Assembly (NCBI RefSeq): GCF_008728855.1
Contig: NZ_CP042906.1
Coordinates: 3,284,001 to 3,348,000, forward strand
Reading direction: 5' to 3'
DNA from: Hypericibacter terrae
Lineage (GTDB): Bacteria; Pseudomonadota; Alphaproteobacteria; Dongiales; Dongiaceae
Length of the DNA stretch: 64,000 nt
This document shows positions 1 to 64,000 of the stretch, one piece after another (within the stretch, counting starts at the first letter, position 1; each line of letters starts with the position of its first letter). Position numbers and translations under genes: made by a program. Under the pieces are notes generated by a model. It worked only from the letters and a program-made list of their open reading frames with translations. It was not told the DNA's origin and searched no databases.

Positions 1-1
1 G

Positions 2-292
2 ATCACCGAGCCGCCCGAGGTGCTGGGCCACCTGATCGGCGGCGCGCTGGTCGGCACCTTCATGGGCGTGCTGCTGTCCTACGGCTTCGTCGCGCCGACC
101 GCGACCGCCCTCAAGACCCGCTTCGACGCCGAGGCCAAATATCTGCAATGCATCCGCGCCGGTCTCCTGGCGCATATGCAGGGCTACCCGCCGGCCGTCT
201 CGGTCGAATTCGCGCGCAAGGCGCTGCTCTCGGAAGTCCGGCCCAGCTTCTACGAGGTCGAGGAGGCGGTTTCGGCGTTGCCGGCCGTCTAA
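2..292 (+). CDS. motA: Flagellar motor stator protein MotA, C-terminal part
   Basis: The reading frame is open from the left edge to a TAA at 290-292, so only about the last 96 residues are present. The visible part has a glycine-rich membrane segment (GHLIGGALVGTFMGVLLSYGF) followed by the conserved tail with a long helix (FDAEAKYLQCIRAGLLAHMQGYPP) typical of the MotA cytoplasmic end. MotA is the inner-membrane proton-channel subunit that pushes on the FliG ring of the flagellar motor. It lies 27 nt upstream of motB in the same direction, the usual pair. The assignment rests on the tail pattern plus the motB neighbour. Confidence 0.88.
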   Translation: MTEPPEVLGHLIGGALVGTFMGVLLSYGFVAPTATALKTRFDAEAKYLQCIRAGLLAHMQGYPPAVSVEFARKALLSEVRPSFYEVEEAVSALPAV

Positions 293-319
293 GCCGCTCA
301 ACCCGATCCGGACCTCCCC

Positions 320-1315
320 ATGGCCGAAGCCGCCGCACCCGGCACCAATCAGCCGCCGATCATCATCAAAAAGAAGAAGAAGGGCGGCGGTCACGGCCAT
401 CATGGCGGTGCCTGGAAGGTCGCCTATGCCGATTTCGTGACGGCGATGATGGCGTTCTTCCTGCTGCTGTGGCTCCTCAATGCCACCACGGAAGAACAGC
501 GCATCGGCATCGCCAATTATTTCGCGCCCAGCGTCGCGCCGGATGCGAGCAGCGGCTCGAACGGCGTGATGGGCGGCCAGACCGTCACCACCGATGGCGC
601 CATGGTGGCCGAAAACTCCACGCCGAGCGTCACGGTCGAGATCGACGCGCCGCCGGCCGAGACCGATGGCGATTCCGGCGGTGCCGCGACCGCAGCCGTG
701 GCGGCCCAGACCGACACTGCCGATCAGACGGCCCCCGCCCAGCAACAGGCCGCCCAACCGACCGACACGCAACAGGCCAGCGCCAGCGACCAGGAAGCGC
801 AGAAGCTGCTGAAGGAGCTCCAGGACGAGCAGTTCCGCCAGGCGGAGCATCAGTTGCGCCAGGCGATCCAGCAGGTGCCCGACCTCAAGACCATGGCGCA
901 GAACCTCATCATTGACCGCACGCCCGAAGGCATGCGCATCCAGCTGGTCGACCAGGACCGCGTCTCGATGTTCTCGAGCGGCAGCGCGAAGATGGAGGAC
1001 TACACCAAGAAGCTCCTGGATCTGGTGGCCCAGGTCGTTTCGAAGATGCCGAACAAGATCTCGATCTCGGGTCATACCGATTCGACGCCGTTCCAGAGCG
1101 ACAATGGCTACAGCAACTGGGAGCTCTCCGCCGACCGCGCCAATGCCAGCCGGCGCGAACTGCTGGCGGCGGGGCTCGCGCCGGACCGCATCGCCAATGT
1201 GGTCGGCAAGGCCGACACCGACCCGTTGTTGCCCGACGATCCCAGCTCGCCCCGTAACCGCCGCCTGAGCATCGTGGTGCTCAACGAGCAAATGCCGCAG
1301 CCTCCGCAGCAGTAA
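320..1315 (+). CDS. motB: Flagellar motor protein MotB
   Basis: 331 aa. A lysine/histidine-rich cytoplasmic N-terminus (KKKKK near residues 17-21) leads into a single membrane helix at about 36-55 containing AYADFVTAM. Asp38 is the expected proton-carrying residue. A low-complexity Ala/Gln/Thr linker (about 90-160) is followed by an OmpA-like peptidoglycan-binding domain (about 200-325) with SGHTDSTPF and RANASRREL. MotB anchors the stator to the cell wall and completes the ion channel with MotA. The lysine run and long linker fit alphaproteobacterial MotB. The start ATG follows motA by 27 nt. Confidence 0.95.
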   Translation: MAEAAAPGTNQPPIIIKKKKKGGGHGHHGGAWKVAYADFVTAMMAFFLLLWLLNATTEEQRIGIANYFAPSVAPDASSGSNGVMGGQTVTTDGAMVAENSTPSVTVEIDAPPAETDGDSGGAATAAVAAQTDTADQTAPAQQQAAQPTDTQQASASDQEAQKLLKELQDEQFRQAEHQLRQAIQQVPDLKTMAQNLIIDRTPEGMRIQLVDQDRVSMFSSGSAKMEDYTKKLLDLVAQVVSKMPNKISISGHTDSTPFQSDNGYSNWELSADRANASRRELLAAGLAPDRIANVVGKADTDPLLPDDPSSPRNRRLSIVVLNEQMPQPPQQ

Positions 1316-1450
1316 CGGCCTTTTTGACCCTACCGCTGCCGCGGTCTTGTCAGAACCCTCTGCTATTCCCATCTTTTAACGGTCGAGCGCCAGGGGTCCC
1401 GGGATATGCCCGGAATTCCCTTGAAATTCGGCCTGGGAGGGACTGTTTCG

Positions 1451-1969
1451 ATGAGCTTCGAGAATCGCCTGCCGGTCGCCACCGGCGAAGCCCGCTGGCA
1501 TGAGTCGGAGGCCCCGACGGTGATCGAGCCCCTGTCGGATCCGATGCTGTTCGACGGCATCCGCTCCCGGCGCGTGCTGGGCTATTTCGTCGATCTGATC
1601 CTGATCGGGCTGCTGAGCGTGGCCGTCTGGTTCGCGCTGGTCTTCGCCGGCGTCGTCACACTGGGCCTGCTGCTGCCCCTGCTCCCCCTGGGCATGGCGC
1701 TGGTTCCCCTCGCCTACCACACGCTCCAGGTCGGCGGCCCCCGCTCTGCCACCATCGGCATGCGGCTTTTCGGCGTGGAGGTGCGCAACTGGACCGGGAC
1801 GCGCCCGGACCTGCTGCAGGCCTTCCTGATGACGGCCCTGTTCCTCAGCACCATCGCGCTCACGGGATCGCTGATCCTGCTCGTCTCGCTGTTCAACGGC
1901 CGCGGCCGGACCCTGCATGACTATTTGTCGGGGACCGTCGTGGTTCGCGCCGAACGCCTCGGCGGCTGA
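1451..1969 (+). CDS. RDD family membrane protein
   Basis: 172 aa from the ATG at 1451, chosen because GGGAGGGA lies about 10 nt upstream; an in-frame ATG at 1406 would add 15 residues without a clear ribosome site. The protein has the RDD pattern: SRRVLGYFVDLILIGLL opens the first membrane helix, a second hydrophobic block follows (VVTLGLLLPLLPLGMALVPLAYHTL), then a TIGMRLFGVEVRN segment and a third helix. It ends with GRTLHDYLSGTVVV, the conserved RDD tail. The function of these small membrane proteins is mostly unknown; some are ion antiporters. It stands alone downstream of motB. Confidence 0.85.
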   Translation: MSFENRLPVATGEARWHESEAPTVIEPLSDPMLFDGIRSRRVLGYFVDLILIGLLSVAVWFALVFAGVVTLGLLLPLLPLGMALVPLAYHTLQVGGPRSATIGMRLFGVEVRNWTGTRPDLLQAFLMTALFLSTIALTGSLILLVSLFNGRGRTLHDYLSGTVVVRAERLGG

Positions 1970-2183
1970 TCGGTCCTGCCGCCAGCAGGTGAGATCGCGG
2001 CCTAAGAATTCCTCGAGCCGCCCGATCCCATCGCTGAATTCCTCGCGATAAATCCGCTGCAGCAGCGCATCCTCGAGCGCCTCCGTCAAAGGCGTTGTCA
2101 GATGCCCGAGATGGCGCCAGCATCCGGAACAGCGGTGTGGCGCCGGCCTTCTCGGCACCGACGCAGACGAAGTGCGGCAACAT
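1970..2183 (-). pseudogene. Sulfotransferase remnant (N- and C-terminal ends joined by a large internal deletion)
   Basis: Reading leftwards from an ATG at 2183, the first 23 or so residues (MLPHFVCVGAEKAGATPLFRM) match the start of sulfotransferases, whose PAPS-binding loop reads VGAxKAGTT. After about position 2113 the frame loses sense. One frame over, an EALEDALLQRIYREEF stretch followed by a segment ending GRDLTCW resembles the C-terminal end of the same family. About 200 central residues are missing and the halves are out of frame. I infer a decayed gene. The right-hand end of the relic (1970) is approximate because it runs against the RDD gene. Confidence 0.55.
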
Positions 2184-2432
2184 GGACGAGTCCCCCGGGC
2201 GGTATTCGCGGTCTTAACCCTGCCCCCCGGCAGCCCCCCAAAGGCCCGAATTCCCCAAAACCGACGCTATCCTAATGGCCTGCCAGAGGCTCGGCCGTGC
2301 CCCGAAAGAGCCCGGCCTCCGGGGTCCGCCGGCCGCTGGTGATTGCCCCAGAATCCGCTAATGTAGAGCGGTTAAGCTGACGACCCTGGGGCGGCTGGTC
2401 CCGCCCAACCAACGGCCCAAGATCCGCCTGCC
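2184..2432. other. Non-coding stretch before bpt
   Basis: No convincing gene is seen. A nested inverted repeat lies 40-90 nt before the bpt start: outer arms GCCCCAG (2345-2351) and CTGGGGC (2386-2392), inner arms CCGCT (2356-2360) and AGCGG (2368-2372). It could be a leader structure of bpt; no recognised riboswitch class fits. Confidence 0.3.
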
Positions 2433-3155
2433 ATGAGCATCCTCAACCGCACCCGGCCCCTTCCCTTCCTCGTCACCACCGAGCTTCCCTGCCCCTATCT
2501 GACGGCGCGGATGGAGCGGAAGGTCGTGACGGAATTGTCGGGCCCGGCCGCGGCCGACACTTACGAGACGTTGTCTCGCGCCGGCTTCCGCCGCAGCCAT
2601 GGCATCGCCTATCGGCCCGCCTGCCGGGGCTGCCAGGCTTGCGTACCCGTGCGCGTGGTGGCCGGCGAATATGATCCCGGCCGCACCCTGCGCCGGATCG
2701 AGCGCCGCAACGAGGACCTTCGCAGCGCGGTGCGTCCCGCCCGCGCCACGCAGGAGCAATATCGTCTCTTCAGCCGCTATCTCGAACATCGCCACAGCGA
2801 TGGCGAGATGCTCGGCATGAACCTCCAGGAATATGGCGCGATGATCGAGACCAGCCCGCTCGATACGCGCATCGTCGAGCTGCGCGCGCCCTCGGGGACC
2901 TTGATGGCCTGCTGCCTGACGGACTGGACCAAGGACGGCGTCTCCGCCGTCTACAGCTTCTTCGACCCCGATCTCCCGGCACGCAGCCTCGGCAGCTATG
3001 TGGTGGTCTGGCTGATCCGCGAAGCGCAGCGCTGGGGCCTGCCCTATGTCTATCTGGGCTATTGGGTCGAGGGCAGCCGCAAGATGGAGTACAAGTCGCG
3101 CTTCCGCCCGATCGAGCTCTACGGACCCGACGGCTGGCAGCGCGCCGCCCTCTGA
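2433..3155 (+). CDS. bpt: Aspartate/glutamate leucyltransferase (Bpt-type arginyl/leucyl-tRNA-protein transferase)
   Basis: 240 aa. It transfers leucine from Leu-tRNA to N-terminal Asp or Glu of proteins, marking them for ClpS/ClpAP degradation through the N-degron pathway in the cytoplasm. The N-terminal half has the ATE_N pattern: PCPYL near the start, then GFRRSHGIAYRPACRGCQAC with its CxxC-type cysteines. The C-terminal half (about 105-235) is the GNAT-like ATE_C domain, including SAVYSFFDPDLPARSLGSY and a YLGYWVEGSRKMEYKSRF-like end. Length is normal for bacterial Bpt. It is flanked by unrelated housekeeping genes on the same strand. Specificity for Leu rather than Arg is assumed from the bacterial subfamily. 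Confidence 0.93.
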   Translation: MSILNRTRPLPFLVTTELPCPYLTARMERKVVTELSGPAAADTYETLSRAGFRRSHGIAYRPACRGCQACVPVRVVAGEYDPGRTLRRIERRNEDLRSAVRPARATQEQYRLFSRYLEHRHSDGEMLGMNLQEYGAMIETSPLDTRIVELRAPSGTLMACCLTDWTKDGVSAVYSFFDPDLPARSLGSYVVVWLIREAQRWGLPYVYLGYWVEGSRKMEYKSRFRPIELYGPDGWQRAAL

Positions 3156-3297
3156 TCCTTCGACGCCCGTCCTTACGCGGCGACCACCCCTCTCTCACGA
3201 TAAGCGACGAGCAGCCCCGATCTGCCGCTTGCGGAAGCCGAGCGGCCTCGGCTCTAATTCCTCCTGTCGCGTCTCGCCGCCAACGCCAGGATGATCC

Positions 3298-4176
3298 ATG
3301 AGTCACGTCACCGTCGCCGCCACCCAATTCGCCTGCCAGCGCGACAGCGCCGCCAACATCGACAAGGCGGAGACGCTGGTGCGCCGCGCGGCGGCCAAGG
3401 GCGCGCAGATCGTCCTGCTGCAGGAGCTGTTCGAGACACCCTATTTCTGCCGCGACCAGAAGCAGTCTCTCTTCGGCCTGGCGAAACCCGCCGTCGGCAA
3501 TCCGGTCATCGCCCGCATGAGCGCGCTGGCCAAGGAACTCTCGATCGTGCTGCCGGTCAGCTTCTTCGAGCGCGCGAACAATGCCTATTTCAACTCGGTC
3601 ATGGTGCTCGACGCGGATGGCGAGACGCTCGGCCTCTACCGCAAGAGCCACATCCCCGACGGGCCGGGCTATCAGGAGAAATTCTACTTCAATCCCGGCG
3701 ACACGGGCTTTCGCGTGTTCGAGACGCGCTACGCGCCGATCGGGGTCGGCATCTGCTGGGACCAGTGGTTCCCGGAATGCGCGCGCTCCATGGCGCTGCA
3801 GGGAGCGGAGATCCTGTTCTATCCGACCGCGATCGGATCGGAGCCGCAGGACAGCGGCATCGACAGCCGCGACCACTGGCAGCGCGTGATGCAGGGTCAC
3901 GCCGGCGCCAATATGATGCCGCTCGTGGCCTCCAACCGCATCGGCACCGAGCAAGGCGACAATTTCGCCCAGACCTTCTACGGCTCCTCCTTCATCGCCG
4001 GTCCGCAGGGCGAGATGGTCGCGGAAGCGGGTCGCGACGAGGAGACCATCCTTACAGCCAGCTTCGACCTCGAGCAGATTCGCGGCCAGCGGGCGTCCTG
4101 GGGCTTGTTCCGCGACCGCCGGCCCGAGCTCTATACGGCGCTGCTGACGCTCGACGGGCGCAACTGGTCGGAGTGA
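3298..4176 (+). CDS. aguB: N-carbamoylputrescine amidase
   Basis: 292 aa, the family's usual length. A nitrilase-superfamily hydrolase that splits N-carbamoylputrescine to putrescine, CO2 and ammonia, the last step of the agmatine route. The catalytic triad is visible: Glu43 (LLQELFETPYF), Lys116 (YRKSHIPDGPGY) and Cys153 (GICWDQWFPE). FETPYFC and the tail RGQRASWGLFRDRRPELY are characteristic of AguB rather than general nitrilases. No agmatine deiminase (aguA) lies nearby. The next gene, a GNAT acetyltransferase, begins 31 nt after the stop and may be co-transcribed. Confidence 0.93.
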   Translation: MSHVTVAATQFACQRDSAANIDKAETLVRRAAAKGAQIVLLQELFETPYFCRDQKQSLFGLAKPAVGNPVIARMSALAKELSIVLPVSFFERANNAYFNSVMVLDADGETLGLYRKSHIPDGPGYQEKFYFNPGDTGFRVFETRYAPIGVGICWDQWFPECARSMALQGAEILFYPTAIGSEPQDSGIDSRDHWQRVMQGHAGANMMPLVASNRIGTEQGDNFAQTFYGSSFIAGPQGEMVAEAGRDEETILTASFDLEQIRGQRASWGLFRDRRPELYTALLTLDGRNWSE

Positions 4177-4207
4177 CACGCCGCCCTTCACGGATCCCTT
4201 GCGAACC

Positions 4208-4762
4208 ATGACTGCCGACCCACCGGTTTCTTCGCAGAAACCATTCAAGCTCGATGCCGCCGCTGCCGCCGCGCGGCGCGAGGAACTTGCCGAGATCCTG
4301 GTCGACGCGGTCGCCAGCGGCGCCTCTGTCAATTTCCTGTGGCCCTTCGAACTGCCGGACGCGCGCCGCTACTGGGACCGCATCATTGCCCGTATTGCTG
4401 CGGACGAAATTCTTCTTTTGGCGGTCGAGAACGGCGGCCGTCTGGTCGGGACCGTGCAGCTGCTCCCGGCGCCACAGCCCAACCAGGATCACCGCGCCGA
4501 TATTTCCAAGCTCCTGGTGTCGCGAAGCGCCCGCCGGCAGGGCATCGCCACCGTCCTGATGCAGGCCGTCGAGGCGGAGGCGCAAGGCCTGGCACGGACG
4601 CTTCTCGTTCTCGACACCGAGACCGGGAGCGCCGCGGACCGGCTCTACCGGCGGTTGGGCTACCAGGTCCTCGGCATAATGCCGCGCCATGCCCGCCTGC
4701 CGGGCGGAGAGCTTGCGGATACCACGTTCTTTTTCAAGCATCTGCCCGACGGTTCGCGATAG
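4208..4762 (+). CDS. GNAT family N-acetyltransferase
   Basis: 184 aa from the ATG at 4208; an in-frame TTG at 4199 would add three residues. The acetyl-CoA binding motif A is clear: ISKLLVSRSARRQGIATVL (R-R-Q-G-I-A), followed by a second conserved segment, LDTETGSAADRLYRRLGY, ending in motif B. The first 60 residues are Ala-rich and variable. The substrate cannot be read from sequence. Its close position behind aguB (31 nt gap, same strand) makes a polyamine or small amine a reasonable guess, but this is inference only. Confidence 0.88.
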   Translation: MTADPPVSSQKPFKLDAAAAAARREELAEILVDAVASGASVNFLWPFELPDARRYWDRIIARIAADEILLLAVENGGRLVGTVQLLPAPQPNQDHRADISKLLVSRSARRQGIATVLMQAVEAEAQGLARTLLVLDTETGSAADRLYRRLGYQVLGIMPRHARLPGGELADTTFFFKHLPDGSR

Positions 4763-4938
4763 GACTGCGAACCTGACCAGACAACCAATGACCGCTGCGG
4801 CTCGAAAATCGAACCCGCCCTCGTCATGAGCCTACATCCCCGTCCAAGCCCCATGCCATACTGATGTCCGGGGATGTGTGGATTGACGGTGGGGCGACGG
4901 CAAGAAACAGTCGCCGCTGAATGAACTTTGGGGGCAGC

Positions 4939-6594
4939 ATGCCGGCCAATCTGGTCGAGACGACGCCATCGGCCTACGCCTATCCGTTATTGATCAAGCA
5001 GCTTCTGTTGACGCCGCTGGCGACGACGCCCGACCAGGAAATCGTCTATCGCGACCGGCTGCGCTACCGCTATCGCGATCTGCGGGGGCGCATCTCGCGC
5101 CTCGCCAACGCGTTGTCGAGCCTGGGCGTCGGTCCCGGCGACACGGTCGCCATGATGGATTGGGACAGCCACCGCTATCTGGAAACCTATTTCGCCGTGC
5201 CGATGATGGGTGCGGTCCTGATGACCACCAATGTGCGTCTGGCGCCCGAGCAGATTCTCTATTGTCTCGATCATGCCCGGGTTGACGCTCTCCTGATCCA
5301 TGCCGACTTCCTGCCGGTCCTGGAAGCCATCCGCGACCGGCTGGCGACGATCAAGCGCTTCATCCTGATCGCCGATGGCGCGCCCATCGCCGAGAGCCCG
5401 GCGAGCTTTGCCGGCGAGTATGAGGCGCTCCTCGCCAAAGCGTCGCCCACCTACGAATTCCCCGACTTCGACGAAAACACGCGCGCCACCACCTTCTACA
5501 CCACCGGCACCACGGGCCTGCCGAAGGCCGTCTATTTCAGCCACCGCCAGCTGGTGCTGCACACGCTCGCGGTGGGCGTTACAGTCGGCAGCCATCCTGG
5601 CGGGCAGTCCTTCCATCGCGGCGACGTCTATATGCCGCTGACGCCGATGTTCCACGTCCATGCCTGGGGCTTTCCCTATGTCGCCACCCTTTACGGCGTG
5701 AAGCAGGTCTATCCCGGCCGCTATCAGCCCGATCTGATCGTGAAGCTCTTCGTCAAGGAATGCGTCACCTACTCCCACTGCGTGCCCGCGATCTTGCAGA
5801 TGGTGCTGAGCTGTCCCGAGGCCGCGAGCGCCGACCTGCATGGCTGGAAGGTCGTGGTCGGCGGCTCGGCACTGCCCAAGGGCCTCGCGCGCGCCGCGCG
5901 CAGCCGGGGCATCGACATCTGGTGCGGATACGGCATGTCCGAGACCTGCCCGATCCTCACCTCCTCCCAGGTCAGACCGGAGGAGCAAGGCGTGCTGTCC
6001 GACGAGGAAGAGCTCGCGGTCCGCTGCCGGACAGGGCTGCCGATCGCGCTGGTCGAGATCAAGATCGTCGATGCGGAAATGAACGAGCTGCCCGCGGATG
6101 GCAAGTCGGTCGGCGAACTGGTCGTTCGCGCGCCCTGGTTGACCCAGGGCTATCTGCACGATCCGGCCAGTTCCGAGACGCTGTGGCGCGGCGGCTATCT
6201 CCATACCCAGGACGTCGCCACCCGCCGCGCGGATGGCTATCTGCAGATCACCGATCGGATCAAGGATGTGATCAAGACCGGCGGCGAATGGGTCTCGTCG
6301 CTGGAGCTGGAGAGTCTGATCTCGCAACACCCGGCCGTGGCCGAGGTCGCCGTCATCGGCGTGAAGGACGCGAAATGGGGCGAGCGGCCGCTGGCGCTGG
6401 TGGTGCCGCGGCCCGGCCATGAAGCGGAGCTCACGGCGGAAGCGCTACAGCACCATCTGATGGTGCATTGCCAGACGGGTCATCTGCCGAAATTTGCGAT
6501 TCCCGAGCGCTTCCTTTTCGTCGCCGCGATCGAGAAGACGAGCGTGGGCAAGACCGACAAGAAGCTGCTGCGCTCCAAATACGGCGACGCCTGA
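4939..6594 (+). CDS. AMP-forming acyl-CoA synthetase (AlkK-like medium/long-chain fatty acid CoA ligase)
   Basis: 551 aa from the ATG at 4939; an ATG at 4921 is also in frame and would add six residues. The protein opens with TPSAYAYPLLIKQLL, as in AlkK-type ligases. It has the adenylation loop FYTTGTTGLPKAVYFSH (about 185-200), the A5 motif GYGMSETCP (about 335), the hinge DRIKDVIKTGGEW (about 440) and a C-terminal KTSVGKTDKKLL with the catalytic lysine. It activates a fatty acid with ATP to acyl-AMP and then to the CoA ester. It is a single gene, convergent with the SDR that follows. Confidence 0.92.
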   Translation: MPANLVETTPSAYAYPLLIKQLLLTPLATTPDQEIVYRDRLRYRYRDLRGRISRLANALSSLGVGPGDTVAMMDWDSHRYLETYFAVPMMGAVLMTTNVRLAPEQILYCLDHARVDALLIHADFLPVLEAIRDRLATIKRFILIADGAPIAESPASFAGEYEALLAKASPTYEFPDFDENTRATTFYTTGTTGLPKAVYFSHRQLVLHTLAVGVTVGSHPGGQSFHRGDVYMPLTPMFHVHAWGFPYVATLYGVKQVYPGRYQPDLIVKLFVKECVTYSHCVPAILQMVLSCPEAASADLHGWKVVVGGSALPKGLARAARSRGIDIWCGYGMSETCPILTSSQVRPEEQGVLSDEEELAVRCRTGLPIALVEIKIVDAEMNELPADGKSVGELVVRAPWLTQGYLHDPASSETLWRGGYLHTQDVATRRADGYLQITDRIKDVIKTGGEWVSSLELESLISQHPAVAEVAVIGVKDAKWGERPLALVVPRPGHEAELTAEALQHHLMVHCQTGHLPKFAIPERFLFVAAIEKTSVGKTDKKLLRSKYGDA

Positions 6595-6610
6595 GCGGAT
6601 CCGACCAGCA

Positions 6611-7366
6611 TCAGCCGGCGGTGTTGCCGCCATCGACCAGCATGAGCGAACCGGTCATGAAGGAGGAATCGTCGGAGGCCAGGAAGACGGCGGCCTTCGC
6701 GATCTCCTCCGGCCTGCCGACGCGTCCGAGGGGCAATCCCTCGCCCAGCGCCTTCAACCCATGCACCACATCGCCGGTGCGAACCTGCAGGCCCGAGACC
6801 AGCATCGGCGTCTCGGTGTCGCCCGGGCAGAGGCAGTTGACGCGAATGCCTTCCCGCGCGTGATCGAGGGCCATGGCGCGCGTCATCTGCGCCACCGCTC
6901 CCTTGCTGGCGCAATAGGCGAAAGCCTGGCGCCCGCCCACCACCGACCAGTCCGAGCCCATATTGACGATCACGCCGCCACCCTGGCGCTTCATGGCGCG
7001 AACCGCGGCGCGCGCCATATAGAAGACGCCCGTCACATTGACCGCGAGGATACGGTGCCAGTCCTCGTCGGTGACGGTCTCGATCGTGCCGCGGGCTTCG
7101 ACCCCCGCATTGTTGATCAACACGTCGATCCGGCCGAACTGCTTCACGGTCTCATCCACGAGACGTTCCGCAACACCCTTTTCCGCCACGTCTCCCGTCA
7201 CAAAGCGCGCGTCGGGACCGCAATCGCGCCGCACGGCCTCGCCGCGCTCGGCCGAGCGGCCGGTCAGCATCAGCCGCGCGCCCTCCGCGGCGGCCGCGCG
7301 CGCAATGGCCGCGCCGATGCCCGAGGTGGCGCCCGTGACCAGGACCGATTTGCCTTTCAATCTCAT
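6611..7366 (-). CDS. SDR family oxidoreductase
   Basis: 251 aa classical short-chain dehydrogenase. The cofactor motif TGATSGIG is at 11-18, NNAG at 85-88, and the catalytic Ser138, Tyr151 and Lys155 (YCASK) are all present. It ends with the usual FMTGSLMLVDGGNTAG. TGRS after the second strand, without an Asp, leaves NAD or NADP undecided. It lies 89 nt downstream of the aldehyde dehydrogenase on the same strand, so the two could act in sequence on an alcohol/aldehyde/acid route. The substrate is unknown. The alternative annotation '3-oxoacyl-ACP reductase' would be generic. Confidence 0.9.
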   Translation of the reverse strand: MRLKGKSVLVTGATSGIGAAIARAAAAEGARLMLTGRSAERGEAVRRDCGPDARFVTGDVAEKGVAERLVDETVKQFGRIDVLINNAGVEARGTIETVTDEDWHRILAVNVTGVFYMARAAVRAMKRQGGGVIVNMGSDWSVVGGRQAFAYCASKGAVAQMTRAMALDHAREGIRVNCLCPGDTETPMLVSGLQVRTGDVVHGLKALGEGLPLGRVGRPEEIAKAAVFLASDDSSFMTGSLMLVDGGNTAG

Positions 7367-7455
7367 CGCTTCCTCCCGTTCTTCCTACAGAACGCAAACG
7401 GGGAGGCGGTCGTCCGCCTCCCCGTGCTTCTTCGAACTCGGCAACGCCCTCGGGC

Positions 7456-8958
7456 TCAGCCGCCGATATGGATCCAGGTCGCCTTGAGCTGCGAGTACTT
7501 GTCCATCGCGTGGAGCGACTTGTCGCGGCCGAAACCCGACTGCTTGAAGCCGCCGAAGGGCGAGGAGATGTGGCCGTTGTCGAAGCAATTGACCCACACC
7601 ACGCCGGCCCGCAGCGCATCGGAGACCTTGAAGGCCTTGGTGATGTCCTTGGTCCAGATCGCCGCGGCGAGGCCATAGATCGTGTCGTTGCCGATCTTCA
7701 CCGCCTCTTCCGGTGTCTTGAAGGTGATGGTGGAAAGTACCGGCCCGAAGATCTCTTCCTGGGCGATCTTCATCTTGTTGTCGACCTTGTCGAACACGGT
7801 CGGCTCGACGTAATAGCCGCCGCTGTCGGTCTTCACGCGGTTGCCGCCCATGGCGAGCCTGGCGCCCTCTTTCTTGCCGGCATCGATATAGCCCAGCACC
7901 CGCTCCATCTGCGTCTTGTCGACGATGGCGCCCATGCCGGTCTTGGGATCGAGCGGATCGCCCGGCACCAGCTTCTTGCCGACGGCCATCACCTTCTCGA
8001 GCACCTGGTCCTTGACCGACTCTTCGACGATCAGACGCGAGCCCGCATTGCAGACCTCGCCCTGGTTGAAGAAGATGCCCCAGGCGGCCGCCGTCGCCGC
8101 CGCATCGAGATCGGGTGCGTCGGCCATGATGATGTTCGGCGACTTGCCGCCGCACTCCAGCGACACCTGCTTCATGTTGGATTCGCCCGAATAGCGCAGG
8201 AAGAACTTGCCCACCTCGGTCGAACCGGTGAAGGTCACGCAATCGACGTCCATATGGCGGCCGAGCGCCTGGCCGGCCGTCTCGCCGAACCCCGGCACGA
8301 CGTTGAACACGCCTTCGGGGATGCCCGCCTCGGCCGCGAGCTCGGCGATGCGGATGACGGTCAGCGGCGACTGCTCGGCCGGCTTCACCACCATCGAATT
8401 GCCGGTCGCGAGCGCGGGGCCGATCTTCCAGGAAGCCATCAGCAACGGAAAGTTCCACGGTACCACCGCGGCCACCACGCCCACCGGCTCGCGACGGATC
8501 AGCGACACGGCCTCGCGGCCGGTCGGCGCGATCTCGTCATAGATCTTGTCGATGGCCTCGGCATACCAGCCGATCGCCTGGGCCGCGAGCGGGATGTCGA
8601 TGCGCGAGCTGTCGCGGATCGGCTTGCCCATATCCATGGTCTCGAGCAGCGCCAGCTCGGTGGTGTGCTTCTCGATCAGCGCGGCGAACTTCATCAGGAT
8701 CTTCTTGCGCGCGGTCGGCGCCATGCGCGACCAGCTGCCCTTGTCGAAGGCCGCGCGCGCCGCCTTGACGGCGCGATCCACGTCTTCCTTGTCGCCCTCG
8801 GCAACCTGGGTGATCGCCTTGCCCGTCGCCGGGTTGATGCAGTCGAAGGTCTTGCCCGAGGCCGCCGGCACATATTTGCCGTTGATGAAGGCCTGGTTGC
8901 GGAAGGTCAGGCGCGACGCCTGATCCTTGACCATGTCGATCGACAGCGCTGCGGACAT
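7456..8958 (-). CDS. Aldehyde dehydrogenase, PuuC-like (gamma-glutamyl-gamma-aminobutyraldehyde or aminoaldehyde type)
   Basis: 500 aa NAD(P)-dependent aldehyde dehydrogenase. Catalytic residues are visible: Glu268 in LECGGKSPN and Cys303 in NQGEVCNAGSR; the PWNFPLL (168-174) and EEIFGPVL motifs are normal. Its overall pattern, with LETMDMGKPIRDS, WYAEAIDKIYDE and the FGGFKQSGFGRDKS end, is close to PuuC, which oxidises gamma-glutamyl-gamma-aminobutyraldehyde in putrescine use. The nearby glutamine-synthetase-like genes make a gamma-glutamylated amine substrate plausible, but no PuuB or PuuD partner is adjacent. It is separated from fhs by a terminator, so it probably has its own promoter. 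Confidence 0.88.
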   Translation of the reverse strand: MSAALSIDMVKDQASRLTFRNQAFINGKYVPAASGKTFDCINPATGKAITQVAEGDKEDVDRAVKAARAAFDKGSWSRMAPTARKKILMKFAALIEKHTTELALLETMDMGKPIRDSSRIDIPLAAQAIGWYAEAIDKIYDEIAPTGREAVSLIRREPVGVVAAVVPWNFPLLMASWKIGPALATGNSMVVKPAEQSPLTVIRIAELAAEAGIPEGVFNVVPGFGETAGQALGRHMDVDCVTFTGSTEVGKFFLRYSGESNMKQVSLECGGKSPNIIMADAPDLDAAATAAAWGIFFNQGEVCNAGSRLIVEESVKDQVLEKVMAVGKKLVPGDPLDPKTGMGAIVDKTQMERVLGYIDAGKKEGARLAMGGNRVKTDSGGYYVEPTVFDKVDNKMKIAQEEIFGPVLSTITFKTPEEAVKIGNDTIYGLAAAIWTKDITKAFKVSDALRAGVVWVNCFDNGHISSPFGGFKQSGFGRDKSLHAMDKYSQLKATWIHIGG

Positions 8959-9104
8959 TCATGTCTCCCGGTGGAATGGGTTCTGGAGGGATGGCGGCGA
9001 CATTAGCGGCCGCTCTGCGAGCCGGCAAGATAATGTCAACTCATTGAGAAATTTGACGATTTGTAACGCGACAAGCCGCGGGCCCGGCGGTTTTCCGTCG
9101 CTGC

Positions 9105-9140
9105 AAACGAAACGGGCCGCCCTGTTGCCGGGGCGGCCCG
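9105..9140 (-). terminator. Rho-independent terminator of fhs
   Basis: A perfect 10-bp stem (CGGGCCGCCC at 9113-9122 and GGGCGGCCCG at 9131-9140) with an 8-nt loop lies about 30 nt past the fhs stop. On the - strand it is followed by TTTCGTTT, a T-rich tail, so it should stop transcription coming from fhs and separate it from the aldehyde dehydrogenase. Confidence 0.75.
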
Positions 9141-9170
9141 CACTCGTTCAGCGATCAGGCTGCCGATCGA

Positions 9171-10853
9171 TCAGAACAGGCCTTCGACCTCGCCTCGCGC
9201 GTTGAGCTTGATGAAGTTGGCCGACGGCACCTTGGGCAAGCCCGGCATGGTCATGATCTCGCCGCAGATCACCACCACGAACTCGGCACCCGCGGAGAGC
9301 CTGATCTCGCGCACCGGCACCACATGGTTCGAAGGTGCGCCCTTGAGGTTGGGGTCGGTCGAGAAGCTGTATTGAGTCTTCGCCATGCAGATCGGGTAGT
9401 GGCCAAACCCTGCCTTCTCATACTCGGCGAACTGGTCGCGCACCTTCTTGTCCGCAATGATGCCCTGCGCGCCATAGAGATCCTGCGCGATGGTGCGGAC
9501 CTTGTCCCAGAGCGGCATATCGTCCGGATAGAGCGTGCGGAAATTGGCCTTCCCGCCCTCGGCGATCTGCACGACCTTCCTCGCCAGTTCCTCGGTGCCG
9601 GCGCCGCCATCGGACCAATGGGTGCAACTGATGGCTTCAGCGCCGAGCTCGGCGCAGGCCTGCTTCAGGGCTGCCATCTCCGCCTCCGTGTCCGCCACGA
9701 AGCGGTTGACCGCCACCACGGGCGGGATCCCGAATCTTTTTACGTTCTCGACGTGGCGCGCCAGATTGACGATGCCCTTCTTGAGTGCTCCGACATTCTC
9801 CTTGCCGAGGTCTTCCTTGGCCACGCCGCCATGCATCTTGAGTGCACGGATGGTCGCGACAATCACGGCCGCCGACGGCTTGAGCCCCGTCTTGCGGCAT
9901 TTGATGTCGAAGAACTTCTCGGCGCCCAGGTCGGCACCGAAGCCGGCTTCCGTCACCACATACTCGCCGAGCTTGAGCGCAGTGGTGGTTGCAATCACGG
10001 AGTTGCAACCATGGGCGATGTTGGCGAACGGGCCGCCATGGATGAACGCAGGATTGTTCTCGAGCGTCTGCACCAGGTTCGGCATCAACGCGTCCTTGAG
10101 CAGGACCGTCATCGGGCCTTCCGCCTTGAGATCGCGCGCATAGACCGGTTTGCGGTCACGGGTATAAGCCACGACGATATTGCCGAGGCGACGCGACAGA
10201 TCGTTCAGGTCGGTTGCCAGACAGAAGATGGCCATCACTTCCGAAGCCACGGTGATGTCGAAGCCGTCTTCGCGCGGATAGCCGTTGGCGACACCGCCCA
10301 GCGAGGCCACGATCGAACGCAGCGCGCGATCGTTCATGTCGAGCACCCGGCGCCAGGTGATCCGACGCGAATCGATGCCGAGCTCGTTGCCCCAATAGAT
10401 GTGGTTATCGAGCAGGGCCGCCAGCAGATTGTTGGCCATGCCAATGGCATGGAAATCGCCGGTGAAATGAAGATTGATGTCTTCCATCGGCACGACCTGG
10501 GCATAGCCGCCGCCGGCCGCTCCGCCCTTCATGCCGAAGCAGGGCCCGATCGAGGGTTCGCGCAGGCAGATGACGGCCTTCTTGCCGATGCGGTTGAGAC
10601 CGTCGCCCAGCCCGACCGTGGTGGTGGTCTTGCCTTCGCCCGCCGGCGTCGGCGTGATGGCGGTGACGAGAATCAGCTTGCCGTCGGGGCGCGACCTGAG
10701 CTCGTCGACATAATGCAGGTCGATCTTGGCTTTGGAGGGTCCGTAGCGGAACAGGTGCTTTTCCGGAATTCCCAGCTTCTCGGCGATCTTCTCGATCGGC
10801 TGCATCTTGGCAGCCCGCGCGATCTCGATATCGCTACCGACCTTTTTACTCAT
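9171..10853 (-). CDS. fhs: Formate-tetrahydrofolate ligase
   Basis: 560 aa from the ATG at 10853, chosen because GAGGACAGGGAA precedes it; the longer frame to 10883 adds only ten unconserved residues. It joins formate to tetrahydrofolate with ATP, giving 10-formyl-THF. The nucleotide loop [20 protein letters not shown] (about 63-82) and the conserved [24 protein letters not shown] segment are diagnostic, as is the [11 protein letters not shown] end. Length matches the family (about 557). It lies 210 nt behind gmaS on the same strand, so it may take up C1 units from the N-methylglutamate pathway or formate. A hairpin terminator follows. Confidence 0.97.
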
Positions 10854-11063
10854 CGTTCCCTGTCCTCTTGTTTGGCTTGCCACGGATGGCCGGCAGTCCG
10901 GTTCTATCCGAGCCTTTTAACGACCGAAAGGGCCGGGCCGGAGGCTATCCGGCACCGGCCGCGCCGGATGGTCCCGAAACGACGCGAATTGGCCTGGCCG
11001 GGAACACCAAATCCGGACCAGTTCAGGCTGGCCCCGCCGGAGGGCCGAAACCTGCCTTAACGC
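10854..11063 (-). other. fhs leader / gmaS-fhs intergenic region
   Basis: 210 nt without a gene. It contains GC-rich inverted repeats, including a CCGG-rich one around 10935-10975 and a possible weak hairpin at about 11027-11048 just past gmaS, but no T-tract. Whether fhs is read from the mgd/mgs operon or from a promoter here cannot be decided by eye. Confidence 0.3.
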
Positions 11064-12371
11064 TTAGCAATCCAAGGTGTTGTCCATCTCCCACTGGGTC
11101 AGATGGCGGCAATAGCGCGACCATTCCTCATGCTTCATCCGGGTATAGGCGTCGATGAAACTGTCGCCCATGGCCTCGCGCAGGACCTTGCTCTTTTCGG
11201 TCAGGCGGAGCGCGTCCAGCAGGTTCAGGGGCAGCTTCTTGGCGCCCTTCACCTTATGGCCCTCGGTATACATGTTGATATCGAGGCGCGGACCCGGGTC
11301 GCGCTTGTTGTCGACCCCGTCGAGGCCCGCCGCCAGGACGCCCGCCTGCAGCAGATAGGGATTGGCGGCGCCATCCATGAGGCGCAGCTCGAACCGGCCG
11401 GCATCCGGAATGCGGACCATGTGGGTCCGGTTGTTGCCGCCATAGGTGATGGTGTTGGGCGCCCAGGTTGCCCCGGAGAGCGTCCGCGGCGCGTTGATGC
11501 GCTTGTAGCTGTTCACGGTCGGATTGAAGAAGGAACAGAGCGCGTCGGCGGAATGGATGACGCCGCCGAGGAAGCTGTAGGCCAGCTTCGAGAGGCCGAG
11601 TTCGCCCTTCGGATCGTGGAACAGGTTGGTCTTGCCACTCTTGTCCCAGACCGAGACATGGGCGTGACAGCCATTGCCGGTCAGATTCAAGAATGGCTTG
11701 GGCATGAAGGTCGCGCGCATGCCGTGCTTCTCGGCGATCTGGCGGACCATATATTTGAAGAAGACGTGACGGTCGGCGGTCAGCAGCGCATCGTCATATT
11801 CCCAGTTCATCTCGAACTGGCCGTTGGCGTCCTCATGATCGTTCTGGTAGGGCTTCCAGCCCAGCGCCAGCATCGAGTTGCAGATCTCGGTGATGACATC
11901 GTAGCGGCGCATCAGCGCCATCTGGTCGTAACAGGGCTTCTCCTGCGAATCGAGCGAATCGGCAACCGATCTGCCATCGGGCGTAATCAGAAAATACTCG
12001 CATTCGACGCCGGTCTTCATGCGCCAGCCCTTGGCGGCGGCCTTCGCGATCTGATGCTTCAATTGCGCGCGCGGGCTGTCATGGACCTCCTTGCCGTCCA
12101 TCCAGAGATCGCTCGCGAGCCAGCCCACCTCGGGCTTCCAGGGCAGCTGGATCAGGCTGTCGGGATCGGGACGCGCGAACAGATCCGGATGGGCCGGCGT
12201 CATGTCCAGCCAGGTCGCGAAGCCGGCGAAACCCGCCCCGTCGCGCTGCATGCCAGCGATCGCCTCGGCCGGCGCCAGCTTGGCGCGCAGCTGGCCGAAC
12301 AGATCGACATAGCTGATCAGGAAATATTTGATCTTTCGCTCTTTGGCGATTTTGGAAAGGTCGGCAGCCAT
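11064..12371 (-). CDS. gmaS: Gamma-glutamylmethylamide synthetase (GlnT/type III glutamine synthetase family)
   Basis: 435 aa, the usual length of the GlnT/GmaS family. It would ligate methylamine to glutamate with ATP, the entry step of the N-methylglutamate pathway. Glutamine synthetase landmarks: Asp23 in YVDLFGQLR at the ammonium/amine site, GVECEYFL (metal-binding Glu pair), HEDANGQFE, GNGCHAHVSVW (catalytic His region), and GRFELRLMDGAANPYL near the end. By sequence alone a GlnT glutamine synthetase is possible; the adjacent mgsABC and mgdABCD argue for methylamine. It lies 134 nt after mgsC, last of the cluster. Confidence 0.85.
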   Translation of the reverse strand: MAADLSKIAKERKIKYFLISYVDLFGQLRAKLAPAEAIAGMQRDGAGFAGFATWLDMTPAHPDLFARPDPDSLIQLPWKPEVGWLASDLWMDGKEVHDSPRAQLKHQIAKAAAKGWRMKTGVECEYFLITPDGRSVADSLDSQEKPCYDQMALMRRYDVITEICNSMLALGWKPYQNDHEDANGQFEMNWEYDDALLTADRHVFFKYMVRQIAEKHGMRATFMPKPFLNLTGNGCHAHVSVWDKSGKTNLFHDPKGELGLSKLAYSFLGGVIHSADALCSFFNPTVNSYKRINAPRTLSGATWAPNTITYGGNNRTHMVRIPDAGRFELRLMDGAANPYLLQAGVLAAGLDGVDNKRDPGPRLDINMYTEGHKVKGAKKLPLNLLDALRLTEKSKVLREAMGDSFIDAYTRMKHEEWSRYCRHLTQWEMDNTLDC

Positions 12372-12505
12372 GATGTTCGTCCCCCTGCTCGAATGACCGG
12401 CCCGGAGCGGTTTTGCTCTCTATGGCCGTCGCTATGGTCGGCGCCCGCGGTTCCGGGCGGCGTCGAAATGAGGCGGCGACGCTCGCGCCGCCGCCCCGGA
12501 AATTC

Positions 12506-13840
12506 CTAAAGCCCGCCCTGCCCCGGGATCCAATTGGTCCCAGCCAAGGGCACGCGTGCCATGGCGGCGGCTTCGATCGTCAGCGCCACCAGATCCTCGG
12601 GCTCGAGATTGAGCACATGGCTCTTGCCGCAGGCGCGCGCGATGATCTGCGTCTCCATGGTCAGCACGGCCAGATAATTGGCCAGCTTGTGGCCGGCCCT
12701 GATCGGATCGAGGCGCTTGGCCAGCTCCGGATCCTGGGTCGTGATGCCGGCGGGATCGCGGCCTTCATGCCAATCGTCATAGGTGCCGGCCGTGGCGCCG
12801 ATCTTGCGATACTCGGCATCGAGCTTCGGATCGTTGTCGCCCAGCGCGATCAGCGCGGCCGTGCCGATCGAGACGGCATCGGCGCCCAGCGCCAGGGCCT
12901 TGGCCACGTCCGCGCCGTTGCGGATGCCGCCCGACACGATGAGCTGCACCTTGCGATGCATGTCGAGATCCTGCAGCGCCTGCACCGCCGGGCGGATCGC
13001 CGCCAGGGTCGGGATGCCGACATGCTCGATGAAGACTTCCTGGGTGGCGGCCGTGCCGCCCTGCATGCCGTCCAGCACCACCACATCGGCGCCGGACTTC
13101 ACCGCGAGCGCCACGTCGTAATAGGGCCGGGTCGCGCCGATCTTGACATAGACCGGCTTCTCCCAGTCGGTGATCTCGCGGATCTCCTGGATCTTGATGG
13201 TGAGATCGTCGGGCCCGGTCCAGTCGGGATGCCGGCAGGCGGAGCGCTGGTCGATGCCCTCCGGCAGGGTGCGCATCTTGGCGACGCGCGGCGAGATCTT
13301 CTGCCCCAGCAGCATACCGCCGCCGCCGGGCTTGGCGCCCTGCCCGACCACCACCTCGATCGCATCGGCCTTGCGCAGATCGTCGGGGTTCATGCCATAG
13401 CGCGACGGCAGGAGCTGATAGACCAGGATGTTGGAATGGCCCCGCTCCTCCTGGGTCATGCCGCCATCGCCCGTGGTCGTGCTGGTGCCCATCTGGCTGG
13501 CGCCCCGGCCCAGGGCTTCCTTGGCCTGGGCCGAGAGCGAGCCGAAGCTCATGCCGGCGATGGTGATGGGAATCTTGAGATGGATCGGCTTCTTCGCGAA
13601 ACGCGTCCCGAGCATGATGTCGGTCGCGCATTTCTCGCGATAGCCTTCCAACGGATAGCGCGACACCGACGCGCCGAGGAAGACGAGATCGTCGAAATGC
13701 GGAACCTTGCGCTTGGCGCCGAAGCCGCGGATGTCATAGATGCCCGTGGCCGCGGCGCGCTGGATCTCGGCGATCGCATATTCGTCGAAGGTGGCCGAGC
13801 GGCGCGGCGGCATCGGCACGGGAGAGAAGGTGGCGCTCAT
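12506..13840 (-). CDS. mgsC: N-methylglutamate synthase FMN subunit C (GltB/GlxD-like)
   Basis: 444 aa from the ATG at 13840, 13 nt after the mgsB stop; an upstream in-frame ATG at 13879 would overlap mgsB by 26 nt. It matches the FMN-binding domain of glutamate synthase: AGMSFGSLSAQAKEALGRGA, GQGAKPGGGGMLLGQK, LDGMQGGTAAT, SGGIRNGADVAKALALGADAV. The segment that in GltB holds the 3Fe-4S cysteines reads WHEGRDPAGITTQDPELAKRL here and has no Cys. That suits a transfer of glutamate onto methylamine with no net redox change. It works with mgsA and mgsB in the cytoplasm. Confidence 0.9.
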   Translation of the reverse strand: MSATFSPVPMPPRRSATFDEYAIAEIQRAAATGIYDIRGFGAKRKVPHFDDLVFLGASVSRYPLEGYREKCATDIMLGTRFAKKPIHLKIPITIAGMSFGSLSAQAKEALGRGASQMGTSTTTGDGGMTQEERGHSNILVYQLLPSRYGMNPDDLRKADAIEVVVGQGAKPGGGGMLLGQKISPRVAKMRTLPEGIDQRSACRHPDWTGPDDLTIKIQEIREITDWEKPVYVKIGATRPYYDVALAVKSGADVVVLDGMQGGTAATQEVFIEHVGIPTLAAIRPAVQALQDLDMHRKVQLIVSGGIRNGADVAKALALGADAVSIGTAALIALGDNDPKLDAEYRKIGATAGTYDDWHEGRDPAGITTQDPELAKRLDPIRAGHKLANYLAVLTMETQIIARACGKSHVLNLEPEDLVALTIEAAAMARVPLAGTNWIPGQGGL

Positions 13841-13853
13841 GGCTGATCTCGCT

Positions 13854-14537
13854 TCAATAGGCGTCGGCGTTGTCGACATGGAAATTATAGAGCCGGCGCG
13901 CCGACCCGTAGCGCCTGAAGCGCTTCGCGTCGGCTTTGATCCCGGCGCGAGCCAGCAGTTTCTCGAGCTTGGCCAGATGGTGCGGCGTCATCTTCTTCTC
14001 GACGCAGTCCGCACCCAGGCTCTCGACCTTGCCCTGCACATAGAGGCGGGCCTCGTAGATGGAATCGCCGAGGCTCGAGCCGGCATCGCCGCAGACGACG
14101 AGGCTGCCGCCCTGCGCCATGAAGGCGCTCATATGGCCGACCGACCCGCCCACCACGATGTCGATGCCCTTCATCGAGATGCCGCAGCGCAAGCCCGCAT
14201 CGCCCTCGATCACGAGCAGGCCACCGCGCCCGGTGGCGCCGGCCGCGTCCGAGGCATTGCCCTTCACGCGCACTTCGCCGGACATCATGTTTTCGGCCAG
14301 GCCCACGCCGCAATGGCCGTTCACGAGGATGGTCGCTTCCTTGTTCATGCCGGCGCAGTAATAGCCGGGATGCCCGTCGATCGTGACCTCGATCGGCAGG
14401 GTCAGGCCGGCGCAGAGCGCATGCGCTCCCTTCGGATTGACGACGCGCCAGGCCTTCTCGTTGGTTTCCGGCGGCAGATGATGCAAACGGTCGTTGAGAT
14501 CGCGAACCGAGCTGTGGGCCAGATCGACAGTGATCAT
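13854..14537 (-). CDS. mgsB: N-methylglutamate synthase subunit B (GlxC/GltB C-terminal beta-helix domain)
   Basis: 227 aa. The ATG at 14537 overlaps the mgsA stop by four bases (ATGA), which fixes the start. The protein is the right-handed beta-helix (GXGXG) domain found at the C-terminus of glutamate synthase and in GlxC: repeated turns such as VNGHCGVGLAENMMSGEVRVKG, GRGGLLVIEGDAG, KGIDIVVGGSVGHM and GGSLVVCGDAGSSLGDS. In split systems it is a structural partner linking the amidotransferase (MgsA) and FMN (MgsC) subunits. It has no catalytic motif of its own. Confidence 0.9.
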   Translation of the reverse strand: MITVDLAHSSVRDLNDRLHHLPPETNEKAWRVVNPKGAHALCAGLTLPIEVTIDGHPGYYCAGMNKEATILVNGHCGVGLAENMMSGEVRVKGNASDAAGATGRGGLLVIEGDAGLRCGISMKGIDIVVGGSVGHMSAFMAQGGSLVVCGDAGSSLGDSIYEARLYVQGKVESLGADCVEKKMTPHHLAKLEKLLARAGIKADAKRFRRYGSARRLYNFHVDNADAY

Positions 14538-15442
14538 GCCGCGGCCTGCACATCCCAGGTGTAAACGACGGCCGGCGCCGGCGCCCAGACCTTGGCCTTG
14601 TCCGCGCCCGGCAGATTGGCGATCGAGCGATATTCCGAGGCCATCGCCACCCAATCGTCGGTTTCGGCCAGGACCGCCGGTTTGCAGGCGAAGGCATCAC
14701 GCAACACGGCGAAGCCGTTCCGCGTGCCCATGGTGAAGGTATAGAAGCCGTCCAGGTCTTTGAGGCCGGCCTCGAGCGCTTCGGCCAGGCTCGCCCCCTC
14801 GCTCAGGCGCTGCGCGAAATAGCGTGCCGCCACCTCGCTGTCGTTGTCGGTCTCGAACTCGTGGCCGCGATGCCGCAGCCAGCGGCGCAGATTGTTGTGG
14901 TTCGAGAGCGAGCCGTTATGCACGAGGCACATGTCCGAGGCCGCCGTGAAGGGATGCGAATGCTCGGTCGTGACCGCGCTCTCGGTCGCCATCCTGGTAT
15001 GACCGATGGCATGCGTGCCCTCCATCTTGGCGAGGCCGTAGCGGTCGGCGACCTGCTTGGGCAGGCCCATATCCTTGTAAACCTCCATCACCTGGCCATA
15101 GCCCATGATGCGGATTTCGGGATGATGCGCCTTGAGCCAGCCGCGAACATTCGCGTCCGGCGCCGAGACGGTCATGACCACGTGGTTGGCCTTGGTCTCG
15201 ATATCGACCTCGGCCTTGAGCGCCTCGCCGAGCGCGCCGCCGATCTCGCGCCAGTGGAAATGCGGGTCGGCATGGAACAGCGTCAGCTTCGAGTCCTTGC
15301 CCGTGACCGGCTTGTGATAGACCGCGATGCCCGCGCTGTCGGGGCCGCGCTCGGTCATCTCCACAAGCATATGGCTCAGATGCCGGCCGAGGCTGGGCCT
15401 CAAGGCCGGATTCTTGAGGAAGAGTCCGACGATTCCGCACAT
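14534..15442 (-). CDS. mgsA: N-methylglutamate synthase subunit A (GlxB, class II glutamine amidotransferase)
   Basis: 302 aa. The start at 15442 is set by the N-terminal nucleophile: MCGIVGLF puts Cys2 first after Met removal, as in all class II amidotransferases. Further motifs are RGPDSAGIAVY, GHTRMATESAV, HPF and VHNGSLSNHNNLRRWL, which form the glutaminase pocket. In this pathway it is thought to work on gamma-glutamylmethylamide. It follows the XRE regulator with a 111-nt gap that contains a palindrome and probably a promoter, and is coupled to mgsB by a 4-nt overlap. Confidence 0.92.
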   Translation of the reverse strand: MCGIVGLFLKNPALRPSLGRHLSHMLVEMTERGPDSAGIAVYHKPVTGKDSKLTLFHADPHFHWREIGGALGEALKAEVDIETKANHVVMTVSAPDANVRGWLKAHHPEIRIMGYGQVMEVYKDMGLPKQVADRYGLAKMEGTHAIGHTRMATESAVTTEHSHPFTAASDMCLVHNGSLSNHNNLRRWLRHRGHEFETDNDSEVAARYFAQRLSEGASLAEALEAGLKDLDGFYTFTMGTRNGFAVLRDAFACKPAVLAETDDWVAMASEYRSIANLPGADKAKVWAPAPAVVYTWDVQAAA

Positions 15443-15516
15443 GGGAAGATCCTTTCGGGAGTGCCCGACAAAAGTCCGGGGGACGATAGCCCAGGCGGGG
15501 CGGGGAATCAATGATA

Positions 15517-15542
15517 AGGAAACAATGTTTCCTGTCAGGAAA
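15517..15542. promoter_or_regulatory. Candidate operator upstream of mgsA
   Basis: A perfect inverted repeat AGGAAAC-aat-GTTTCCT at 15517-15533 is followed by another AGGAAA half-site at 15537-15542. It lies about 75 nt before the mgsA start and just past the XRE regulator stop. A GTTTCCTG octamer from it recurs before mgdA at 21553-21560. Binding by the XRE/cupin protein is inference. Confidence 0.4.
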
Positions 15543-15553
15543 TCGCTGCGGAA

Positions 15554-16276
15554 TCAGCCTTCTGCATCGCGCGGATAGCAGATGATCGAGAGGAACCGGA
15601 TCGGCAGCTTGCGCAGCTCGTCGGGACCGTGCGGCACGTCCGCATCGAAGAACAGCGAGTCGCCCGGCAGAAGCGTGTAGGTGCGGTCGCCATGGCGATA
15701 GCTGACCTCGCCCTCGAGCATGAAGATGAACTCGACGCCGTCATGCTGGAACAGCGGAAACACGTCGGAATCCGCGGTCAGGGTGATCATATAGGGCTCG
15801 ACCGAGATGCTCTTGCGCAGCGTATGGCCGAGCAGCTGGTACTGATGCCCGGCGCGCGTGCCGCGGCGCTCGATCTGCAAGCCCTGCCCCGCCTTGACGA
15901 AGGTGGCGTCGCGTTCCTCCTCGAAACGGCGGAAGAAGGCCGTGACCGGCACATGGAGCGCCACCGAGAGGGCCCGCAGGGTCGCCAGCGAGGGCGAGGT
16001 CATGCCGTTCTCGATCTTGGACAGCATGCCGGCCGAGAGCTCGGCTATCTTGGCGAGTTCGGCCACCGTCATGTTGAGCTTGCGTCGGAAGTCGCGCACC
16101 TCGCGCCCGATCGCCTCCTCGAGCCGGCCATGGCGCTTGTCGATCAGGCCGTGCGGGTCCTGGAACTCCTGCACCGTCTCCGACGCCGGACGTTTCGCGG
16201 GTTTCCGGGGCGCGGCCCCGCCCTTGCGCGCCTCCGATCCCGGCGCGCCCGCCCCGGTCTTGCGCTTGCCCTTCAC
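15554..16276 (-). CDS. XRE/cupin transcriptional regulator
   Basis: 240 aa from a GTG at 16276 that overlaps the mgdD stop (GTGA); the longer frame to 16360 lies inside mgdD. After a basic, Ala/Lys-rich N-terminus (about 1-45) comes an XRE helix-turn-helix (about 60-115: LNMTVAELAKIAELSAGML, IENGMTSPSLATLRAL) and a C-terminal cupin domain (about 165-235: VFPLFQHDGVEFIFMLEGEV, YTLLPGDSLFFDADVPHGP). Such two-domain regulators, like PuuR, often sense a small metabolite of the pathway they control. Its place between mgdD and mgsA makes it the likely regulator of methylamine use. Confidence 0.9.
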   Translation of the reverse strand: MKGKRKTGAGAPGSEARKGGAAPRKPAKRPASETVQEFQDPHGLIDKRHGRLEEAIGREVRDFRRKLNMTVAELAKIAELSAGMLSKIENGMTSPSLATLRALSVALHVPVTAFFRRFEEERDATFVKAGQGLQIERRGTRAGHQYQLLGHTLRKSISVEPYMITLTADSDVFPLFQHDGVEFIFMLEGEVSYRHGDRTYTLLPGDSLFFDADVPHGPDELRKLPIRFLSIICYPRDAEG

Positions 16277-17004
16277 CGCGCCTCGGCCAGACGGCGCAGC
16301 GCGCCCAGTCCGATCGGCTGGCCGTCGAATTCGGCCATCGCATCGACGAGGCAGCCCCACATATATTCCGCCGACGCGCTGTCGGTCAGCAGGTGATAGG
16401 CCGGCATCTCGCCGAAATAGTCGCGGATCAGGATGGCGCTGATCTTGGCGACCGAGGTCTGCGCGATCTGGCCCTGCTTGAATTTATGCGCGCGCAGATC
16501 GACGCCGCAGATCTTCGCGAACATCGCCGGCGCCTGCCAGCCCGAGATCATGAACCAGCAATGGCTCTCGGCGCGAGGCATCGGATAACCGATGAGCTTG
16601 CGCGGTTTCTCGGCCCCCCAGTTCCAGGCGCCGTTGAGCCGGTCGATCAGGCCGGCCTCGCCCTTGAGGCTGTCGATCAGGAAGATCTCCGTGGGCGCGA
16701 GCCTCGCCGCCAGCGAGCCATCGGCCTGGCGATAGGCCATGTTGCTGTCGGGCCCGATCATCATGCCCTGGGCGGTCAGCCATTCGACGGTGCCGGTGCC
16801 CTTGAAGCCGGTGCGCGGCAGGGGCGAGAGATCGGTCAGCGCAAGCCGCCGGCCGATGCCGACTTCCTCGTCGACGGAGCGGCCGAGCCGCATGGCGACC
16901 GCACTGTCGCGGATCGCTGCCCATTCGGCGCCCTTGGCGTCCAGCAGGCGATAGACATAGCTACGGCGGTTGAAGGCGGTCGGGGAGACGGTCGCACTGG
17001 CCAT
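16273..17004 (-). CDS. mgdD: N-methylglutamate dehydrogenase subunit D (sarcosine oxidase gamma-like)
   Basis: 243 aa. It matches the gamma subunit of heterotetrameric sarcosine oxidase, a T-protein-like fold that packs against the alpha subunit. Visible family segments include LTDLSPLPRTGFKGTG, a proposed core LIDRLNGAW, and a WFMISGWQAPAMFAKICGVDLRAHKF region towards the C-terminus, followed by SVAKISAILIRDY. It starts only 3 nt after mgdC and overlaps the regulator by 4 nt, so translation is coupled on both sides. It is longer than the typical gamma subunit (about 200 aa), with extra length near the N-terminus. Confidence 0.88.
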   Translation of the reverse strand: MASATVSPTAFNRRSYVYRLLDAKGAEWAAIRDSAVAMRLGRSVDEEVGIGRRLALTDLSPLPRTGFKGTGTVEWLTAQGMMIGPDSNMAYRQADGSLAARLAPTEIFLIDSLKGEAGLIDRLNGAWNWGAEKPRKLIGYPMPRAESHCWFMISGWQAPAMFAKICGVDLRAHKFKQGQIAQTSVAKISAILIRDYFGEMPAYHLLTDSASAEYMWGCLVDAMAEFDGQPIGLGALRRLAEAR

Positions 17005-17007
17005 GGC

Positions 17008-19926
17008 TTACATCTCCTGCCGCTTGTTCTCGGGGTCGAAGAACGGGATCGGCACCACCCGCGCCTGGATCAGCCGCCCGCCCGCGACCTTGATGTCGAA
17101 ATTCTTGCCGGGTTCGGCCTGGTCGGGCGCTACATAAGCCAGACCCACCACCCGGCCGAGCGACGGCGAGATCACGGCCGAGGTGACGCGGCCCAGGATC
17201 TCCGCTCCCCGCACCACCAGGTGACATTCCTCCGGCACCGGCGCATTGGCATCGTCGAGCGTGAACCCGACCAGCTTGCGCGTCAGGCCCGAGCGATTCT
17301 GGATGTCGATCGAGCGGCCGCCCATGAAGTAGGGCTTGGTCTTCGAGATCGCCCAGGCCATGTCGGCCTCGTAGGGATGCGTCAGCCCGTCCGTGTCCTG
17401 TCCGATGATGATATGGCCCTTCTCCAGGCGCAGCACGCGCTGGGCCTCGACGCCGAAGGGACGGATGCCGGCGGGCCGTCCCGCCTCCATCAGCTTGTCC
17501 CACAGGGCCTCGCCCATCGAGGCCGGCACATGGATCTCGTAGCCGAGCTCGCCGACGAAGCCGACGCGCATCAGCCGCGCCGGGATACCCGCGACCGTTC
17601 CCATCCGCACGCCCATATAGGGGAAGGCAGCGGCCGAGAGATCGACATCCGGGCAGAGCTTCTGCAACACCTCGCGCGACTTCGGACCCGCGAGATTGAC
17701 GCCGGCATAAGCCGCCGTGACGTTCGCCACGTCGACATCGAGGCGCCACTGCGAATTCCAGAACAGCATCAGGCGATAGACGCCGTCGACGCCGCTGGTG
17801 GTCGCGGTCACGTAGAAATGCTCTTCGCCGAAACGGCAGGCGACGCCGTCATCGATGATGGCGCCGCTCTGGTCGGTCATCAGCACATAGCGCGAGCGGC
17901 CGACCGGCTGCTTGGCATAGGCGAAGGTATAGAGGCGGTTGAGGAACTCGGCTGCGTCGGGCCCGCGCACGTCGAGCCCGCCCAGGGTCGAGACGTCGAT
18001 CAGCCCGACATTGTTGCGGACATTGCGGACTTCCTCGCGGATCGCCTGGTCGCGCTCTTCCTTCTTGCCGTAGAAGGCCGGGCGGTACCAGAGGCCCGCG
18101 GGCATCATGCGCGCGCCCAGCTCCAGATGGCGCCGATGCATCGCGGTGTGGCGCTCGGGCTCGAAGGTCCGGCCCGCCATGAGGCCGAATTTCTCCGGCC
18201 GGTAGGGCGGCCGCTGGGTCGTGACCGACATGGTCGCGATGTCGCGGCCGGTCTCCTTGGCGTCGATGCGCACCGTCGCCACCGCCGAATGGCGGCCCTG
18301 CGAGGGCCCCATGCTGACGGTGGTGTAGCGCTTCAGCAGCTCGACATGGTCGTAGCCGTCGGCGATGCCGTTCACCAGATCCTTGACCTGGAGGTCTTCG
18401 TCGAAATCGACGAAGTCCTTGCCCTTCTTGCTCGGGAAGATCGGCCAGGGATGGGTCACGCCGATGGCGCCCCGATCGCCCGGCGCCGAGGGCTCGCCGC
18501 CCACGGCGGCCCCGGCATCCTTCGCGGCGGCCCAGCCGGCGCGGCGGCCTTCGGCGATCACGGCATCGAGCGCATAGGTGCCGTTGACCGAGCCGGCCGC
18601 GAAGACATGGGCCGGCAGGACGCTGGGCGCAAACATGTGGCTGGCGCGGTCATAGGCGAACTTCGCGCCGATATGATGCAGGAGCTGGCCGGTCGGGCTG
18701 TAGCCGACCGACATGCAGAGCAGATCGCAGGGAATGGTGGCGAGCGCCGGCGAGAGCTCGCCCTCGCCCGTCACCTTGCCGACCAGGGCCGCCGTGATGT
18801 TGCGCTTGCCCACGCCATAGAAGGTCTCGGCCACCCCATGGCCCTGCAGGATCGAGACGCCGCGCGCATGGACCGCCTTGGCGAAGGCCGAACTGTCGGC
18901 CTCATTGCGAAGATCGACCACGGCCGCGACCTCGACGCCGGCATCGCCCAGATCGAGCGCCACGCCATAGCCGTCGGCATTGGCCGTCAGCACCACGGCG
19001 CGACGGCCGGGCCTCACGCCATAGAGCTTGATCAGGCGCTGCGCCGCCGAGCCCAGCATCACGCCCGGCAGGTCGTTGTTGTGGAACACCGCCGGCTGCT
19101 CGAGCGAGCCGGTCGCGACCACCACCGCCTTGGCGCGCAGCTTGTAGAGGCGATTACCCTTGATCACCGCCAGCCAATTGTCGGCGAAGAAGCCGTTGCA
19201 GGTGGCGTCGGTCAGGATCCGGATGTTCTGCGACGCGGCCAGCTCGGCCGCGAGCTCGCGCGAACGCGTCCTGCCCTGCTCGCCCGCCGCATCGAAGCGC
19301 GCATAGGAGAGCGAACCGCCGACGCGCGGGCCCTCGTCGATCAGGATCACCTCGAGGCCGGCCTTCGCCGCCTCGGACGCCGCCGCCATGCCGGCGGGGC
19401 CGGCACCGATCACCGCGACATCGGCGAAGAGATATTCCTTGTCGTAGTAGTCATGATGCGCGTGGACGTCGACCTTGCCCAGGCCGGCGATCTCGCGGAT
19501 CACCTTCTCCCAATGCGGCCAGGTCCATTTCGGCTTGAAGAAAGCCTTGTAATAGAAACCCACCGGGAGGAAGCGGCCGAGCCTCTCCATGAAGGAGAGC
19601 CGGTCCTGCTCGAGGCTGCCCTTGTAGTTCTGGCCCATCACGGCGAGGCCGGGCCGGATCGGATGCATGTCGGCCAGCACGTTGGGCTCGCCGCCGATCT
19701 GGACCAGCGTGTTCGCGTCCTGGCCGGCCATCGTCAGGATCCCGCGCGGCCGGTGATATTTGAAGGAGCGCGAGATCAGCCATTCGTCGTTGGCCGCGAG
19801 CGCGCTCGCGATCGTGTCGCCGACGAATCCCTGGAAGGGCCGGCCTTCGAAGGTGAAGGTGACCGGTTGGCCGCGGTCGATCAGCAGGCCGGCCGGTGCC
19901 GAAAGACGGTTGACCCCGTCGCTCAT
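17008..19926 (-). CDS. mgdC: N-methylglutamate dehydrogenase subunit C (sarcosine oxidase alpha-like)
   Basis: 972 aa. The ATG at 19926 overlaps the mgdB stop (ATGA). Domains in order: an N-terminal ferredoxin-like fold (about 1-100) that lacks the iron-sulfur cysteines; an NAD(P)/FAD Rossmann region with AVIGAGPAGMAAA (GxGxxG at 174-179) and a second one (VVLTANADGYGVAL); and from about 600 a folate-binding T-protein (GCV_T) domain with NVGLIDVSTLGGLDVRGPD and GELGYEIHVPAS. It oxidises N-methylglutamate with MgdA and passes the methyl group to THF as methylene-THF. The gene order identifies it as mgdC rather than soxA. Confidence 0.92.
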   Translation of the reverse strand: MSDGVNRLSAPAGLLIDRGQPVTFTFEGRPFQGFVGDTIASALAANDEWLISRSFKYHRPRGILTMAGQDANTLVQIGGEPNVLADMHPIRPGLAVMGQNYKGSLEQDRLSFMERLGRFLPVGFYYKAFFKPKWTWPHWEKVIREIAGLGKVDVHAHHDYYDKEYLFADVAVIGAGPAGMAAASEAAKAGLEVILIDEGPRVGGSLSYARFDAAGEQGRTRSRELAAELAASQNIRILTDATCNGFFADNWLAVIKGNRLYKLRAKAVVVATGSLEQPAVFHNNDLPGVMLGSAAQRLIKLYGVRPGRRAVVLTANADGYGVALDLGDAGVEVAAVVDLRNEADSSAFAKAVHARGVSILQGHGVAETFYGVGKRNITAALVGKVTGEGELSPALATIPCDLLCMSVGYSPTGQLLHHIGAKFAYDRASHMFAPSVLPAHVFAAGSVNGTYALDAVIAEGRRAGWAAAKDAGAAVGGEPSAPGDRGAIGVTHPWPIFPSKKGKDFVDFDEDLQVKDLVNGIADGYDHVELLKRYTTVSMGPSQGRHSAVATVRIDAKETGRDIATMSVTTQRPPYRPEKFGLMAGRTFEPERHTAMHRRHLELGARMMPAGLWYRPAFYGKKEERDQAIREEVRNVRNNVGLIDVSTLGGLDVRGPDAAEFLNRLYTFAYAKQPVGRSRYVLMTDQSGAIIDDGVACRFGEEHFYVTATTSGVDGVYRLMLFWNSQWRLDVDVANVTAAYAGVNLAGPKSREVLQKLCPDVDLSAAAFPYMGVRMGTVAGIPARLMRVGFVGELGYEIHVPASMGEALWDKLMEAGRPAGIRPFGVEAQRVLRLEKGHIIIGQDTDGLTHPYEADMAWAISKTKPYFMGGRSIDIQNRSGLTRKLVGFTLDDANAPVPEECHLVVRGAEILGRVTSAVISPSLGRVVGLAYVAPDQAEPGKNFDIKVAGGRLIQARVVPIPFFDPENKRQEM

Positions 19927-20231
19927 TTCTTTTCCTCGTTCGCCTTCGGCGCCGCACTGAACTCGACCCGGGATTTGAAGACCTCGCCCGCCGGATAGGT
20001 GCGCAGGATCTCGTCCGTCACCGTGTGGCGCTCGGCGATGAACCAGAAGGAGGTGGGCACGTGGCACCACCATTCGCGCACCACGCCGGCGGTGTTGTTC
20101 TCGATATGCACATACTCGGCCCATTCGCGGTCCGAGACTCGCGCGGGATCGGGCATCGGCTTCACTTCGCCGCCCCAGACGAACTCCGAGATGTTGCGCG
20201 GGCCGTTGAGCGGGCAGTTCATGATCTTCAT
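19923..20231 (-). CDS. mgdB: N-methylglutamate dehydrogenase subunit B (sarcosine oxidase delta-like)
   Basis: 102 aa, the normal size for SoxD-type subunits. The frame shows MNCPLNGPRNISEFVWGGE at the start and REWAEYVHIENNTAGVVREWW in the middle, the family pattern. In bacterial sarcosine oxidase the delta subunit binds zinc through two N-terminal Cys (CPxCG), a His and a Cys. Here the second Cys is Asn9, the His position is Cys56 and the last Cys is Thr60, so the zinc site appears lost. GGAGGGAA precedes the ATG, and the gene lies 16 nt after mgdA and overlaps mgdC by 4 nt. Confidence 0.9.
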   Translation of the reverse strand: MKIMNCPLNGPRNISEFVWGGEVKPMPDPARVSDREWAEYVHIENNTAGVVREWWCHVPTSFWFIAERHTVTDEILRTYPAGEVFKSRVEFSAAPKANEEKK

Positions 20232-20247
20232 GGGTTCCCTCCCTCGC

Positions 20248-21489
20248 TCAATGCCCGACCGAGGCCGCGCCCTTTTCGCCGACCTGCTTCATCTCTTCGA
20301 AGCGGGACAAGCGGAAGGGCTCGATCAGCTCGTGCGGTTTGTTGTTGGCGACGGTGTAGGACATGGTGAGACCGCAGACCGGCGTCGCCTTGAAGCCCCA
20401 GGTACCCCAGCCGGAATCGATATAGTAGTTCTCGAGCGGGGTGAGCCCCATGCAGGGGCTGAAATCGGGCGTCATGTCTGCCATGCCGGCCCATTGCCGG
20501 TTGAGCTTCATCTCGCCGAGGAAGGGCAAGAGCTCCAGCATGTGGCCCAGCAGGCCTTCCTTGAAATCGAGCGTCGAGCGCGTCGAATAGACGCCATAGG
20601 GGTCGGTCGATCCGCCCATCACCAGCTCGCCGCGCGAGGATTGCGAGATATAGACGTGCAGCGAGCCCGACACGATGATCTGGTCGAGGAAGGGCTTCAC
20701 CGGCAGCGAGACGCAGGCCTGCAGCGGGATGGTGCGGATCGGCAGCTTGAAGCCAGCCAGCTTCGCCACCAGCGAGCTCGATCCCGCCGTCGCCTGCAGC
20801 ACCTTATTCGCATAGACCGTGCCGCGGTTGGTGACGACGCCTTTGACCTTGCCGCTCTCCTGCAGGATCTCGGTCACCTCGGTGAGCTGATGGATCTCGA
20901 CGCCGCGCCGCGTGGCGCCGCGGCCATAGCCCCAGGCGACCGCGTCATGGCGCGCGATCGAGCCCGGCGGATGATAGAGCGCGCCCAGGATCGGATAGCG
21001 CACATCCTCCGACATGTTAAGCACCGGACAGAGCTTGTGGATCTCGTCCGGCCAGATCAGCTCGGAATCCACACCCAGATGCTTGTTGACCTCGGCGCGC
21101 CAGCGGCTGGTGCGGATCGCGGCGTCGGTGTGGGCCAGCGTAAAATGGCCGCGCTCGGAATAGAGGATGTTGTAGTCGAGGTCCTGGCTCAGATCCTGAT
21201 AGAGCTTGACCGAGGTGTCGTAGAACCTGACGCCCTCGGGCGTCAGGTAGTTCGAGCGGATGATGGCGGTGTTGCGCGCCGTGTTGCCGCCCGCGAGATA
21301 CCCCTTCTCGAGGATCGCCACGTTGGTGATGCCGTAGTCGCGCGACAGGTAGTAAGCCGTCGCCAGCGCGTGGCCGCCGCCGCCGATGATGACGACGTCG
21401 TAGCTGGGCTTCAGATCCCGGGCGAGCGGGAAGTGGCGCTCGGCCGGGTAGGTCTTGCTAAGCCCGTATTTCAGCAGCCCGAAGGGCAT
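20248..21489 (-). CDS. mgdA: N-methylglutamate dehydrogenase subunit A (sarcosine oxidase beta-like)
   Basis: 413 aa. A DAO-family flavoprotein: the dinucleotide loop YDVVIIGGGGHALATAYYL is at 30-48, LEKGYLAGGNTARNTAIIRSNYL follows (60-82), and ARHDAVAWGYGRGA at about 179-192 contains the His (about 181) that probably carries covalent FMN. The C-terminal GLTPLENYYIDSGWGTWGFKATPVCG is typical of SoxB. This subunit holds the amine oxidation site. It is the first gene of the mgd operon, with a 237-nt divergent promoter region upstream. Order and context, rather than sequence, separate it from sarcosine oxidase soxB. Confidence 0.92.
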   Translation of the reverse strand: MPFGLLKYGLSKTYPAERHFPLARDLKPSYDVVIIGGGGHALATAYYLSRDYGITNVAILEKGYLAGGNTARNTAIIRSNYLTPEGVRFYDTSVKLYQDLSQDLDYNILYSERGHFTLAHTDAAIRTSRWRAEVNKHLGVDSELIWPDEIHKLCPVLNMSEDVRYPILGALYHPPGSIARHDAVAWGYGRGATRRGVEIHQLTEVTEILQESGKVKGVVTNRGTVYANKVLQATAGSSSLVAKLAGFKLPIRTIPLQACVSLPVKPFLDQIIVSGSLHVYISQSSRGELVMGGSTDPYGVYSTRSTLDFKEGLLGHMLELLPFLGEMKLNRQWAGMADMTPDFSPCMGLTPLENYYIDSGWGTWGFKATPVCGLTMSYTVANNKPHELIEPFRLSRFEEMKQVGEKGAASVGH

Positions 21490-21534
21490 CGTGAACCCCG
21501 TCTTTGGTCGGCATGAAGGCGGATCGGATCAGGA

Positions 21535-21573
21535 CCGGCAGGCTAACCGCCGGTTTCCTGCCGGACAAGAAAC
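21535..21573. promoter_or_regulatory. Candidate mgd promoter/operator palindromes
   Basis: Nested inverted repeats lie 46-84 nt upstream of mgdA: outer arms CCGGCAGG (21535-21542) and CCTGCCGG (21557-21564) around a palindrome AACCGCCGGTT (21545-21555), overlapping a GTTTC (21553-21557) ... GAAAC (21569-21573) pair. A GTTTCCTG octamer here is also found before mgsA. A shared regulator is inferred. Confidence 0.4.
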
Positions 21574-21726
21574 ATCACTCCGATGATCGGCGGAAAGCCG
21601 GCGATATTTACCGCAAATCCGACCGGCCGGCAGCGACATCGCGACGCCATGTCCCCGACGGCGCCGCTTGCGGTTCGCGCCGGATCGCCCCAGACTCCCT
21701 GCCTGTCCATTCTCGAGGGATCGATC

Positions 21727-22335
21727 ATGACGGCCGGCGACCGGCGAAAGAATGTCGTGCTGATGGAACCGGCGGCGGAAGCGCTGCGCGACGAGTTCCT
21801 CGGCTGGCAATGCCGGCTGCGGCAGCTTTCGGTGCGCGAAGGGCTGGGACGCCCCTCCAGCGGCATGCGGGCCCGCGTCAGCACCCTCGACGGCACCGAA
21901 CTCGCCCCGGCCGTCACCCTGCTGGTCATGCGCGAGGAGCCGGAGGAAAGCACCCAGCAGTTCCGCTTCCAGGTGCAGAAGACCCAGGACCCGGTCGAGC
22001 GTTATGAGAAAGCGCTGGAGATCCTGTCGGCCTGGTACTATCAGCGCCCGCGCGAGTTCAGCGACATCATGACCGGCCTGTTCGGGCCGGGATCGGCCTT
22101 CGCCGACCAACTGCTGCTGCATGGGCGTTGCGAGCTCGAATTCATCGAATATGCCAAAGGCTATCGCATCCCCTGCTCGGTGCTCGAGCTGGCCGAGAAC
22201 GATGCCTTCTATCAGGCGACCTATTGGCACAACCGCCTCTTCAACCCGAACATGCCGGCCGGCGTCCGGGTGCTGTCCTTTACGCCGGACTGGACCCATT
22301 CCGCCGATTTCGAGGTCGAGACCGGCGAAGAGTGA
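21727..22335 (+). CDS. Conserved-looking hypothetical protein divergent from mgdA
   Basis: 202 aa from the ATG at 21727, preceded by CTCGAGGGA; the frame is open further upstream (to 21583) but that part looks non-coding. I do not recognise the family. The protein is soluble, with no signal or membrane segment, acidic and rich in Trp/Tyr/Phe. A basic, charged first third (EALRDEFLGWQCRLRQLSVR) is followed by PAVTLLVMREEPEE, ERYEKALEILSAWYYQRPREFSD and GYRIPCSVLELAENDAFYQATYWHNRLFNP. It sits between the mgd and second glx clusters on the opposite strand, so a role in amine metabolism is possible but unproven. Confidence 0.7.
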   Translation: MTAGDRRKNVVLMEPAAEALRDEFLGWQCRLRQLSVREGLGRPSSGMRARVSTLDGTELAPAVTLLVMREEPEESTQQFRFQVQKTQDPVERYEKALEILSAWYYQRPREFSDIMTGLFGPGSAFADQLLLHGRCELEFIEYAKGYRIPCSVLELAENDAFYQATYWHNRLFNPNMPAGVRVLSFTPDWTHSADFEVETGEE

Positions 22336-22411
22336 CGCTCCTCGCATCTCCGCACGACTCACTTTCTTCCCCTCTCTTTGGGGGCAGAGCAATCGCCGAT
22401 GCGAGGCGAGT

Positions 22412-22541
22412 GAATCCCCTCCCCAACTTTTGGGGGAGGGTTGGGGAGGGGGCTGCTCGGTATCGGCCCCTTCGCACCCCGACGAGATCGTGGACCGAGT
22501 CATCCCCCTCCCTACCCTCCCCCTCAAGGGGGGAGGGGATA
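22412..22541. repeat. Paired inverted REP-like elements (locus A)
   Basis: Two GC-rich palindromic elements of about 40 nt lie head to head. The left one (22414-22454) is TCCCCTCCCC-aactttt-GGGGGAGGG followed by TTGGGGAGGGGGCT. The right one (22500-22540) has the opposite orientation. The same arrangement is found at 32057-32198 and 39391-39512, each time between convergent genes. Confidence 0.75.
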
Positions 22542-22568
22542 AGAAACGGGTGTCGCACCGACATGACA

Positions 22569-22596
22569 AGGGCCGGACTCAGACGAGTCCGGCCCT
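22569..22596. terminator. Hairpin terminator at the end of the second glx cluster
   Basis: A perfect 12-bp inverted repeat AGGGCCGGACTC (22569-22580) and GAGTCCGGCCCT (22585-22596) with a 4-nt loop, 30 nt past the stop of the 148-aa gene. Neither side has a strong T-run, so it may work in both directions as a weak terminator or RNA 3' stabiliser. Confidence 0.6.
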
Positions 22597-22626
22597 GTCT
22601 CATGGTTCGTTTCCTCGAAGGTCCGC

Positions 22627-23073
22627 TTAGAACTTCCGATAGGCCTTGTTGAGGTCGACCATCGGGTGCTTGCGGGACATCTGGAACTTGATCAGCAGCT
22701 CGCGCGCGATCATGTCGCGATCCTGCTGGTTGTCGGGCAGTTTCACGCCCGGCGGAATCGTAACCCAGCCATTGACGTTGCGGTCGAACACCGCGGCACG
22801 GCCTTCCTCGTAGCCCATATGGACGTCCTCGAGCCAGTTGAGGTCGTCCCAGCCCATCACTTCCATGTATTTCTTCAGGAAGGGCGTCAGGCGGCTGTAG
22901 TCCGGCACGAGATTGACGTCGTAGCGATAGCCGATGTGCTGGCCGATTTCCTTCTCGCGGTTGGAATCGAGGCCCTTCCCCTTGAGGTATTTGTCGACAT
23001 CCTCTTTCTTCGGGGTGGCCTTCGCGGTCTTCACGACCTTCATGACCGGCTTCTTCTGCGTCGGTTTTGCCAT
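22627..23073 (-). CDS. Unrecognised 148-aa protein, last gene of the second glx cluster
   Basis: 148 aa from the ATG at 23073, which has GAGGAG 8 nt upstream and follows the GlxD stop by 11 nt. I do not recognise a family. The first 25 residues are basic and Lys/Pro-rich (KPTQKKPVMKVVKTAKATPKK), like a disordered tail. Then comes a compact domain with VDKYLKGKGLDSNREKEIGQ, VNLVPDYSRLTPFLKKYMEV, DDLNWLEDVHMGYEEGR and a C-terminal ELLIKFQMSRKHPMVDLNK. No Cys, no signal, no membrane segment. Tight linkage suggests it is a subunit or partner of the GlxBCD-like complex. Confidence 0.78.
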   Translation of the reverse strand: MAKPTQKKPVMKVVKTAKATPKKEDVDKYLKGKGLDSNREKEIGQHIGYRYDVNLVPDYSRLTPFLKKYMEVMGWDDLNWLEDVHMGYEEGRAAVFDRNVNGWVTIPPGVKLPDNQQDRDMIARELLIKFQMSRKHPMVDLNKAYRKF

Positions 23074-23084
23074 CGGGGCTCTCC

Positions 23085-24467
23085 TCAGTACCGCGTCATG
23101 TCGGGTCGGCCGACCGTGTGCTGCGAGCCGGCCAGCGGCACCATGGCGAGCGCGGAGGCTTCCATGGTGAGGGCTGCGAGGTCTTCCGGCTCGAGGCTGT
23201 GCACGTTGGTCTTGCCGCAGGCGCGCGCCATCATCTGGCACTCGATGGCAAGGCAGTGCAGGAAGTTGTAGACGCGCTCGGCCGCCTCGTCGGGGTCGAG
23301 GCGCTTGCGCAGGACCGGGTCCTGCGTCGCCACGCCGACCGGGCAGCGGCCCGTATGGCAGTGGTAGCAGTAGCCCGCCTCGACGCCGATCTCCTTCTCG
23401 AAGTCGGCCTCGGGGATGTCCTTGTTGCAGTTGAGCGCCATCAGCGCCGAATGGCCGATCGCGACGGCATCGGCGCCGAGCGCGATCGCCTTGGCCACGT
23501 CCGCGCCGTTGCGGATGCCGCCGGCATAGACCAGGCTGATCTGGCCGGTCATGCCGACATCGTCGAGCGCCTTGCGGGCCTGGCGGATCGCGGCGATGCC
23601 GGGCACCCCGGTCTCCTCGGTCGCGATATGCGGACCCGCGCCGGTGCCGCCTTCCATGCCGTCGATATAGATCGAATCCGGGCCGGTCTTGGCCGCCATG
23701 CGGACGTCGTCATAGACGCGCGCCGCACCCAGCTTGAGCTGGATCGGAATCTCGCCATTGGTGGCTTCGCGAATCTCCTGGATCTTCAGCGCCAGATCGT
23801 CCGGCCCCAGCCAGTCGGGATGGCGCGCCGGCGAACGCTGGTCGATGCCGGCCGGCAGCGAGCGCATTTCCGCCACCTGGTCCGTCACCTTCTGCCCCAT
23901 CAGATGGCCGCCGAGGCCGACCTTGCAGCCCTGGCCGATGAAGAACTCGCAGGCGTCGGCGAGGCGCAGATGATGCGGGTTGAAGCCGTAGCGCGACTGG
24001 ATGCACTGATAGAACCATTTCGACGAATAGCGGCGCTCGTCGGGAATCATGCCGCCTTCGCCCGAGCAGGTCGCGGTGCCGGCCATGGTGGCGCCGCGGG
24101 CGAGCGCGATCTTGGCCTCGAAGGAGAGCGCGCCGAAGCTCATGCCGGTGATGTAGATCGGGATATCGAGCACCAGCGGGCGCTTGGCCTTGGGGCCGAT
24201 CACGGTCTGGGTCAGGCACTTCTCGCGATAACCCTCGATCACGAAGCGGGTCAGCGTGCCCGGGAGGAAGGTCAAGTCGTCCCAGGTCGGGATCTTCTTG
24301 AAGAGCGAGAAGCCGCGCATGCGATAGCGGCCGAGCTCGGACTTGATATGGATGTCGTCGATGACCGTCGGCGGGAAGATGAAACTCTTGCCCAGCAGAC
24401 TCTTGTTGCGCGACGACGGCTTCTTGGCCGGCGCGGCAGCGGGTACTTTCTTGCGTTCTCTCGCCAT
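23085..24467 (-). CDS. GlxD-like glutamate synthase FMN/Fe-S subunit (second set)
   Basis: 460 aa, paralogous to mgsC at 12506-13840. FMN-domain motifs: TGMSFGALSFEAKIALARGA, GQGCKVGLGGHLMGQK, IDGMEGGTGAGPH, AGGIRNGADVAKAIALGADAVAIG. Unlike mgsC it keeps a cysteine cluster near residue 385 (YCYHCHTGRCPVGVATQDP, C-x2-C-x4-C), the place of the 3Fe-4S cluster in GltB, and has an extra LHCLAIECQ segment. This suggests a real redox step with an electron donor. A basic N-terminal extension (about 30 aa) precedes the domain. The substrate is unknown; '(archaeal-type) glutamate synthase' is the usual label. Confidence 0.9.
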   Translation of the reverse strand: MARERKKVPAAAPAKKPSSRNKSLLGKSFIFPPTVIDDIHIKSELGRYRMRGFSLFKKIPTWDDLTFLPGTLTRFVIEGYREKCLTQTVIGPKAKRPLVLDIPIYITGMSFGALSFEAKIALARGATMAGTATCSGEGGMIPDERRYSSKWFYQCIQSRYGFNPHHLRLADACEFFIGQGCKVGLGGHLMGQKVTDQVAEMRSLPAGIDQRSPARHPDWLGPDDLALKIQEIREATNGEIPIQLKLGAARVYDDVRMAAKTGPDSIYIDGMEGGTGAGPHIATEETGVPGIAAIRQARKALDDVGMTGQISLVYAGGIRNGADVAKAIALGADAVAIGHSALMALNCNKDIPEADFEKEIGVEAGYCYHCHTGRCPVGVATQDPVLRKRLDPDEAAERVYNFLHCLAIECQMMARACGKTNVHSLEPEDLAALTMEASALAMVPLAGSQHTVGRPDMTRY

Positions 24468-24501
24468 GAGCGAATTCCTTTTGTGCGATCTGTCGCGGGG
24501 C

Positions 24502-25338
24502 TTAGAGGATGAGTTTCTTCTCGGTGGGCTCCAGATTGTCGTAGTTCCAGAGCTGCTTCCCGGCGACGATCTTCTGCATGTTCTTGACGCCCTTGGGCGC
24601 CTCGAGCCCGTACATCTTGAGCTTGCGGCTGAGCCAGGAGACGTCGAGATCGGTCATCTCGCCCGGCACGGCGTCCACGCCCAGCCCGTCGATCTTGCCG
24701 CCGACATAGATCGTGCCGTCATACATGGAATCGCCGAGGTTCTTGCCGGCGTCGCCCAGCACAACCATGCGGCCGCGCTGCATCATGAAGCCGCAGAAGG
24801 CGCCGCAGCGCCCGCCGACGATGATGGTCCCGCCCTTCATGTCGATGCCCATGCGGGCACCCACATCGCCCATGCAGACCAGGTCGCCGCCGCGCAAGGC
24901 GGCGCCGAAGGTCGAGCCTGCGTTCTTCTCGATCACGATCGTCCCGGCCAGCATGTTCTCCGCGCAGGACCAGCCCACGCGGCCCTTGATGCGGATGTTC
25001 GGCCCGTCGATCAGGCCGCAGCCGAAATAGCCCAGGCTGCCTTCGATATGCAGGTTGAGCTTGTTGAGGATGCCGACCGCGAGCGAATGCTTGGCACCGG
25101 GATTCTTCAGGACGATGGTGCCGTAGCCCTTGCTCATCAGGTCGCGGATCTTGAGATTGACGTCGCGCGGCGCGAGCGGCCCACAATCGAGCTCGGCCCG
25201 CTTGTTGAAGTCGACGTCGAACGCCTCCGGATAGGTGAAGTTCTGCTCTTCGGCGGGCGTGAAGAATCGCTGCTGGGTGCGCCCGGAGAGCTGCTCCGTG
25301 TGCATCCCCATATCCTGGGATTTGGTTCTGAGGGCCAT
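24502..25338 (-). CDS. GlxC-like beta-helix (GXGXG) subunit (second set)
   Basis: 278 aa. The ATG at 25338 shares one base with the upstream GlxB stop (TAATG), which fixes the start. After an N-terminal extension of about 50 residues absent from mgsB, it has the GltB C-terminal beta-helix pattern: GRVGWSCAENMLAGTIVIEKNAG, GDVGARMGIDMKGGTIIVGGRCG and GRMVVLGDAGKNLGDSMYDGTIYVGG. It should bridge the amidotransferase and FMN subunits. It is a diverged paralogue of mgsB, not a recent duplicate. Confidence 0.9.
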   Translation of the reverse strand: MALRTKSQDMGMHTEQLSGRTQQRFFTPAEEQNFTYPEAFDVDFNKRAELDCGPLAPRDVNLKIRDLMSKGYGTIVLKNPGAKHSLAVGILNKLNLHIEGSLGYFGCGLIDGPNIRIKGRVGWSCAENMLAGTIVIEKNAGSTFGAALRGGDLVCMGDVGARMGIDMKGGTIIVGGRCGAFCGFMMQRGRMVVLGDAGKNLGDSMYDGTIYVGGKIDGLGVDAVPGEMTDLDVSWLSRKLKMYGLEAPKGVKNMQKIVAGKQLWNYDNLEPTEKKLIL

Positions 25339-26282
25339 TATGCGCTCTTCCAAACGCGAACCTCGCCCTCATAGGGGTCGAAGGTATCGATTTCATGGGG
25401 GAATACGCTGCGGATCGCCACCTCTTCCGAGGCGAGACAGATGAACTTCTCGCTTTCGTAGAGGACCATGGGCTTCGCGGCCATCACATCCTTGGCCATG
25501 CCGAGCGAATCCGAGGTCGCGACCAGATAGGTGAAGACGCCATCGAGCTCGTCGATGGAATCCGTCATCGCGTCCTTGAGCTCGGCGCCCTGCTGCATCT
25601 TGTCGGCGAGATAGACGGCGATCAGCTCGGAATCGCAGTTCGACATGAAGCGGTGGCCGCGCCGCTCGAGCGCGCGGCGCCCGTTCCAATAGTTGGTGAG
25701 CTGGCCGTTATGGACCACCGACACGTCGGCGAACGGATAGGCCCAGTAGGGATGGGCCGACCGGATGTCGACATCGGATTCGGTCGCCATGCGGGTGTGA
25801 CCCAGCGCATGGGTCCCGGTGAAGCCCTTGAGGTGATACTGCTCGGCCACGCGCGCGGCGTCGCCGAGATCCTTCACCAGCTCGAGCCCATGGCCCATGG
25901 ACAGGATCTCGGCCCCCTCCACGTCCTCGATGAAGTCGGCGAGCTTGCGCCGGTCGCCGGCATAGTCGATCCGGTAGCGGAAGGCGTATTCGGTGGCGTC
26001 GGTGGTCTCGAGGATCCGTCCGCCCAGTTCCTTGATGCGCTTGTCGACTTCGTTCCGGCGCTCCTTGACCTGGTCGTGGATCTTGAAACCTTTCAGCATC
26101 TCGTCCTGCTCGGCCACCTTGAAGCGCAACATCAGCTCGTTGCCCTTCAGCGGCTTGCCGTAAAGCGCGTAGCCCGTCGAATCCGGCCCGCGATGCTTCA
26201 GCGACTGCAACATCGCCGTCATCTCGGTGCCGATATCGCCGGTCTTGCCATGTCGATGGATCAATCCCGCAATTCCGCACAT
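25338..26282 (-). CDS. GlxB-like class II glutamine amidotransferase (second set)
   Basis: 314 aa. MCGIAGLIHRHG places the nucleophile Cys2 directly after the start. RGPDSTGYALYG, LGHTRMATESDVD, HPYWAYPF and VHNGQLTNYWNGRRAL complete the glutaminase pattern, and the NCDSELIAVYLADK segment matches purF-like domains. It would release ammonia, or transfer an amine, from a gamma-glutamyl amide for the GlxC/GlxD partners. It starts 51 nt after the glutamine-synthetase-like gene. It is clearly a paralogue of mgsA but only moderately similar by eye. Confidence 0.92.
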   Translation of the reverse strand: MCGIAGLIHRHGKTGDIGTEMTAMLQSLKHRGPDSTGYALYGKPLKGNELMLRFKVAEQDEMLKGFKIHDQVKERRNEVDKRIKELGGRILETTDATEYAFRYRIDYAGDRRKLADFIEDVEGAEILSMGHGLELVKDLGDAARVAEQYHLKGFTGTHALGHTRMATESDVDIRSAHPYWAYPFADVSVVHNGQLTNYWNGRRALERRGHRFMSNCDSELIAVYLADKMQQGAELKDAMTDSIDELDGVFTYLVATSDSLGMAKDVMAAKPMVLYESEKFICLASEEVAIRSVFPHEIDTFDPYEGEVRVWKSA

Positions 26283-26333
26283 CTCGCTCTCTCTTTCTCC
26301 TATGCCGGTACCCGCGTACTTCGCGAAGGTTGA

Positions 26334-27800
26334 TTACGGCAGATAGTCCCAATATTGCTGGAGGTCCCAGTTGGTGACGGTGGCGTTGAACTTCTCCCAC
26401 TCGTCGCGCTTGTAATGCGTGAAGACCTTGTACATCTCGTCGGGCATCGCCTTCTTGATGACCTCGTCCTTCTCGAGCTCCTCGAGCGCCAGGCCCAGCG
26501 ACATCGGCAGCTTCTTGACCTTCTTGCCGGCCGCCATCGCCGCATAGATGTTGCGCTCTTCGGGCTCGCCCGGATCGATCTTGTGGGTGATGCCGTCGTC
26601 GAAGGCCTGCAGGATGCCGGCCGCCATCAAATAGGGGTTCACCGTCGAATCCACCGAGCGGTATTCGAAGCGGCCCGGGGCGGAGATGCGCAGCGCACAG
26701 GTGCGGTTCTGATAGCCCCAGTCGGCATAGACCGGCGCCCAGAAGCCCGTGTCCCACAGGCGGCGATAGGAATTGACGGTGGAGGAGCCGATTGCGGTCA
26801 AGGCACCCACATGCTTGATGATGCCGCCGATGCAGTTGAGGCCGATCGGACCCGGTTTCGACTGGCCCTTGAGCGGCAGGAAGGTGTTCTCGCCGCCCTT
26901 GAGATAGGCGAAGTTCTCTTCCATGCCCGGCAGGTTGTCGAGCCCGAGCTTGTTGACCTTGTCCTCGCCGCCCTTCCACAGGGAGATGTTGTGGTGGCAG
27001 CCATTGGCCGAGACGCCCATGAAGGGCTTGGCCATGAAGCAGGCGATGAGATTGAACTCGCGCGCGACCTGGGCGCAGATCTGGCGATAGGTCGTCAGGC
27101 GGTCGGCCGTGCGCAGGCAGTCGTCGAACATGAAATTGAGCTCGAGCTGGCCCGGCGCGTCCTCGTGATCGCCCTGGATCATGTCGAGGCCCATGGCGCG
27201 CGAATATTCGATCGCGCGCATGAAGACCGGACGCAGGCTCTCGAACTGGTCGATGTGATAGCAGTTCGGCTTGGAGAAGCCGCCATCGGGCAGACCGTCG
27301 GCGCCCTTCTTGAGCCACATCATCTCCGGCTCGCAGCCGTGACGCATGTGGAGACCCTTGTGCTTCTTCTTGAACTCCTCATGGAGGATCCGGAGATTGC
27401 CGCGGCAGTCCGAGGTCAGATGCCCGCCCGGATTGACCCGTTCCTCGCGATTGCGGAAGCAGGTGCAGAAGACGCGCGCGACGCGCTTGTCCCAGGGCAG
27501 CTGGCAGAAGGTCTCGGGGTCGGGAATGCCGACCAACTCGGAGGCCTCGGGGCCATAGCCGATATAATTCTTGAAGCGGTCGACGAAGAGATTGGCGGTC
27601 GAGCCATAGACCAGCTGGAAGCCGCGCTCGGCGATGCTCTCCCAATGATCCGCCGGGACGCCCTTGCCGACGATGCGGCCGGTCACCGACACGAACTGAT
27701 AATAGATGTACTGGATACCAAGCTCGTTGATCTTGGCCCGTACCTGCTTGACGAGTTCCTTTCGCCCCTTTTGCGAGACGTGGGCTTCCAAGTCGGTCAT
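26334..27800 (-). CDS. Glutamine-synthetase-like ligase lacking the ammonium-site Asp (second set)
   Basis: 488 aa from the ATG at 27800 (GGGGAG upstream). The glutamine synthetase fold is clear: HGCEPEMMW (metal-binding Glu region), GDHEDAPGQLELNF, ANGCHHNISLW and GRFEYRSVDSTVNPYL. In ordinary synthetases and in gmaS here the N-terminal domain has a (V/T)DxxG motif whose Asp binds ammonium; this protein has FVSVTG with Ser38 at that place. It is about 50 residues longer than gmaS. I infer a gamma-glutamyl-amine ligase for an unknown amine, first gene of the second cluster. It could also be a non-catalytic relative. Confidence 0.85.
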   Translation of the reverse strand: MTDLEAHVSQKGRKELVKQVRAKINELGIQYIYYQFVSVTGRIVGKGVPADHWESIAERGFQLVYGSTANLFVDRFKNYIGYGPEASELVGIPDPETFCQLPWDKRVARVFCTCFRNREERVNPGGHLTSDCRGNLRILHEEFKKKHKGLHMRHGCEPEMMWLKKGADGLPDGGFSKPNCYHIDQFESLRPVFMRAIEYSRAMGLDMIQGDHEDAPGQLELNFMFDDCLRTADRLTTYRQICAQVAREFNLIACFMAKPFMGVSANGCHHNISLWKGGEDKVNKLGLDNLPGMEENFAYLKGGENTFLPLKGQSKPGPIGLNCIGGIIKHVGALTAIGSSTVNSYRRLWDTGFWAPVYADWGYQNRTCALRISAPGRFEYRSVDSTVNPYLMAAGILQAFDDGITHKIDPGEPEERNIYAAMAAGKKVKKLPMSLGLALEELEKDEVIKKAMPDEMYKVFTHYKRDEWEKFNATVTNWDLQQYWDYLP

Positions 27801-28322
27801 GGCTGCGTGTTCTCCCCTACAAACATTTTTCGTTGTCCAGGTCTCCAGGACGGAGCCGGCGCCAGTTTCCTCGACTGCCGCACCTCGCCCAAGCGCGAAA
27901 ACGACTGAACCGGTTGCGCTTTCGAGCCGCCTTTTGCCGGTCGGCCCGGGCAACCCTGCCCAATCAAACCAATTTCATACCTCTCCTTGGCCATGCCGGA
28001 TGACCGGGATCGACAAGCCCCGCGGCAGCGTCTTTCGACTCCTGGAACAGCCCGGCCACCGCGGCACCAAACCGGATCGGACGCGGCCGAAATCCGGCCG
28101 CGGACGAGATCCAATCAGGCGCATCGGGAGGAACTGTCATGAGGGCTCGGGACGCAGGCGGATGCTTGGGACCGTTGCACTTTCCCGACACCGGCCCGGC
28201 GCTCACGGCGGCCCGGGACCGGATCCGCCCCAGGCGCCGCCGCTCCGGACTTGATCGGAAGGCCCAATTAGTGAAACATAAGCCCAGCCGGTTTCAAACC
28301 ACTATTTTCCAAAGGCACAGAA
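27801..28322. promoter_or_regulatory. Divergent promoter region between the second glx cluster and its GntR regulator
   Basis: 522 nt with no convincing gene. The last 60 nt before the GntR start are locally AT-richer and hold a perfect palindrome GGTTTCAAACC (28290-28300) and an upstream GTGAAAC (28271-28277). A regulator of this family would be expected to bind such a site. No other structure was recognised in the rest of the region. Confidence 0.4.
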
Positions 28323-29099
28323 ATGGCCCGCATTGGTGGTCGGCCGTTGAAGGAGCGCAGCGAAGCTCCGGCCATTCTGCTGCCCCGCAACGAGCCCCGC
28401 GCCATCGCCGATCCCATGCGCGGCTCGGCCTGGATCACGCAGCAGCTCCGTCAGGCGATCACCGAGGGCGGCCTTCGCCATGCCGAGAAGCTGCCGGCGG
28501 AACGCCAGCTCGCCGAGATCTTCGGCGCCTCGCGCACCACGGTGCGCAGCGCGCTCAACCAGCTCGAGGCCGAACGGCTGGTGACGCGCCGGGTCGGCAG
28601 CGGCACCTTCGTGAATTACCAGCCCCGCTCGCCGCAGGACGACGTCGCCGAGCTCACCAGCCCGCTAGAGCTGATCGATGTCCGCCTCGCGGTCGAGCCT
28701 CATATGGTGCGGCTGGCCGTGCTCAATTCGACCTCGCGCGAGCTGGAGCGCTTGAACGAGGCGCTGGCCGAGATGGAGCGGTCGAGCGTCGATTCCGAGA
28801 CCTTCACGCTGCTCGACGAGCAGTTCCATCTCTGCATCGCAGAATGCAGCCGCAATCCGCTGATGGTCTCGCTCTACCGGCAGATCAACGATGTCCGCAC
28901 CCACGCCCAGTGGAACGCGATGAAGGACAAGGTGCTGACGATCGAGCGGATCGCCGAATATAACCGGCAGCACCGCACCCTGGTCGAGGCGATCCAGGCG
29001 CGCGATGTCGAGAGCGCGGTCGCGATCGTGACCAATCACCTGCATTACGCGCGCCGCCAGTTGCTGGGTGCCGGCGCCAATGTCGGCGGCGAGGCCTAG
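28323..29099 (+). CDS. GntR (FadR subfamily) transcriptional regulator
   Basis: 258 aa. After about 35 variable residues comes a GntR winged helix-turn-helix (about 38-100: AWITQQLRQAITEGGL, LPAERQLAEIFGASRTTVRSALNQLEAERLVTRRVGSGTFV). It is followed by an FCD all-alpha effector domain (about 115-250) with the metal-site pattern DEQFHLCIAECSRNPLM and NRQHRTLVEAIQARD...HLHYAR. It is divergent from the second glx/GS-like cluster, 522 nt away, and is its likely regulator. An inner ATG at 28416 is a possible alternative start. Confidence 0.9.
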   Translation: MARIGGRPLKERSEAPAILLPRNEPRAIADPMRGSAWITQQLRQAITEGGLRHAEKLPAERQLAEIFGASRTTVRSALNQLEAERLVTRRVGSGTFVNYQPRSPQDDVAELTSPLELIDVRLAVEPHMVRLAVLNSTSRELERLNEALAEMERSSVDSETFTLLDEQFHLCIAECSRNPLMVSLYRQINDVRTHAQWNAMKDKVLTIERIAEYNRQHRTLVEAIQARDVESAVAIVTNHLHYARRQLLGAGANVGGEA

Positions 29100-29257
29100 A
29101 GAGCGGACCGGTTCCTTCCCCGCCAACGCCCGGCGCGGATCCGCCAGAATCGGTCGCCCGCCCTATTGTCGCGAGGGGTCCCCGGCCATAGAGTCCGGTC
29201 ACCCCCGGAGAGCGCCCCCACTCTCCCCCAACTTTTCGAATTCCCGGAGCGATCACC

Positions 29258-29854
29258 ATGACCCGCGCCTTTCGCCTGTGTTTCGCCATCACCCTGGCCG
29301 CGGCCGCCCTGCTGGGCGCGCCCGTCGCCGAAGCGCATCTCATCGGCGAGCATGGCGCGGGCTTCGAAGCCGGCATCCTCCATCCGCTCTCGGGGCTGGA
29401 CCACCTCCTCGTCATGATCGCCGTCGGCATCTGGGCGGCGCAGCTCGGCGGCCGCGCAATCTGGGCCGTGCCGTGCGCCTTCGTCGGGTTCATGGTGGTC
29501 GGCGGCCTCCTGGCCGTCTCGGGTATCTCGATGCCGCTGGTCGAGCCCGGCATCCTGGGCTCGGTCCTGCTGTTCGGCCTCCTGATCGCGACCGCGGCCC
29601 GCGTGCCCACGGTCGTCGGCATGGCGATCGTCGGCCTCTTCGCCCTGTTCCACGGCCATGCCCATGGCACCGAGCTGCCGGAAGCGGCCAATCCCGCCGC
29701 CTATGCACTGGGCTTCGTGCTCGCGACCTCGTTCCTGCATGCGGTCGGCCTCGGGCTCGCCCTCATGACCGGTCGCATTGCGCCGAAGCCGGCGCTGCGC
29801 GTCATCGGTGGCGGCATCGCCGCTGCTGGCGTCGCGATGGTGGCGGCACTCTGA
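29258..29854 (+). CDS. HupE/UreJ family membrane protein
   Basis: 198 aa. A cleavable signal peptide is likely (TRAFRLCFAITLAAAALLGAPVAEA, cut near 26). Then come the family signatures HPLSGLDHLLVMIAVGIWAAQLGG and a His-rich loop LFHGHAHGTELPEA, with six or so membrane helices ending VIGGGIAAAGVAMVAAL. HupE/UreJ proteins are thought to import nickel for hydrogenase or urease. No hydrogenase, urease or other nickel enzyme gene is in the window, so the metal and partner are open. GGAGCG precedes the ATG. Confidence 0.88.
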   Translation: MTRAFRLCFAITLAAAALLGAPVAEAHLIGEHGAGFEAGILHPLSGLDHLLVMIAVGIWAAQLGGRAIWAVPCAFVGFMVVGGLLAVSGISMPLVEPGILGSVLLFGLLIATAARVPTVVGMAIVGLFALFHGHAHGTELPEAANPAAYALGFVLATSFLHAVGLGLALMTGRIAPKPALRVIGGGIAAAGVAMVAAL

Positions 29855-29883
29855 GCGGCCGCCGCGGTGCCCGGGTCTAAGCG

Positions 29884-31272
29884 GTGTCCCTGACGCCGCG
29901 CGACCGCGCCCGCCGGCCGGTTCTGGATCCGACCCGCCTCGCCTTCCTCACCGGGCGCGAGGAGCAGCGCTTCCTCGCCGACCGGCCCCGCTCGCTGGCC
30001 TTGCTCGACCGCGCGCGTGCCCACATGCCGGGCGGCGTGCCGATGGCCTGGATGACTGCGATGCATGGCCATCCCCCCGTCTTCGCCGCCGAGGGCGACG
30101 GCGCCTGGTTCACCGATGTCGACGGCCATCGCTATCTCGACATGAACCAGGCCGACCTGTCGATGAATGTCGGCTTCGGGCCCCCGGCAGTCGTCGCGGC
30201 GGTCGCCGACCGGATGCGCCGCGGCAGCCAGTTCATGCTGCCGACCGAGGACGCGATCTGGTGCGCCGAGGAACTGGCCGAGCGCTGGGAGCTGCCCTAT
30301 TGGCAATTCACGCTCTCGGCCTCGGGTGCCAACACCGAGATCATCCGCCTCGCGCGCCATGTCTCGGGCCGCGACAAGATCCTGATGTTCGACGGGAAAT
30401 ATCACGGCCATATCGAGGACAGCCTCGTGATCATGGCCGGCAACGGCGTGAAGCCGGAGCTCTACGGACTTTCGGACGCCGCGGCCTCGCGCGCGCGCAT
30501 GGTGCCCTTCAACGATCTCGACGCGGTCGACCGCGCGCTGGCGCCGCGCGATGTGGCGCTCTGCATCGTCGAGCCGGCCTTGACCAATGTCGGCGTGGTG
30601 ATGCCGGCCGAGGGGTTTCACCAGGGCTTGCGCGAGCTCACCGAGCATTACGGCACCTTCCTGGCGCTCGACGAAACCCATACCCAGATCGCCAGCCCCG
30701 GCGGCTTGAAGCGCCTCTGGAATCTCGAGGCCGATGCGGTCGGGCTCGGCAAGACCATCGGCGGCGGCGTGCCGATCGGTGCCTACGGTTTGAGCGAGAC
30801 GCTGGCGCAACCCCTGAAGCAACCGCCCGTCATGCAGGGCGCGCCGATGGAATCGGTCGGCGGCGTCGCCACCGGCGGCACGCTCTATGGCAACGCGCTT
30901 TCCATGGCCGCCTGTCGCGCGGCGCTCTCGCAGGTGCTGACACCGCAGGGCTTTGTCCGCACGGCGGCCTTGGGCGCGCAATTGGCGGACGGCCTCGCCG
31001 GACTCTTCGCCGCCGGCAGCCTCGACTGGCAGGTCCATCGGTTGACCAGCCGCTCGGGGTTCACCTTCGCGGATCATCTCCCCCGCAACGCCGCCGAGGC
31101 GCGCGAGCTGGCGCAGCCCGGCCTCTATCGCCTCCTGCGCTTGTGGATGGCCAATCGCGGCGTCTGGGAGTCGGTCGCGACCGCCGGCCCCACCGTCTCC
31201 TTCGCCATGGCCGAGGCCGAGGTGGAGTTCTATCTTGAACGCATGCGCGAGTTCCTCGGCGACATTCTCTAG
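29884..31272 (+). CDS. Class III PLP-dependent aminotransferase (glutamate-1-semialdehyde aminomutase-like)
   Basis: 462 aa from a GTG at 29884, the only start upstream of the conserved part. Fold type I motifs: MPGGVPMAWM and GDGAWFTDVDGHRYLDMN at the N-terminus, SGANTEIIRLARHVSGRDKILMFDGKYHGH, and the PLP-binding Lys290 in LGKTIGGGVPIGAYG. The PLP-ring Asp lies in LALDETHTQI, where most relatives have DEVxxGFR, so the substrate pocket is unusual. The end is GSA-aminomutase-like. It starts 29 nt behind hupE and is followed by an MBL hydrolase, probably one operon. The true substrate is unknown. Confidence 0.88.
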   Translation: MSLTPRDRARRPVLDPTRLAFLTGREEQRFLADRPRSLALLDRARAHMPGGVPMAWMTAMHGHPPVFAAEGDGAWFTDVDGHRYLDMNQADLSMNVGFGPPAVVAAVADRMRRGSQFMLPTEDAIWCAEELAERWELPYWQFTLSASGANTEIIRLARHVSGRDKILMFDGKYHGHIEDSLVIMAGNGVKPELYGLSDAAASRARMVPFNDLDAVDRALAPRDVALCIVEPALTNVGVVMPAEGFHQGLRELTEHYGTFLALDETHTQIASPGGLKRLWNLEADAVGLGKTIGGGVPIGAYGLSETLAQPLKQPPVMQGAPMESVGGVATGGTLYGNALSMAACRAALSQVLTPQGFVRTAALGAQLADGLAGLFAAGSLDWQVHRLTSRSGFTFADHLPRNAAEARELAQPGLYRLLRLWMANRGVWESVATAGPTVSFAMAEAEVEFYLERMREFLGDIL

Positions 31273-31310
31273 GCGCCCCGGACCGCCGACCTTAGCGGAG
31301 CCCGCAATCC

Positions 31311-32042
31311 ATGGAGATCGTGACCGCCGATCGCTGGTATCGCATGCGGAATGTCGGCGACGGCGTCACCCATATCGACGAGCCGCATATCAAGCCGTTC
31401 TATCGCTGCAACATTTGGCATGTGCGCGGGAAGGAACGCGATTTGCTGGTCGACAGCGGGCTCGGTGTGGTCAGCCTGCGCCGGCAGGTCGCGATCCTGG
31501 CCGAACGCCCGCAACTCGCCGTCGCGAGCCACGCCCATTTCGACCATGTCGGCAATCACCATGAATTTGCGGAGCGCGCCATCCATGCCGAGGAGGCGCC
31601 CCTCCTCGCCCGTCCCGGCCGCGACGAGACGCTGGCGACGCTCTATGCCACCGAGGAGATGTTCACCAGCCTCCCGCCCGGTGGCTTCGACGCACCGGCC
31701 TATGAAGTGACGCCGGCTCCCGCGACCCGGATCCTCCATGACAGCGATATTGTCGATCTGGGCGACCGCCAATTCGAGGTGTTTCATCTGCCCGGCCACT
31801 CTCCCGGATCGATCGGCCTCTGGGAGAAAGCGAGCGGCATCTTCTTCGCCGGCGACACGGTCTATGACGGGCCGCTCATCGACGATGCCTATCACTCCGA
31901 CATCGCCGCCTACATCCGCTCGATGGAACGCCTGCGCGACCTGCCGGTGCGCGTGGTCCATGGCGGCCATTTCCCGAGCTTCGGCCGAGAGCGGTTCGTG
32001 GAGTTGATCGACGGGTATTTGAACGAGAAACGCGCAAGCTAA
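31311..32042 (+). CDS. MBL-fold metallo-hydrolase
   Basis: 243 aa. The metal-binding signature SHAHFDHVGNHHEF (about 73-86), a later HLPGHSPGSIGLW (about 160-172) and FAGDTVYDG with the bridging Asp, then VVHGGHFPSF, give a complete two-metal beta-lactamase-fold site. These enzymes hydrolyse thioesters, lactones and related compounds. A second, different MBL hydrolase is at 47960. It follows the aminotransferase by 38 nt. REP-like elements lie just beyond its stop. Confidence 0.9.
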   Translation: MEIVTADRWYRMRNVGDGVTHIDEPHIKPFYRCNIWHVRGKERDLLVDSGLGVVSLRRQVAILAERPQLAVASHAHFDHVGNHHEFAERAIHAEEAPLLARPGRDETLATLYATEEMFTSLPPGGFDAPAYEVTPAPATRILHDSDIVDLGDRQFEVFHLPGHSPGSIGLWEKASGIFFAGDTVYDGPLIDDAYHSDIAAYIRSMERLRDLPVRVVHGGHFPSFGRERFVELIDGYLNEKRAS

Positions 32043-32056
32043 ATCCCGTTCTGTTG

Positions 32057-32198
32057 CCCACCCCTCCCTCTACCCCCTCCCGCAAGGGGAGGGGGCGTGG
32101 ATTTGTTTTGCGTCTCCGTCGCCCTACGCTCTCTTGAAAAATGAGATTGGATTCTTTCCAGCCCCCTCCCCTTGTGGGAGGGGGTAGGGGGAGGGGTT
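32057..32198. repeat. Paired inverted REP-like elements (locus B)
   Basis: Left element at about 32058-32096 (CCCTCTACCCCCTCCC-gcaa-GGGGAGGGGG) and right element at about 32160-32197 in opposite orientation (CCCCCTCCCC-ttgt-GGGAGGGGG then TAGGGGGAGGGG). They lie between the convergent MBL hydrolase and GMC small-subunit genes, as at loci A and C. Confidence 0.75.
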
Positions 32199-32228
32199 TC
32201 TTTCAGCAGCCTCGCCGCCGATCGAAAC

Positions 32229-32654
32229 TCACTTCGGCGTCGGCTTGTAGATCGGCCCGCGGTCCGACACCACCTTCAGCATGCCGTTGCGGACATACTC
32301 CGGCGTCTCGTCGGGATCGTAGGGCCGGTTCTCCTGGCCCGGATAGCCGATGAGTTTGCGGACGCGCGGATCCATGTAATAGCCCGCGGAAGCGGCGAGG
32401 CTGATGGCGCCGAAGGCGGGCCCGTCGGTCTTGTTCAGGGCCTCGGCCGCGGCGCGCGGATCCTTGCCCTTGGCCGCGCGCAAGCCCCGCAGCAGGTTCT
32501 CGCGCAGGTCAGGGCGGAAACCCAGCACCTTGTCGAGGATCTCGCCCTGGATGCCGATCTCGCTCGCCGCCGGCATGCCCTCGGCCGCCGGGATCAGCAC
32601 ATCGGCGATGCCGGCAAAGGTCTTGCGATCGTCGTCCTGCAACGCGGTGCTCAT
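32229..32654 (-). CDS. GMC dehydrogenase small subunit (gluconate 2-dehydrogenase subunit 3-like), copy 1
   Basis: 141 aa. It starts in a 4-nt overlap (ATGA) with the GMC oxidoreductase upstream. The pattern DRKTFAGIADVLIPAAEGMPAASEIG, LRGLRAAKG, FGAISLAASAGYYMDPRVRKLIGYPGQ is that of the small gamma subunit of FAD-dependent sugar dehydrogenases. Classical members carry a Tat signal that carries the folded complex out of the cell; none is visible here, since the domain begins at residue 5. That suggests a cytoplasmic complex. A paralogous pair is at 48710-50821. Confidence 0.85.
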   Translation of the reverse strand: MSTALQDDDRKTFAGIADVLIPAAEGMPAASEIGIQGEILDKVLGFRPDLRENLLRGLRAAKGKDPRAAAEALNKTDGPAFGAISLAASAGYYMDPRVRKLIGYPGQENRPYDPDETPEYVRNGMLKVVSDRGPIYKPTPK

Positions 32655-34288
32655 GCCGCAATCTCCTGGTCGCGCCGATTGGCGATCAAATGCTTCACGC
32701 AGCGCAGCGCGATCGCGCAGATCGTGCCGGTCGGATTGAAACCGGACGAGGTCACGAAATTGCTGCCGTCATAGACGAAGAGGTTCGGCACGTCATGCGC
32801 CTTGCCGTAGGGATCGACCACCGAGGTGCCGGGGTCCTCGCCCATGCGGGCCGTGCCCATCAGATGCCAGCCGCAATCGCGCATCAGCGGCGTGGTCGTC
32901 ATCGAGACGGCGCCCGCGGCCTTCATCGCTTCCTGCGCGCGCGCCAGGTGGAAGTCGATGAGCTTCCGGGTGTTCTCCGAGTTCTTGTAGATCAGCTTCG
33001 GCGCCGGAATGCCGTCGGAATCAGTCAGCGTCGGATCGAGCACGACGCGGTTCGATTCCTCGGGCAGATCCTCCGCGATGATGCCCCACTCGAAGGCGTG
33101 GCCGAAGACGCGCTTGGTATTGCGGTGGAGGTTGACGCCCCAGGCCTCCTCGAGCGCACGGCCGCCATAGGCGGCGCGCAGGCCGAGGGGGCCGCCCGAC
33201 GGCATCACCTGCCATTTGGCGCCGCGCACGAAACCGCGCGACTTGTCGGTCTCGTAGAACTGCATCGACTGGATGGTCTGGCCGGCGGGCCCGAGCCAGC
33301 TTTCGAGCGGCTCGTCGAACACGCCCGCGACCGCGGCATAGGGATGCATCATCAGCCGCTTGCCGACGAGGCCGGTGCTGTTGGCGAGGCCGTTCGGGAA
33401 ACGCTTCGAGGTCGAGAGCAGCAGCAGCCTCGGCGTGCCGATGCCGTTGGCACAGACGATGACGATGCCGGCCTTCTGGGTCCGCTCTCGCCCCGCGCGA
33501 TCGATATAGACAGCGCCGGTGGCGAGACCCTTGTCGTTGACCAGGATCTCCTTCACCCGCGCACCCGTGATCATCTTGGCACCGTTCTTGATCGCGCTCG
33601 GCCAATAGACCAGGTCCATCGACGCCTTCGCGCCCTCCGGACAGCCGGTGAGGCAGGTGCCGCGGCGCACGCAGGCATTGCGGCCGCGATAGGGCTTCGA
33701 TGGCATCGCGTTGGGGCCCGGCCACCAATGCCAGCCCAGCTTGTTCATGCCCTCGGCCGCCTTCATGCCGATCTTCCCGATCGGCAGCGGCGGCGTCGGC
33801 AGCGGCTTCGTCGGCGGGAAGGCCGGATCGCCGGCGAGACCGGAGACGCCCATCTCCTCCTCGGCCTGCTCGTAGAAGGGCTCGAGCTCCTCATAGGTGA
33901 AGGGCCAATCGTCGGCGACGCCGTCGAGCGTCTTCACCCGGAAATCCGACGGCATGAAGCGCTGCCAGTGCGCGGCCCAGAGGATCGTGCTGCCGCCGAC
34001 CGCGTTGTACATCAGCGGATTGACGTCAGATTCCGTGACATCGACCGGATAGTCGTTCTCGAGATCGCGGACATTGGGATTGGGATGCCAGCGCTTCTGC
34101 GCCATCAGTTCCCATTCCGGACGCGCGCCGGCGAACTCCTTGTTGTCGACCCAAGGCCCCTGGTCGAGGCAGACGACCTTGAAGCCATTGTCCGAAAGAT
34201 GCTTGGCCGCGACCGATCCGGAGGCCCCTGCACCAATGATCAGGACGTCGGCGTTTTCGCTGCGCCGGTCACTACCCGCAATTGCCAT
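32651..34288 (-). CDS. GMC family dehydrogenase with 3Fe-4S motif, copy 1
   Basis: 545 aa from the ATG at 34288; the frame is open further upstream through the operator region but is not coding-like there. The FAD loop DVLIIGAGASGSVAAKHL is at 14-31. Cys206, Cys212 and Cys216 (NACVRRGTCLTGCPEGAK, C-x5-C-x3-C) match the 3Fe-4S ligands of bacterial FAD-glucose dehydrogenase. The active-site block GWHLMGTARMG and a late SGFNPTGTI are intact. It probably oxidises a sugar or polyol hydroxyl with electrons leaving through Fe-S. No signal peptide and no cytochrome subunit gene nearby. Regulated by the box at 34424-34461 by inference. Confidence 0.9.
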   Translation of the reverse strand: MAIAGSDRRSENADVLIIGAGASGSVAAKHLSDNGFKVVCLDQGPWVDNKEFAGARPEWELMAQKRWHPNPNVRDLENDYPVDVTESDVNPLMYNAVGGSTILWAAHWQRFMPSDFRVKTLDGVADDWPFTYEELEPFYEQAEEEMGVSGLAGDPAFPPTKPLPTPPLPIGKIGMKAAEGMNKLGWHWWPGPNAMPSKPYRGRNACVRRGTCLTGCPEGAKASMDLVYWPSAIKNGAKMITGARVKEILVNDKGLATGAVYIDRAGRERTQKAGIVIVCANGIGTPRLLLLSTSKRFPNGLANSTGLVGKRLMMHPYAAVAGVFDEPLESWLGPAGQTIQSMQFYETDKSRGFVRGAKWQVMPSGGPLGLRAAYGGRALEEAWGVNLHRNTKRVFGHAFEWGIIAEDLPEESNRVVLDPTLTDSDGIPAPKLIYKNSENTRKLIDFHLARAQEAMKAAGAVSMTTTPLMRDCGWHLMGTARMGEDPGTSVVDPYGKAHDVPNLFVYDGSNFVTSSGFNPTGTICAIALRCVKHLIANRRDQEIAA

Positions 34289-34758
34289 CTGAGCTGTTCT
34301 CTCTCTATTTCCCGTTTTTGCTGGTCTTCCGCGGCGCCCTGGCAGGCCCCCCGCGAAAGCCTTGGTTTCGCCAGGGACCTGGCGAGAATTGGCGGCGCTC
34401 ATCTTGCCACGGGGGCGACGGGACGCCAAGATTGTCGACATTCTCGTTGACAATCTTGGCGCCGTCGATGGTACATTTCGGACGAAGAATGGCTTCGCTC
34501 GGGGGCCGTTCCGTTCACGGTCCCGCATCCCAGAACAACGGCGCCTGCCGCGTCGTTGGGACGCTTTTCATGGCGCTCGGATGTGCCGGAATGAGGTGTT
34601 CTTCAGGCTCCAGGCAGATCTCGTGATCGCACCCCTCGCGTTCGTCGCCCCGCTCCGGCGGCCTCGACCGTTCGACCCTGCTAAATCGGTTGTCTCGAGT
34701 TCCAACCTTGGCCGCCTGACGGCGCCGGACCTGCCTTCGCCGACGGGAGAAATCAGGA
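34289..34758. other. Divergent intergenic region, GMC copy 1 / etfB
   Basis: 470 nt between divergent genes. Apart from the strong inverted repeat at 34424-34461 I see no gene; short open frames here lack coding character. It should hold promoters for both the GMC operon (-) and the etf operon (+). Confidence 0.45.
34424..34461. promoter_or_regulatory. Operator candidate: inverted CAAGATTGTC repeat
   Basis: Perfect 13-bp arms CGCCAAGATTGTC (34424-34436) and GACAATCTTGGCG (34449-34461) with a 12-nt spacer, 136 nt upstream of the GMC copy 1 start. The half-site CAAGATTGTYRACA recurs at 45958-46009 and 50993-51006. The TTGTCGACAA-like core resembles sites bound by FadR-type GntR proteins. Confidence 0.65.
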
Positions 34759-35526
34759 ATGCATATCGTCACCGTGGTTCGATTGGTGCCCGACCTGCTC
34801 GAGGAGATCCAGGTCAATGAGCAGGGCACCGACATCGACCGCGAATGGATCGGCGTCAAGCTCTGCGAGTTCGACGATCACGCGCTCGAGGAATCGGTCC
34901 TGATCAAGGAGGCGACCGGCGCGACCGTCACCGCCGTGGGGATCGCCGTCGAGGGCATGGACCGGGTGCTGCAGTCGGCCGTCGCCCGCGGCGCCGACCG
35001 GGCCGTGAAGATCGATTGCGGAGAGGCCAATCCGGACTCCCGGGCCCTCGCCAAGCTGCTGTGCGAGGCGCTGGCGCAGCTGAAGCCGGACCTGATCCTG
35101 GCCGGCGTGCAGACGCCCGAGGATCTGTTCGGCCAGCTGGTGCCGTTCCTGGGCGCGCTGATGGGCCGCCCGCATGCCAGCGGCGTCACCGGCGCGCAGG
35201 TCGAAGGCAACGCCGTCGTGATCCAGCAGGAATATGGCGCCGGCCGCGCCGCGCGCCTGAAGCTGGCGCTGCCGGCGGTGCTGGGGGTGCAATCCGCCTC
35301 TCAGCCGCCGCGCTATGTGTCGGGCACAAAGCTGCGCCAGGCGATCCAGGGCACCAAGATCGAGACCTTGTCGGCGGCGGCGAGCGCTGGCAACAACGGC
35401 GCCGTCAAGGAAATGCGCCGGCCGTCACGCGGGCAAGGGGCCGAGATGATCGACGGCGAGGCCGAGGCGGTCGCGGGCAAGATCTTTGACGCGCTCGTCG
35501 CGCGCGGCCTCGTGGGAGGAAAGTGA
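34759..35526 (+). CDS. etfB: Electron transfer flavoprotein beta subunit
   Basis: 255 aa. The ETF beta fold is recognisable from VRLVPDLLEEIQVNEQG at the N-terminus, FDDHALEESVLIKEATGATVTAVGI, and a middle ILAGVQTPEDLFGQLVPFLGALMG. It ends with a less conserved C-terminal tail. It pairs with etfA to shuttle electrons from flavoprotein dehydrogenases to a membrane quinone reductase. Its sequence is closer to the ETFs found with Fe-S oxidoreductases (dimethylglycine/betaine type clusters) than to the fatty-acid ETF; this is a judgement by eye. TGATG overlap with etfA. Confidence 0.9.
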   Translation: MHIVTVVRLVPDLLEEIQVNEQGTDIDREWIGVKLCEFDDHALEESVLIKEATGATVTAVGIAVEGMDRVLQSAVARGADRAVKIDCGEANPDSRALAKLLCEALAQLKPDLILAGVQTPEDLFGQLVPFLGALMGRPHASGVTGAQVEGNAVVIQQEYGAGRAARLKLALPAVLGVQSASQPPRYVSGTKLRQAIQGTKIETLSAAASAGNNGAVKEMRRPSRGQGAEMIDGEAEAVAGKIFDALVARGLVGGK

Positions 35527-36494
35527 TGTCGGTGATCCTGGTCTATGTCGAAGCGAATGACGGCACCGTCACGGCTGCCAGCCTCGAAACCCTCTCGGGC
35601 GCGCGCCAGCTGGCCGACGCTGCGGGCGGCTCGGTCGAGGCGCTGATCCTGGCGGCCGATCCGGCGCCCCTGTCAAAGCAGGTCGTCGGCGCCGACCGCA
35701 TTCTCGAAGTCGCGCATCCTGCCCTCGCCGCCTATCTGCCCGAGGCGCATCAGGCCGTGCTGGTCGAGACCGTGAAGGCCCGCAAGCCCGACCTGCTGTT
35801 GCTGGCCAATTCCTATGTCGGGCTCGACCTCGCCGCCAGCACGGCGATCGCGACCGACCGTCCGGTCGTGAGCTATTGCATGGCCGTGGCGCTGGCGGGC
35901 GATGTCCTGACCACCACCAACCAGGTCTATGGCGGCAAGATCGAGGCCGTCGCCGAGACCAGGCTGCCTGCCGTCGCCGCCGTCAATCCCGGCACCTTCA
36001 AGAGCGACGCGACTGCGAAGCCGGGCGTCGAGACCCTCCGCCTGGAGGCGCCCGCCGCCCTCGGCAGTCTCGCCAGCAGCTTCGTCGAGGCGCTCAAGGA
36101 AGAATCCGGCGACGTCGACATCACCCAGCAGGAGCGGCTCGTCAGTGTCGGTCGCGGCATCGGCGAGGCTGACAATATCGCGCTGGCGCAGGCCCTGGCC
36201 GAGGCGCTCGGTGCCGTGGTCTCGGCCAGCCGCCCCGTGGTCGATGCCGGCTGGATGCCGAAGAGCCGGCAGGTCGGCAAGTCGGGCCACAAGGTGAAGC
36301 CGAAGCTCTATGTCGCGGTCGGCATCTCGGGCGCGCCGGAACATCTCGAAGGCATGCGCGATGCGGGCTTCATCGTGGCGATCAACCAGGATGCCAAGGC
36401 GCCGATCTTCGACGTCGCCCATATCGGCACCACCTGCGACCTGTTCGATCTGCTGCCCGCCTTGACCGAACGGCTGAACACGCGGAACGCCTGA
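35526..36494 (+). CDS. etfA: Electron transfer flavoprotein alpha subunit
   Basis: 322 aa from the ATG at 35526, which shares a base with the etfB stop and has GGAGG 6 nt upstream; a GTG at 35523 is too close to that site. The C-terminal FAD domain is diagnostic: VSVGRGIGEADNIALAQALAEALGAVV, then SRPVVDAGWMPKSRQVGKSG, KLYVAVGISGAPEHLEGM and AINQDAKAPIFDVAHIGTTCDLFDLLPAL. It carries the FAD that exchanges electrons with dehydrogenases. The next gene, a membrane Fe-S protein, starts 3 nt later and is the likely electron acceptor. Confidence 0.93.
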   Translation: MSVILVYVEANDGTVTAASLETLSGARQLADAAGGSVEALILAADPAPLSKQVVGADRILEVAHPALAAYLPEAHQAVLVETVKARKPDLLLLANSYVGLDLAASTAIATDRPVVSYCMAVALAGDVLTTTNQVYGGKIEAVAETRLPAVAAVNPGTFKSDATAKPGVETLRLEAPAALGSLASSFVEALKEESGDVDITQQERLVSVGRGIGEADNIALAQALAEALGAVVSASRPVVDAGWMPKSRQVGKSGHKVKPKLYVAVGISGAPEHLEGMRDAGFIVAINQDAKAPIFDVAHIGTTCDLFDLLPALTERLNTRNA

Positions 36495-36497
36495 CCC

Positions 36498-38474
36498 GTG
36501 GATTCCAAGCCCCTCGTCCTGGCGGCCCTGATGGTGCTGGCCGCCTCCTTCGCCAGCTATCGGTTCTTCCTCCGGCTGCGCCCGATGTTCAGCGCGCCGG
36601 GGATCGACCGGCTCGACCATATCGGCGAACGGCTCTGGGGCCTGGTGCCGAACGTGCTGCTGCATCGCCGCCTGCTGATGATCCGCTATTCCGGGATCCT
36701 GCATGCGATGATCTTCAGCAGCTTCATCGTGCTCTTCACCGCCATCATCCAGGCCTTCGGCTCAGGATTGATCCCGGGCTTCAGCCTGGCGCCCGTCGGC
36801 GGCAACAGCGTCATCGCCCTGCTGCAGGATGTCTTCGCCGTCGTCATCCTCGTCGGCGTCGGCATGGCCTTCTATAACCGGTTCGTCATCAAGCCGGCGC
36901 GGTTCAAGGGCTCCAACAACAAGGACGCGACCATCATCCTGCTGCTGATCACCTCGGTCGTGGTCAGCATGCTGCTGGAGTTCGCTTTCCACATCGCCGC
37001 CGGCAACGAACCCTCCGCGGCCTGGCGGCCTTTGAGCTCGGCTATCGCCAAGCTGCTCGTCGCCCTGGGCTTCGACGGGGAGCGGGCCGCCGAAGCCGCC
37101 CATATCCTCTACTGGGTCCATGTCTCGGTGATCCTGGGGTTCCTCACTTATATCCCCGGCTCCAAGCATCTCCATATGTTCGCGGCGATCCCGAACATCT
37201 TCCTGCGCAATATCGGCCCCAAGGGCCAGTCGCGCACGCCCGACCCCAAGGCCGCCCATATCGGTCTTTCCGATGTGCGCGAGCTCGACTGGAAGGGGAT
37301 GCTCGATCTCTATTCCTGCACCGAATGCGGCCGCTGCCAGGCGGCCTGCCCGGCTTATGCCGCGGGCCTGCCGCTCAGCCCCAAGATCCTGATCATGAAT
37401 CTGCGCGACGCGCTGATCGGGGAAGAGACGGCGCCGGCGCGTCCGGCCGGGGCGCCGGCCGCGGGCTCCAATCTCGAGGCGCTGGTCGGCAGCGTGATCT
37501 CGGAGCAGACCCTCTGGGCCTGCACCACCTGCCGCGCCTGCATGGATGTCTGCCCGCTCCATATCGAGCATGTGCCGAAGATCGTCGATATGCGCCGCCA
37601 TATGGTCGAGGCCGGCCATGTGACGCCGGGCATCCAGGACGCCATGGCGAGCTTCCAGCAATATGGCAATTCCTTCAAGAAGCCGGCGCGCATGCGCGCG
37701 AAATGGACCTCGGGCCTCGATTTCAAGATCAAGGACGCGCGCAAGGAGGAGGTCGACATCCTCTGGTTCGTCGGCGATTACGCGTCCTACGATCCGCGCG
37801 TCCAGCGCATCACCCAGACGGTGGCGCGGCTGCTGCGCAAGGCCGGCGTCGATTTCGGCATCCTCTATGACGCCGAACAGAACAGCGGCAACGATGTGCG
37901 CCGCGTGGGCGACGAGGGTCTGTTCCAGACCCTCTCCGAGCACAATATCGAGGCGCTGGCGGGCTGTAGCTTCAAGCGCATCATGACCACCGATCCGCAC
38001 AGCCTCAACGCGCTGCGCCAGGAATATCCGGCACAGGGCACGAGCTACGAGGTGATCCACTACACCCAGCTCCTGCTGGAGCTGCTGCGCGAGGGCAGGA
38101 TCGAGAAGGCCGCCAACGGGAAGGTGACGGGCGTCGTGACCTATCACGACCCCTGCTATCTGGGCCGCTACAACAACGGCTTCGAACCGCCGCGCCAGAT
38201 CTTCGCCGAGCTCGGCTACCAGCTCCACGAGATGGGCCGGTGCCGCGAGAACAGCTTCTGCTGCGGTGCGGGCGGCGGGCGGATCTGGCAGGACGATACC
38301 GGCGTGACTGAGCGGCCGAGCGAGAACCGTATCCGCGAGGCGCTGGCGCTGGGCGACGCGACCATCTTCGCGGTCGCCTGTCCCAAGGACCTCGTCATGT
38401 ACACGGCCGCGGTCCAGTCGCTCGCGGTCGAGGACAAGATCCAGGTGAAGGATATCGCCGAGCTCTTCGCCTAG
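36498..38474 (+). CDS. Membrane Fe-S oxidoreductase, probable ETF:quinone reductase (DgcB/EMO-like, DUF3483-CCG)
   Basis: 658 aa from a GTG 3 nt after etfA. The N-terminal 230 residues hold five or six membrane helices of the NarI/DUF3483 type with spaced His residues for heme b. Then come two 4Fe-4S motifs (CTECGRCQAACPAY at about 274, and CTTCRACMDVCPLH at about 342) and C-terminal CCG cysteine domains (HDPCYLGRYN, ENSFCCGAGGGRIW). This is the layout of DgcB-like and ETF:methylmenaquinone oxidoreductase (EMO) proteins, which pass electrons from ETF to the quinone pool. The etfBA linkage makes that role likely here. Confidence 0.88.
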   Translation: MDSKPLVLAALMVLAASFASYRFFLRLRPMFSAPGIDRLDHIGERLWGLVPNVLLHRRLLMIRYSGILHAMIFSSFIVLFTAIIQAFGSGLIPGFSLAPVGGNSVIALLQDVFAVVILVGVGMAFYNRFVIKPARFKGSNNKDATIILLLITSVVVSMLLEFAFHIAAGNEPSAAWRPLSSAIAKLLVALGFDGERAAEAAHILYWVHVSVILGFLTYIPGSKHLHMFAAIPNIFLRNIGPKGQSRTPDPKAAHIGLSDVRELDWKGMLDLYSCTECGRCQAACPAYAAGLPLSPKILIMNLRDALIGEETAPARPAGAPAAGSNLEALVGSVISEQTLWACTTCRACMDVCPLHIEHVPKIVDMRRHMVEAGHVTPGIQDAMASFQQYGNSFKKPARMRAKWTSGLDFKIKDARKEEVDILWFVGDYASYDPRVQRITQTVARLLRKAGVDFGILYDAEQNSGNDVRRVGDEGLFQTLSEHNIEALAGCSFKRIMTTDPHSLNALRQEYPAQGTSYEVIHYTQLLLELLREGRIEKAANGKVTGVVTYHDPCYLGRYNNGFEPPRQIFAELGYQLHEMGRCRENSFCCGAGGGRIWQDDTGVTERPSENRIREALALGDATIFAVACPKDLVMYTAAVQSLAVEDKIQVKDIAELFA

Positions 38475-38503
38475 TTTCGTACCGCGATCACCGGAGCGCC
38501 GCC

Positions 38504-39388
38504 ATGACGTCGCCGAAAGCCGAACCGCCGCCGGTCCCGCCCCCGCATTCTCATCCCAGCCGGCCGCGCATCGCCATGCCGCCAGGCGCCTGGGACTGCC
38601 ATTGCCATGTGCTCGGGCCCACCGACCGTTATCCCTACTGGCCCGACCGCAGCTACACGCCGCCCGAAGCGCCGCTGTCGCGCTATCTGGCTCTCCTCGA
38701 TCTGCTGGGTGTCGAGCATGGCGTGCTGGTGCAGCCCAGCGTCTATGGCACCGACAACCGGATGCTGCTGGATTCCCTGAAGGCCGAGCCGCGCCGGTTG
38801 CGCGGCGTCGTGGTCATCGATGCGACGATCGCCGACCGCGAGCTCGAGGCGATGCATGCGGCGGGCGTGCGCGGCGCGCGCGTCAACCTGCTCTTCCGCG
38901 GCGGCGTGTCCTTCGCGGCCGCTGAGGCCATTGCCGACCGCATCCGCCCCCTGGGCTGGCATATCCAGTTCCTGCTGGACATCTCGCAGACGCCGGATCT
39001 GCACCAGGCCGTCAAGCGCCTGCGGCTCCCCGTCGTGATCGACCATATGGGGCACTTCCCCGCTTCGCATGGCGCGACCTCGCCCGCCTTCCGCGACCTG
39101 CGCGCGATGCTGGCCGAGGGGCTGGCCTGGGTGAAGCTCTCGGCCCCCTATCTCTTCACGCGCCAGCCGGGCATGCCCTATGCGGACGTGACGCCGATCG
39201 CCCGCGCGCTGGTCGAAGCCGCGCCGGGGCGCTGCGTCTGGGGCACGGACTGGCCGCACCCGGCCAACAAGCTGGCGATGCCGGATGACGGGCCGCTGAC
39301 GGATCTGCTGGGCGATTGGGTGCCGGACGAGGCGGTCAGGCGGCGGATTCTGGTCGAGAACCCGAAGGCGCTGTACGGCTTCGGCTGA
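38504..39388 (+). CDS. Amidohydrolase family protein, 2-pyrone-4,6-dicarboxylate lactonase-like
   Basis: 294 aa. A TIM-barrel hydrolase of the amidohydrolase_2 type: WDCHCHVLGP (metal HxH at about 33-35), YLALLDLLGVEHGVLVQPSVYGTDN, a conserved VVIDHMGHFPA and the late WGTDWPHP with the catalytic Asp. The TDNRMLLDSL and RRLRGVVVID segments resemble LigI, the lactonase of aromatic ring breakdown. It starts 29 nt after the Fe-S oxidoreductase, probably in the same operon. The actual lactone is unknown; sugar lactones fit the surrounding dehydrogenases. Confidence 0.87.
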   Translation: MTSPKAEPPPVPPPHSHPSRPRIAMPPGAWDCHCHVLGPTDRYPYWPDRSYTPPEAPLSRYLALLDLLGVEHGVLVQPSVYGTDNRMLLDSLKAEPRRLRGVVVIDATIADRELEAMHAAGVRGARVNLLFRGGVSFAAAEAIADRIRPLGWHIQFLLDISQTPDLHQAVKRLRLPVVIDHMGHFPASHGATSPAFRDLRAMLAEGLAWVKLSAPYLFTRQPGMPYADVTPIARALVEAAPGRCVWGTDWPHPANKLAMPDDGPLTDLLGDWVPDEAVRRRILVENPKALYGFG

Positions 39389-39390
39389 AC

Positions 39391-39512
39391 TAATCCCCTC
39401 CCCCGCTTCGCGGGGGAGGGTTAGGGAGGGGGCTGCACGGTTGTAGGAGTGCTCGCTGCAACTGTCGGAGCAGCCCTCTCCCTAACCCTCTCCCGCAAGC
39501 GGGAGAGGGAAT
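39391..39512. repeat. Paired inverted REP-like elements (locus C)
   Basis: Left element at 39394-39436 (CCCCTCCCCCG-cttcg-CGGGGGAGGG then TTAGGGAGGGGGCTGC) and right element at 39471-39510 in opposite orientation (CAGCCCTCTCCCTAACCCTC, then TCCCGC-aa-GCGGGA). They lie between two convergent genes and are the best conserved of the three pairs. Confidence 0.8.
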
Positions 39513-39531
39513 ACAACTAACAGCGAGAACT

Positions 39532-39942
39532 TTACCCCTTCGCGATCGCGGCGAGAGCCGCTTCGGCGACCGAGACGTCCTGGTCGATCATGCCGCCGGC
39601 GACGCCGACCGCGCCCACAACCTTGCCGCCGATCTCGACCGGCAGGCCGCCGCCGAACACCACCATCGGCGTCCGGTGGGAGGTTTCCATCGCGTAGAAC
39701 GGTCCGCCCGGCTGCACATACTGGGTCACGTCGCCGGTCTTCATGTTGAGCGAGCGCGAGGTATAGGCCTTGCCCTGCGAGATTTCGATGCTCGCGAGCA
39801 GGGCATTGTCCATGCGATGGAACGCCACCAGATTGCGGCCGGCATCGACGATGGCGATGCTATGGGCCGAGCCGATTTCCTTGGCCTTGGCGATGGCGGC
39901 GGCGATGCCCTTCAGGGCGCGATCGGCGGTAATCTCGCTCAT
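39532..39942 (-). CDS. GlcG/HbpS family heme-binding-like protein
   Basis: 136 aa. Matches the small GlcG/HbpS fold: ALKGIAAAIAKAKEIGSAHSIAIVDAGRNLVAFHRMD, SIEISQGKAYTSRSLNM, GGLPVEIGGKVVGAVGVAGG and a final AALAAIAKG. The family is named from the glycolate oxidase locus; its role is poorly known, with heme or small-molecule binding and, in some members, dehydratase-like functions suggested. It is the last gene of the ABC-transporter operon, 44 nt after the ATPase. Confidence 0.88.
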   Translation of the reverse strand: MSEITADRALKGIAAAIAKAKEIGSAHSIAIVDAGRNLVAFHRMDNALLASIEISQGKAYTSRSLNMKTGDVTQYVQPGGPFYAMETSHRTPMVVFGGGLPVEIGGKVVGAVGVAGGMIDQDVSVAEAALAAIAKG

Positions 39943-39986
39943 TCAAGTCTCCTTCGGTTCGGTTCGATAAGGGGGTGGTTTGAAAC

Positions 39987-41477
39987 TCAGGCCACGCGGC
40001 CGGTCATGGAGATGCCGAGCAGCTGGTCGTGGGTGCATTTCGCCTTGGGCGCGCGATAGATCGCCTTGCCGTCGCGGATAACGATGACGTTCTCCGACAG
40101 CGCCATGATCTCGCGCATCGAGGAGCTGATCAGGATGACGGCAGCCCCGTCGCGCGCCAATCCCAGCATGATCTCGTAAATGTCGCGGATCGCGCCCACA
40201 TCGACGCCCGAGGTCGGCTCGACGAAGATATAGACGCGGCATTTGGCGCTCATCCATTTGCCGATGACGGCCTTCTGCTGATTGCCGCCGGAGAAGAACT
40301 TCATCGCCTTGCCGGGCGCATCGGGCTTGACCTGCAGGCGCTTGATCACCTGCTCGGCATAGGTGAGCTTGGCGCGATCGGAGATGAAGCCGCCCCGGCT
40401 CAGCCGCGAGAGCACCGGCAGCGCGATGTTCTCCGCCGCCGACATGTTCGGGAACAAGGCCTGCTTGCGCCGATCCTCGGGGATGAGCGCGATGCCGGCC
40501 TGGAGCGCCTTGCTCGGGCTCGAGAGATCGGTAACCTGCCCCGCGATCCTGATCTCGCCGTGATGCGGCACCAGCCCGGCCACGGCGCGCGCCACCAGCT
40601 CCATGCCGCCGCCCACCGGCCCCGTGATGCCCAGCACCTCGCCCGCATGCACCTCGAAGCTCAGGGGCGACAGCTGATCGCAGCTGAGCTGGTCGACCTG
40701 CAGCATGCCTTCCGGCCTCGCCAAGCCCGGATTGAAGACCTCGAGCTCGTTCTTGGTCTTGTCGACCATAAGCTCGGTCACGCGCTCCTCGGTGATGTCG
40801 GCGCCGGCGAGCGTCGCCGAGACGCGGCCGCCGCGCAGGATCGTGATCCGGTCGCAGAGCTGGCGGATCTCGCCCAGACGGTGCGAGATATAGATGATCG
40901 TGATGCCCTCTTCCTGGAACCGCCGGATCAGGCGGAACAGGAGCTCGGCCTCGGTGGCCGAGAGGCGCGCCGTCGGCTCGTCCAGCACGATCAGCTTGTA
41001 TTTGCGCTGGAACAGGGTCGCGAGGATGACGAGCTGGGATTCCGCGGCCGAGAGCGAGGAGGCAATCCGGTCGGGATCGAGCGTCAGCCCGATCTCCTTG
41101 AGGATCTTCGCACCCTGATCGCGGATCGCCTTGCGATTGAGGGTGAAGCGTCCCGGCTCACCGCCCAGCACCACGTTCTGCGCGACGGTGAAGCTGCCGA
41201 TCAGCTCGGCGTCCTGGTAGACGGCGCCCAGCCCCAGCTTATGCGCATCCATCGGGCTCGAGATCGTGACCGGCTTGCCTTCGACGATGATCTCGCCTTC
41301 CGAATGCGAATAGACGCCGGTCAGGATCTTGATCAGGGTCGATTTGCCGGCGCCGTTTTCGCCCAGCAGGCCGTGGACCTCGCCGCGCTCGAATTTGAGC
41401 TCGACGCCGCGCAACACCCGAGTGCCGGAAAACTCCTTCCCCAGGTTGCGGAATTCGACGATCGGGGTCTGGGTCAT
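39987..41477 (-). CDS. Sugar-type ABC transporter ATPase (RbsA-like)
   Basis: 496 aa from the ATG at 41477; AGGTGG overlapping the permease stop serves as ribosome site, so the in-frame GTG at 41492 is less likely. Two fused ATPase domains: the first with GENGAGKSTLIK (Walker A), LSAAESQLVILA and VLDEPTARL. The second has a degenerate nucleotide loop (GPVGGGMELVARA) but a good SGGNQQKAVIGKW and VEPTSGVDVGA. This is the CUT2 pattern of ribose/galactose-type importers. It supplies energy to the permease at 41493 and the binding protein at 43813. Confidence 0.93.
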   Translation of the reverse strand: MTQTPIVEFRNLGKEFSGTRVLRGVELKFERGEVHGLLGENGAGKSTLIKILTGVYSHSEGEIIVEGKPVTISSPMDAHKLGLGAVYQDAELIGSFTVAQNVVLGGEPGRFTLNRKAIRDQGAKILKEIGLTLDPDRIASSLSAAESQLVILATLFQRKYKLIVLDEPTARLSATEAELLFRLIRRFQEEGITIIYISHRLGEIRQLCDRITILRGGRVSATLAGADITEERVTELMVDKTKNELEVFNPGLARPEGMLQVDQLSCDQLSPLSFEVHAGEVLGITGPVGGGMELVARAVAGLVPHHGEIRIAGQVTDLSSPSKALQAGIALIPEDRRKQALFPNMSAAENIALPVLSRLSRGGFISDRAKLTYAEQVIKRLQVKPDAPGKAMKFFSGGNQQKAVIGKWMSAKCRVYIFVEPTSGVDVGAIRDIYEIMLGLARDGAAVILISSSMREIMALSENVIVIRDGKAIYRAPKAKCTHDQLLGISMTGRVA

Positions 41478-41492
41478 GGCTGGCCGGTCCAC

Positions 41493-42515
41493 CTAAATGA
41501 ACTTCAGGTGGATTTCTTCGCGGTTCAGCAGCGCATTGGCCCCGACCGCGAGGATCAGCACGAGGCCGATGAAGAGCTGCCGCATGGCGAAGGGGAAGCC
41601 CATCATGCTCATGCCGGCGCTGACCATGTAGAGGAAGAACACGCCGAGCAGCGTGCCCAGCACATGAGGCTTGCCCTTGCCGAGCGTCGTCGCCCCCAGG
41701 AACACGGCCGCGAAGGCTTCGAGCAGATAGTTGGAATTGCCCGAGGGCTGCGCCGAGGTGGAGATCGAGGTCAGGATCACGCCGCCGACTCCCGAAAGGA
41801 GGCTCGACAGGATGAAGGACAGGATCACCCAGTGATAGACCTTGATGCCGGAATAGAAGGCCGCCATCGGGTTGTCGCCCACGGCGGTGATGTAATGGCC
41901 GACCTTGGTCTTGGTCGCCAGCAGGTGGGCCAGCACGAAGACGCAGAGCAGGACGATGACCGGCACCGCGACCGGGCCGATGGTGCCCTGGCCGATGAAG
42001 AGGAACGCCTTCTCCGTATAGGGCACGGCGATCTGATAGCCGTTCGTCAGGAAGATGTTGAGGCCGCCCAGCACGAACATCATGCCGAGCGTGACCACGA
42101 TGCCGGACAGCCGCCCATAGGTGACGAGCAGCCCGTTCAGCAGCCCGACCACCACCGCGCTCGCCAGGGCGCCCAGTATCGCCACCCAGGGGCCGACCAC
42201 CGGGATCAGATAGGCGGTGACGATCGAGGCGGTCGTGACGGTGAGGCCGATCGAGAGATCGAAGCTGCCGGCGATGACGACATAGGTCAGGCCCATCGAC
42301 ACCAGGCAGCTGACGATCATCGAGAACAGGATGTTGTTGAAGTTCGAGACGGTGAAGAACCAGGGCGAGGAGACCGAGAAACCGACACCGACCAGCACGA
42401 TGATGGCGATCGTGCCCCAGCGCCGGAGCAGCCGAAGGCCGAGGCTCTCGGTCCCGCCGACTGCCGGCTTGGCCGCTGCGGCCGCCGTCTTGGTTTCTGT
42501 CGATGTCGCCGCCAT
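41493..42515 (-). CDS. Sugar-type ABC transporter permease (RbsC-like)
   Basis: 340 aa, with about nine or ten membrane helices after a 25-residue cytoplasmic N-terminus. The CUT2 permease signature is visible: FDLSIGLTVTTASIVTAYL, NGLLVTYGRLSGIVVTLGMMFVLGG and AVGDNPMAAFYSGIKVYHWVILSFILSSLLSGVGG, followed by FAAVFLGATTLGKGKPHVLGTLLGV. It forms the channel of the importer. It directly abuts the ATPase gene. The SDR gene lies 128 nt upstream. Confidence 0.93.
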   Translation of the reverse strand: MAATSTETKTAAAAAKPAVGGTESLGLRLLRRWGTIAIIVLVGVGFSVSSPWFFTVSNFNNILFSMIVSCLVSMGLTYVVIAGSFDLSIGLTVTTASIVTAYLIPVVGPWVAILGALASAVVVGLLNGLLVTYGRLSGIVVTLGMMFVLGGLNIFLTNGYQIAVPYTEKAFLFIGQGTIGPVAVPVIVLLCVFVLAHLLATKTKVGHYITAVGDNPMAAFYSGIKVYHWVILSFILSSLLSGVGGVILTSISTSAQPSGNSNYLLEAFAAVFLGATTLGKGKPHVLGTLLGVFFLYMVSAGMSMMGFPFAMRQLFIGLVLILAVGANALLNREEIHLKFI

Positions 42516-42643
42516 GGAAGTTCTCCGAGTGTCATGCCCGCCGTCGCGCCGAAGCCGGACGGATTTAATGTGCCAAGCTACAATATTGCGACGAGGGCCC
42601 GGAGTCCCGGGCCGCCTTTGGTCACGCCCGCCATTGCCGCCGT

Positions 42644-43399
42644 TTAATTATAGACGCCGCCATCGATGGTGATCGCCTGGGCGGTCATATAGGAAGATTC
42701 GTTCGACGCCAGATAGACGAACATCGGCGCGATCTCGCTGGGCACGCCCTGGCGCCCCAGCGGCACCATCCCCTTCACCGCCCGGTCCTGCGCCTCGCGC
42801 CCGCCCATGAAGGCGATGGCGGGGTTGTTGAACGGGGTGTCGACCCAGCCCGGGCAGATCACATTGACGCGGATCTTGTCCGGTGCCAGCTCCATGGCGA
42901 GCGAGGTGGTGAAGGCGATGACCGCCCCTTTCGAGGCCGAATAGGCCGTCATGCCGGGGCCGCCGCGCTGGCCCGCGAGCGAGGCGGTGTTGATGATCGA
43001 GCCGCCGCCGGCCTTGCGCATATGCGCCACCGCGTATTTGGAGGCGAAGAAATGGGCACGGACATTGACCGCCATCAGCGCGTCCCAGTGCTTGGCGTCG
43101 AACTCCGTGACCTTGCCGGAATGCTGCAGGCCGGCATTGTTGCAGAGCACATCGAGCCCGCCGAGCCATTTGGCGCCGTCGTCGATCAGCGCCTTGACGC
43201 TGTCCTCGCTGGTCACGTCGCAGCGGATGAAATGGACATTGGCGCCGATTTCCTTGGCGGTCGCGCTCGCGTCCTTCTCGTTGATATCGCCGATGACGAC
43301 CTTGGCCCCTTCGGCGACGAACTGCTTGACCGCTTCCTTGCCGATGCCGGTCGCAGCCCCGGTGATGATGATCCGCTTACCCTTGAGACGCTCGCCCAT
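42644..43399 (-). CDS. SDR family oxidoreductase
   Basis: 251 aa. Classical SDR: TGAATGIG at about 13-20, a GDIN motif suggesting NAD, NNAG at about 90-93, catalytic Ser/Tyr/Lys (TASLAG, YSASK) and a final SYMTAQAITIDGGVYN. The VLCNNAGLQHSGKVTEFDAKHWD and ICPGWVDTPF segments resemble glucose 1-dehydrogenase/3-hydroxy acid type SDRs. It lies within the transporter operon, so it probably oxidises or reduces the imported compound or a derivative. Confidence 0.92.
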   Translation of the reverse strand: MGERLKGKRIIITGAATGIGKEAVKQFVAEGAKVVIGDINEKDASATAKEIGANVHFIRCDVTSEDSVKALIDDGAKWLGGLDVLCNNAGLQHSGKVTEFDAKHWDALMAVNVRAHFFASKYAVAHMRKAGGGSIINTASLAGQRGGPGMTAYSASKGAVIAFTTSLAMELAPDKIRVNVICPGWVDTPFNNPAIAFMGGREAQDRAVKGMVPLGRQGVPSEIAPMFVYLASNESSYMTAQAITIDGGVYN

Positions 43400-43475
43400 T
43401 GTCCTGTTCCGCTCTTGCTGATCCGCCCGGCTCGGTCCGCATCAAGCGGCCGCCCCGGCATTCCCGTTGATTTCG

Positions 43476-43661
43476 TCAGTCGTCCGACAGCAGCCGCCCG
43501 GCCCGACCCCAATTGTCGCCCGGCACCTCGTCGATGATCACATGCACGCGCTCGCGATTGGCGCCCGCGATCTCGACCAGGCTGTCGGTGATCCTCTCGA
43601 CCAATTGCCGTTTCTGCTCAACCGTGCGACCGGCTTTGAGATGCACCTGTACGACCGGCAT
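43476..43661 (-). CDS. 4-oxalocrotonate tautomerase family protein
   Basis: 61 aa from the ATG at 43661; the longer frame to 43712 would bury the catalytic proline. Starting here gives MPVVQVHLKAGRTVEQKRQLVERITDSL, so Pro becomes the N-terminal general base after Met removal. VHVIIDEVPGDNWGRAGRL matches the second half of the 4-OT fold. It would convert an enol to a keto acid. It sits between the SDR and the ABC binding protein, consistent with a pathway that passes through enol or keto-acid intermediates. Confidence 0.88.
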   Translation of the reverse strand: MPVVQVHLKAGRTVEQKRQLVERITDSLVEIAGANRERVHVIIDEVPGDNWGRAGRLLSDD

Positions 43662-43812
43662 TTGATCCCTTTCCTGCAATAACGATCTGGTGGCCTTCAT
43701 CCCGTAACGCAAAGGACGGCCGGCCCCGGAGCGCCCCCTCGCGCTCCGGAACCGGCCCCTTCTCAGGCTCGGCCGGTACGGGCCCGGCCTTCGATGTCAG
43801 TCTCTCGGGCGA

Positions 43813-44913
43813 TCAGCCGCCATACTGCTTGAGCAGCGCGATCGCCTGCTTGTCCATCTCCTGGATTTCGGCCAGCGACTTCGCGGCCTGGTCCTTGGTG
43901 ATCGACGTGACCGGCACGTGATAGACGTTCGGCTTCACGTCCTCGCCGCGGCCCAGCGCCAGCGCGAGCTCGCCCGTCTTGTCGCCCATGATGTGCCAGG
44001 GCGTGTCGGTGCTGAACTCGATGGTGTTGTCCGGGTTCTGGAACTCGGTCAGGAACTGGTCCGAGAAGTAGTGGTTGAACACCTTGATGTTCTTGCGGTT
44101 CATCTGCTTCAGCGCCTGGACGGCGCCGAGCGTCAGCGGCCACCACCAGGACACGATCGCCTGGATGCTGTCCGGATCCGGATTGGCCTGGAGCAGCGCC
44201 AGGGCGTTTTCGCGGCCCTTGGAGATCTGGTCGTTGGTCGAGGTGCTGCCCGGCATGAAGGGCAGCATCTTCATGCGCGGCTCATATTTGGTCATGAGCT
44301 CGAGCAGGTCGCCTTCCATGTCGAACGGCGTGTAGAAGCCGCGATCCTCGGCCGTCTGCACCAGCGTCCCCTGCCGCTGCAGCACGTTCTGGATCTGGTA
44401 GCCCATCACCATCGCGGTACCCCAGGTATCCTCGACGACCGCCGGGGATTCCTTCACCGGAACGGCAAAGCCGACCGTCTTGATGCCGCGCTTCTTGGCT
44501 TCGTCGACGATGAAGGCCGTCTCCGATTCCTGCGAATAGATGCCGAGGCAGAGTACGTCGATGCCGCGGTCGAGGAGCTGGCGCTCCGACTGCTGCTCGC
44601 TGTCCTTCGAGGGCTCGCCGCGGACCGCGACGATCTCTCCGCCGCCGTCCAGCACGGTCTTGCAGAGGCGCCAGCAACCGCGCCGCCAGGGCTGGTTGAA
44701 GGGGCCGTAATTGAGGCCGATGCCGACCTTCACCTTCTTGCCGGTGTCCGCGACCTGAACATGGTCGCGCAACTCGTCGGCGCTGACGGATTTCGCGAGC
44801 ACCGACCCGGCCACCGCGGCCGAGGCGGCCCCGAGGCTGATCCGCTGCATGAATTCGCGGCGCGAGACATCCAGCCATTCCCGCAATTCTTCTGAGAGAA
44901 ATTTATTCGTCAC
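43813..44913 (-). CDS. Sugar-type ABC transporter substrate-binding protein (Tat-exported)
   Basis: 366 aa from a GTG at 44913. An ATG further upstream (44934) reads straight through AGGAGG, which is the ribosome site for the GTG, 8 nt before it. The N-terminal region has a twin-arginine signal (VSRREFMQRISLGAASAAVAG, cut near ADE). The mature part is a periplasmic-binding fold: KKVKVGIGLNYGPFNQPW, RQLLDRGIDVLCLGIYSQESETAFIVDEAKKRGIKTVGFAVP, then IQAIVSWWWPLTLGAVQALKQMN. It captures the substrate for the RbsA/RbsC-like transporter. Tat export is unusual for this family but seen in alphaproteobacteria. Confidence 0.9.
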   Translation of the reverse strand: MTNKFLSEELREWLDVSRREFMQRISLGAASAAVAGSVLAKSVSADELRDHVQVADTGKKVKVGIGLNYGPFNQPWRRGCWRLCKTVLDGGGEIVAVRGEPSKDSEQQSERQLLDRGIDVLCLGIYSQESETAFIVDEAKKRGIKTVGFAVPVKESPAVVEDTWGTAMVMGYQIQNVLQRQGTLVQTAEDRGFYTPFDMEGDLLELMTKYEPRMKMLPFMPGSTSTNDQISKGRENALALLQANPDPDSIQAIVSWWWPLTLGAVQALKQMNRKNIKVFNHYFSDQFLTEFQNPDNTIEFSTDTPWHIMGDKTGELALALGRGEDVKPNVYHVPVTSITKDQAAKSLAEIQEMDKQAIALLKQYGG

Positions 44914-45013
44914 GTCTGGTTTCCTCCTCATCACCGGTCCCGACGTGGGACGAACGGTTCGCCCACTCGCCGGTTTCTATTGGGACCTCTTCGGTCCGGA
45001 CTCCGTCGTCTGC

Positions 45014-45862
45014 TCAGCTCGAGGCCGCTGCCGGTCCCGAGGCTGCACCCGAAGACGAATGCTTTGCCGCCGCTGCCAGGAAATGGCGCAGATGCTGATT
45101 GAATTTGTCGGCCTGCTCGATCGGCGTGATATGCGCCGCCTGCTCCACCACCACGAGCTTCGCGCCCTTGATGGCGTGGGCGATCCGCTCCGCGACGGCG
45201 ACCGGCGTCGACGCATCCTCGCGCCCCGCGATCACCAGCGTCGGCGTCACGATCCTGGCCAAGATCGCGGTCTGGCGCAGGCCCTGGATGGCGCGCGCGC
45301 AGGCCGCATAACCCTTCGGCGGCGTCGCCGCGATCATGCGGCGCACGGTTTCGACCCGCTGCGGCTGGCTCGCGCGGAAGGGTGCGGTGAACCAGCGTTC
45401 CAGCGTCGGCTCGACCAGCGGCGCCATGCCGGTGGTGAGCGCGGTCTGGATGCGCGGCTCCCAAAGCTCGGGCTTGTCGGTCTCGCTCGAGGTGTTCGAC
45501 AGCGTCAGCGAGCGCAGCAGATCGGGCCGGCGCGCGGCCACCGCCTGGCCCAGCATGCCGCCCAGCGAGATCCCGACGAAATGCACCGGTCCCAGCGCCA
45601 GCTGCTCGATCAGCGCGATCGCGTCAGAGGCCAGGTCGTCGATGGTGAGCGGCCCATCGACGACAGGCGAGCGCCCATGTCCCCGCGTGTCATAACGTAC
45701 GATCCGATAGTCGGATTTGAGGGCGGCGACCTGGTCGTCCCAGATCGACATGTCGGAAGCGAGGCTGTTGCTGAAGAGCAGGATCGGGCGGCCGGCGGGA
45801 CCATCCATGCGATAAGCGAGGTCGGCGCCGTTGCAGCGCAGAATGCCCTCGCTTGTTCCCAT
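45014..45862 (-). CDS. Alpha/beta hydrolase, 3-oxoadipate enol-lactonase-like
   Basis: 282 aa from the ATG at 45862 with GGAGAAGG upstream; a longer frame to 45949 runs over the operator. Fold motifs: PILLFSNSLASDMSIWDDQVAAL, YDTRGHGRSP, the nucleophile elbow GISLGGMLG (Ser about 100), the Asp in AGREDASTPV and the His in EQAAHITPIEQ. This is the PcaD pattern, an enol-lactone hydrolase. First gene of the leftward ABC operon, it would open a lactone formed from the imported compound; the exact substrate is unknown. Confidence 0.9.
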   Translation of the reverse strand: MGTSEGILRCNGADLAYRMDGPAGRPILLFSNSLASDMSIWDDQVAALKSDYRIVRYDTRGHGRSPVVDGPLTIDDLASDAIALIEQLALGPVHFVGISLGGMLGQAVAARRPDLLRSLTLSNTSSETDKPELWEPRIQTALTTGMAPLVEPTLERWFTAPFRASQPQRVETVRRMIAATPPKGYAACARAIQGLRQTAILARIVTPTLVIAGREDASTPVAVAERIAHAIKGAKLVVVEQAAHITPIEQADKFNQHLRHFLAAAAKHSSSGAASGPAAASS

Positions 45863-45945
45863 ATTGCCTTCTCCCCGGTCTTTCGCGGCGGCGCTCTTCG
45901 GCGCCTTTGGCGTTCTGGCCCGCCGCTTATTTCGGCAAGCCCTGC

Positions 45946-46012
45946 TCAAATTGTCGACAAGATTGTAAACATCATTGTCTGTAAGATACTGTGCTTGTCA
46001 ACAATCTTGCAG
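45946..46012. promoter_or_regulatory. Divergent operator region between the ABC operon and the LhgO-like gene
   Basis: Two facing copies of the box: CAAGATTGTAAACA (45958-45971, + strand) and CAAGATTGTTGACA (45996-46009, - strand), with a TTGTCGACAA palindrome at 45951-45960 overlapping the first. The region is locally AT-rich, unlike its surroundings, and lies 22 nt before the rightward gene and about 90 nt before the leftward one. Confidence 0.65.
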
Positions 46013-46030
46013 AAGTGAAGGCCGATTTGC

Positions 46031-47248
46031 ATGGGCGATGCCCAAATTTCAGGCAGCAGGGGCGAACCCGTCGATGTGGCTGTTATCGGGGCCGGCATAT
46101 TGGGGCTCGCCATCGGGCGCAGCCTCGCCCGGGCCGGCCGCGAGGTGCTGGTGCTGGAAGCTGAGACCGCGATGGGCACCGTCACCAGCTCCCGCAATTC
46201 CGAAGTGATCCATGCCGGAATCTATTATCCGCCCGGCTCTCTGAAGGCGATCTTCTGCGTCGAGGGTCGGCGCCGGCTCTATCCCTTCTGCCGCAGCCGT
46301 TTCATTCCGCATTCGCAGATCGGCAAGCTGCTGGTCGCGGCCGAAGACGCCGAGATCTCCACCCTGCAGCGGTTGTTCCAGCGTGCCGGGCAGAACGGCG
46401 TCGACGATCTGCGCTGGCTCAGCGCGTCGGAAGCGAAGGCCATGGAGCCGGCCCTGCGCTGTGCCGGGGCGATCCTCTCGCCCTCGACCGGCATCGTCGA
46501 CAGCCACGCCCTGATGCTCGCCTATCGCGGCGAGCTCGAGGAAGCGGGCGGGATGATCGCCTTCGGGTCGCGCGTCATGCAGGGCGAGGTCACGCCGACC
46601 GGGATCCGGCTCGAGGTCGATCAGGAAGGCTCGATGGACCTGCTCTGCCGGACCGTCGTCAACTGTGCCGGTCTGGGGGCACAGGGCGTGGCAGCCTCCA
46701 TCCGGGGCGTGCCCTCCGAAAGCATTCCGCCCCTGCACTTCGCCAAGGGGAACTACTTCGGGTTGAGTGGCAAGGCGCCCTTCCACCATCTCATCTACCC
46801 GATGCCGGGCGGCGGCGGCGCCGGAGTGCATCTGACCCTGGATCTGGCCGGCCGAGCCCGCTTCGGCCCGGATGTTGAATGGGTCAACAAAATTGACTAT
46901 GCCGTTGATCCGCGGCGCGCCGACAGCTTCTATGCCGCGATTCGGCGCTATTGGCCCGCCCTTCCCGACAAGGCCCTGGTCCCCGACTACTCTGGCGTTC
47001 GCCCGAAGCTCTATGATAATCCCAATGGCGACGCGGACTTCGTGATTCAAAGCGAAGAGGCGCATGGCGTGACGGGTTTGGTAAATCTCTACGGAATAGA
47101 ATCCCCGGGCCTGACCTCATCCTTGGCGATCGCCGAGTATGTGAAGCAGGTCGTGGTGGATTTTAACTACCGACAGCCCCCGCAGGATCGGCTACCGTCC
47201 CTGCTGCATCAGGAAGAAGAGAAGAGCGAGTACGCCCTTGGCTCGTGA
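46031..47248 (+). CDS. FAD-dependent oxidoreductase, L-2-hydroxyglutarate oxidase (LhgO)-like
   Basis: 405 aa DAO-family flavoprotein: VDVAVIGAGILGLAIGRSLARAG (14-36) and LVLEAETAMGTVTSSRNSEVIHAGIYYPPGSLKA (40-74) are the LhgO/L2HGDH pattern. SPSTGIVDSHALMLAYRGELEEAG and a C-terminal NLYGIESPGLTSSLAIAEYV complete it. It would oxidise a 2-hydroxy acid with transfer of electrons to a quinone or ETF. It leads a three-gene operon with a GntR regulator and an MBL hydrolase. Its short 22-nt distance to the box suggests direct repression. The real substrate may be another 2-hydroxy acid. Confidence 0.88.
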   Translation: MGDAQISGSRGEPVDVAVIGAGILGLAIGRSLARAGREVLVLEAETAMGTVTSSRNSEVIHAGIYYPPGSLKAIFCVEGRRRLYPFCRSRFIPHSQIGKLLVAAEDAEISTLQRLFQRAGQNGVDDLRWLSASEAKAMEPALRCAGAILSPSTGIVDSHALMLAYRGELEEAGGMIAFGSRVMQGEVTPTGIRLEVDQEGSMDLLCRTVVNCAGLGAQGVAASIRGVPSESIPPLHFAKGNYFGLSGKAPFHHLIYPMPGGGGAGVHLTLDLAGRARFGPDVEWVNKIDYAVDPRRADSFYAAIRRYWPALPDKALVPDYSGVRPKLYDNPNGDADFVIQSEEAHGVTGLVNLYGIESPGLTSSLAIAEYVKQVVVDFNYRQPPQDRLPSLLHQEEEKSEYALGS

Positions 47249-47954
47249 AACAAGCGAAAAACTGCTGGCGGATCTGGTCGATTCGATCCGCCAGGCCATC
47301 ATCTTCGGCCGACTCCGGCCCCGCGAACGGCTGGTCGAGGAGGAGCTGGCGGAGCGCTTCAATGCGAGCCGCCACCTGGTCCGTTCGGCGCTGAGCTCGC
47401 TGGAGCAGATGGGCCTGGTCGCCCGTCGCCCGAACCGCGGCGTCGTGGTCTGCGACTTCTCGGTCGAGGAGATCGAGGAAATCTACGAGATGCGCGCCAT
47501 CCTGCAGGGCGAGGCCGCGCGCCGGATCCCGCTGCCGGCCCCGCGCTCGCTGATCACCCAGCTCGAGGCGATCCACGCCAAATATTCCGAGAATGTCGAC
47601 CGGATGGAGCTCAAGGCGACCTGCACGCTCAACAACGTCTTCCATGAGACGATGTTCGGCGCCTGCAACAACCGCTATCTGACCGAGACCATCCAGCGCT
47701 TCTGGACCCGCACCACGGCGATCCGCTGCTACGCGATCGGCGACCCGGAGCTGCTGCAGCAGTCGCGGCACGAGCACCGGGCCATGATCGACGCGATCAA
47801 GGACGGCAATCGCGAGGAGCTGGTCCGGCGTTGCGTCGACCATATCTTCCCGGCGCTGGAAGCCTATAAGCGCGCGCATGGCGGCTGGGATGTCGGCGCC
47901 TCCGGCAATCACCGCGCCCTTCCCGACAAGGTCGCCGTCATCGGACGGCGGTAG
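47238..47954 (+). CDS. GntR (FadR subfamily) transcriptional regulator, candidate controller of the island
   Basis: 238 aa from a TTG at 47238 that overlaps the LhgO-like stop by 11 nt. The N-terminal winged helix-turn-helix spans about 8-72 (LVDSIRQAIIFGRLRPRERLVEEELAERF, SRHLVRSALSSLEQMGLVARRPNRGVVVCDF). The FCD effector domain follows (about 85-215; EIYEMRAILQGEAARR, NNVFHETMFGACNNRYL, HEHRAMIDAIKDGN). Members of this subfamily bind short palindromes such as the CAAGATTGTYRACA box next door, and respond to organic acids. Its place in the same operon suggests autoregulation. Binding has not been shown. Confidence 0.9.
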   Translation: MARETSEKLLADLVDSIRQAIIFGRLRPRERLVEEELAERFNASRHLVRSALSSLEQMGLVARRPNRGVVVCDFSVEEIEEIYEMRAILQGEAARRIPLPAPRSLITQLEAIHAKYSENVDRMELKATCTLNNVFHETMFGACNNRYLTETIQRFWTRTTAIRCYAIGDPELLQQSRHEHRAMIDAIKDGNREELVRRCVDHIFPALEAYKRAHGGWDVGASGNHRALPDKVAVIGRR

Positions 47955-47959
47955 GCGCC

Positions 47960-48652
47960 TTGGCCGACATCACCTACGACATCATCGTCCGCGGCAACAA
48001 TCTGCGGCTGCGCGACGGTTTCCTCGCCATGTCCAACGTGACGCTGGTGAAGACCGGCCGCGGCTACATGCTGTTCGACACCGCGGGCTATATCTCGCGC
48101 CTGGGGCTGATCACCGCCTTGCGCGAGCGCAACATCGCGCCCGCCGATATCAAGATGGTGTTCCTCTCGCATCTCCATTTCGACCATTGCCACAACATCG
48201 ACCTCTTCCCCACGGCGAAGGTCTTCGTCAGCAAGACCGAATGGAGCTATGCGAAATCGCCTCATCACGAGGACATCTTCATGCCCTGGGGCATCCACGA
48301 GATGCTGCAGCGCTATGACCTCGAGATCCTCGAGGGCGACGGCGTGATCGATCCGGGCGTCAGCTTCTTCCCCGCCCCCGGCCATACGCCCGGCAGCTTC
48401 GCCGTGCGGCTCGACACCCAGGATCGCGGCTGCGTGGTGATCGCCGGCGACGCGATCAAATATGCCAAGGAAGTCATCATGCAGCGCGGCGACAATGTCT
48501 ACGACACCGCCGCGCACAGCACGGCCAGCATCAGGCGCATCGCCGAGATGGCCGACCGGATCATTCCCGGCCACTTCCCCGAGCTGATCAAGCAGCCCAA
48601 CGGCCAGTTCGGCTGGACCGAGGGCGCGGCGTTCGATCTGATCGTCCGCTAA
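47960..48652 (+). CDS. MBL-fold metallo-hydrolase
   Basis: 230 aa from a TTG at 47960, 5 nt after the GntR stop; an ATG at 48029 would remove the first beta strand. The metal site is complete: FLSHLHFDHCHNIDLFP (about 69-85), FFPAPGHTPGSFAVRL, IAGDAIKYAKE and IIPGHFPEL. Similar to N-acyl-homoserine-lactonase and glyoxalase II-like enzymes, so a lactone or thioester is likely. It closes the three-gene operon. It differs clearly from the MBL protein at 31311. Confidence 0.88.
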   Translation: MADITYDIIVRGNNLRLRDGFLAMSNVTLVKTGRGYMLFDTAGYISRLGLITALRERNIAPADIKMVFLSHLHFDHCHNIDLFPTAKVFVSKTEWSYAKSPHHEDIFMPWGIHEMLQRYDLEILEGDGVIDPGVSFFPAPGHTPGSFAVRLDTQDRGCVVIAGDAIKYAKEVIMQRGDNVYDTAAHSTASIRRIAEMADRIIPGHFPELIKQPNGQFGWTEGAAFDLIVR

Positions 48653-48669
48653 CCGAGAAACCGCGATCA

Positions 48670-48695
48670 CCCGCGCCGCCCTTCGGCAGCGCGGG
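48670..48695. terminator. Possible bidirectional hairpin
   Basis: Arms CCCGCGC (48670-48676) and GCGCGGG (48689-48695) with a 12-nt loop lie between the convergent MBL hydrolase and GMC small-subunit copy 2 genes. There is no T-run, so this is a weak candidate. No REP-like pair is present at this junction. Confidence 0.35.
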
Positions 48696-48709
48696 GACCG
48701 CTATGTTGC

Positions 48710-49147
48710 TCACCTCGGCGTGGGCTTATAAGTCGGCCCCCGCCGCGCGACGCGCTCGAGCATGCCGTTCGTCAGGTAATCCGGCGTCTCGTGGTTGTCG
48801 TAGGTCAGGCTCTCCTGCCCCGGATAGCCGATGATCTGCCGGACCTTGGGCGACATGTAATAGGCGCCGGACGCGGCCAGGCTCACCGCGCCGAAGGCGT
48901 CCTTGTCGGTCTCGAACAGCAGCTCGGCCGCCTTCGCTCCCGTGAGGCCCTTCGCCTTCTCGAGGCCGCGATGGAAATCCTCGATCAAATCGGGACGGAA
49001 TTTGAGCACGTCGTCGATGCCGCCGGCGGCGACGCCGACCTCGGTCGCGGCCGGCATCTTCGCGGTCTTGGGCACCAGGAAGTCGGCGATGGCGCCGAAG
49101 ATCGCGCGGTCGTCGGCCGACAGTTTCGCGGTTGCGGGTTTGCTCAT
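48710..49147 (-). CDS. GMC dehydrogenase small subunit, copy 2
   Basis: 145 aa, paralogous to the gene at 32229. Shared pattern: DRAIFGAIADFLVPKTAKMPAATEVGV, FRPDLIEDFHRGLEKAKGL, FGAVSLAASGAYYMSPKVRQIIGYPGQE and the end RRGPTYKPTPR, nearly identical to the other copy's tail (GPIYKPTPK). No Tat or Sec signal is present, again unlike the classical exported subunit. It follows the GMC dehydrogenase by 3 nt. It should act as a folding or assembly partner of that enzyme. Confidence 0.85.
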   Translation of the reverse strand: MSKPATAKLSADDRAIFGAIADFLVPKTAKMPAATEVGVAAGGIDDVLKFRPDLIEDFHRGLEKAKGLTGAKAAELLFETDKDAFGAVSLAASGAYYMSPKVRQIIGYPGQESLTYDNHETPDYLTNGMLERVARRGPTYKPTPR

Positions 49148-49150
49148 GGC

Positions 49151-50821
49151 TCAGGCCGCCTTCTGATTGCGACGCTCGGCGATCATGCGCGTCGTCTGGC
49201 GCAGCGCCACCGACATGATGGTCGCGGTCGGGTTGAGCCCGGCCGAGGTCGGGAAAGTGCTGCCGTCGAAGATGTAGAGATTGGGCACGTCGTGCGTCTG
49301 CCCCCACTGGTTGACGACCGAGGTCTTCGGATTGTCGCCCATGAGGCAGGTGCCGAGCAGATGCCAGCCGGTGTCGCGCATCTGATGCACGACCGCCGTC
49401 TCGATGGCGCCCGCCGCCTGCACCGCCTCGAGACAGCGCGCGACATGGAATTTCAGCATGTCGTGCGAGTTCTGCGAGACCTTGTAGAGCAGCTTGGGCG
49501 CCGGGATGCCGTCGGTGTCGGTCATGGTCGGATCGAGCACGACGCGGTTGGAGTCCTCGGGCAGATCCTCGCCGATGATGCCCCAGACGATGCTGCGGCC
49601 GAAGCGGCGGTCCACCATCTCATGGAGATTGTTGCCCCACATGTCGCCGACCTTGGCGGTGGGCCCCGCGAACACCTTGGTGCCGACGAAACTGGTGGCG
49701 CCCAGAGGACCGCCGCCGGGCATGGCGCCCCATTTGGCGCCGCGCATGAAGCCGCGCTTCTCGTCGGTCTCGTAGAATTCGTAGGACGAGATGGTCTGGC
49801 CGAACGGCCCGCGCCAGGATTCGAGATCCTCGTCATAGATGCCGAGCACCGCCGAGAAGGGGTGCATCATCAGCCGCTTGCCGACCATGCCGGAGGAATT
49901 GGCGAGCCCGTCGGGGAAGCGTTTCGAGGTCGACAGCAGCAGCAGCCGCGGCGTGCCGATGCCGTTGGCGCAGATGATCACGGTCTTCGCCTTCTGGCGA
50001 TGCTCGCGCCCGTTCTGGTCGATATAGACGGCACCCGTGGCGAGGCCGCGATCGTCGACCTCGATCTCGCGCACGCGCGCGCCCGTGACCAGCTTGGCGC
50101 CGTTCTTGATGGCGGCCGGCCAGTACGTGATGTCGGTGGTGGATTTGGCCCCTTCCGGGCAGCCGGTCATGCAGGTGCCGCGCCGCACGCAGGCGTTGAG
50201 CCCGTTATGGGGCTGCGACGGCATCGCGTTCGTGCCCGGCCACCAATGCCAGCCAAGCTTGTCCAGCCCTTCGGCCGCCTTGCGCCCGACCTTCCCGATC
50301 GGCAGGGCCGGCGTCGGATAGGCCTTCTTCGGAGGATAGGCCGGGTTGCCCGGCATTCCGGAGACGCCGACCTCCCATTCGATCTGCTCGAGATAGGGCA
50401 GCAGATCCTCATAGGTGAAGGGCCAGTCGTCGGCGATGCCGTCGAGCGAGCGGACGCGGAAGTCGGAGGGGAGGAACGGCGTCCAATGTCCCGCATAGAT
50501 CGTGGCGCTGCCGCCGACGCCGGCGAACATCAGCGGATTGATATCGGATTCCGAGGTGTCGACCGGATAGTCGCGCGGCATGTCGCGCACATTGGGATTG
50601 GGATGCCATTGCCGCTGGCTCACCAGCTCCCATTCCGGACGGCGTCCGGGAAACTTGTCGCGATCCGGGTAGTTGCCCTGCTCCAGCGTGACCACAGAAA
50701 GGCCGGCGGCCGACAGATGCTTGGCGGCGACCGAGCCCGAAGGGCCGGCGCCAATGATCAGCACGTCCACTTCCTCGCCGCGCTTGGGGGCGCGGCCGGA
50801 CGCGTTGCGATCCTCGCTCAT
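49151..50821 (-). CDS. GMC family dehydrogenase with 3Fe-4S motif, copy 2
   Basis: 556 aa, same layout as the copy at 32651. FAD loop DVLIIGAGPSGSVAAKHL (19-36); Cys211, Cys217 and Cys221 (NACVRRGTCMTGCPEGAK) form the C-x5-C-x3-C Fe-S triad; the active-site GWHLLGTCLMG and the NPTATIMSVALRQ end are present. In the first block the other copy reads GTARMG, so the substrate end of the site differs. No signal peptide. The CAAGATTGTCGACA box lies 172 nt upstream. The two copies probably act on related but distinct hydroxyl groups or substrates. Confidence 0.9.
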   Translation of the reverse strand: MSEDRNASGRAPKRGEEVDVLIIGAGPSGSVAAKHLSAAGLSVVTLEQGNYPDRDKFPGRRPEWELVSQRQWHPNPNVRDMPRDYPVDTSESDINPLMFAGVGGSATIYAGHWTPFLPSDFRVRSLDGIADDWPFTYEDLLPYLEQIEWEVGVSGMPGNPAYPPKKAYPTPALPIGKVGRKAAEGLDKLGWHWWPGTNAMPSQPHNGLNACVRRGTCMTGCPEGAKSTTDITYWPAAIKNGAKLVTGARVREIEVDDRGLATGAVYIDQNGREHRQKAKTVIICANGIGTPRLLLLSTSKRFPDGLANSSGMVGKRLMMHPFSAVLGIYDEDLESWRGPFGQTISSYEFYETDEKRGFMRGAKWGAMPGGGPLGATSFVGTKVFAGPTAKVGDMWGNNLHEMVDRRFGRSIVWGIIGEDLPEDSNRVVLDPTMTDTDGIPAPKLLYKVSQNSHDMLKFHVARCLEAVQAAGAIETAVVHQMRDTGWHLLGTCLMGDNPKTSVVNQWGQTHDVPNLYIFDGSTFPTSAGLNPTATIMSVALRQTTRMIAERRNQKAA

Positions 50822-50992
50822 TCTCTAGAGTCCTCCTGGCGTTCTCTCTCACGGCTTGTCGCCGCCTTGCGCGCCCGCCCGGTCCCTGGGTACGACGCTC
50901 GAGATTCCGGAGAATCAGGGCGCCTCTTGTCGTTTCGTACGGATGGAGGCGATTGCGCTACGTCAAACGATGGCACAGGGTGACTTTGCAAA

Positions 50993-51008
50993 CAAGATTG
51001 TCGACAAT
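50993..51008. promoter_or_regulatory. Operator candidate upstream of GMC copy 2
   Basis: CAAGATTGTCGACAAT at 50993-51008 includes a perfect 12-bp palindrome ATTGTCGACAAT (50997-51008). Its first 14 bases are identical to the half-site at 34427-34440 upstream of GMC copy 1. A weaker ATTATCGACAT follows at once. It lies in an AT-rich patch about 170 nt before the GMC start. Confidence 0.65.
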
Positions 51009-51079
51009 ATTATCGACATGTCCGGGCAGGGTCCGGCGCCAAGGCCGCCGGCGCCACCGGCCGGCCCGTCCCTGCGGCG

Positions 51080-51517
51080 CTAGGCCTTCAGGACCATGAC
51101 CGCGCCGCCCAGCACCAGGGCGGCGCCGATGAGGCGCAGCGCATTGACCGGATGGGGTGCGGCGGCGAGGACGCCGAAATGATCGAGCAGCAGGGAGGCC
51201 GCGAGCTGGCCGAAGATCACCCAGCCGAAGACCGTGGTGTTCCCCAGCCGGGGCACGCTGGTGATGACGCTCGCGACATAAAGCGCGCCCAGGAAGCCGC
51301 CGAGCCAGACCCAAGAGGGGATCGCCGCGATGCGTTCCATCGACGGCCAGGTGGCGCGCGTCGCCAGCTGCACCCCGAGCAGGCCGATGCCGCCGACGAA
51401 GAAGGATATCGCCGCCGCCCAGATCGCGCCGCCGATGCCGGCCGAGAGCCGCGCATTGACGAGCGCCTGCAGCGACAGCGCCGCGCCGGCGATGAAGGCC
51501 AAGAACGTATATGGCAT
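51080..51517 (-). CDS. DMT superfamily / YdcZ (DUF606) membrane protein
   Basis: 145 aa with four or five membrane helices: FLAFIAGAALSLQALVNARLSAGIGGAIWAAAISFFVGGIGLL, then WVWLGGFLGALYVASVITSVPRLGNTTVFGWVIFGQLAASLLLDHFG and LRLIGAALVLGGAVMVL. This is the half-size DMT protein pattern of YdcZ/DUF606. Members may export small metabolites. It is read towards GMC copy 2, but the operator and a 258-nt gap separate them, so co-regulation is uncertain. Confidence 0.87.
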   Translation of the reverse strand: MPYTFLAFIAGAALSLQALVNARLSAGIGGAIWAAAISFFVGGIGLLGVQLATRATWPSMERIAAIPSWVWLGGFLGALYVASVITSVPRLGNTTVFGWVIFGQLAASLLLDHFGVLAAAPHPVNALRLIGAALVLGGAVMVLKA

Positions 51518-51710
51518 GGGTCCCCGCGTTGTAATGAACCGGCGGCCCGATCATGATCGGGCGATACCGGAAGCCCCTTCCCCATCGCCGGCAGCGGCGA
51601 CGGGCACTTCCGTCGAAGCGTCGCGTCGAGACTTACCCTCTCTGCCGCGGCACTCGCAAGCCGTGCGTCGCCTGGCCGCAATCGCAGACCGAACCGATCG
51701 AGTGAACATC

Positions 51711-53114
51711 ATGCCGCTTCTGGAACGCCTCGCCGAGATCCTCGAGCCTTCGGACCTGCTGACGGCGGCGGGCGACACCGCGCCCTATCTGACGGACTGG
51801 CGCAAGCTCTATCACGGCGAGGCCCTGGCGGTGGTCCGTCCGCGCAGCACCGAGCAGGTGTCGCGCGTGGTAGCCCTGGCCGCGGAGGCCGGCGTCTCGA
51901 TCGTGCCGCAGGGCGGCAATACCGGCCTCGCCGGCGCCGCCACGCCCCGCTCCAACGGCAACAACCTCGTGCTCTCGCTGGAGCGCATGAACAAGATCCG
52001 CGCGCTCGATGCTGCCAACTACACCATCACCGTCGAGGCGGGCTGCATCCTGCAGCAGGTGCAGGAGGCCGCGACCCAGGCGGATCGCCATTTTCCCCTG
52101 AGCCTCGCCGCCGAGGGAAGCTGCCGCATCGGCGGCAATCTCTCGACCAATGCCGGCGGCATCGCCGTGCTGCGCTACGGCAATATGCGCGACCTGACCC
52201 TCGGGCTCGAGGTGGTGCTGCCCGACGGACGGATCTGGAACGGGTTGCGGGCGCTGCGCAAGGACAGCGCCGGCTACGACCTCAAGCATCTCTTCATCGG
52301 CGCGGAAGGCACGCTGGGTGTCATCACCGCCGCGGTGCTGAAGCTGTTTCCGCGTCCGCGGGAACGGGCCAGCGCCTTCGTGGCGGTCGCCTCGCTGGAC
52401 GCGGCCCTGGCCCTGCTCGGCCGCATGCGCGCCGCCAGCGGCGACGGGCTCACCAGCTTCGAGATGATCCCGCGCGTCGCGCTGGAGAAGGCGATCGCCC
52501 ATGTGCCGGGCAGTTTCGATCCCTTCCCCGACCCGCACGACGCCTACCTGCTGATCGAGATGACGTCGAGCCGCGAGAACAGCGGCATCACCGCCGTCGC
52601 CGAGGAAGCCCTCGCGGCGGCGATGGAAGACGGCCTGGTGCGCGAGGCGACCATCGCCCAGAACGAGACGCAGGCCGCCGCCCTCTGGTTCCTGCGCGAG
52701 GCCGTCGTCGAGGCGCAGCGCGCGGTCGGCGCAAGCATCAAGCACGATGTGGTGGTGCCGCTCTCGGCCGTGCCGGCCTTCATCAGGGAGGCCACGGCGG
52801 CGGTCGAGGCGGCCGTCCCGGGCATCGTCGTCTATGCCTTCGGCCATCTGGGCGACGGCAACGTCCATTTCAATCTGCTGCAGCCGCCCGGCATGAAGCC
52901 GGAGGCCTTCCTCGCCGAGATGGGAAGGCTCAACCGCCTGGTGCACGACGTCTCGGCCCGCCACCATGGCAGCATCAGCGCCGAGCACGGGCTGGGCCAG
53001 CTGCGCAACAAGGAAGTCCGCCTCTACAAGCCGGCGATCGAGTTCGAGTTGATGGAGCGGATCAAGCTGGCGATCGATCCCAAAGGCATCATGAACCCCG
53101 GAAAGGTCCTCTGA
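51711..53114 (+). CDS. FAD-binding oxidoreductase, GlcD/D-2-hydroxy acid dehydrogenase type
   Basis: 467 aa from the ATG at 51711; the frame is open further upstream but that part is antisense to the membrane-protein gene. The FAD domain (PCMH fold) has VSIVPQGGNTGLAGAATP (about 60-77) and LSLAAEGSCRIGGNLSTNAGGIAVLRYGNMRDL. The C-terminal cap has GHLGDGNVHFNLLQPPG with metal-binding His and the ending ISAEHGLGQLRNKEVRLY, IKLAIDPKGIMNPGKVL. It matches D-lactate / D-2-hydroxyglutarate dehydrogenases that donate electrons to ETF or cytochrome. Divergent from the YdcZ-like gene. Confidence 0.92.
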   Translation: MPLLERLAEILEPSDLLTAAGDTAPYLTDWRKLYHGEALAVVRPRSTEQVSRVVALAAEAGVSIVPQGGNTGLAGAATPRSNGNNLVLSLERMNKIRALDAANYTITVEAGCILQQVQEAATQADRHFPLSLAAEGSCRIGGNLSTNAGGIAVLRYGNMRDLTLGLEVVLPDGRIWNGLRALRKDSAGYDLKHLFIGAEGTLGVITAAVLKLFPRPRERASAFVAVASLDAALALLGRMRAASGDGLTSFEMIPRVALEKAIAHVPGSFDPFPDPHDAYLLIEMTSSRENSGITAVAEEALAAAMEDGLVREATIAQNETQAAALWFLREAVVEAQRAVGASIKHDVVVPLSAVPAFIREATAAVEAAVPGIVVYAFGHLGDGNVHFNLLQPPGMKPEAFLAEMGRLNRLVHDVSARHHGSISAEHGLGQLRNKEVRLYKPAIEFELMERIKLAIDPKGIMNPGKVL

Positions 53115-53118
53115 ACGC

Positions 53119-53142
53119 CCGAGGGCGCGTCCAGGCCCTCGG
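53119..53142. terminator. Hairpin between convergent GlcD-type and fdh gamma genes
   Basis: Arms CCGAGGGC (53119-53126) and GCCCTCGG (53135-53142) with an 8-nt loop, 5 nt after the dehydrogenase stop and 34 nt beyond the fdh gamma stop on the other strand. No T-run is present. Confidence 0.45.
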
Positions 53143-53175
53143 TGTCGGAACTGGCTTAGGCGCTAGGGGCGACGT

Positions 53176-54186
53176 CTATTCAGCGGGCGGCGCCGTGGCA
53201 CGCGGACGGGTGGCATCGCGGCTTTGCGTCGCTTCCTCTTCCAGCCAGAGGCTGTGGTGTTCCTCCGCCCAATTGAGATCGACGGTGCCCTCGCCCATCG
53301 CCTCGAAGGCGCCTTCCATGCCCACCGTGCCGATATAGATATGTCCCAGTATCCCGGCCATGAAGAGCATCGCAACGGTGGCATGGGCCATCTGAGCCAA
53401 CTGCATCTCGTAGATGCCGGTCCCATAGAACGGGAACATCAGCAGATAGCCGCTGAGGACCATGGCGCTGCCGCCCAGCACCACCATCCAAAAAACCGCC
53501 TTCTGGCCGGCATTGAAACGGGCGGCCGGGGGGTGATCGCGCCCCACGATCCCACCACCGCGTTTTATCCATTCGACGTCCGTGCGGTTCGGGATATTGC
53601 CGGTCAGCCACATGACGAAAATCAGAAACACGCCGAGAGTGAAGGGAAAGCTCAGATAATTATGGGCATATTTTGCCCATACCGACCAGGCGCTGAAGGC
53701 ATCGAGGCCCAGCAGAGGGAGCAAGAGCGGCCTGCCGAAGGTGATGTTGAGCCCGGTGACAGCCAGGACGATGAAGCAGCTTGCCGTCATCCAGTGGACG
53801 AACCGCTCGAATCCGTTGAAACGCAGGACCTTGCGTCCCGAGCGCCCCTTCTCGATGCGCACCTTACCGCGCCAAAGATAGAAGGCGACCAGTGCGGCCA
53901 GCGTACCGAGTATGGCAAGAGCGCCGATTCCGCGGAGGATCACCACGCGATAATACCGCCAGTCGCGCCCGAACGGCTGCTCCAGGACCGCGGCTCTCGT
54001 GTCCGGGATGCTGATCCGGCCGTCAATTATCGGCTCCTGTTGCAGGAGATGATCCTCGCTCACCGCGCTGGCATCCGGGTCGATCACAGCGGGCTGTTCT
54101 GCACGGGCCGCCTGCGCCGCGATCAACAACACGGAAAAGGCGAGCGCTCCGAAGACGACACGAAGCCTGGCGCTGAAAGTCATCAT
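53176..54186 (-). CDS. fdhC: Formate dehydrogenase gamma subunit (cytochrome b556)
   Basis: 336 aa. A signal peptide (about 1-29, ending ARA) is followed by a periplasmic stretch of about 50 residues and then the membrane cytochrome b: RFNGFERFVHWMTASCFIVLAVTGLNI, WAKYAHNYLSFPFTLGVFLIFVMWL, AGQKAVFWMVVLGGSAMVLSGYLLMFPF and MAHATVAMLFMAGILGHIYIGTVG with the heme His residues. It passes electrons from the beta subunit to quinone. It ends the fdh operon. The symbol is generic; fdoI or fdnI could equally be used. Confidence 0.92.
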   Translation of the reverse strand: MMTFSARLRVVFGALAFSVLLIAAQAARAEQPAVIDPDASAVSEDHLLQQEPIIDGRISIPDTRAAVLEQPFGRDWRYYRVVILRGIGALAILGTLAALVAFYLWRGKVRIEKGRSGRKVLRFNGFERFVHWMTASCFIVLAVTGLNITFGRPLLLPLLGLDAFSAWSVWAKYAHNYLSFPFTLGVFLIFVMWLTGNIPNRTDVEWIKRGGGIVGRDHPPAARFNAGQKAVFWMVVLGGSAMVLSGYLLMFPFYGTGIYEMQLAQMAHATVAMLFMAGILGHIYIGTVGMEGAFEAMGEGTVDLNWAEEHHSLWLEEEATQSRDATRPRATAPPAE

Positions 54187-54223
54187 GACGTGACCTCTGG
54201 TTTCCGCCCCGGTGGCAAAGGGA

Positions 54224-54817
54224 TCAACTGATCGTCTCGCGATAGGCCGTCTTCCAGCCCCAGGCGCCGGAGCCGTAGCCGCGCGTCACCACACGCTCCT
54301 TGTAGATCTGGGCGATGATCTCACCGTCGCCGGCCAGCAATGATTTGGTCGAGCACATCTCGGCGCAGAGCGGCAGCTTGCCCTCGGCCAGCCGGTTCGC
54401 CCCATACTTCTCGTACTCCGCCATGCTCCCGTCTTCTTCGGGACCCCCGGCGCAGTAGGTGCACTTGTCCATCTTGCCGCGGGTGCCGAAATTGCCGATC
54501 TGGGGATATTGCGGAGCGCCGAACGGGCATGCGTAAAAGCAGTAACCGCAGCCGATGCAGAGATCCTTGGACCACAGCACGACGCCGTCCGCAGTGGTGT
54601 AGAAGCAATCCACCGGACAGACCGCCTGGCAGGGCGCATCGGTGCAATGCATGCAGGCCATCGAAACCGACCGCTCGCCCGGCAGCCCGTCATCGAGGGT
54701 GACGAGGCGCCTGCGGTTGATGCCCCAGGGAACCTCATTCTCGTTCTTGCAGGCGGTGACGCAGGCATTGCACTCGATGCAGCGATCGGCGTCGCAGAGG
54801 AATTTCATTCGAGCCAT
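54224..54817 (-). CDS. fdhB: Formate dehydrogenase beta subunit (four 4Fe-4S clusters)
   Basis: 197 aa. Cysteine motifs for four 4Fe-4S clusters are visible: CDADRCIECNACVTACK, CMHCTDAPCQAVCP, CIGCGYCFYACPFG and CTYCAGG...CAEMC. The arrangement is that of FdoH/FdnH without the C-terminal membrane helix, so it sits between the alpha and gamma subunits as the electron wire. It starts 12 nt after fdhA. It is shorter than the E. coli subunit (about 300 aa), like other alphaproteobacterial fdh3-type operons. Confidence 0.95.
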   Translation of the reverse strand: MARMKFLCDADRCIECNACVTACKNENEVPWGINRRRLVTLDDGLPGERSVSMACMHCTDAPCQAVCPVDCFYTTADGVVLWSKDLCIGCGYCFYACPFGAPQYPQIGNFGTRGKMDKCTYCAGGPEEDGSMAEYEKYGANRLAEGKLPLCAEMCSTKSLLAGDGEIIAQIYKERVVTRGYGSGAWGWKTAYRETIS

Positions 54818-54829
54818 GATGCCGTCTCC

Positions 54830-57742
54830 TTATGCCGCCTTGATCTGACACAGACTGACTTTGGGTTCCTGCATGCCCGTCGCCGGATCGTAGCCGTAGG
54901 TGAAGATCGTGTTGGCGCTTTCGCCCAGCACGTACGGATCGGCGCCCTGCGGATAGCGCGAGCGAAGATCCCTGCCCTCGAACCAGCCGCCGAAGTGATA
55001 GGGCATCCAGGCAACGCCCTTGCCGACCCGTTCGGTGACGAGTGCCTTCATCTTCGCCTTCGAACCGTTCTCGGCCCCCATCACCCAGACCCAGCCGCCA
55101 TCCTTGATGCCGCGTGCGGCAGCGTCGGCGACGTTGATCTCGATGAACATGTCCTGCTGCAGCTCGGCCAGCCATTTGTTGGACCGGGTCTCCTCGCCGC
55201 CGCCCTCATACTCGACCAGCCGACCCGACGAGACGATCAGCGGGAAATCCTTGGCGACGCCCTTGTCGATCGCTGCCTTCTGCATCGAGAAGCCGATATT
55301 CGGGATACGGAACTGCTTGGCATCCGGATAAGTCGGATACTGGGCGACGAGATCGACGCGCGGCGTATAGATCGGCTCGCGGTGCGTCGGCGTCGGATCC
55401 GGCAGGTTCCATGCCACGGTCCTCGCCTTGGCATTGCCATAAGGGGCGCAGCCATGCTGCAGGGCCACGCGCTGGATCCCGCCGGAAAGGTCCGTCGACC
55501 AGGAGACGGCGTCGATTTTGTCGGCGCTCCCACCGATCGCCTCGATCGCCGCCATCTCCTCGGCCGTCAGATCCTTATCCCAGCCGAGTTTCTTCAGGAC
55601 TCCGAGGGTGAACTCGGGATAGCCGTCCTGAATTTCGGAGCCGGCCGGATAGGCTCCTTCTGCCAGCAGATTGGCGCCCTTGTATTCGACACCGAAACGC
55701 GCCCGGAACCCGCTGCCGCCATCCATCACCGGCAGGCCCGTGTTGTAGAGAATGGGCGTGCCCGGATGCTTCAGCTCGGGCTTTCCCCAGCAGGGCCAGG
55801 GCAAGCCGTAATAATCGCCCTTGCAGGGGCCATCCTTGGCCCGCAGCGTCACCAGGTCGAAATCCTTCTGGTTGGCCATGTGCAGCTTGAGACGTTCGGG
55901 CGACTGGCCGGTATAGCCGGTGCTCCAGCTTCCGCGGTTCATCTCCCGCAGAATGTCCTCCGGCAACGGCCGGCCATTCTCGACTTGTATGTTCTTGAAC
56001 ATTGGATCGGCGAAACCGAGCTTCTGGGCCAGGAGATACATGACCTCGTAATCGTCCTTCGATTCGAAGGCCGGCTTCACGATCTGCTCGCCCCACTGAA
56101 GCGAACGATTGGTGGCGACGCGGGAGCCCGACGTCTCGAACTGCGTGCAGATGGGCAGCAGATACACATTGTCCTTGCGGCCGGACTCGGCGGCCAACGA
56201 GGCCCAGGTGGTCGGATGCGGGTCGGCAACGACCAAGAGGTCGAGCTTCGCCAACCCCTTCATCGATTCCGGAACGCGCGTGATGCTGTTGCTCGCATGC
56301 CCTTGCACGAACATCGCCCGGACGTTGTCCTTCTGGTCGATCTGGTCCTTGGGCAGCAGGACCGCATCGAACCAGCGCGTCAGCGGAATTCCCGGACCTT
56401 CCATCACCTTCTTCGAATCGAAGCGCGACGCCAGATAGTCGTAATCGACCTCCCAGACCCGCCCCCAATGCCGCCATGCGGGCTCGGTCAGACCGTAATA
56501 GAAAGGCAGGGTGACGACGTCGAGGCCGACATCGGTCGCCCCCTGAACATTGTCGTGGCCGCGGAAGATGTTGGCGCCGGCACCCGGCTTGCCGACATTG
56601 CCGGTCGCCAGGAGCGCGATGCAGCTCGCGCGCACGTTGGCGGTGCCGATCGTGTGCTGGGTCTGTCCCATAGCCCAGATCAACGTCGCGGGCTTTTGCG
56701 TGGCGAACATCTCGGCGACGCGCCTGAGCTGCTCTCCCGGCACGCCGCTGACGCGTTCGACCTCCTCAGGCGTCCATTTGTCAATTTCCTTGCGTGTTTC
56801 CTCGAACCCATAGACGCGCTGTGCGATGAACTCCTTGTCTTCCCAGCCGTTCTGGAAGATGTGCCACATCATCCCCATGAGCACCGGGATGTCGGTGCCG
56901 GGACGGATGCGTACATATTCGGTCGCATGCGCGGCCGTCCGGGTCATACGCGGATCGACGACGATGAAGTTCGCGCGATTGAGCTCCTTGCCCTCCAGCA
57001 GATGCTGCAACGACACCGGGTGCGCTTCCGCCGGGTTGCCGCCCATGATCACCAGGGTCTTCGCGTTTCGGATATCATTGAGGCTGTTCGTCATCGCCCC
57101 AAAGCCCCAGGTGTTGGCCACGCCCGTGACAGTGGTCGAATGACAGATTCTTGCCTGGTGATCGCAGTTGTTGGTACCCCAGAACGCGGCGAACTTGCGG
57201 AAAAGATAGGCGCCCTCGTTGGAGAATTTCGCCGATCCGAGCCAATAGACGGAATCCGGGCCCGATTTTTCCCGAATCTCCAGGATCCGGTCGCCGATCT
57301 CGTTGATGGCGTCGGCCCAGCTAATGCGGGTCCATTGCCCGTCGACGAGCTTGGTTGGATATTTGAGCCGCCGTTCGCCGACCACCAGCTCGCGTACCGC
57401 AGCACCCTTGGCGCAATGCGAACCGCGATTGATCGGGCTGTCCCAACTCGGCTCCTGCCCGATCCATACGCCATTCGAGACCTCGGCCGTCACCGTGCAG
57501 CCGACGGAGCAATGCGTGCACATGCTCTTGCGGATTTCGACCGAGGCACCGGGCACGGGCGGAGGGCCCGCCTCCGCTTGTCGCATACTGGCGAGCGGCA
57601 GTGCGCCGATGGTCGCGAGACCGCCGGCGGCCAAGCCCGAACGGCGGAGGAAGGCCCGGCGGTTGAGCGTTCCCTCCGGCGGACCCGAGAGCGCCGACAA
57701 CGGATCGCGCCGAGCCGGACGTTCAGTGCGCTTGATCAGCAA
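54830..57742 (-). CDS. fdhA: Formate dehydrogenase alpha subunit (Mo/W-bis-MGD, cysteine type)
   Basis: 970 aa. A Tat signal (RRAFLRRSGLAAGGLATIGALPLA, about 29-52) directs export, so formate is oxidised in the periplasm. Cys75, Cys78, Cys82 and Cys110 bind a 4Fe-4S cluster (CTHCSVGC...C). The metal ligand is Cys200 (HQARICHSTTVTGVANTWGFGAMTN), with no in-frame UGA, so no selenocysteine. Molybdopterin domains follow through the C-terminus (GGEETRSNKWLAELQQDMFIEI). It oxidises formate to CO2. It follows the small Tat protein by 11 nt. Confidence 0.96.
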   Translation of the reverse strand: MLIKRTERPARRDPLSALSGPPEGTLNRRAFLRRSGLAAGGLATIGALPLASMRQAEAGPPPVPGASVEIRKSMCTHCSVGCTVTAEVSNGVWIGQEPSWDSPINRGSHCAKGAAVRELVVGERRLKYPTKLVDGQWTRISWADAINEIGDRILEIREKSGPDSVYWLGSAKFSNEGAYLFRKFAAFWGTNNCDHQARICHSTTVTGVANTWGFGAMTNSLNDIRNAKTLVIMGGNPAEAHPVSLQHLLEGKELNRANFIVVDPRMTRTAAHATEYVRIRPGTDIPVLMGMMWHIFQNGWEDKEFIAQRVYGFEETRKEIDKWTPEEVERVSGVPGEQLRRVAEMFATQKPATLIWAMGQTQHTIGTANVRASCIALLATGNVGKPGAGANIFRGHDNVQGATDVGLDVVTLPFYYGLTEPAWRHWGRVWEVDYDYLASRFDSKKVMEGPGIPLTRWFDAVLLPKDQIDQKDNVRAMFVQGHASNSITRVPESMKGLAKLDLLVVADPHPTTWASLAAESGRKDNVYLLPICTQFETSGSRVATNRSLQWGEQIVKPAFESKDDYEVMYLLAQKLGFADPMFKNIQVENGRPLPEDILREMNRGSWSTGYTGQSPERLKLHMANQKDFDLVTLRAKDGPCKGDYYGLPWPCWGKPELKHPGTPILYNTGLPVMDGGSGFRARFGVEYKGANLLAEGAYPAGSEIQDGYPEFTLGVLKKLGWDKDLTAEEMAAIEAIGGSADKIDAVSWSTDLSGGIQRVALQHGCAPYGNAKARTVAWNLPDPTPTHREPIYTPRVDLVAQYPTYPDAKQFRIPNIGFSMQKAAIDKGVAKDFPLIVSSGRLVEYEGGGEETRSNKWLAELQQDMFIEINVADAAARGIKDGGWVWVMGAENGSKAKMKALVTERVGKGVAWMPYHFGGWFEGRDLRSRYPQGADPYVLGESANTIFTYGYDPATGMQEPKVSLCQIKAA

Positions 57743-57753
57743 GGTTGCCTCCT

Positions 57754-57957
57754 TCAGGCGGCCGGATACCGGTTGACGCGGTAGAAAGCCTTGACGTCGT
57801 CGGTCACCCGGTACCGGGCTTTGCGTTTCTCGTCGTAGCTTTCGGTGTCGGCGACCGCCTTCGTCGCGAGCGGAGCTGCCGCCGTTGCCGCAGCGCCGGC
57901 GCCGAGCGCGAGCAGAAAATCACGACGCTTCAAAGTCGCCTTGCGTGCCGATTTCAT
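57754..57957 (-). CDS. Small Tat-signal protein of the formate dehydrogenase operon
   Basis: 67 aa from the ATG at 57957 (GGAAGG upstream); a longer frame to 58173 is antisense to the chaperone gene. It consists of a Tat signal (KRRDFLLALGAGAAATAAAPLA) and a short tail, YDEKRKARYRVTDDVKAFYRVNRYP. This matches the small 'formate dehydrogenase region Tat target' proteins that accompany such operons. Its role is unknown; perhaps an escort or structural subunit of the exported enzyme. Confidence 0.88.
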   Translation of the reverse strand: MKSARKATLKRRDFLLALGAGAAATAAAPLATKAVADTESYDEKRKARYRVTDDVKAFYRVNRYPAA

Positions 57958-57988
57958 TGTCGTTTCCTTCCGTCTTCCACGGTTCCAC

Positions 57989-58648
57989 TCAAACGGGCAG
58001 CGCGAACGCTGCCCGTTCAATCTCGATAAAGAGCCGACCGATCGTCCCGACATGACGATAGAAGTCTGCCGATTCGGATTGCTCCAGATCGGAAAAAAAA
58101 CGGCCCATCCATGGAGCAAGGTGACGATCGAAGATGCCCTGCTGTGCGTCGTCCGATCCGCGAAGGCGTCCATCGATCAGGCCGGCCATGATTTCGCAGA
58201 GAAGGGCTGCGTGATCCTCAGGCTCCGTCTCCCCCTCGACCCGTTCGATCCCAAGCGCAAGCAGGTCTTCCCGGAGCCGGGCCAGGGGCCGTTCATTGAT
58301 GAAGCCGGTCCGGTAATAGGAGCCATAGGGCATGAGCTCGCCGCGACCGACGCCGACGAACAGTTCGAAATACTCGCGTTCGATCGAGTCTGCCTGCGCA
58401 TCCGTTGCGGCCTGCGCTAACGACGCGTGCGCAGCGCCCAATGGCGTCGGCCCGCCTTCGATTGTGGCGATGCGCCGGAGCAATGGGCGATCGGGAGCGC
58501 GCGCGAGAAGGACGGCAAGCAACCCGTACTCCCGGGCGCGCGCCACGTCGACATCCCTGCTGCTCTCTGATGGCACGCCAGGGAGTTCGGGCGACGGAGC
58601 CGCGCCCGTCACCGCCTGGATCGCCACCCTAGGCCCTTGGTCCGTCAT
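57989..58648 (-). CDS. TorD/DmsD-family chaperone for formate dehydrogenase
   Basis: 219 aa from the ATG at 58648, 5 nt after the previous stop; upstream frame is inside that gene. All-helical TorD pattern: REYGLLAVLLARAPDRPLLRRIA, SIEREYFELFVGVGRGELMPYGSYYRTGFINERPLARLREDLLALGIER, EPEDHAALLCEIMAGLIDG. The core EYFELFVG...PYGSYY is diagnostic. It binds the alpha-subunit Tat signal and helps insert the molybdenum cofactor before export. Confidence 0.92.
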   Translation of the reverse strand: MTDQGPRVAIQAVTGAAPSPELPGVPSESSRDVDVARAREYGLLAVLLARAPDRPLLRRIATIEGGPTPLGAAHASLAQAATDAQADSIEREYFELFVGVGRGELMPYGSYYRTGFINERPLARLREDLLALGIERVEGETEPEDHAALLCEIMAGLIDGRLRGSDDAQQGIFDRHLAPWMGRFFSDLEQSESADFYRHVGTIGRLFIEIERAAFALPV

Positions 58649-58653
58649 CTCCG

Positions 58654-59370
58654 TCAACCTGTCTTCCTCCCGGAGGCGTCTGGCAAGGCGCCACCGTGAC
58701 GGCGGTGGCTCGGCCGCTCGCCCGCCTCGAGCGGCGCCGGCACGGCGGGACGTTGCAGTGTCATGCCGATGCCATCCCATTGCGTCATGTCAATTTCGTG
58801 CGAAGACCCCATGCTGGACCCGCACGTCTCCGGAGAGGACGCTCCGGGAAATGGCTGAATATCGGTCTGCCCGGTTGGCTCGGCGCCGGTCCCGGCCTGC
58901 GCAGGCTGGCCGGCCTCTATCATGGCTGCCGAGGGCGGCCTGTCGTCCCCCGGCGCGGCCGGCATGCCGAAGGCGCGATCCAACAAACTCTGGATCTTCT
59001 CCTTGTCAACCGAACCGAAGCCGAAAATCGCCCCGGGGGCGTTGAAGTCCCAAGAGCTTTCGGACAGGCCGACGAAATCGCGGATCGAGAGGTCGGACGT
59101 CCAGGCACGGCGAAGCGCGGCGCGCGTCAGCGCGGCGGGGACCCCCGGTTCCAGAAACGCCTGAATATCGGATCCGGCATCGATCGACTCGATCGAGGGC
59201 AAGACGGCGTGATCGAGCGGCATGGCAATACTGGTGCCGGTCGACGCTTCCGGCAGCTCTGACGGGACGGCCGTCTGCCGGTCCTTCGGCTCCGATCCGT
59301 TGCTGCGATCGGGGCCGCGATCGCGTTTCAGGCGCGACCAGCGGGAAAGGAAATCTTCCGGCTCATCCAT
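58654..59370 (-). CDS. DUF3306 family formate dehydrogenase accessory protein
   Basis: 238 aa from the ATG at 59370, overlapping the DUF3305 gene by 8 nt. The start EPEDFLSRWSRLKRD and the middle block VPAALTRAALRRAWTSDLSIRDFVGLSESSWDFNAPGAIFGFG are the DUF3306 hallmark. The rest is acidic, Pro/Ser-rich and probably disordered. No signal, no Cys motif except one near the end. These proteins occur only beside fdh operons of this type; their molecular role is unknown. Confidence 0.88.
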   Translation of the reverse strand: MDEPEDFLSRWSRLKRDRGPDRSNGSEPKDRQTAVPSELPEASTGTSIAMPLDHAVLPSIESIDAGSDIQAFLEPGVPAALTRAALRRAWTSDLSIRDFVGLSESSWDFNAPGAIFGFGSVDKEKIQSLLDRAFGMPAAPGDDRPPSAAMIEAGQPAQAGTGAEPTGQTDIQPFPGASSPETCGSSMGSSHEIDMTQWDGIGMTLQRPAVPAPLEAGERPSHRRHGGALPDASGRKTG

Positions 59371-59881
59371 GGGTCTGCCTATGTCGGCGGCCTTGCCGCG
59401 CCAATGCCTCAGGATCGGCCCGAACCCGCTCCCGCTTCTCGAACACCTGCTCGACGTGATACCGGCCCACGAAAGCCGCGACCTTTTCACGGATCGCCTC
59501 CGGCATCGGCAGCATCTCGACGATCGCCGCGCCCGCCTCCGTCAGCCCTTCCCCCTCTGCGGGGTCAACCGTCACCGCAGCGAGTTTGTAAGGCGGCTCT
59601 CCGCCGCACGGCTGCAGGATGACCCAGACACTGGGCATCGGCGATTCAAGATTCTGACGGTAATTTCCCGTTTCGGACCGGTAAAGCTCGATCTCCGTGG
59701 CGCCCGCATAGATCAATGCCAAGTCTCCCTCTTCCGAGAGAACCGTCCACGGCTTCGCACCGGATGTTCCGCCGAAAATGCTGGTGGGCCGCCAGATCAA
59801 GTCGAACCACGCCGACTTCGGCCGCCGACGCTCGACGACGACGCCGACCGGAATGGATTCAAACGGCCGCGCTTCGGTCAA
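59363..59881 (-). CDS. DUF3305 family formate dehydrogenase accessory protein
   Basis: 172 aa from a TTG at 59881 whose last bases overlap the upstream stop (TTGA). The pattern IPVGVVVERRRPKSAWFDLIWRPTSIFGG, LIYAGATEIELYRSETGNYRQNLESPMPSVWVILQP and PEAIREKVAAFVGRYHVEQVFEKRER matches DUF3305, the constant partner of DUF3306. Function unknown. It sits in the middle of the accessory part of the operon, coupled to both neighbours by overlap. Confidence 0.88.
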   Translation of the reverse strand: MTEARPFESIPVGVVVERRRPKSAWFDLIWRPTSIFGGTSGAKPWTVLSEEGDLALIYAGATEIELYRSETGNYRQNLESPMPSVWVILQPCGGEPPYKLAAVTVDPAEGEGLTEAGAAIVEMLPMPEAIREKVAAFVGRYHVEQVFEKRERVRADPEALARQGRRHRQTHG

Positions 59882-60885
59882 TTGACGGGCTCCATTTGAC
59901 GCAGAGGAAGGCCGGTCAGAAGATTCTGCGGCTTCATGCGCAAGATGTTGTCAGAGGATTTCGCCAGAATCAGGTACACCGGTGTCCCGCCGACTGCGTC
60001 GGCAACGTCGCGCGGATTGTCGAACGTCAACCGATAGATCCCGACGACGGCGGCGCGGGTTGCATCATCCATAGCTTCGCCGTTCCACAGCGCATCTCCG
60101 ACGGCGGTGCCGACAGCATCGAGTCCCACATACCAGGTGAGATCGACTTCGCGCAGCTCGGTTATCGCCTCGATCGTCACCTCGACCGCCAGCAAATGCG
60201 AGATCCAGCGTCGAAGCACCTCGCCCAACGCGACGAGACCGCGTCGCCCGGTGGTGAGATCGATCGCCATGTCGAAGGCATCGCTTCGGCGCCAATAGCT
60301 CTCCGCATTCTCGTCGCCGAGAACGTCGACACCGGCTCCGACCGGACTTCCGAGCATGGACATCAGGGGAGACAATGCCGCCGCGCCCGCAGCCGCAATC
60401 GTTTCCTCATCGGCAGCGATCAGCGAACCGTTGAATGACGCCATGCGCTGCGGGCGGAAGAACAATTCCGCGGCGCGCATCACAAAGGGATCTTCGCACC
60501 CATCGAGCACATTGCGCAGAATGAGGTGGCAGAGTTGGTTCAGGAACAGCGGCGGAGTCCTGCCAACACCGCCGCGCGCGAGATCGAGATAGGACGCTTC
60601 CAATGTCCTGTGGCGCAGCAGATGATCACGAAAGGCGATCATCTGCTCCCAGTTCTCGCGCGCATCGCGATCGGCAATCATTGCGACTTGGTCACCGGCG
60701 ATGGGTTGGCGCGGGTGAGCGCAGATGGCCGCGTGCAGGCTTCGTTCCGCGACGCAGGCCTCCGGCGGCGGCAGCAGTTCCGGCCGGGCTGCATAGGCCT
60801 TGAGGAACTCATCGGTCGGCAGGAGACTGCCGCTGGCGTCGCGATCGACGAGATGATGCCCGCAGGAGAGCCAGAAATCCCTCAT
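59878..60885 (-). CDS. DUF6352-like formate dehydrogenase operon protein
   Basis: 335 aa; the ATG at 60885 overlaps the upstream stop (ATGA). It starts RDFWLSCGHHLVDRDASGSLLPTDEFLKAYAARPELLPPPEAC, and has further conserved-looking blocks around ENWEQMIAFRDHLLRHRTLEASYLDLAR, FLNQLCHLILRNVLDGCEDPFVMRAAELFFRPQRM and DLTWYVGLDAVGTAVGDALWNGE. I recall such proteins as DUF6352 beside fdh operons; this name is from memory. The N-terminal CGHHL could bind a metal, but that is inference. Soluble, no signal. Confidence 0.8.
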   Translation of the reverse strand: MRDFWLSCGHHLVDRDASGSLLPTDEFLKAYAARPELLPPPEACVAERSLHAAICAHPRQPIAGDQVAMIADRDARENWEQMIAFRDHLLRHRTLEASYLDLARGGVGRTPPLFLNQLCHLILRNVLDGCEDPFVMRAAELFFRPQRMASFNGSLIAADEETIAAAGAAALSPLMSMLGSPVGAGVDVLGDENAESYWRRSDAFDMAIDLTTGRRGLVALGEVLRRWISHLLAVEVTIEAITELREVDLTWYVGLDAVGTAVGDALWNGEAMDDATRAAVVGIYRLTFDNPRDVADAVGGTPVYLILAKSSDNILRMKPQNLLTGLPLRQMEPVN

Positions 60886-61418
60886 CCTCGGCCTCCCGAT
60901 TCGGGCGCCGCGGAACCATCTGGCGCCTCCCCTTCGTCCAACTCTTCCGCTTCGAGGACTGAAAAGCCCTGAAGCGGCGCGGCACCCGTGCGCCGAGAGA
61001 GGACGCGAAAGCTTTCGCGAATGGCATCGTTCTCAAAATGGCGCTGGAGGCCGATCAGGGTTCCCGGCGACTGGCTGCAGAGAGATCCGGCAAATTCGAA
61101 CTCCATTTCTGCCGCGGTGCGCGCCGCGGCGAGGTCCGGCGCGCCGAACCGGTCTTGCAAACATCTCGTCAACATCTCGACCGCCGCCGCACGGTCATGC
61201 GGGCCCACCGACACGATCTGCGCCAGAGTCGACCATCCGAGCGAAGGGATGCCGAGAAATCCGCTCCGGAAAGCGGCGCGGCGTTTCCCATCCAACATTG
61301 CCAGTTCGTCCTCAGAGAACATGAATGTTCCCGACACCGCCCATTCGCCCGGCACCGCCGCGACTGGGAATACGAATCTATCCGACGGATCGAGCCGTAT
61401 TGTACGCAACAACCTCAA
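60882..61418 (-). CDS. DUF6505-like formate dehydrogenase operon protein
   Basis: 178 aa from a TTG at 61418, which overlaps the upstream stop as TTGA and begins the conserved LLRTIRLDPSDRFVFPVAAVPGEWAVSGTF; an ATG at 61451 is also in frame but overlaps the upstream gene by 37 nt. RAAFRSGFLGIPSLGWSTLAQIV and LQDRFGAPDLAAARTAAEMEFEFAGSLC are further compact blocks. The acidic C-terminus is variable. The name DUF6505 is from memory. Function unknown; always found in fdh accessory operons as far as I know. Confidence 0.78.
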   Translation of the reverse strand: MRLLRTIRLDPSDRFVFPVAAVPGEWAVSGTFMFSEDELAMLDGKRRAAFRSGFLGIPSLGWSTLAQIVSVGPHDRAAAVEMLTRCLQDRFGAPDLAAARTAAEMEFEFAGSLCSQSPGTLIGLQRHFENDAIRESFRVLSRRTGAAPLQGFSVLEAEELDEGEAPDGSAAPESGGRG

Positions 61419-62164
61419 ATCTTCGGCACTCCCGTATCGGGATCCAGCCATGAAACGACATCGAGCGCCGACCGGAGCTTGCGTCGCTCGACCGGTCGTG
61501 CCGGCCTGCGGATCAGCAGATCGCCCTGCTCGTCGATTTTATAGCTTGAGTTCTCGCCCGAGTGGAGCTTTGCGGCATAACTCTTCGACAAAACAGCAAA
61601 TTTGTTCTCGTACCAGCAATCGGTGACTGTCAAGAAATGGCGCGTGAAGCCTTCCAGCAGGCGATCCGAGCCGGCGGGGTCGAAGCCCTCCTCCTGGAGT
61701 GCCGTCGAGTGGGGGTGAAGCCCGGCCTCCGCGCCCGACATCGAGACGGTTCGGATCATCCCCCCGAACACAAGCCATTCTGGAACCATCGTTTCTTTCG
61801 TTCCTCTGGGCCAACCGAGCCGGCCGCCACCGACCGGCCCGCCATCGACAAGGAGGGTACCGGGCCAATCGATCGCAATGGACCTCTGGGGCGGCGCCAC
61901 AGCGGATAACGCGTCGACAAGTGCCGTCATGCCGCCAAAGAAGATGCGCCGGGCGACGGCAAGGGGCTCGTCGGGCTCCAGGACCAAAGCGAATTCCGCG
62001 AGGTCGAAGCGTCCGACGACCACCAGTGTTCCGGCGCCGAGCTCGCCGGCACTGCGACAGGCATGCTCGAAAGCATCGCCCGCCTCGCGCAAGGTTACCG
62101 CTCGGAAAGGAGGCGGCAGGTCGAGAGAATGCCTAAAATGCTCCTCTGCGTTTTGGAGTGGCAT
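61415..62164 (-). CDS. Biotin/lipoate ligase-like protein (DUF4444 type) of the fdh operon
   Basis: 249 aa from the ATG at 62164. The fold resembles biotin/lipoate A/B protein ligases: FALVLEPDEPLAVARRIFFGGMTALVDALSAVAPP, then SIAIDWPGTLLVDGGPVGGGRLGWPRG and VPEWLVFGGMIRTVSM; the C-terminus (KLHSGENSSYKIDEQGDLLIRR, SALDVVSWLDPDTGVPKI) fits a small added domain. Whether it ligates anything is unknown, and no lipoyl or biotinyl acceptor gene is nearby. It is the first gene of the leftward fdh operon, divergent from the ferredoxin-like gene with 115 nt between. Confidence 0.8.
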   Translation of the reverse strand: MPLQNAEEHFRHSLDLPPPFRAVTLREAGDAFEHACRSAGELGAGTLVVVGRFDLAEFALVLEPDEPLAVARRIFFGGMTALVDALSAVAPPQRSIAIDWPGTLLVDGGPVGGGRLGWPRGTKETMVPEWLVFGGMIRTVSMSGAEAGLHPHSTALQEEGFDPAGSDRLLEGFTRHFLTVTDCWYENKFAVLSKSYAAKLHSGENSSYKIDEQGDLLIRRPARPVERRKLRSALDVVSWLDPDTGVPKI

Positions 62165-62279
62165 TTGGCTCCTGACCTCCGAGGCCCGATTGCGCAGAGC
62201 GCTTGTTGTTTTGTGGACTTGGAACAATATAGTTCGGGAATGGCGCGCGGCCAGGACCGCTTAGACCGAGGTTGCCGAA

Positions 62280-64000
62280 ATGGCCGAACAGCGCACAATT
62301 CTGCTGTGTTCCTGCGAAGACACGATGCCGACCGACGCCAAGGCGATGCGGCGCGCCTGCCCGGATGCAGGCGTGGTCGTGGGACGGCAGTTTTGCCGGG
62401 CGGAGCTGGAGCGTGTTCGAACCGCCTTGGCTTCGGACTCCCCGGTGACGATTGGCTGCACGCAGGAGGCACCCCTGTTTCGCGAGGTCGCCGGCGAAAA
62501 TGGCAGCGACATTGCCTTTGTGAACCTTCGCGAAACCGCCGGCTGGTCGGCCGATGCCACCCGTGCGGGACCCAAAATGGCAGCACTTGTCGCTGCGGCT
62601 GCGGAACCGATGCCAGATACCTCCTTCGTGGAGCTCGTCAGCGAGGGGGTCGTGCTGATCTATGGATGCGATGACCGTGCCGTCGAAGCCGCCCAGCGCC
62701 TCGAGGATCATCTCGACGTCACGGTCATGATTGTCGGAAGCGCCGACATTACGGCGCCGCGGCAGACCGTGTTTCCCGTCGTCAAAGGGCGCATCCGGTC
62801 CGCAACGGGATATCTGGGCGCATTCAAAATCGTCGTGGACGGCTATGCCACGGCATCACCGTCGTCGCGCACTGCCCTCACTTTCGGGGCCGGGCGCGAT
62901 GGAGCCGTCTCTCATTGCGACATCCTGCTCGATTTATCGGGAGGGGGCCCCCTCTTTGCCGCGGCTGACCTCCGCGACGGCTATCTGCGCGCCGATCCGG
63001 CCGATCCCGCCGGTGTGCTCGCCGCGGTATTGCGGGCTCGCGATCTCGTGGGTCGTTTCGACAAGCCCCGCTACATCAACTTTTCCCAAGAGCTCTGCGC
63101 GCATTCCCGCTCCGGCATCGTCGGCTGCCACCGCTGCCTCGACCTTTGTCCGACCGGCGCCATCAAGCCCGCGGGCGATCATGTGACGATCGATGACAAG
63201 ATCTGCGCCGGTTGCGGTCAATGCGCGACCGCCTGCCCGACCGGCGCGGCGAGCTATGCCCTTCCCCCTGTCGACGCCCTCCTGCGCAAGATACGAACGC
63301 TGCTCACAACCTATCGTGACGCCGGCGGCCTGGATCCTGTCCTGCTCCTGCATGATGAACCACATGGCGCATCATTGATCGACGCTCTTGCCCGTCACGG
63401 CGACGGATTGCCAGCCTATGTGTTGCCGCTGTCGGTCAACGAGTCGACGCAAGTCGGGCTGGAGGCGACCGTCGCGGCGTTCGCCTATGGCGCCAGCGCG
63501 GTCCGCTTTCTTCTACGCCAGAAGCCGCGCCACGATCCTCTTGGCCTGACGCAGACGATCGAGCTCGCCGATGCCGTCCTGCAGGGCCTGGGCCTCGGCG
63601 ACACCAGGGTCGCAACGATCGAGACGGACGATCCGTTTGTGCTGGGTGACCAGCTCCGCGCAATCGTGCCCGCTCCCGCGGTACCGCGCCCCGCGAGTTT
63701 CCTGCCCTTGGGGTCCAAGCGGAGCGTCCTTCGGCTTTCCCTCGGCGAACTGCACCGGGCCGCCGCCTCCCCGGTCGACGTCGTCGCCTTGCCGGCGGGG
63801 GCGCCGTTCGGTGCCGTTGAGATCGACGCCGAGGGCTGCACGCTCTGCCTGTCTTGCGTCTCGGCCTGCCCGACCGGGGCGCTGTCAGACGATCCGGACG
63901 CACCGAAGCTTCGCTTTACCGAAGACGCTTGCGTGCAATGCGGCCTGTGCAAAGCGACCTGTCCCGAGAAGGTCATCAGCCTCGTGCCACGGATGAACTT
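62280..64000 (+). CDS. 4Fe-4S ferredoxin-like protein of the fdh region (partial, runs off the right edge)
   Basis: 573 codons are visible from the ATG at 62280 without a stop. The N-terminal 280 residues begin EQRTILLCSCEDTMPTDA and hold scattered Cys (CSC, FCR, IGCTQEAP, YGCDD) in a fold I do not recognise. Then come two 4Fe-4S motifs (CHRCLDLCPTGAI at 283, CAGCGQCATACPTGA at 309), a 200-residue linker domain, and two more (CTLCLSCVSACPTGA at 520, CVQCGLCKATCPEKVI at 551). Such proteins are the standard divergent neighbour of this fdh operon type and may be an alternative electron carrier. Function unproven. Confidence 0.88.
   Translation, partial: MAEQRTILLCSCEDTMPTDAKAMRRACPDAGVVVGRQFCRAELERVRTALASDSPVTIGCTQEAPLFREVAGENGSDIAFVNLRETAGWSADATRAGPKMAALVAAAAEPMPDTSFVELVSEGVVLIYGCDDRAVEAAQRLEDHLDVTVMIVGSADITAPRQTVFPVVKGRIRSATGYLGAFKIVVDGYATASPSSRTALTFGAGRDGAVSHCDILLDLSGGGPLFAAADLRDGYLRADPADPAGVLAAVLRARDLVGRFDKPRYINFSQELCAHSRSGIVGCHRCLDLCPTGAIKPAGDHVTIDDKICAGCGQCATACPTGAASYALPPVDALLRKIRTLLTTYRDAGGLDPVLLLHDEPHGASLIDALARHGDGLPAYVLPLSVNESTQVGLEATVAAFAYGASAVRFLLRQKPRHDPLGLTQTIELADAVLQGLGLGDTRVATIETDDPFVLGDQLRAIVPAPAVPRPASFLPLGSKRSVLRLSLGELHRAAASPVDVVALPAGAPFGAVEIDAEGCTLCLSCVSACPTGALSDDPDAPKLRFTEDACVQCGLCKATCPEKVISLVPRMN

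Follow-up and report, generated by a model that had tools for sequence, protein, structure and literature searches.

orf148, which encodes 148 residues and closes the second of two paralogous glx operons in the window (the whole 64,000-nucleotide stretch of DNA analysed here), is genuine and strongly conserved, and its co-occurrence with the gene just upstream shows it to be functionally locked to GlxD2, one subtype of the glutamate-synthase-like GlxD proteins. The evidence is best read as pointing to a subunit: the product of orf148 is probably an obligate, non-redox fourth subunit, or a permanent assembly partner, of a second-type N-alkylglutamate synthase, GlxB2-GlxC2-GlxD2, for methylated amines. 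Its physical binding, the substrate and its role inside the complex are what we infer from the evidence below; possibly, too, the operon stands in for dimethylamine monooxygenase.

Organization of the two operons

The second operon, set 2, runs on the minus strand from 27.8 to 22.6 kb in the order GS2-GlxB2-GlxC2-GlxD2-orf148. GS2 (26334-27800, from an inferred inner ATG, the ORF list giving a TTG at 27953) is a glutamine-synthetase-family ligase with the amine pocket of GmaS; GlxB2 (25338-26282) is a class II glutamine amidotransferase beginning Met-Cys, like Ntn amidotransferases; GlxC2 (24502-25338, again from an inferred inner ATG, in place of a listed TTG at 25353) is a GXGXG domain protein (PF01493); and GlxD2 (23085-24467) has the FMN-type glutamate synthase domain PF01645 and a C-x2-C-x4-C motif. 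Between the GlxD2 stop codon (23085-23087) and the ATG of orf148 (22627-23073, minus strand) lie 11 nt (23074-23084), GGAGAGCCCCG, with the Shine-Dalgarno sequence GGAG; the earlier note's description of a 148-residue frame 11 nt behind GlxD with a good ribosome site thus agrees in both coordinates and GGAG. On the 3' side of orf148 a GC-rich 12-bp hairpin (22569-22596, minus strand; -34 kcal/mol for a 67-nt stretch, z -4.5) resembles a terminator by position only: it has no proper T run, and a separate terminator search did not include it among its terminator-like sites. A GntR-type regulator gene, a conserved neighbour, diverges from GS2 (28323-29099, plus strand), and a conserved protein gene converges with orf148 (21727-22335, plus strand; 202 residues from an inferred inner ATG), its product matching nothing in Pfam or NCBIfam. 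In two genomes of the genus Ruegeria this protein of about 200 residues adjoins Tmm.

Set 1, XRE-GlxB1-GlxC1-GlxD1-GS1, from 16360 down to 11064, has no orf148 and adjoins soxBDAG-like genes and a formate-tetrahydrofolate ligase-like gene, the latter named by sight. GS1 matches PDB entry 7cql at 635 bits (3e-190), making it a true GmaS; 7cql we take to be the Rhodovulum GmaS of PMC7948447. The canonical N-methylglutamate set (GmaS, GlxBCD1, XRE and soxBDAG-like genes) occupies 11064-21489 on the minus strand, directly downstream of the second operon. Set 2 itself was considered as the canonical operon and dropped, since the true GmaS (GS1) and GlxBCD1 sit downstream of it.

A conserved core behind a variable tail

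orf148 is present once in the source genome. Its product matched nothing in Pfam or NCBIfam at E<=1, nor in PHROGs, in keeping with the earlier note, which could name no family for it. When the 67 members of alignment A1 were scanned against Pfam (E<=1), the sole match below 0.01 was to HC2 (histone-H1-like), in two members, the better at 8.3e-07. Relatives are nonetheless plentiful, at least 411 being found by tblastn in bacterial genome contigs. The protein consists of a variable N-terminal tail (residues 1-24) and a conserved core of 124 residues; the core is 74-92% identical (median 80%) to that of 66 aligned relatives, and 54 columns of the 67-sequence alignment are invariant, with no Cys conserved. 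At 60 loci, which were chosen by orf148 score and so favour it, median identity is 86% for GlxD2, 76% for orf148, 72% for GS2, 70% for GlxC2 and 65% for GlxB2.

Tails have a median identity of 8% (51 relatives), and a net charge of +6 or more is seen in 7 of the 58 in alignment A2, which omits L006, L012, L013, L022 and L206-L208, all with Lys-rich tails. The term 'basic-tailed' in the earlier note therefore describes the Lys-rich N-terminus of the window protein but not a trait of the family. Among the relatives, those at L012, L022 and L208 have Lys/Ala-rich tails of up to about 80 residues, from starts chosen by script.

AlphaFold2 models of the window protein and of a tail-less relative agree on a helix, three strands and two helices, with block mean pLDDT of 85-96 from residue 61 on in the former (61-148) and from residue 41 in the latter. 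The compact domain of the earlier note holds for residues 61-148 but not for the near-invariant core residues 46-54, which have pLDDT below 50. The near-invariant segment GQHIGYRYDVN is mostly modelled below 50 in both proteins, which would suit a segment that folds upon a partner. Comparison of the two models with the PDB gave no convincing match (best Foldseek E 1.0; best VIA Z 2.6, rmsd 5.1 over 57 residues), and a missing match is not evidence of a new fold. Two candidates were rejected: TLAP2, a PDB sequence match (E 0.0023 and 0.0085) confined to a single short stretch and unsupported, and a double-stranded-RNA-binding-domain likeness (VIA Z 2.6), too weak and not reproduced with the tail-less model.

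orf148 accompanies GlxD2, not GlxD in general

Among the best 80 of the 411 or more tblastn relatives, GlxD2 lies directly upstream on the same strand in 79, and the 80th locus (L007) begins at a contig end; wherever enough upstream DNA was available, the five-gene order was intact (60/60). By their labels the loci come mostly from Alphaproteobacteria, Gammaproteobacteria or Proteobacteria not placed further; Betaproteobacteria and Latescibacterota contribute one each.

An even sample of 385 genomes of the same class, searched with a profile, has orf148 in 37, one copy each; a sample of the phylum, queried with one protein, has it in 2 of 398, too sparse to use. GlxD proteins in the 385 genomes (E<=1e-90) fall into classes 78-100% identical to the window protein (GlxD2, 38 genomes), 51-56% (GlxD1, 54 genomes) and 41-43% (11 genomes), this third class being set apart before counting, as were FAD oxidoreductases at 40-41% (G016, G446) and GS proteins at 31-42%. 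All 37 orf148 genomes carry GlxD2 at 78% or more (Fisher P 7e-51), and the GlxD2 of the one GlxD2 genome that lacks orf148 (G549) ends 90 bases from a contig end. Both genes share a contig in 35 of the 37, 5-259 nt apart between aligned edges, contig ends splitting the other two. GlxD1 is also present in 19 of the 38 GlxD2 genomes; in the 35 of its 54 genomes that lack GlxD2, orf148 is absent throughout.

Linkage thus recurs in distant genomes, and a population of homologues living mainly away from glx genes was not seen. The partner is the GlxD2 subtype alone rather than GlxD as a whole; the earlier note's proposal that the protein is part of the complex stands as a functional partnership, well supported by the linkage, from which a physical subunit would be a further step. 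orf148 serves as a clean single-gene marker of the second operon type, and surveys of gmaS or mgs genes may mix the two types.

Predicted chemistry of GS2 and GlxBCD2

RhGmaS numbering was transferred to GS1 with the one of three offsets that fits all 13 published residues up to position 191, the mapping reaching about 230. The methylamine pocket given for RhGmaS in the text available from PMC7948447 comprises Lys30, Tyr147, Gln175, Asp177, Glu179, Glu186 and Asn188. GS2 keeps all seven, as well as Glu122 and Glu124; it has Val at the position of Asp50 of ammonia-using GS (Ala48 in GmaS) and Ile at Tyr174, and positions 189 and 191 vary among aromatics. With the GmaS pocket kept and the ammonium Asp lost, GS2 should be an alkylamide synthetase and so should use an alkylamine. 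Its amine may differ from that of GmaS, since its identity to the seven GmaS-like proteins compared is just 29-35%; among themselves six of the seven are 56-72% identical and the last (Aquabacterium) is 39-42%. GS2 is also about 50 residues longer than GmaS, had no PDB match at 1e-60, does not fall with GmaS by pairwise identity or PDB search, and shares the window with a separate, true GmaS.

Set 2 resembles MgsABC in having homologous GlxB, GlxC and GlxD in the same order beside a GmaS-family ligase and a regulator, and differs from it in a longer GlxC2 N-terminus, an invariant Cys motif, the additional orf148, and a GlxD2 sharing 51-56% identity with the GlxD1 class, a comparison made without a sequence known from purified Mgs. 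With glutamate synthase GltB it shares the Ntn amidotransferase, FMN and GXGXG parts and the Cys triad of GlxD2; unlike GltB it is split into three genes and is followed by orf148, and no GltD gene was found in the window operon (22627-27953).

The motif C-x2-C-x4-C-PVG is kept in all 111 readable GlxD2 sequences (two others are cut off, and some share a genome), whereas of 8 readable set 1 GlxD proteins only those of L085, L192 and L226 have the triad; GlxD1 of the window (12506-13879) is one of the 5 without it. In glutamate synthase such cysteines bind a [3Fe-4S] cluster, with a different spacing in GltB. Their presence in GlxD2 suggests electron input from outside, and the difference in the triad may reflect a shift of electron supply within canonical Mgs. 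orf148, having no conserved Cys, is unlikely to be the electron carrier itself.

Methylated-amine genes often adjoin the operon

Neighbouring ORFs were clustered around 82 loci and the window, giving 83 sources, or 81 distinct ones once two duplicates are set aside (L001 repeats the source genome, L002 that of L003); as flank lengths vary, the counts are lower bounds. The GntR-type regulator recurs in at least 50 sources and the protein of about 200 residues in at least 48 (46 of the 81 distinct). Tdm is a neighbour in at least 28 (the one member scanned hits the NCBIfam equivalog for TMAO demethylase at 1174 bits, above cut-off), a DAO-family FAD oxidoreductase in at least 27, an ammonium transporter family protein in at least 25, a carbon-nitrogen hydrolase in at least 24 and Tmm in at least 13 (the one member scanned hits the trimethylamine monooxygenase equivalog at 851 bits, above cut-off). 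Parts of a glycine-betaine-type transporter, called TmoXVW from their place, occur in at least 10, 10 and 7. Two Ruegeria-genus genomes show the order FAD oxidoreductase-GS2-GlxB2-C2-D2-orf148-hydrolase-unknown-Tmm-TmoXVW-Tdm.

Counted at E<=1e-100, Tdm occurs in 35 of the 385 class genomes (29 above the curated cut-off; the match in G474 is partial), GlxD2 being present in 27 of the 35 (Fisher P 1e-25). A true GmaS is present in 30 of the 38 GlxD2 genomes, mostly beside GS2. Of the 19 GlxD2 genomes without GlxD1, 12 have GmaS and 7 do not. Since 8 of those 12 have no other GlxD-like gene (E<=1e-90), the remaining 4 having one at 41-43%, GlxBCD2 is the candidate N-methylglutamate synthase there; in the 7 that lack GlxD1 and GmaS alike, GS2 is the candidate ligase. 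In genome G601, GmaS precedes GlxB2C2D2-orf148 and no GS2 was found within the 27 kb examined; together with the GmaS count, this arrangement indicates that GlxBCD2-orf148 probably takes monomethylamine too. A methylated-amine role for the operon is thus well supported by its context and by the pocket of GS2.

A probable fourth subunit of a proposed N-alkylglutamate synthase

On the reading we prefer, GS2 (or GmaS) would use ATP to attach a small alkylamine to glutamate at its gamma-carboxyl, GlxB2 would release the amine inside the complex, and at the FMN of GlxD2 the amine would be coupled to the glutamate skeleton, GlxC2 forming a structural or channel domain. orf148 might dock through its GQHIGYRYDVN segment and stabilise either the whole assembly or the way it meets the donor that supplies electrons to the Cys cluster of GlxD2. 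The reaction would yield an N-methylated glutamate, demethylated by flavin dehydrogenases. Several points weigh against this scheme. A gene conserved at this place could encode a regulator or chaperone rather than a subunit. In Methyloversatilis, the MgsABC locus tags in Table 3 of PMC5023235 are contiguous from mgsC to mgdA, which implies that related chemistry needs no orf148. Moreover, 11 of 38 GlxD2 genomes lack Tdm, 19 also have GlxD1, and in the source genome Tdm and the FAD oxidoreductase lie about 0.88 Mb and 0.2 Mb from the operon.

Alternatives

Two alternatives differ from the fourth-subunit reading in substrate only. The first, which is quite possible though we hold it with reserve, makes the operon the dimethylamine step of bacteria without dmm, with orf148 helping the synthase to handle a secondary amine: GS2 would form gamma-glutamyl-dimethylamide, GlxBCD2-orf148 would turn it into N,N-dimethylglutamate, the linked FAD oxidoreductase would take off one methyl group and so yield N-methylglutamate, and MgdABCD would finish. 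The distribution of dimethylamine monooxygenase supports this reading. We searched with PF11927 the 75 of the 385 class genomes that carry orf148, GlxD1, GlxD2 or Tdm, reading each match in its neighbourhood. PF11927 alone proved a misleading marker, matching in 21 genomes (18 strongly), of which only 9 have contiguous dmmABC; G067 was among those dropped by the neighbourhood check. Contiguous dmmABC occurs in none of the 38 GlxD2 genomes against 9 of the 37 others, all 9 with GlxD1 and GmaS, and among Tdm genomes in 0 of 27 with GlxD2 against 5 of 8 without. Taking families as units (42 in all), GlxD2 occurs in 20 and dmm in 9, with none in common (P=0.0011); of the 19 families with Tdm, 13 have GlxD2 and 5 have dmm, again without overlap (P=0.0005). 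Among the genomes behind the 80 contig loci, 50 chosen for spread were likewise searched; none has dmmABC, at least three (L003, L014, L055) being also in the class sample, and all 8 PF11927 matches are 23-30% paralogues without DmmA or DmmB.

The FAD oxidoreductase tracks GlxD2, occurring in 33 of the 38 GlxD2 genomes against 5 of the 37 others, and a 1.2-Mb genome, G580, that is SAR11-like solely in its size, its GC (32% in the stretch examined) and its gene content has TmoX, Tdm, FAD oxidoreductase, the operon with its orf148, Amt and GmaS in that order. SAR11 strain HTCC1062 uses TMAO as sole nitrogen source without dmmDABC, for which the available text of PMC8918994 suggests an unknown Dmm isoenzyme; in that of Lidbury et al. 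(2017, PMC5520151), SAR11 lacks dmmDABC and a 'metabolic bottleneck' is described, TMAO being demethylated by SAR11 and other marine bacteria without these genes. RhGmaS accepts dimethylamine weakly: the Km column in PMC7948447 gives 16.07 x 10^3 for it and 26.94 for methylamine (unit taken as uM). The operon and DmmABC may hold the same place in the route from TMA through TMAO to DMA, and no genome searched here had both; they have no sequence relation, and Dmm is an oxygenase where the operon would use ATP-dependent glutamate adducts.

Against this, the exclusivity of dmm is a correlation, and lineage-biased. In Ruegeria, the genus of L079, orf148 is in 2 of 54 genomes, DmmC in 18 and both in none, which has a chance probability of 0.44 and is too few to weigh. 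Three of the 8 Tdm genomes without the operon (G067, G628, G697) also lack dmm, and 5 genomes have the FAD gene but no GlxD2. The synthase follows GmaS, a methylamine enzyme, in G601, and the true GmaS in 30 of 38 GlxD2 genomes argues against a purely dimethylamine role. Our literature search found no paper in which 'dimethylglutamate' and 'dimethylamine' occur together. The dimethylamine extension is attractive but unproven. In its fullest form, which we offer as a tentative conjecture, GS2-GlxB2C2D2-orf148 would be an undescribed oxygenase-free dimethylamine route, with orf148 as its signature subunit, replacing dimethylamine monooxygenase in trimethylamine degraders without dmmABC, SAR11-like bacteria included. 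The amine would be captured as a gamma-glutamyl amide and transferred to the alpha position, and flavin dehydrogenases would demethylate the resulting N,N-dimethylglutamate. The operon, as marked by orf148, is at any rate a concrete and testable candidate for the missing dimethylamine step of TMAO users without dmmDABC.

The second, which we consider rather unlikely, makes the operon an isofunctional second N-methylglutamate synthase for monomethylamine, not dimethylamine, with orf148 as a lineage-specific stabilising subunit. It would fit the GmaS of 12 of the 19 GlxD1-less operon genomes and the soxBDAG homologues directly after the operon in L017, L053 and G569. SAR11 is also a methylamine oxidiser, and Sun et al. 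(2011, PMC3160333) proposed that its glnT-glxBCD genes encode N-methylglutamate synthase, with no small neighbour mentioned in the text available. Yet GlxD1 is already there in 19 of the 38 operon genomes and a true GmaS in 30, and neither explains the missing dmm.

That orf148 is instead a separate regulator, chaperone or maturation factor for the GlxD2 cluster or flavin is unlikely: it is a small, last gene with basic tails in some lineages, no conserved redox residues and no fold match, as such a factor might be, but no family match of its core hints at DNA binding, and its conservation equals that of enzyme subunits. A true ammonia-assimilating GS-GOGAT variant, for which the GS and GOGAT domains and the neighbouring ammonium transporters might speak, is very improbable and is ruled out as the main reading by GS2, which lacks Asp50 and retains the GmaS pocket.

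Further occurrences of glx genes

A literature search for SAR11_1312, 1313 and 1316 (orf148 itself having no name to search by) returned PMC3160333 alone, without 1312 in its available text; the R. pomeroyi cluster is described in PMC13390433. Among plasmid records, 463 match GlxD, all at less than 60% identity, and in 267 of them the match spans 80% or more of the query; none matches orf148. Plasmids of Paracoccus aminophilus and Methylobacterium carry GlxB-GlxC-GlxD-glnT of the set 1 kind, that of Methylobacterium beside dmmABC. One virus-labelled contig, L233 (IMGVR_UViG_3300006306_000019), has at 4587-5354 a different N-terminus fused in frame to the end of GlxD2, followed by orf148; phage DNA and SAR11-like DNA seem to have been joined here during assembly.
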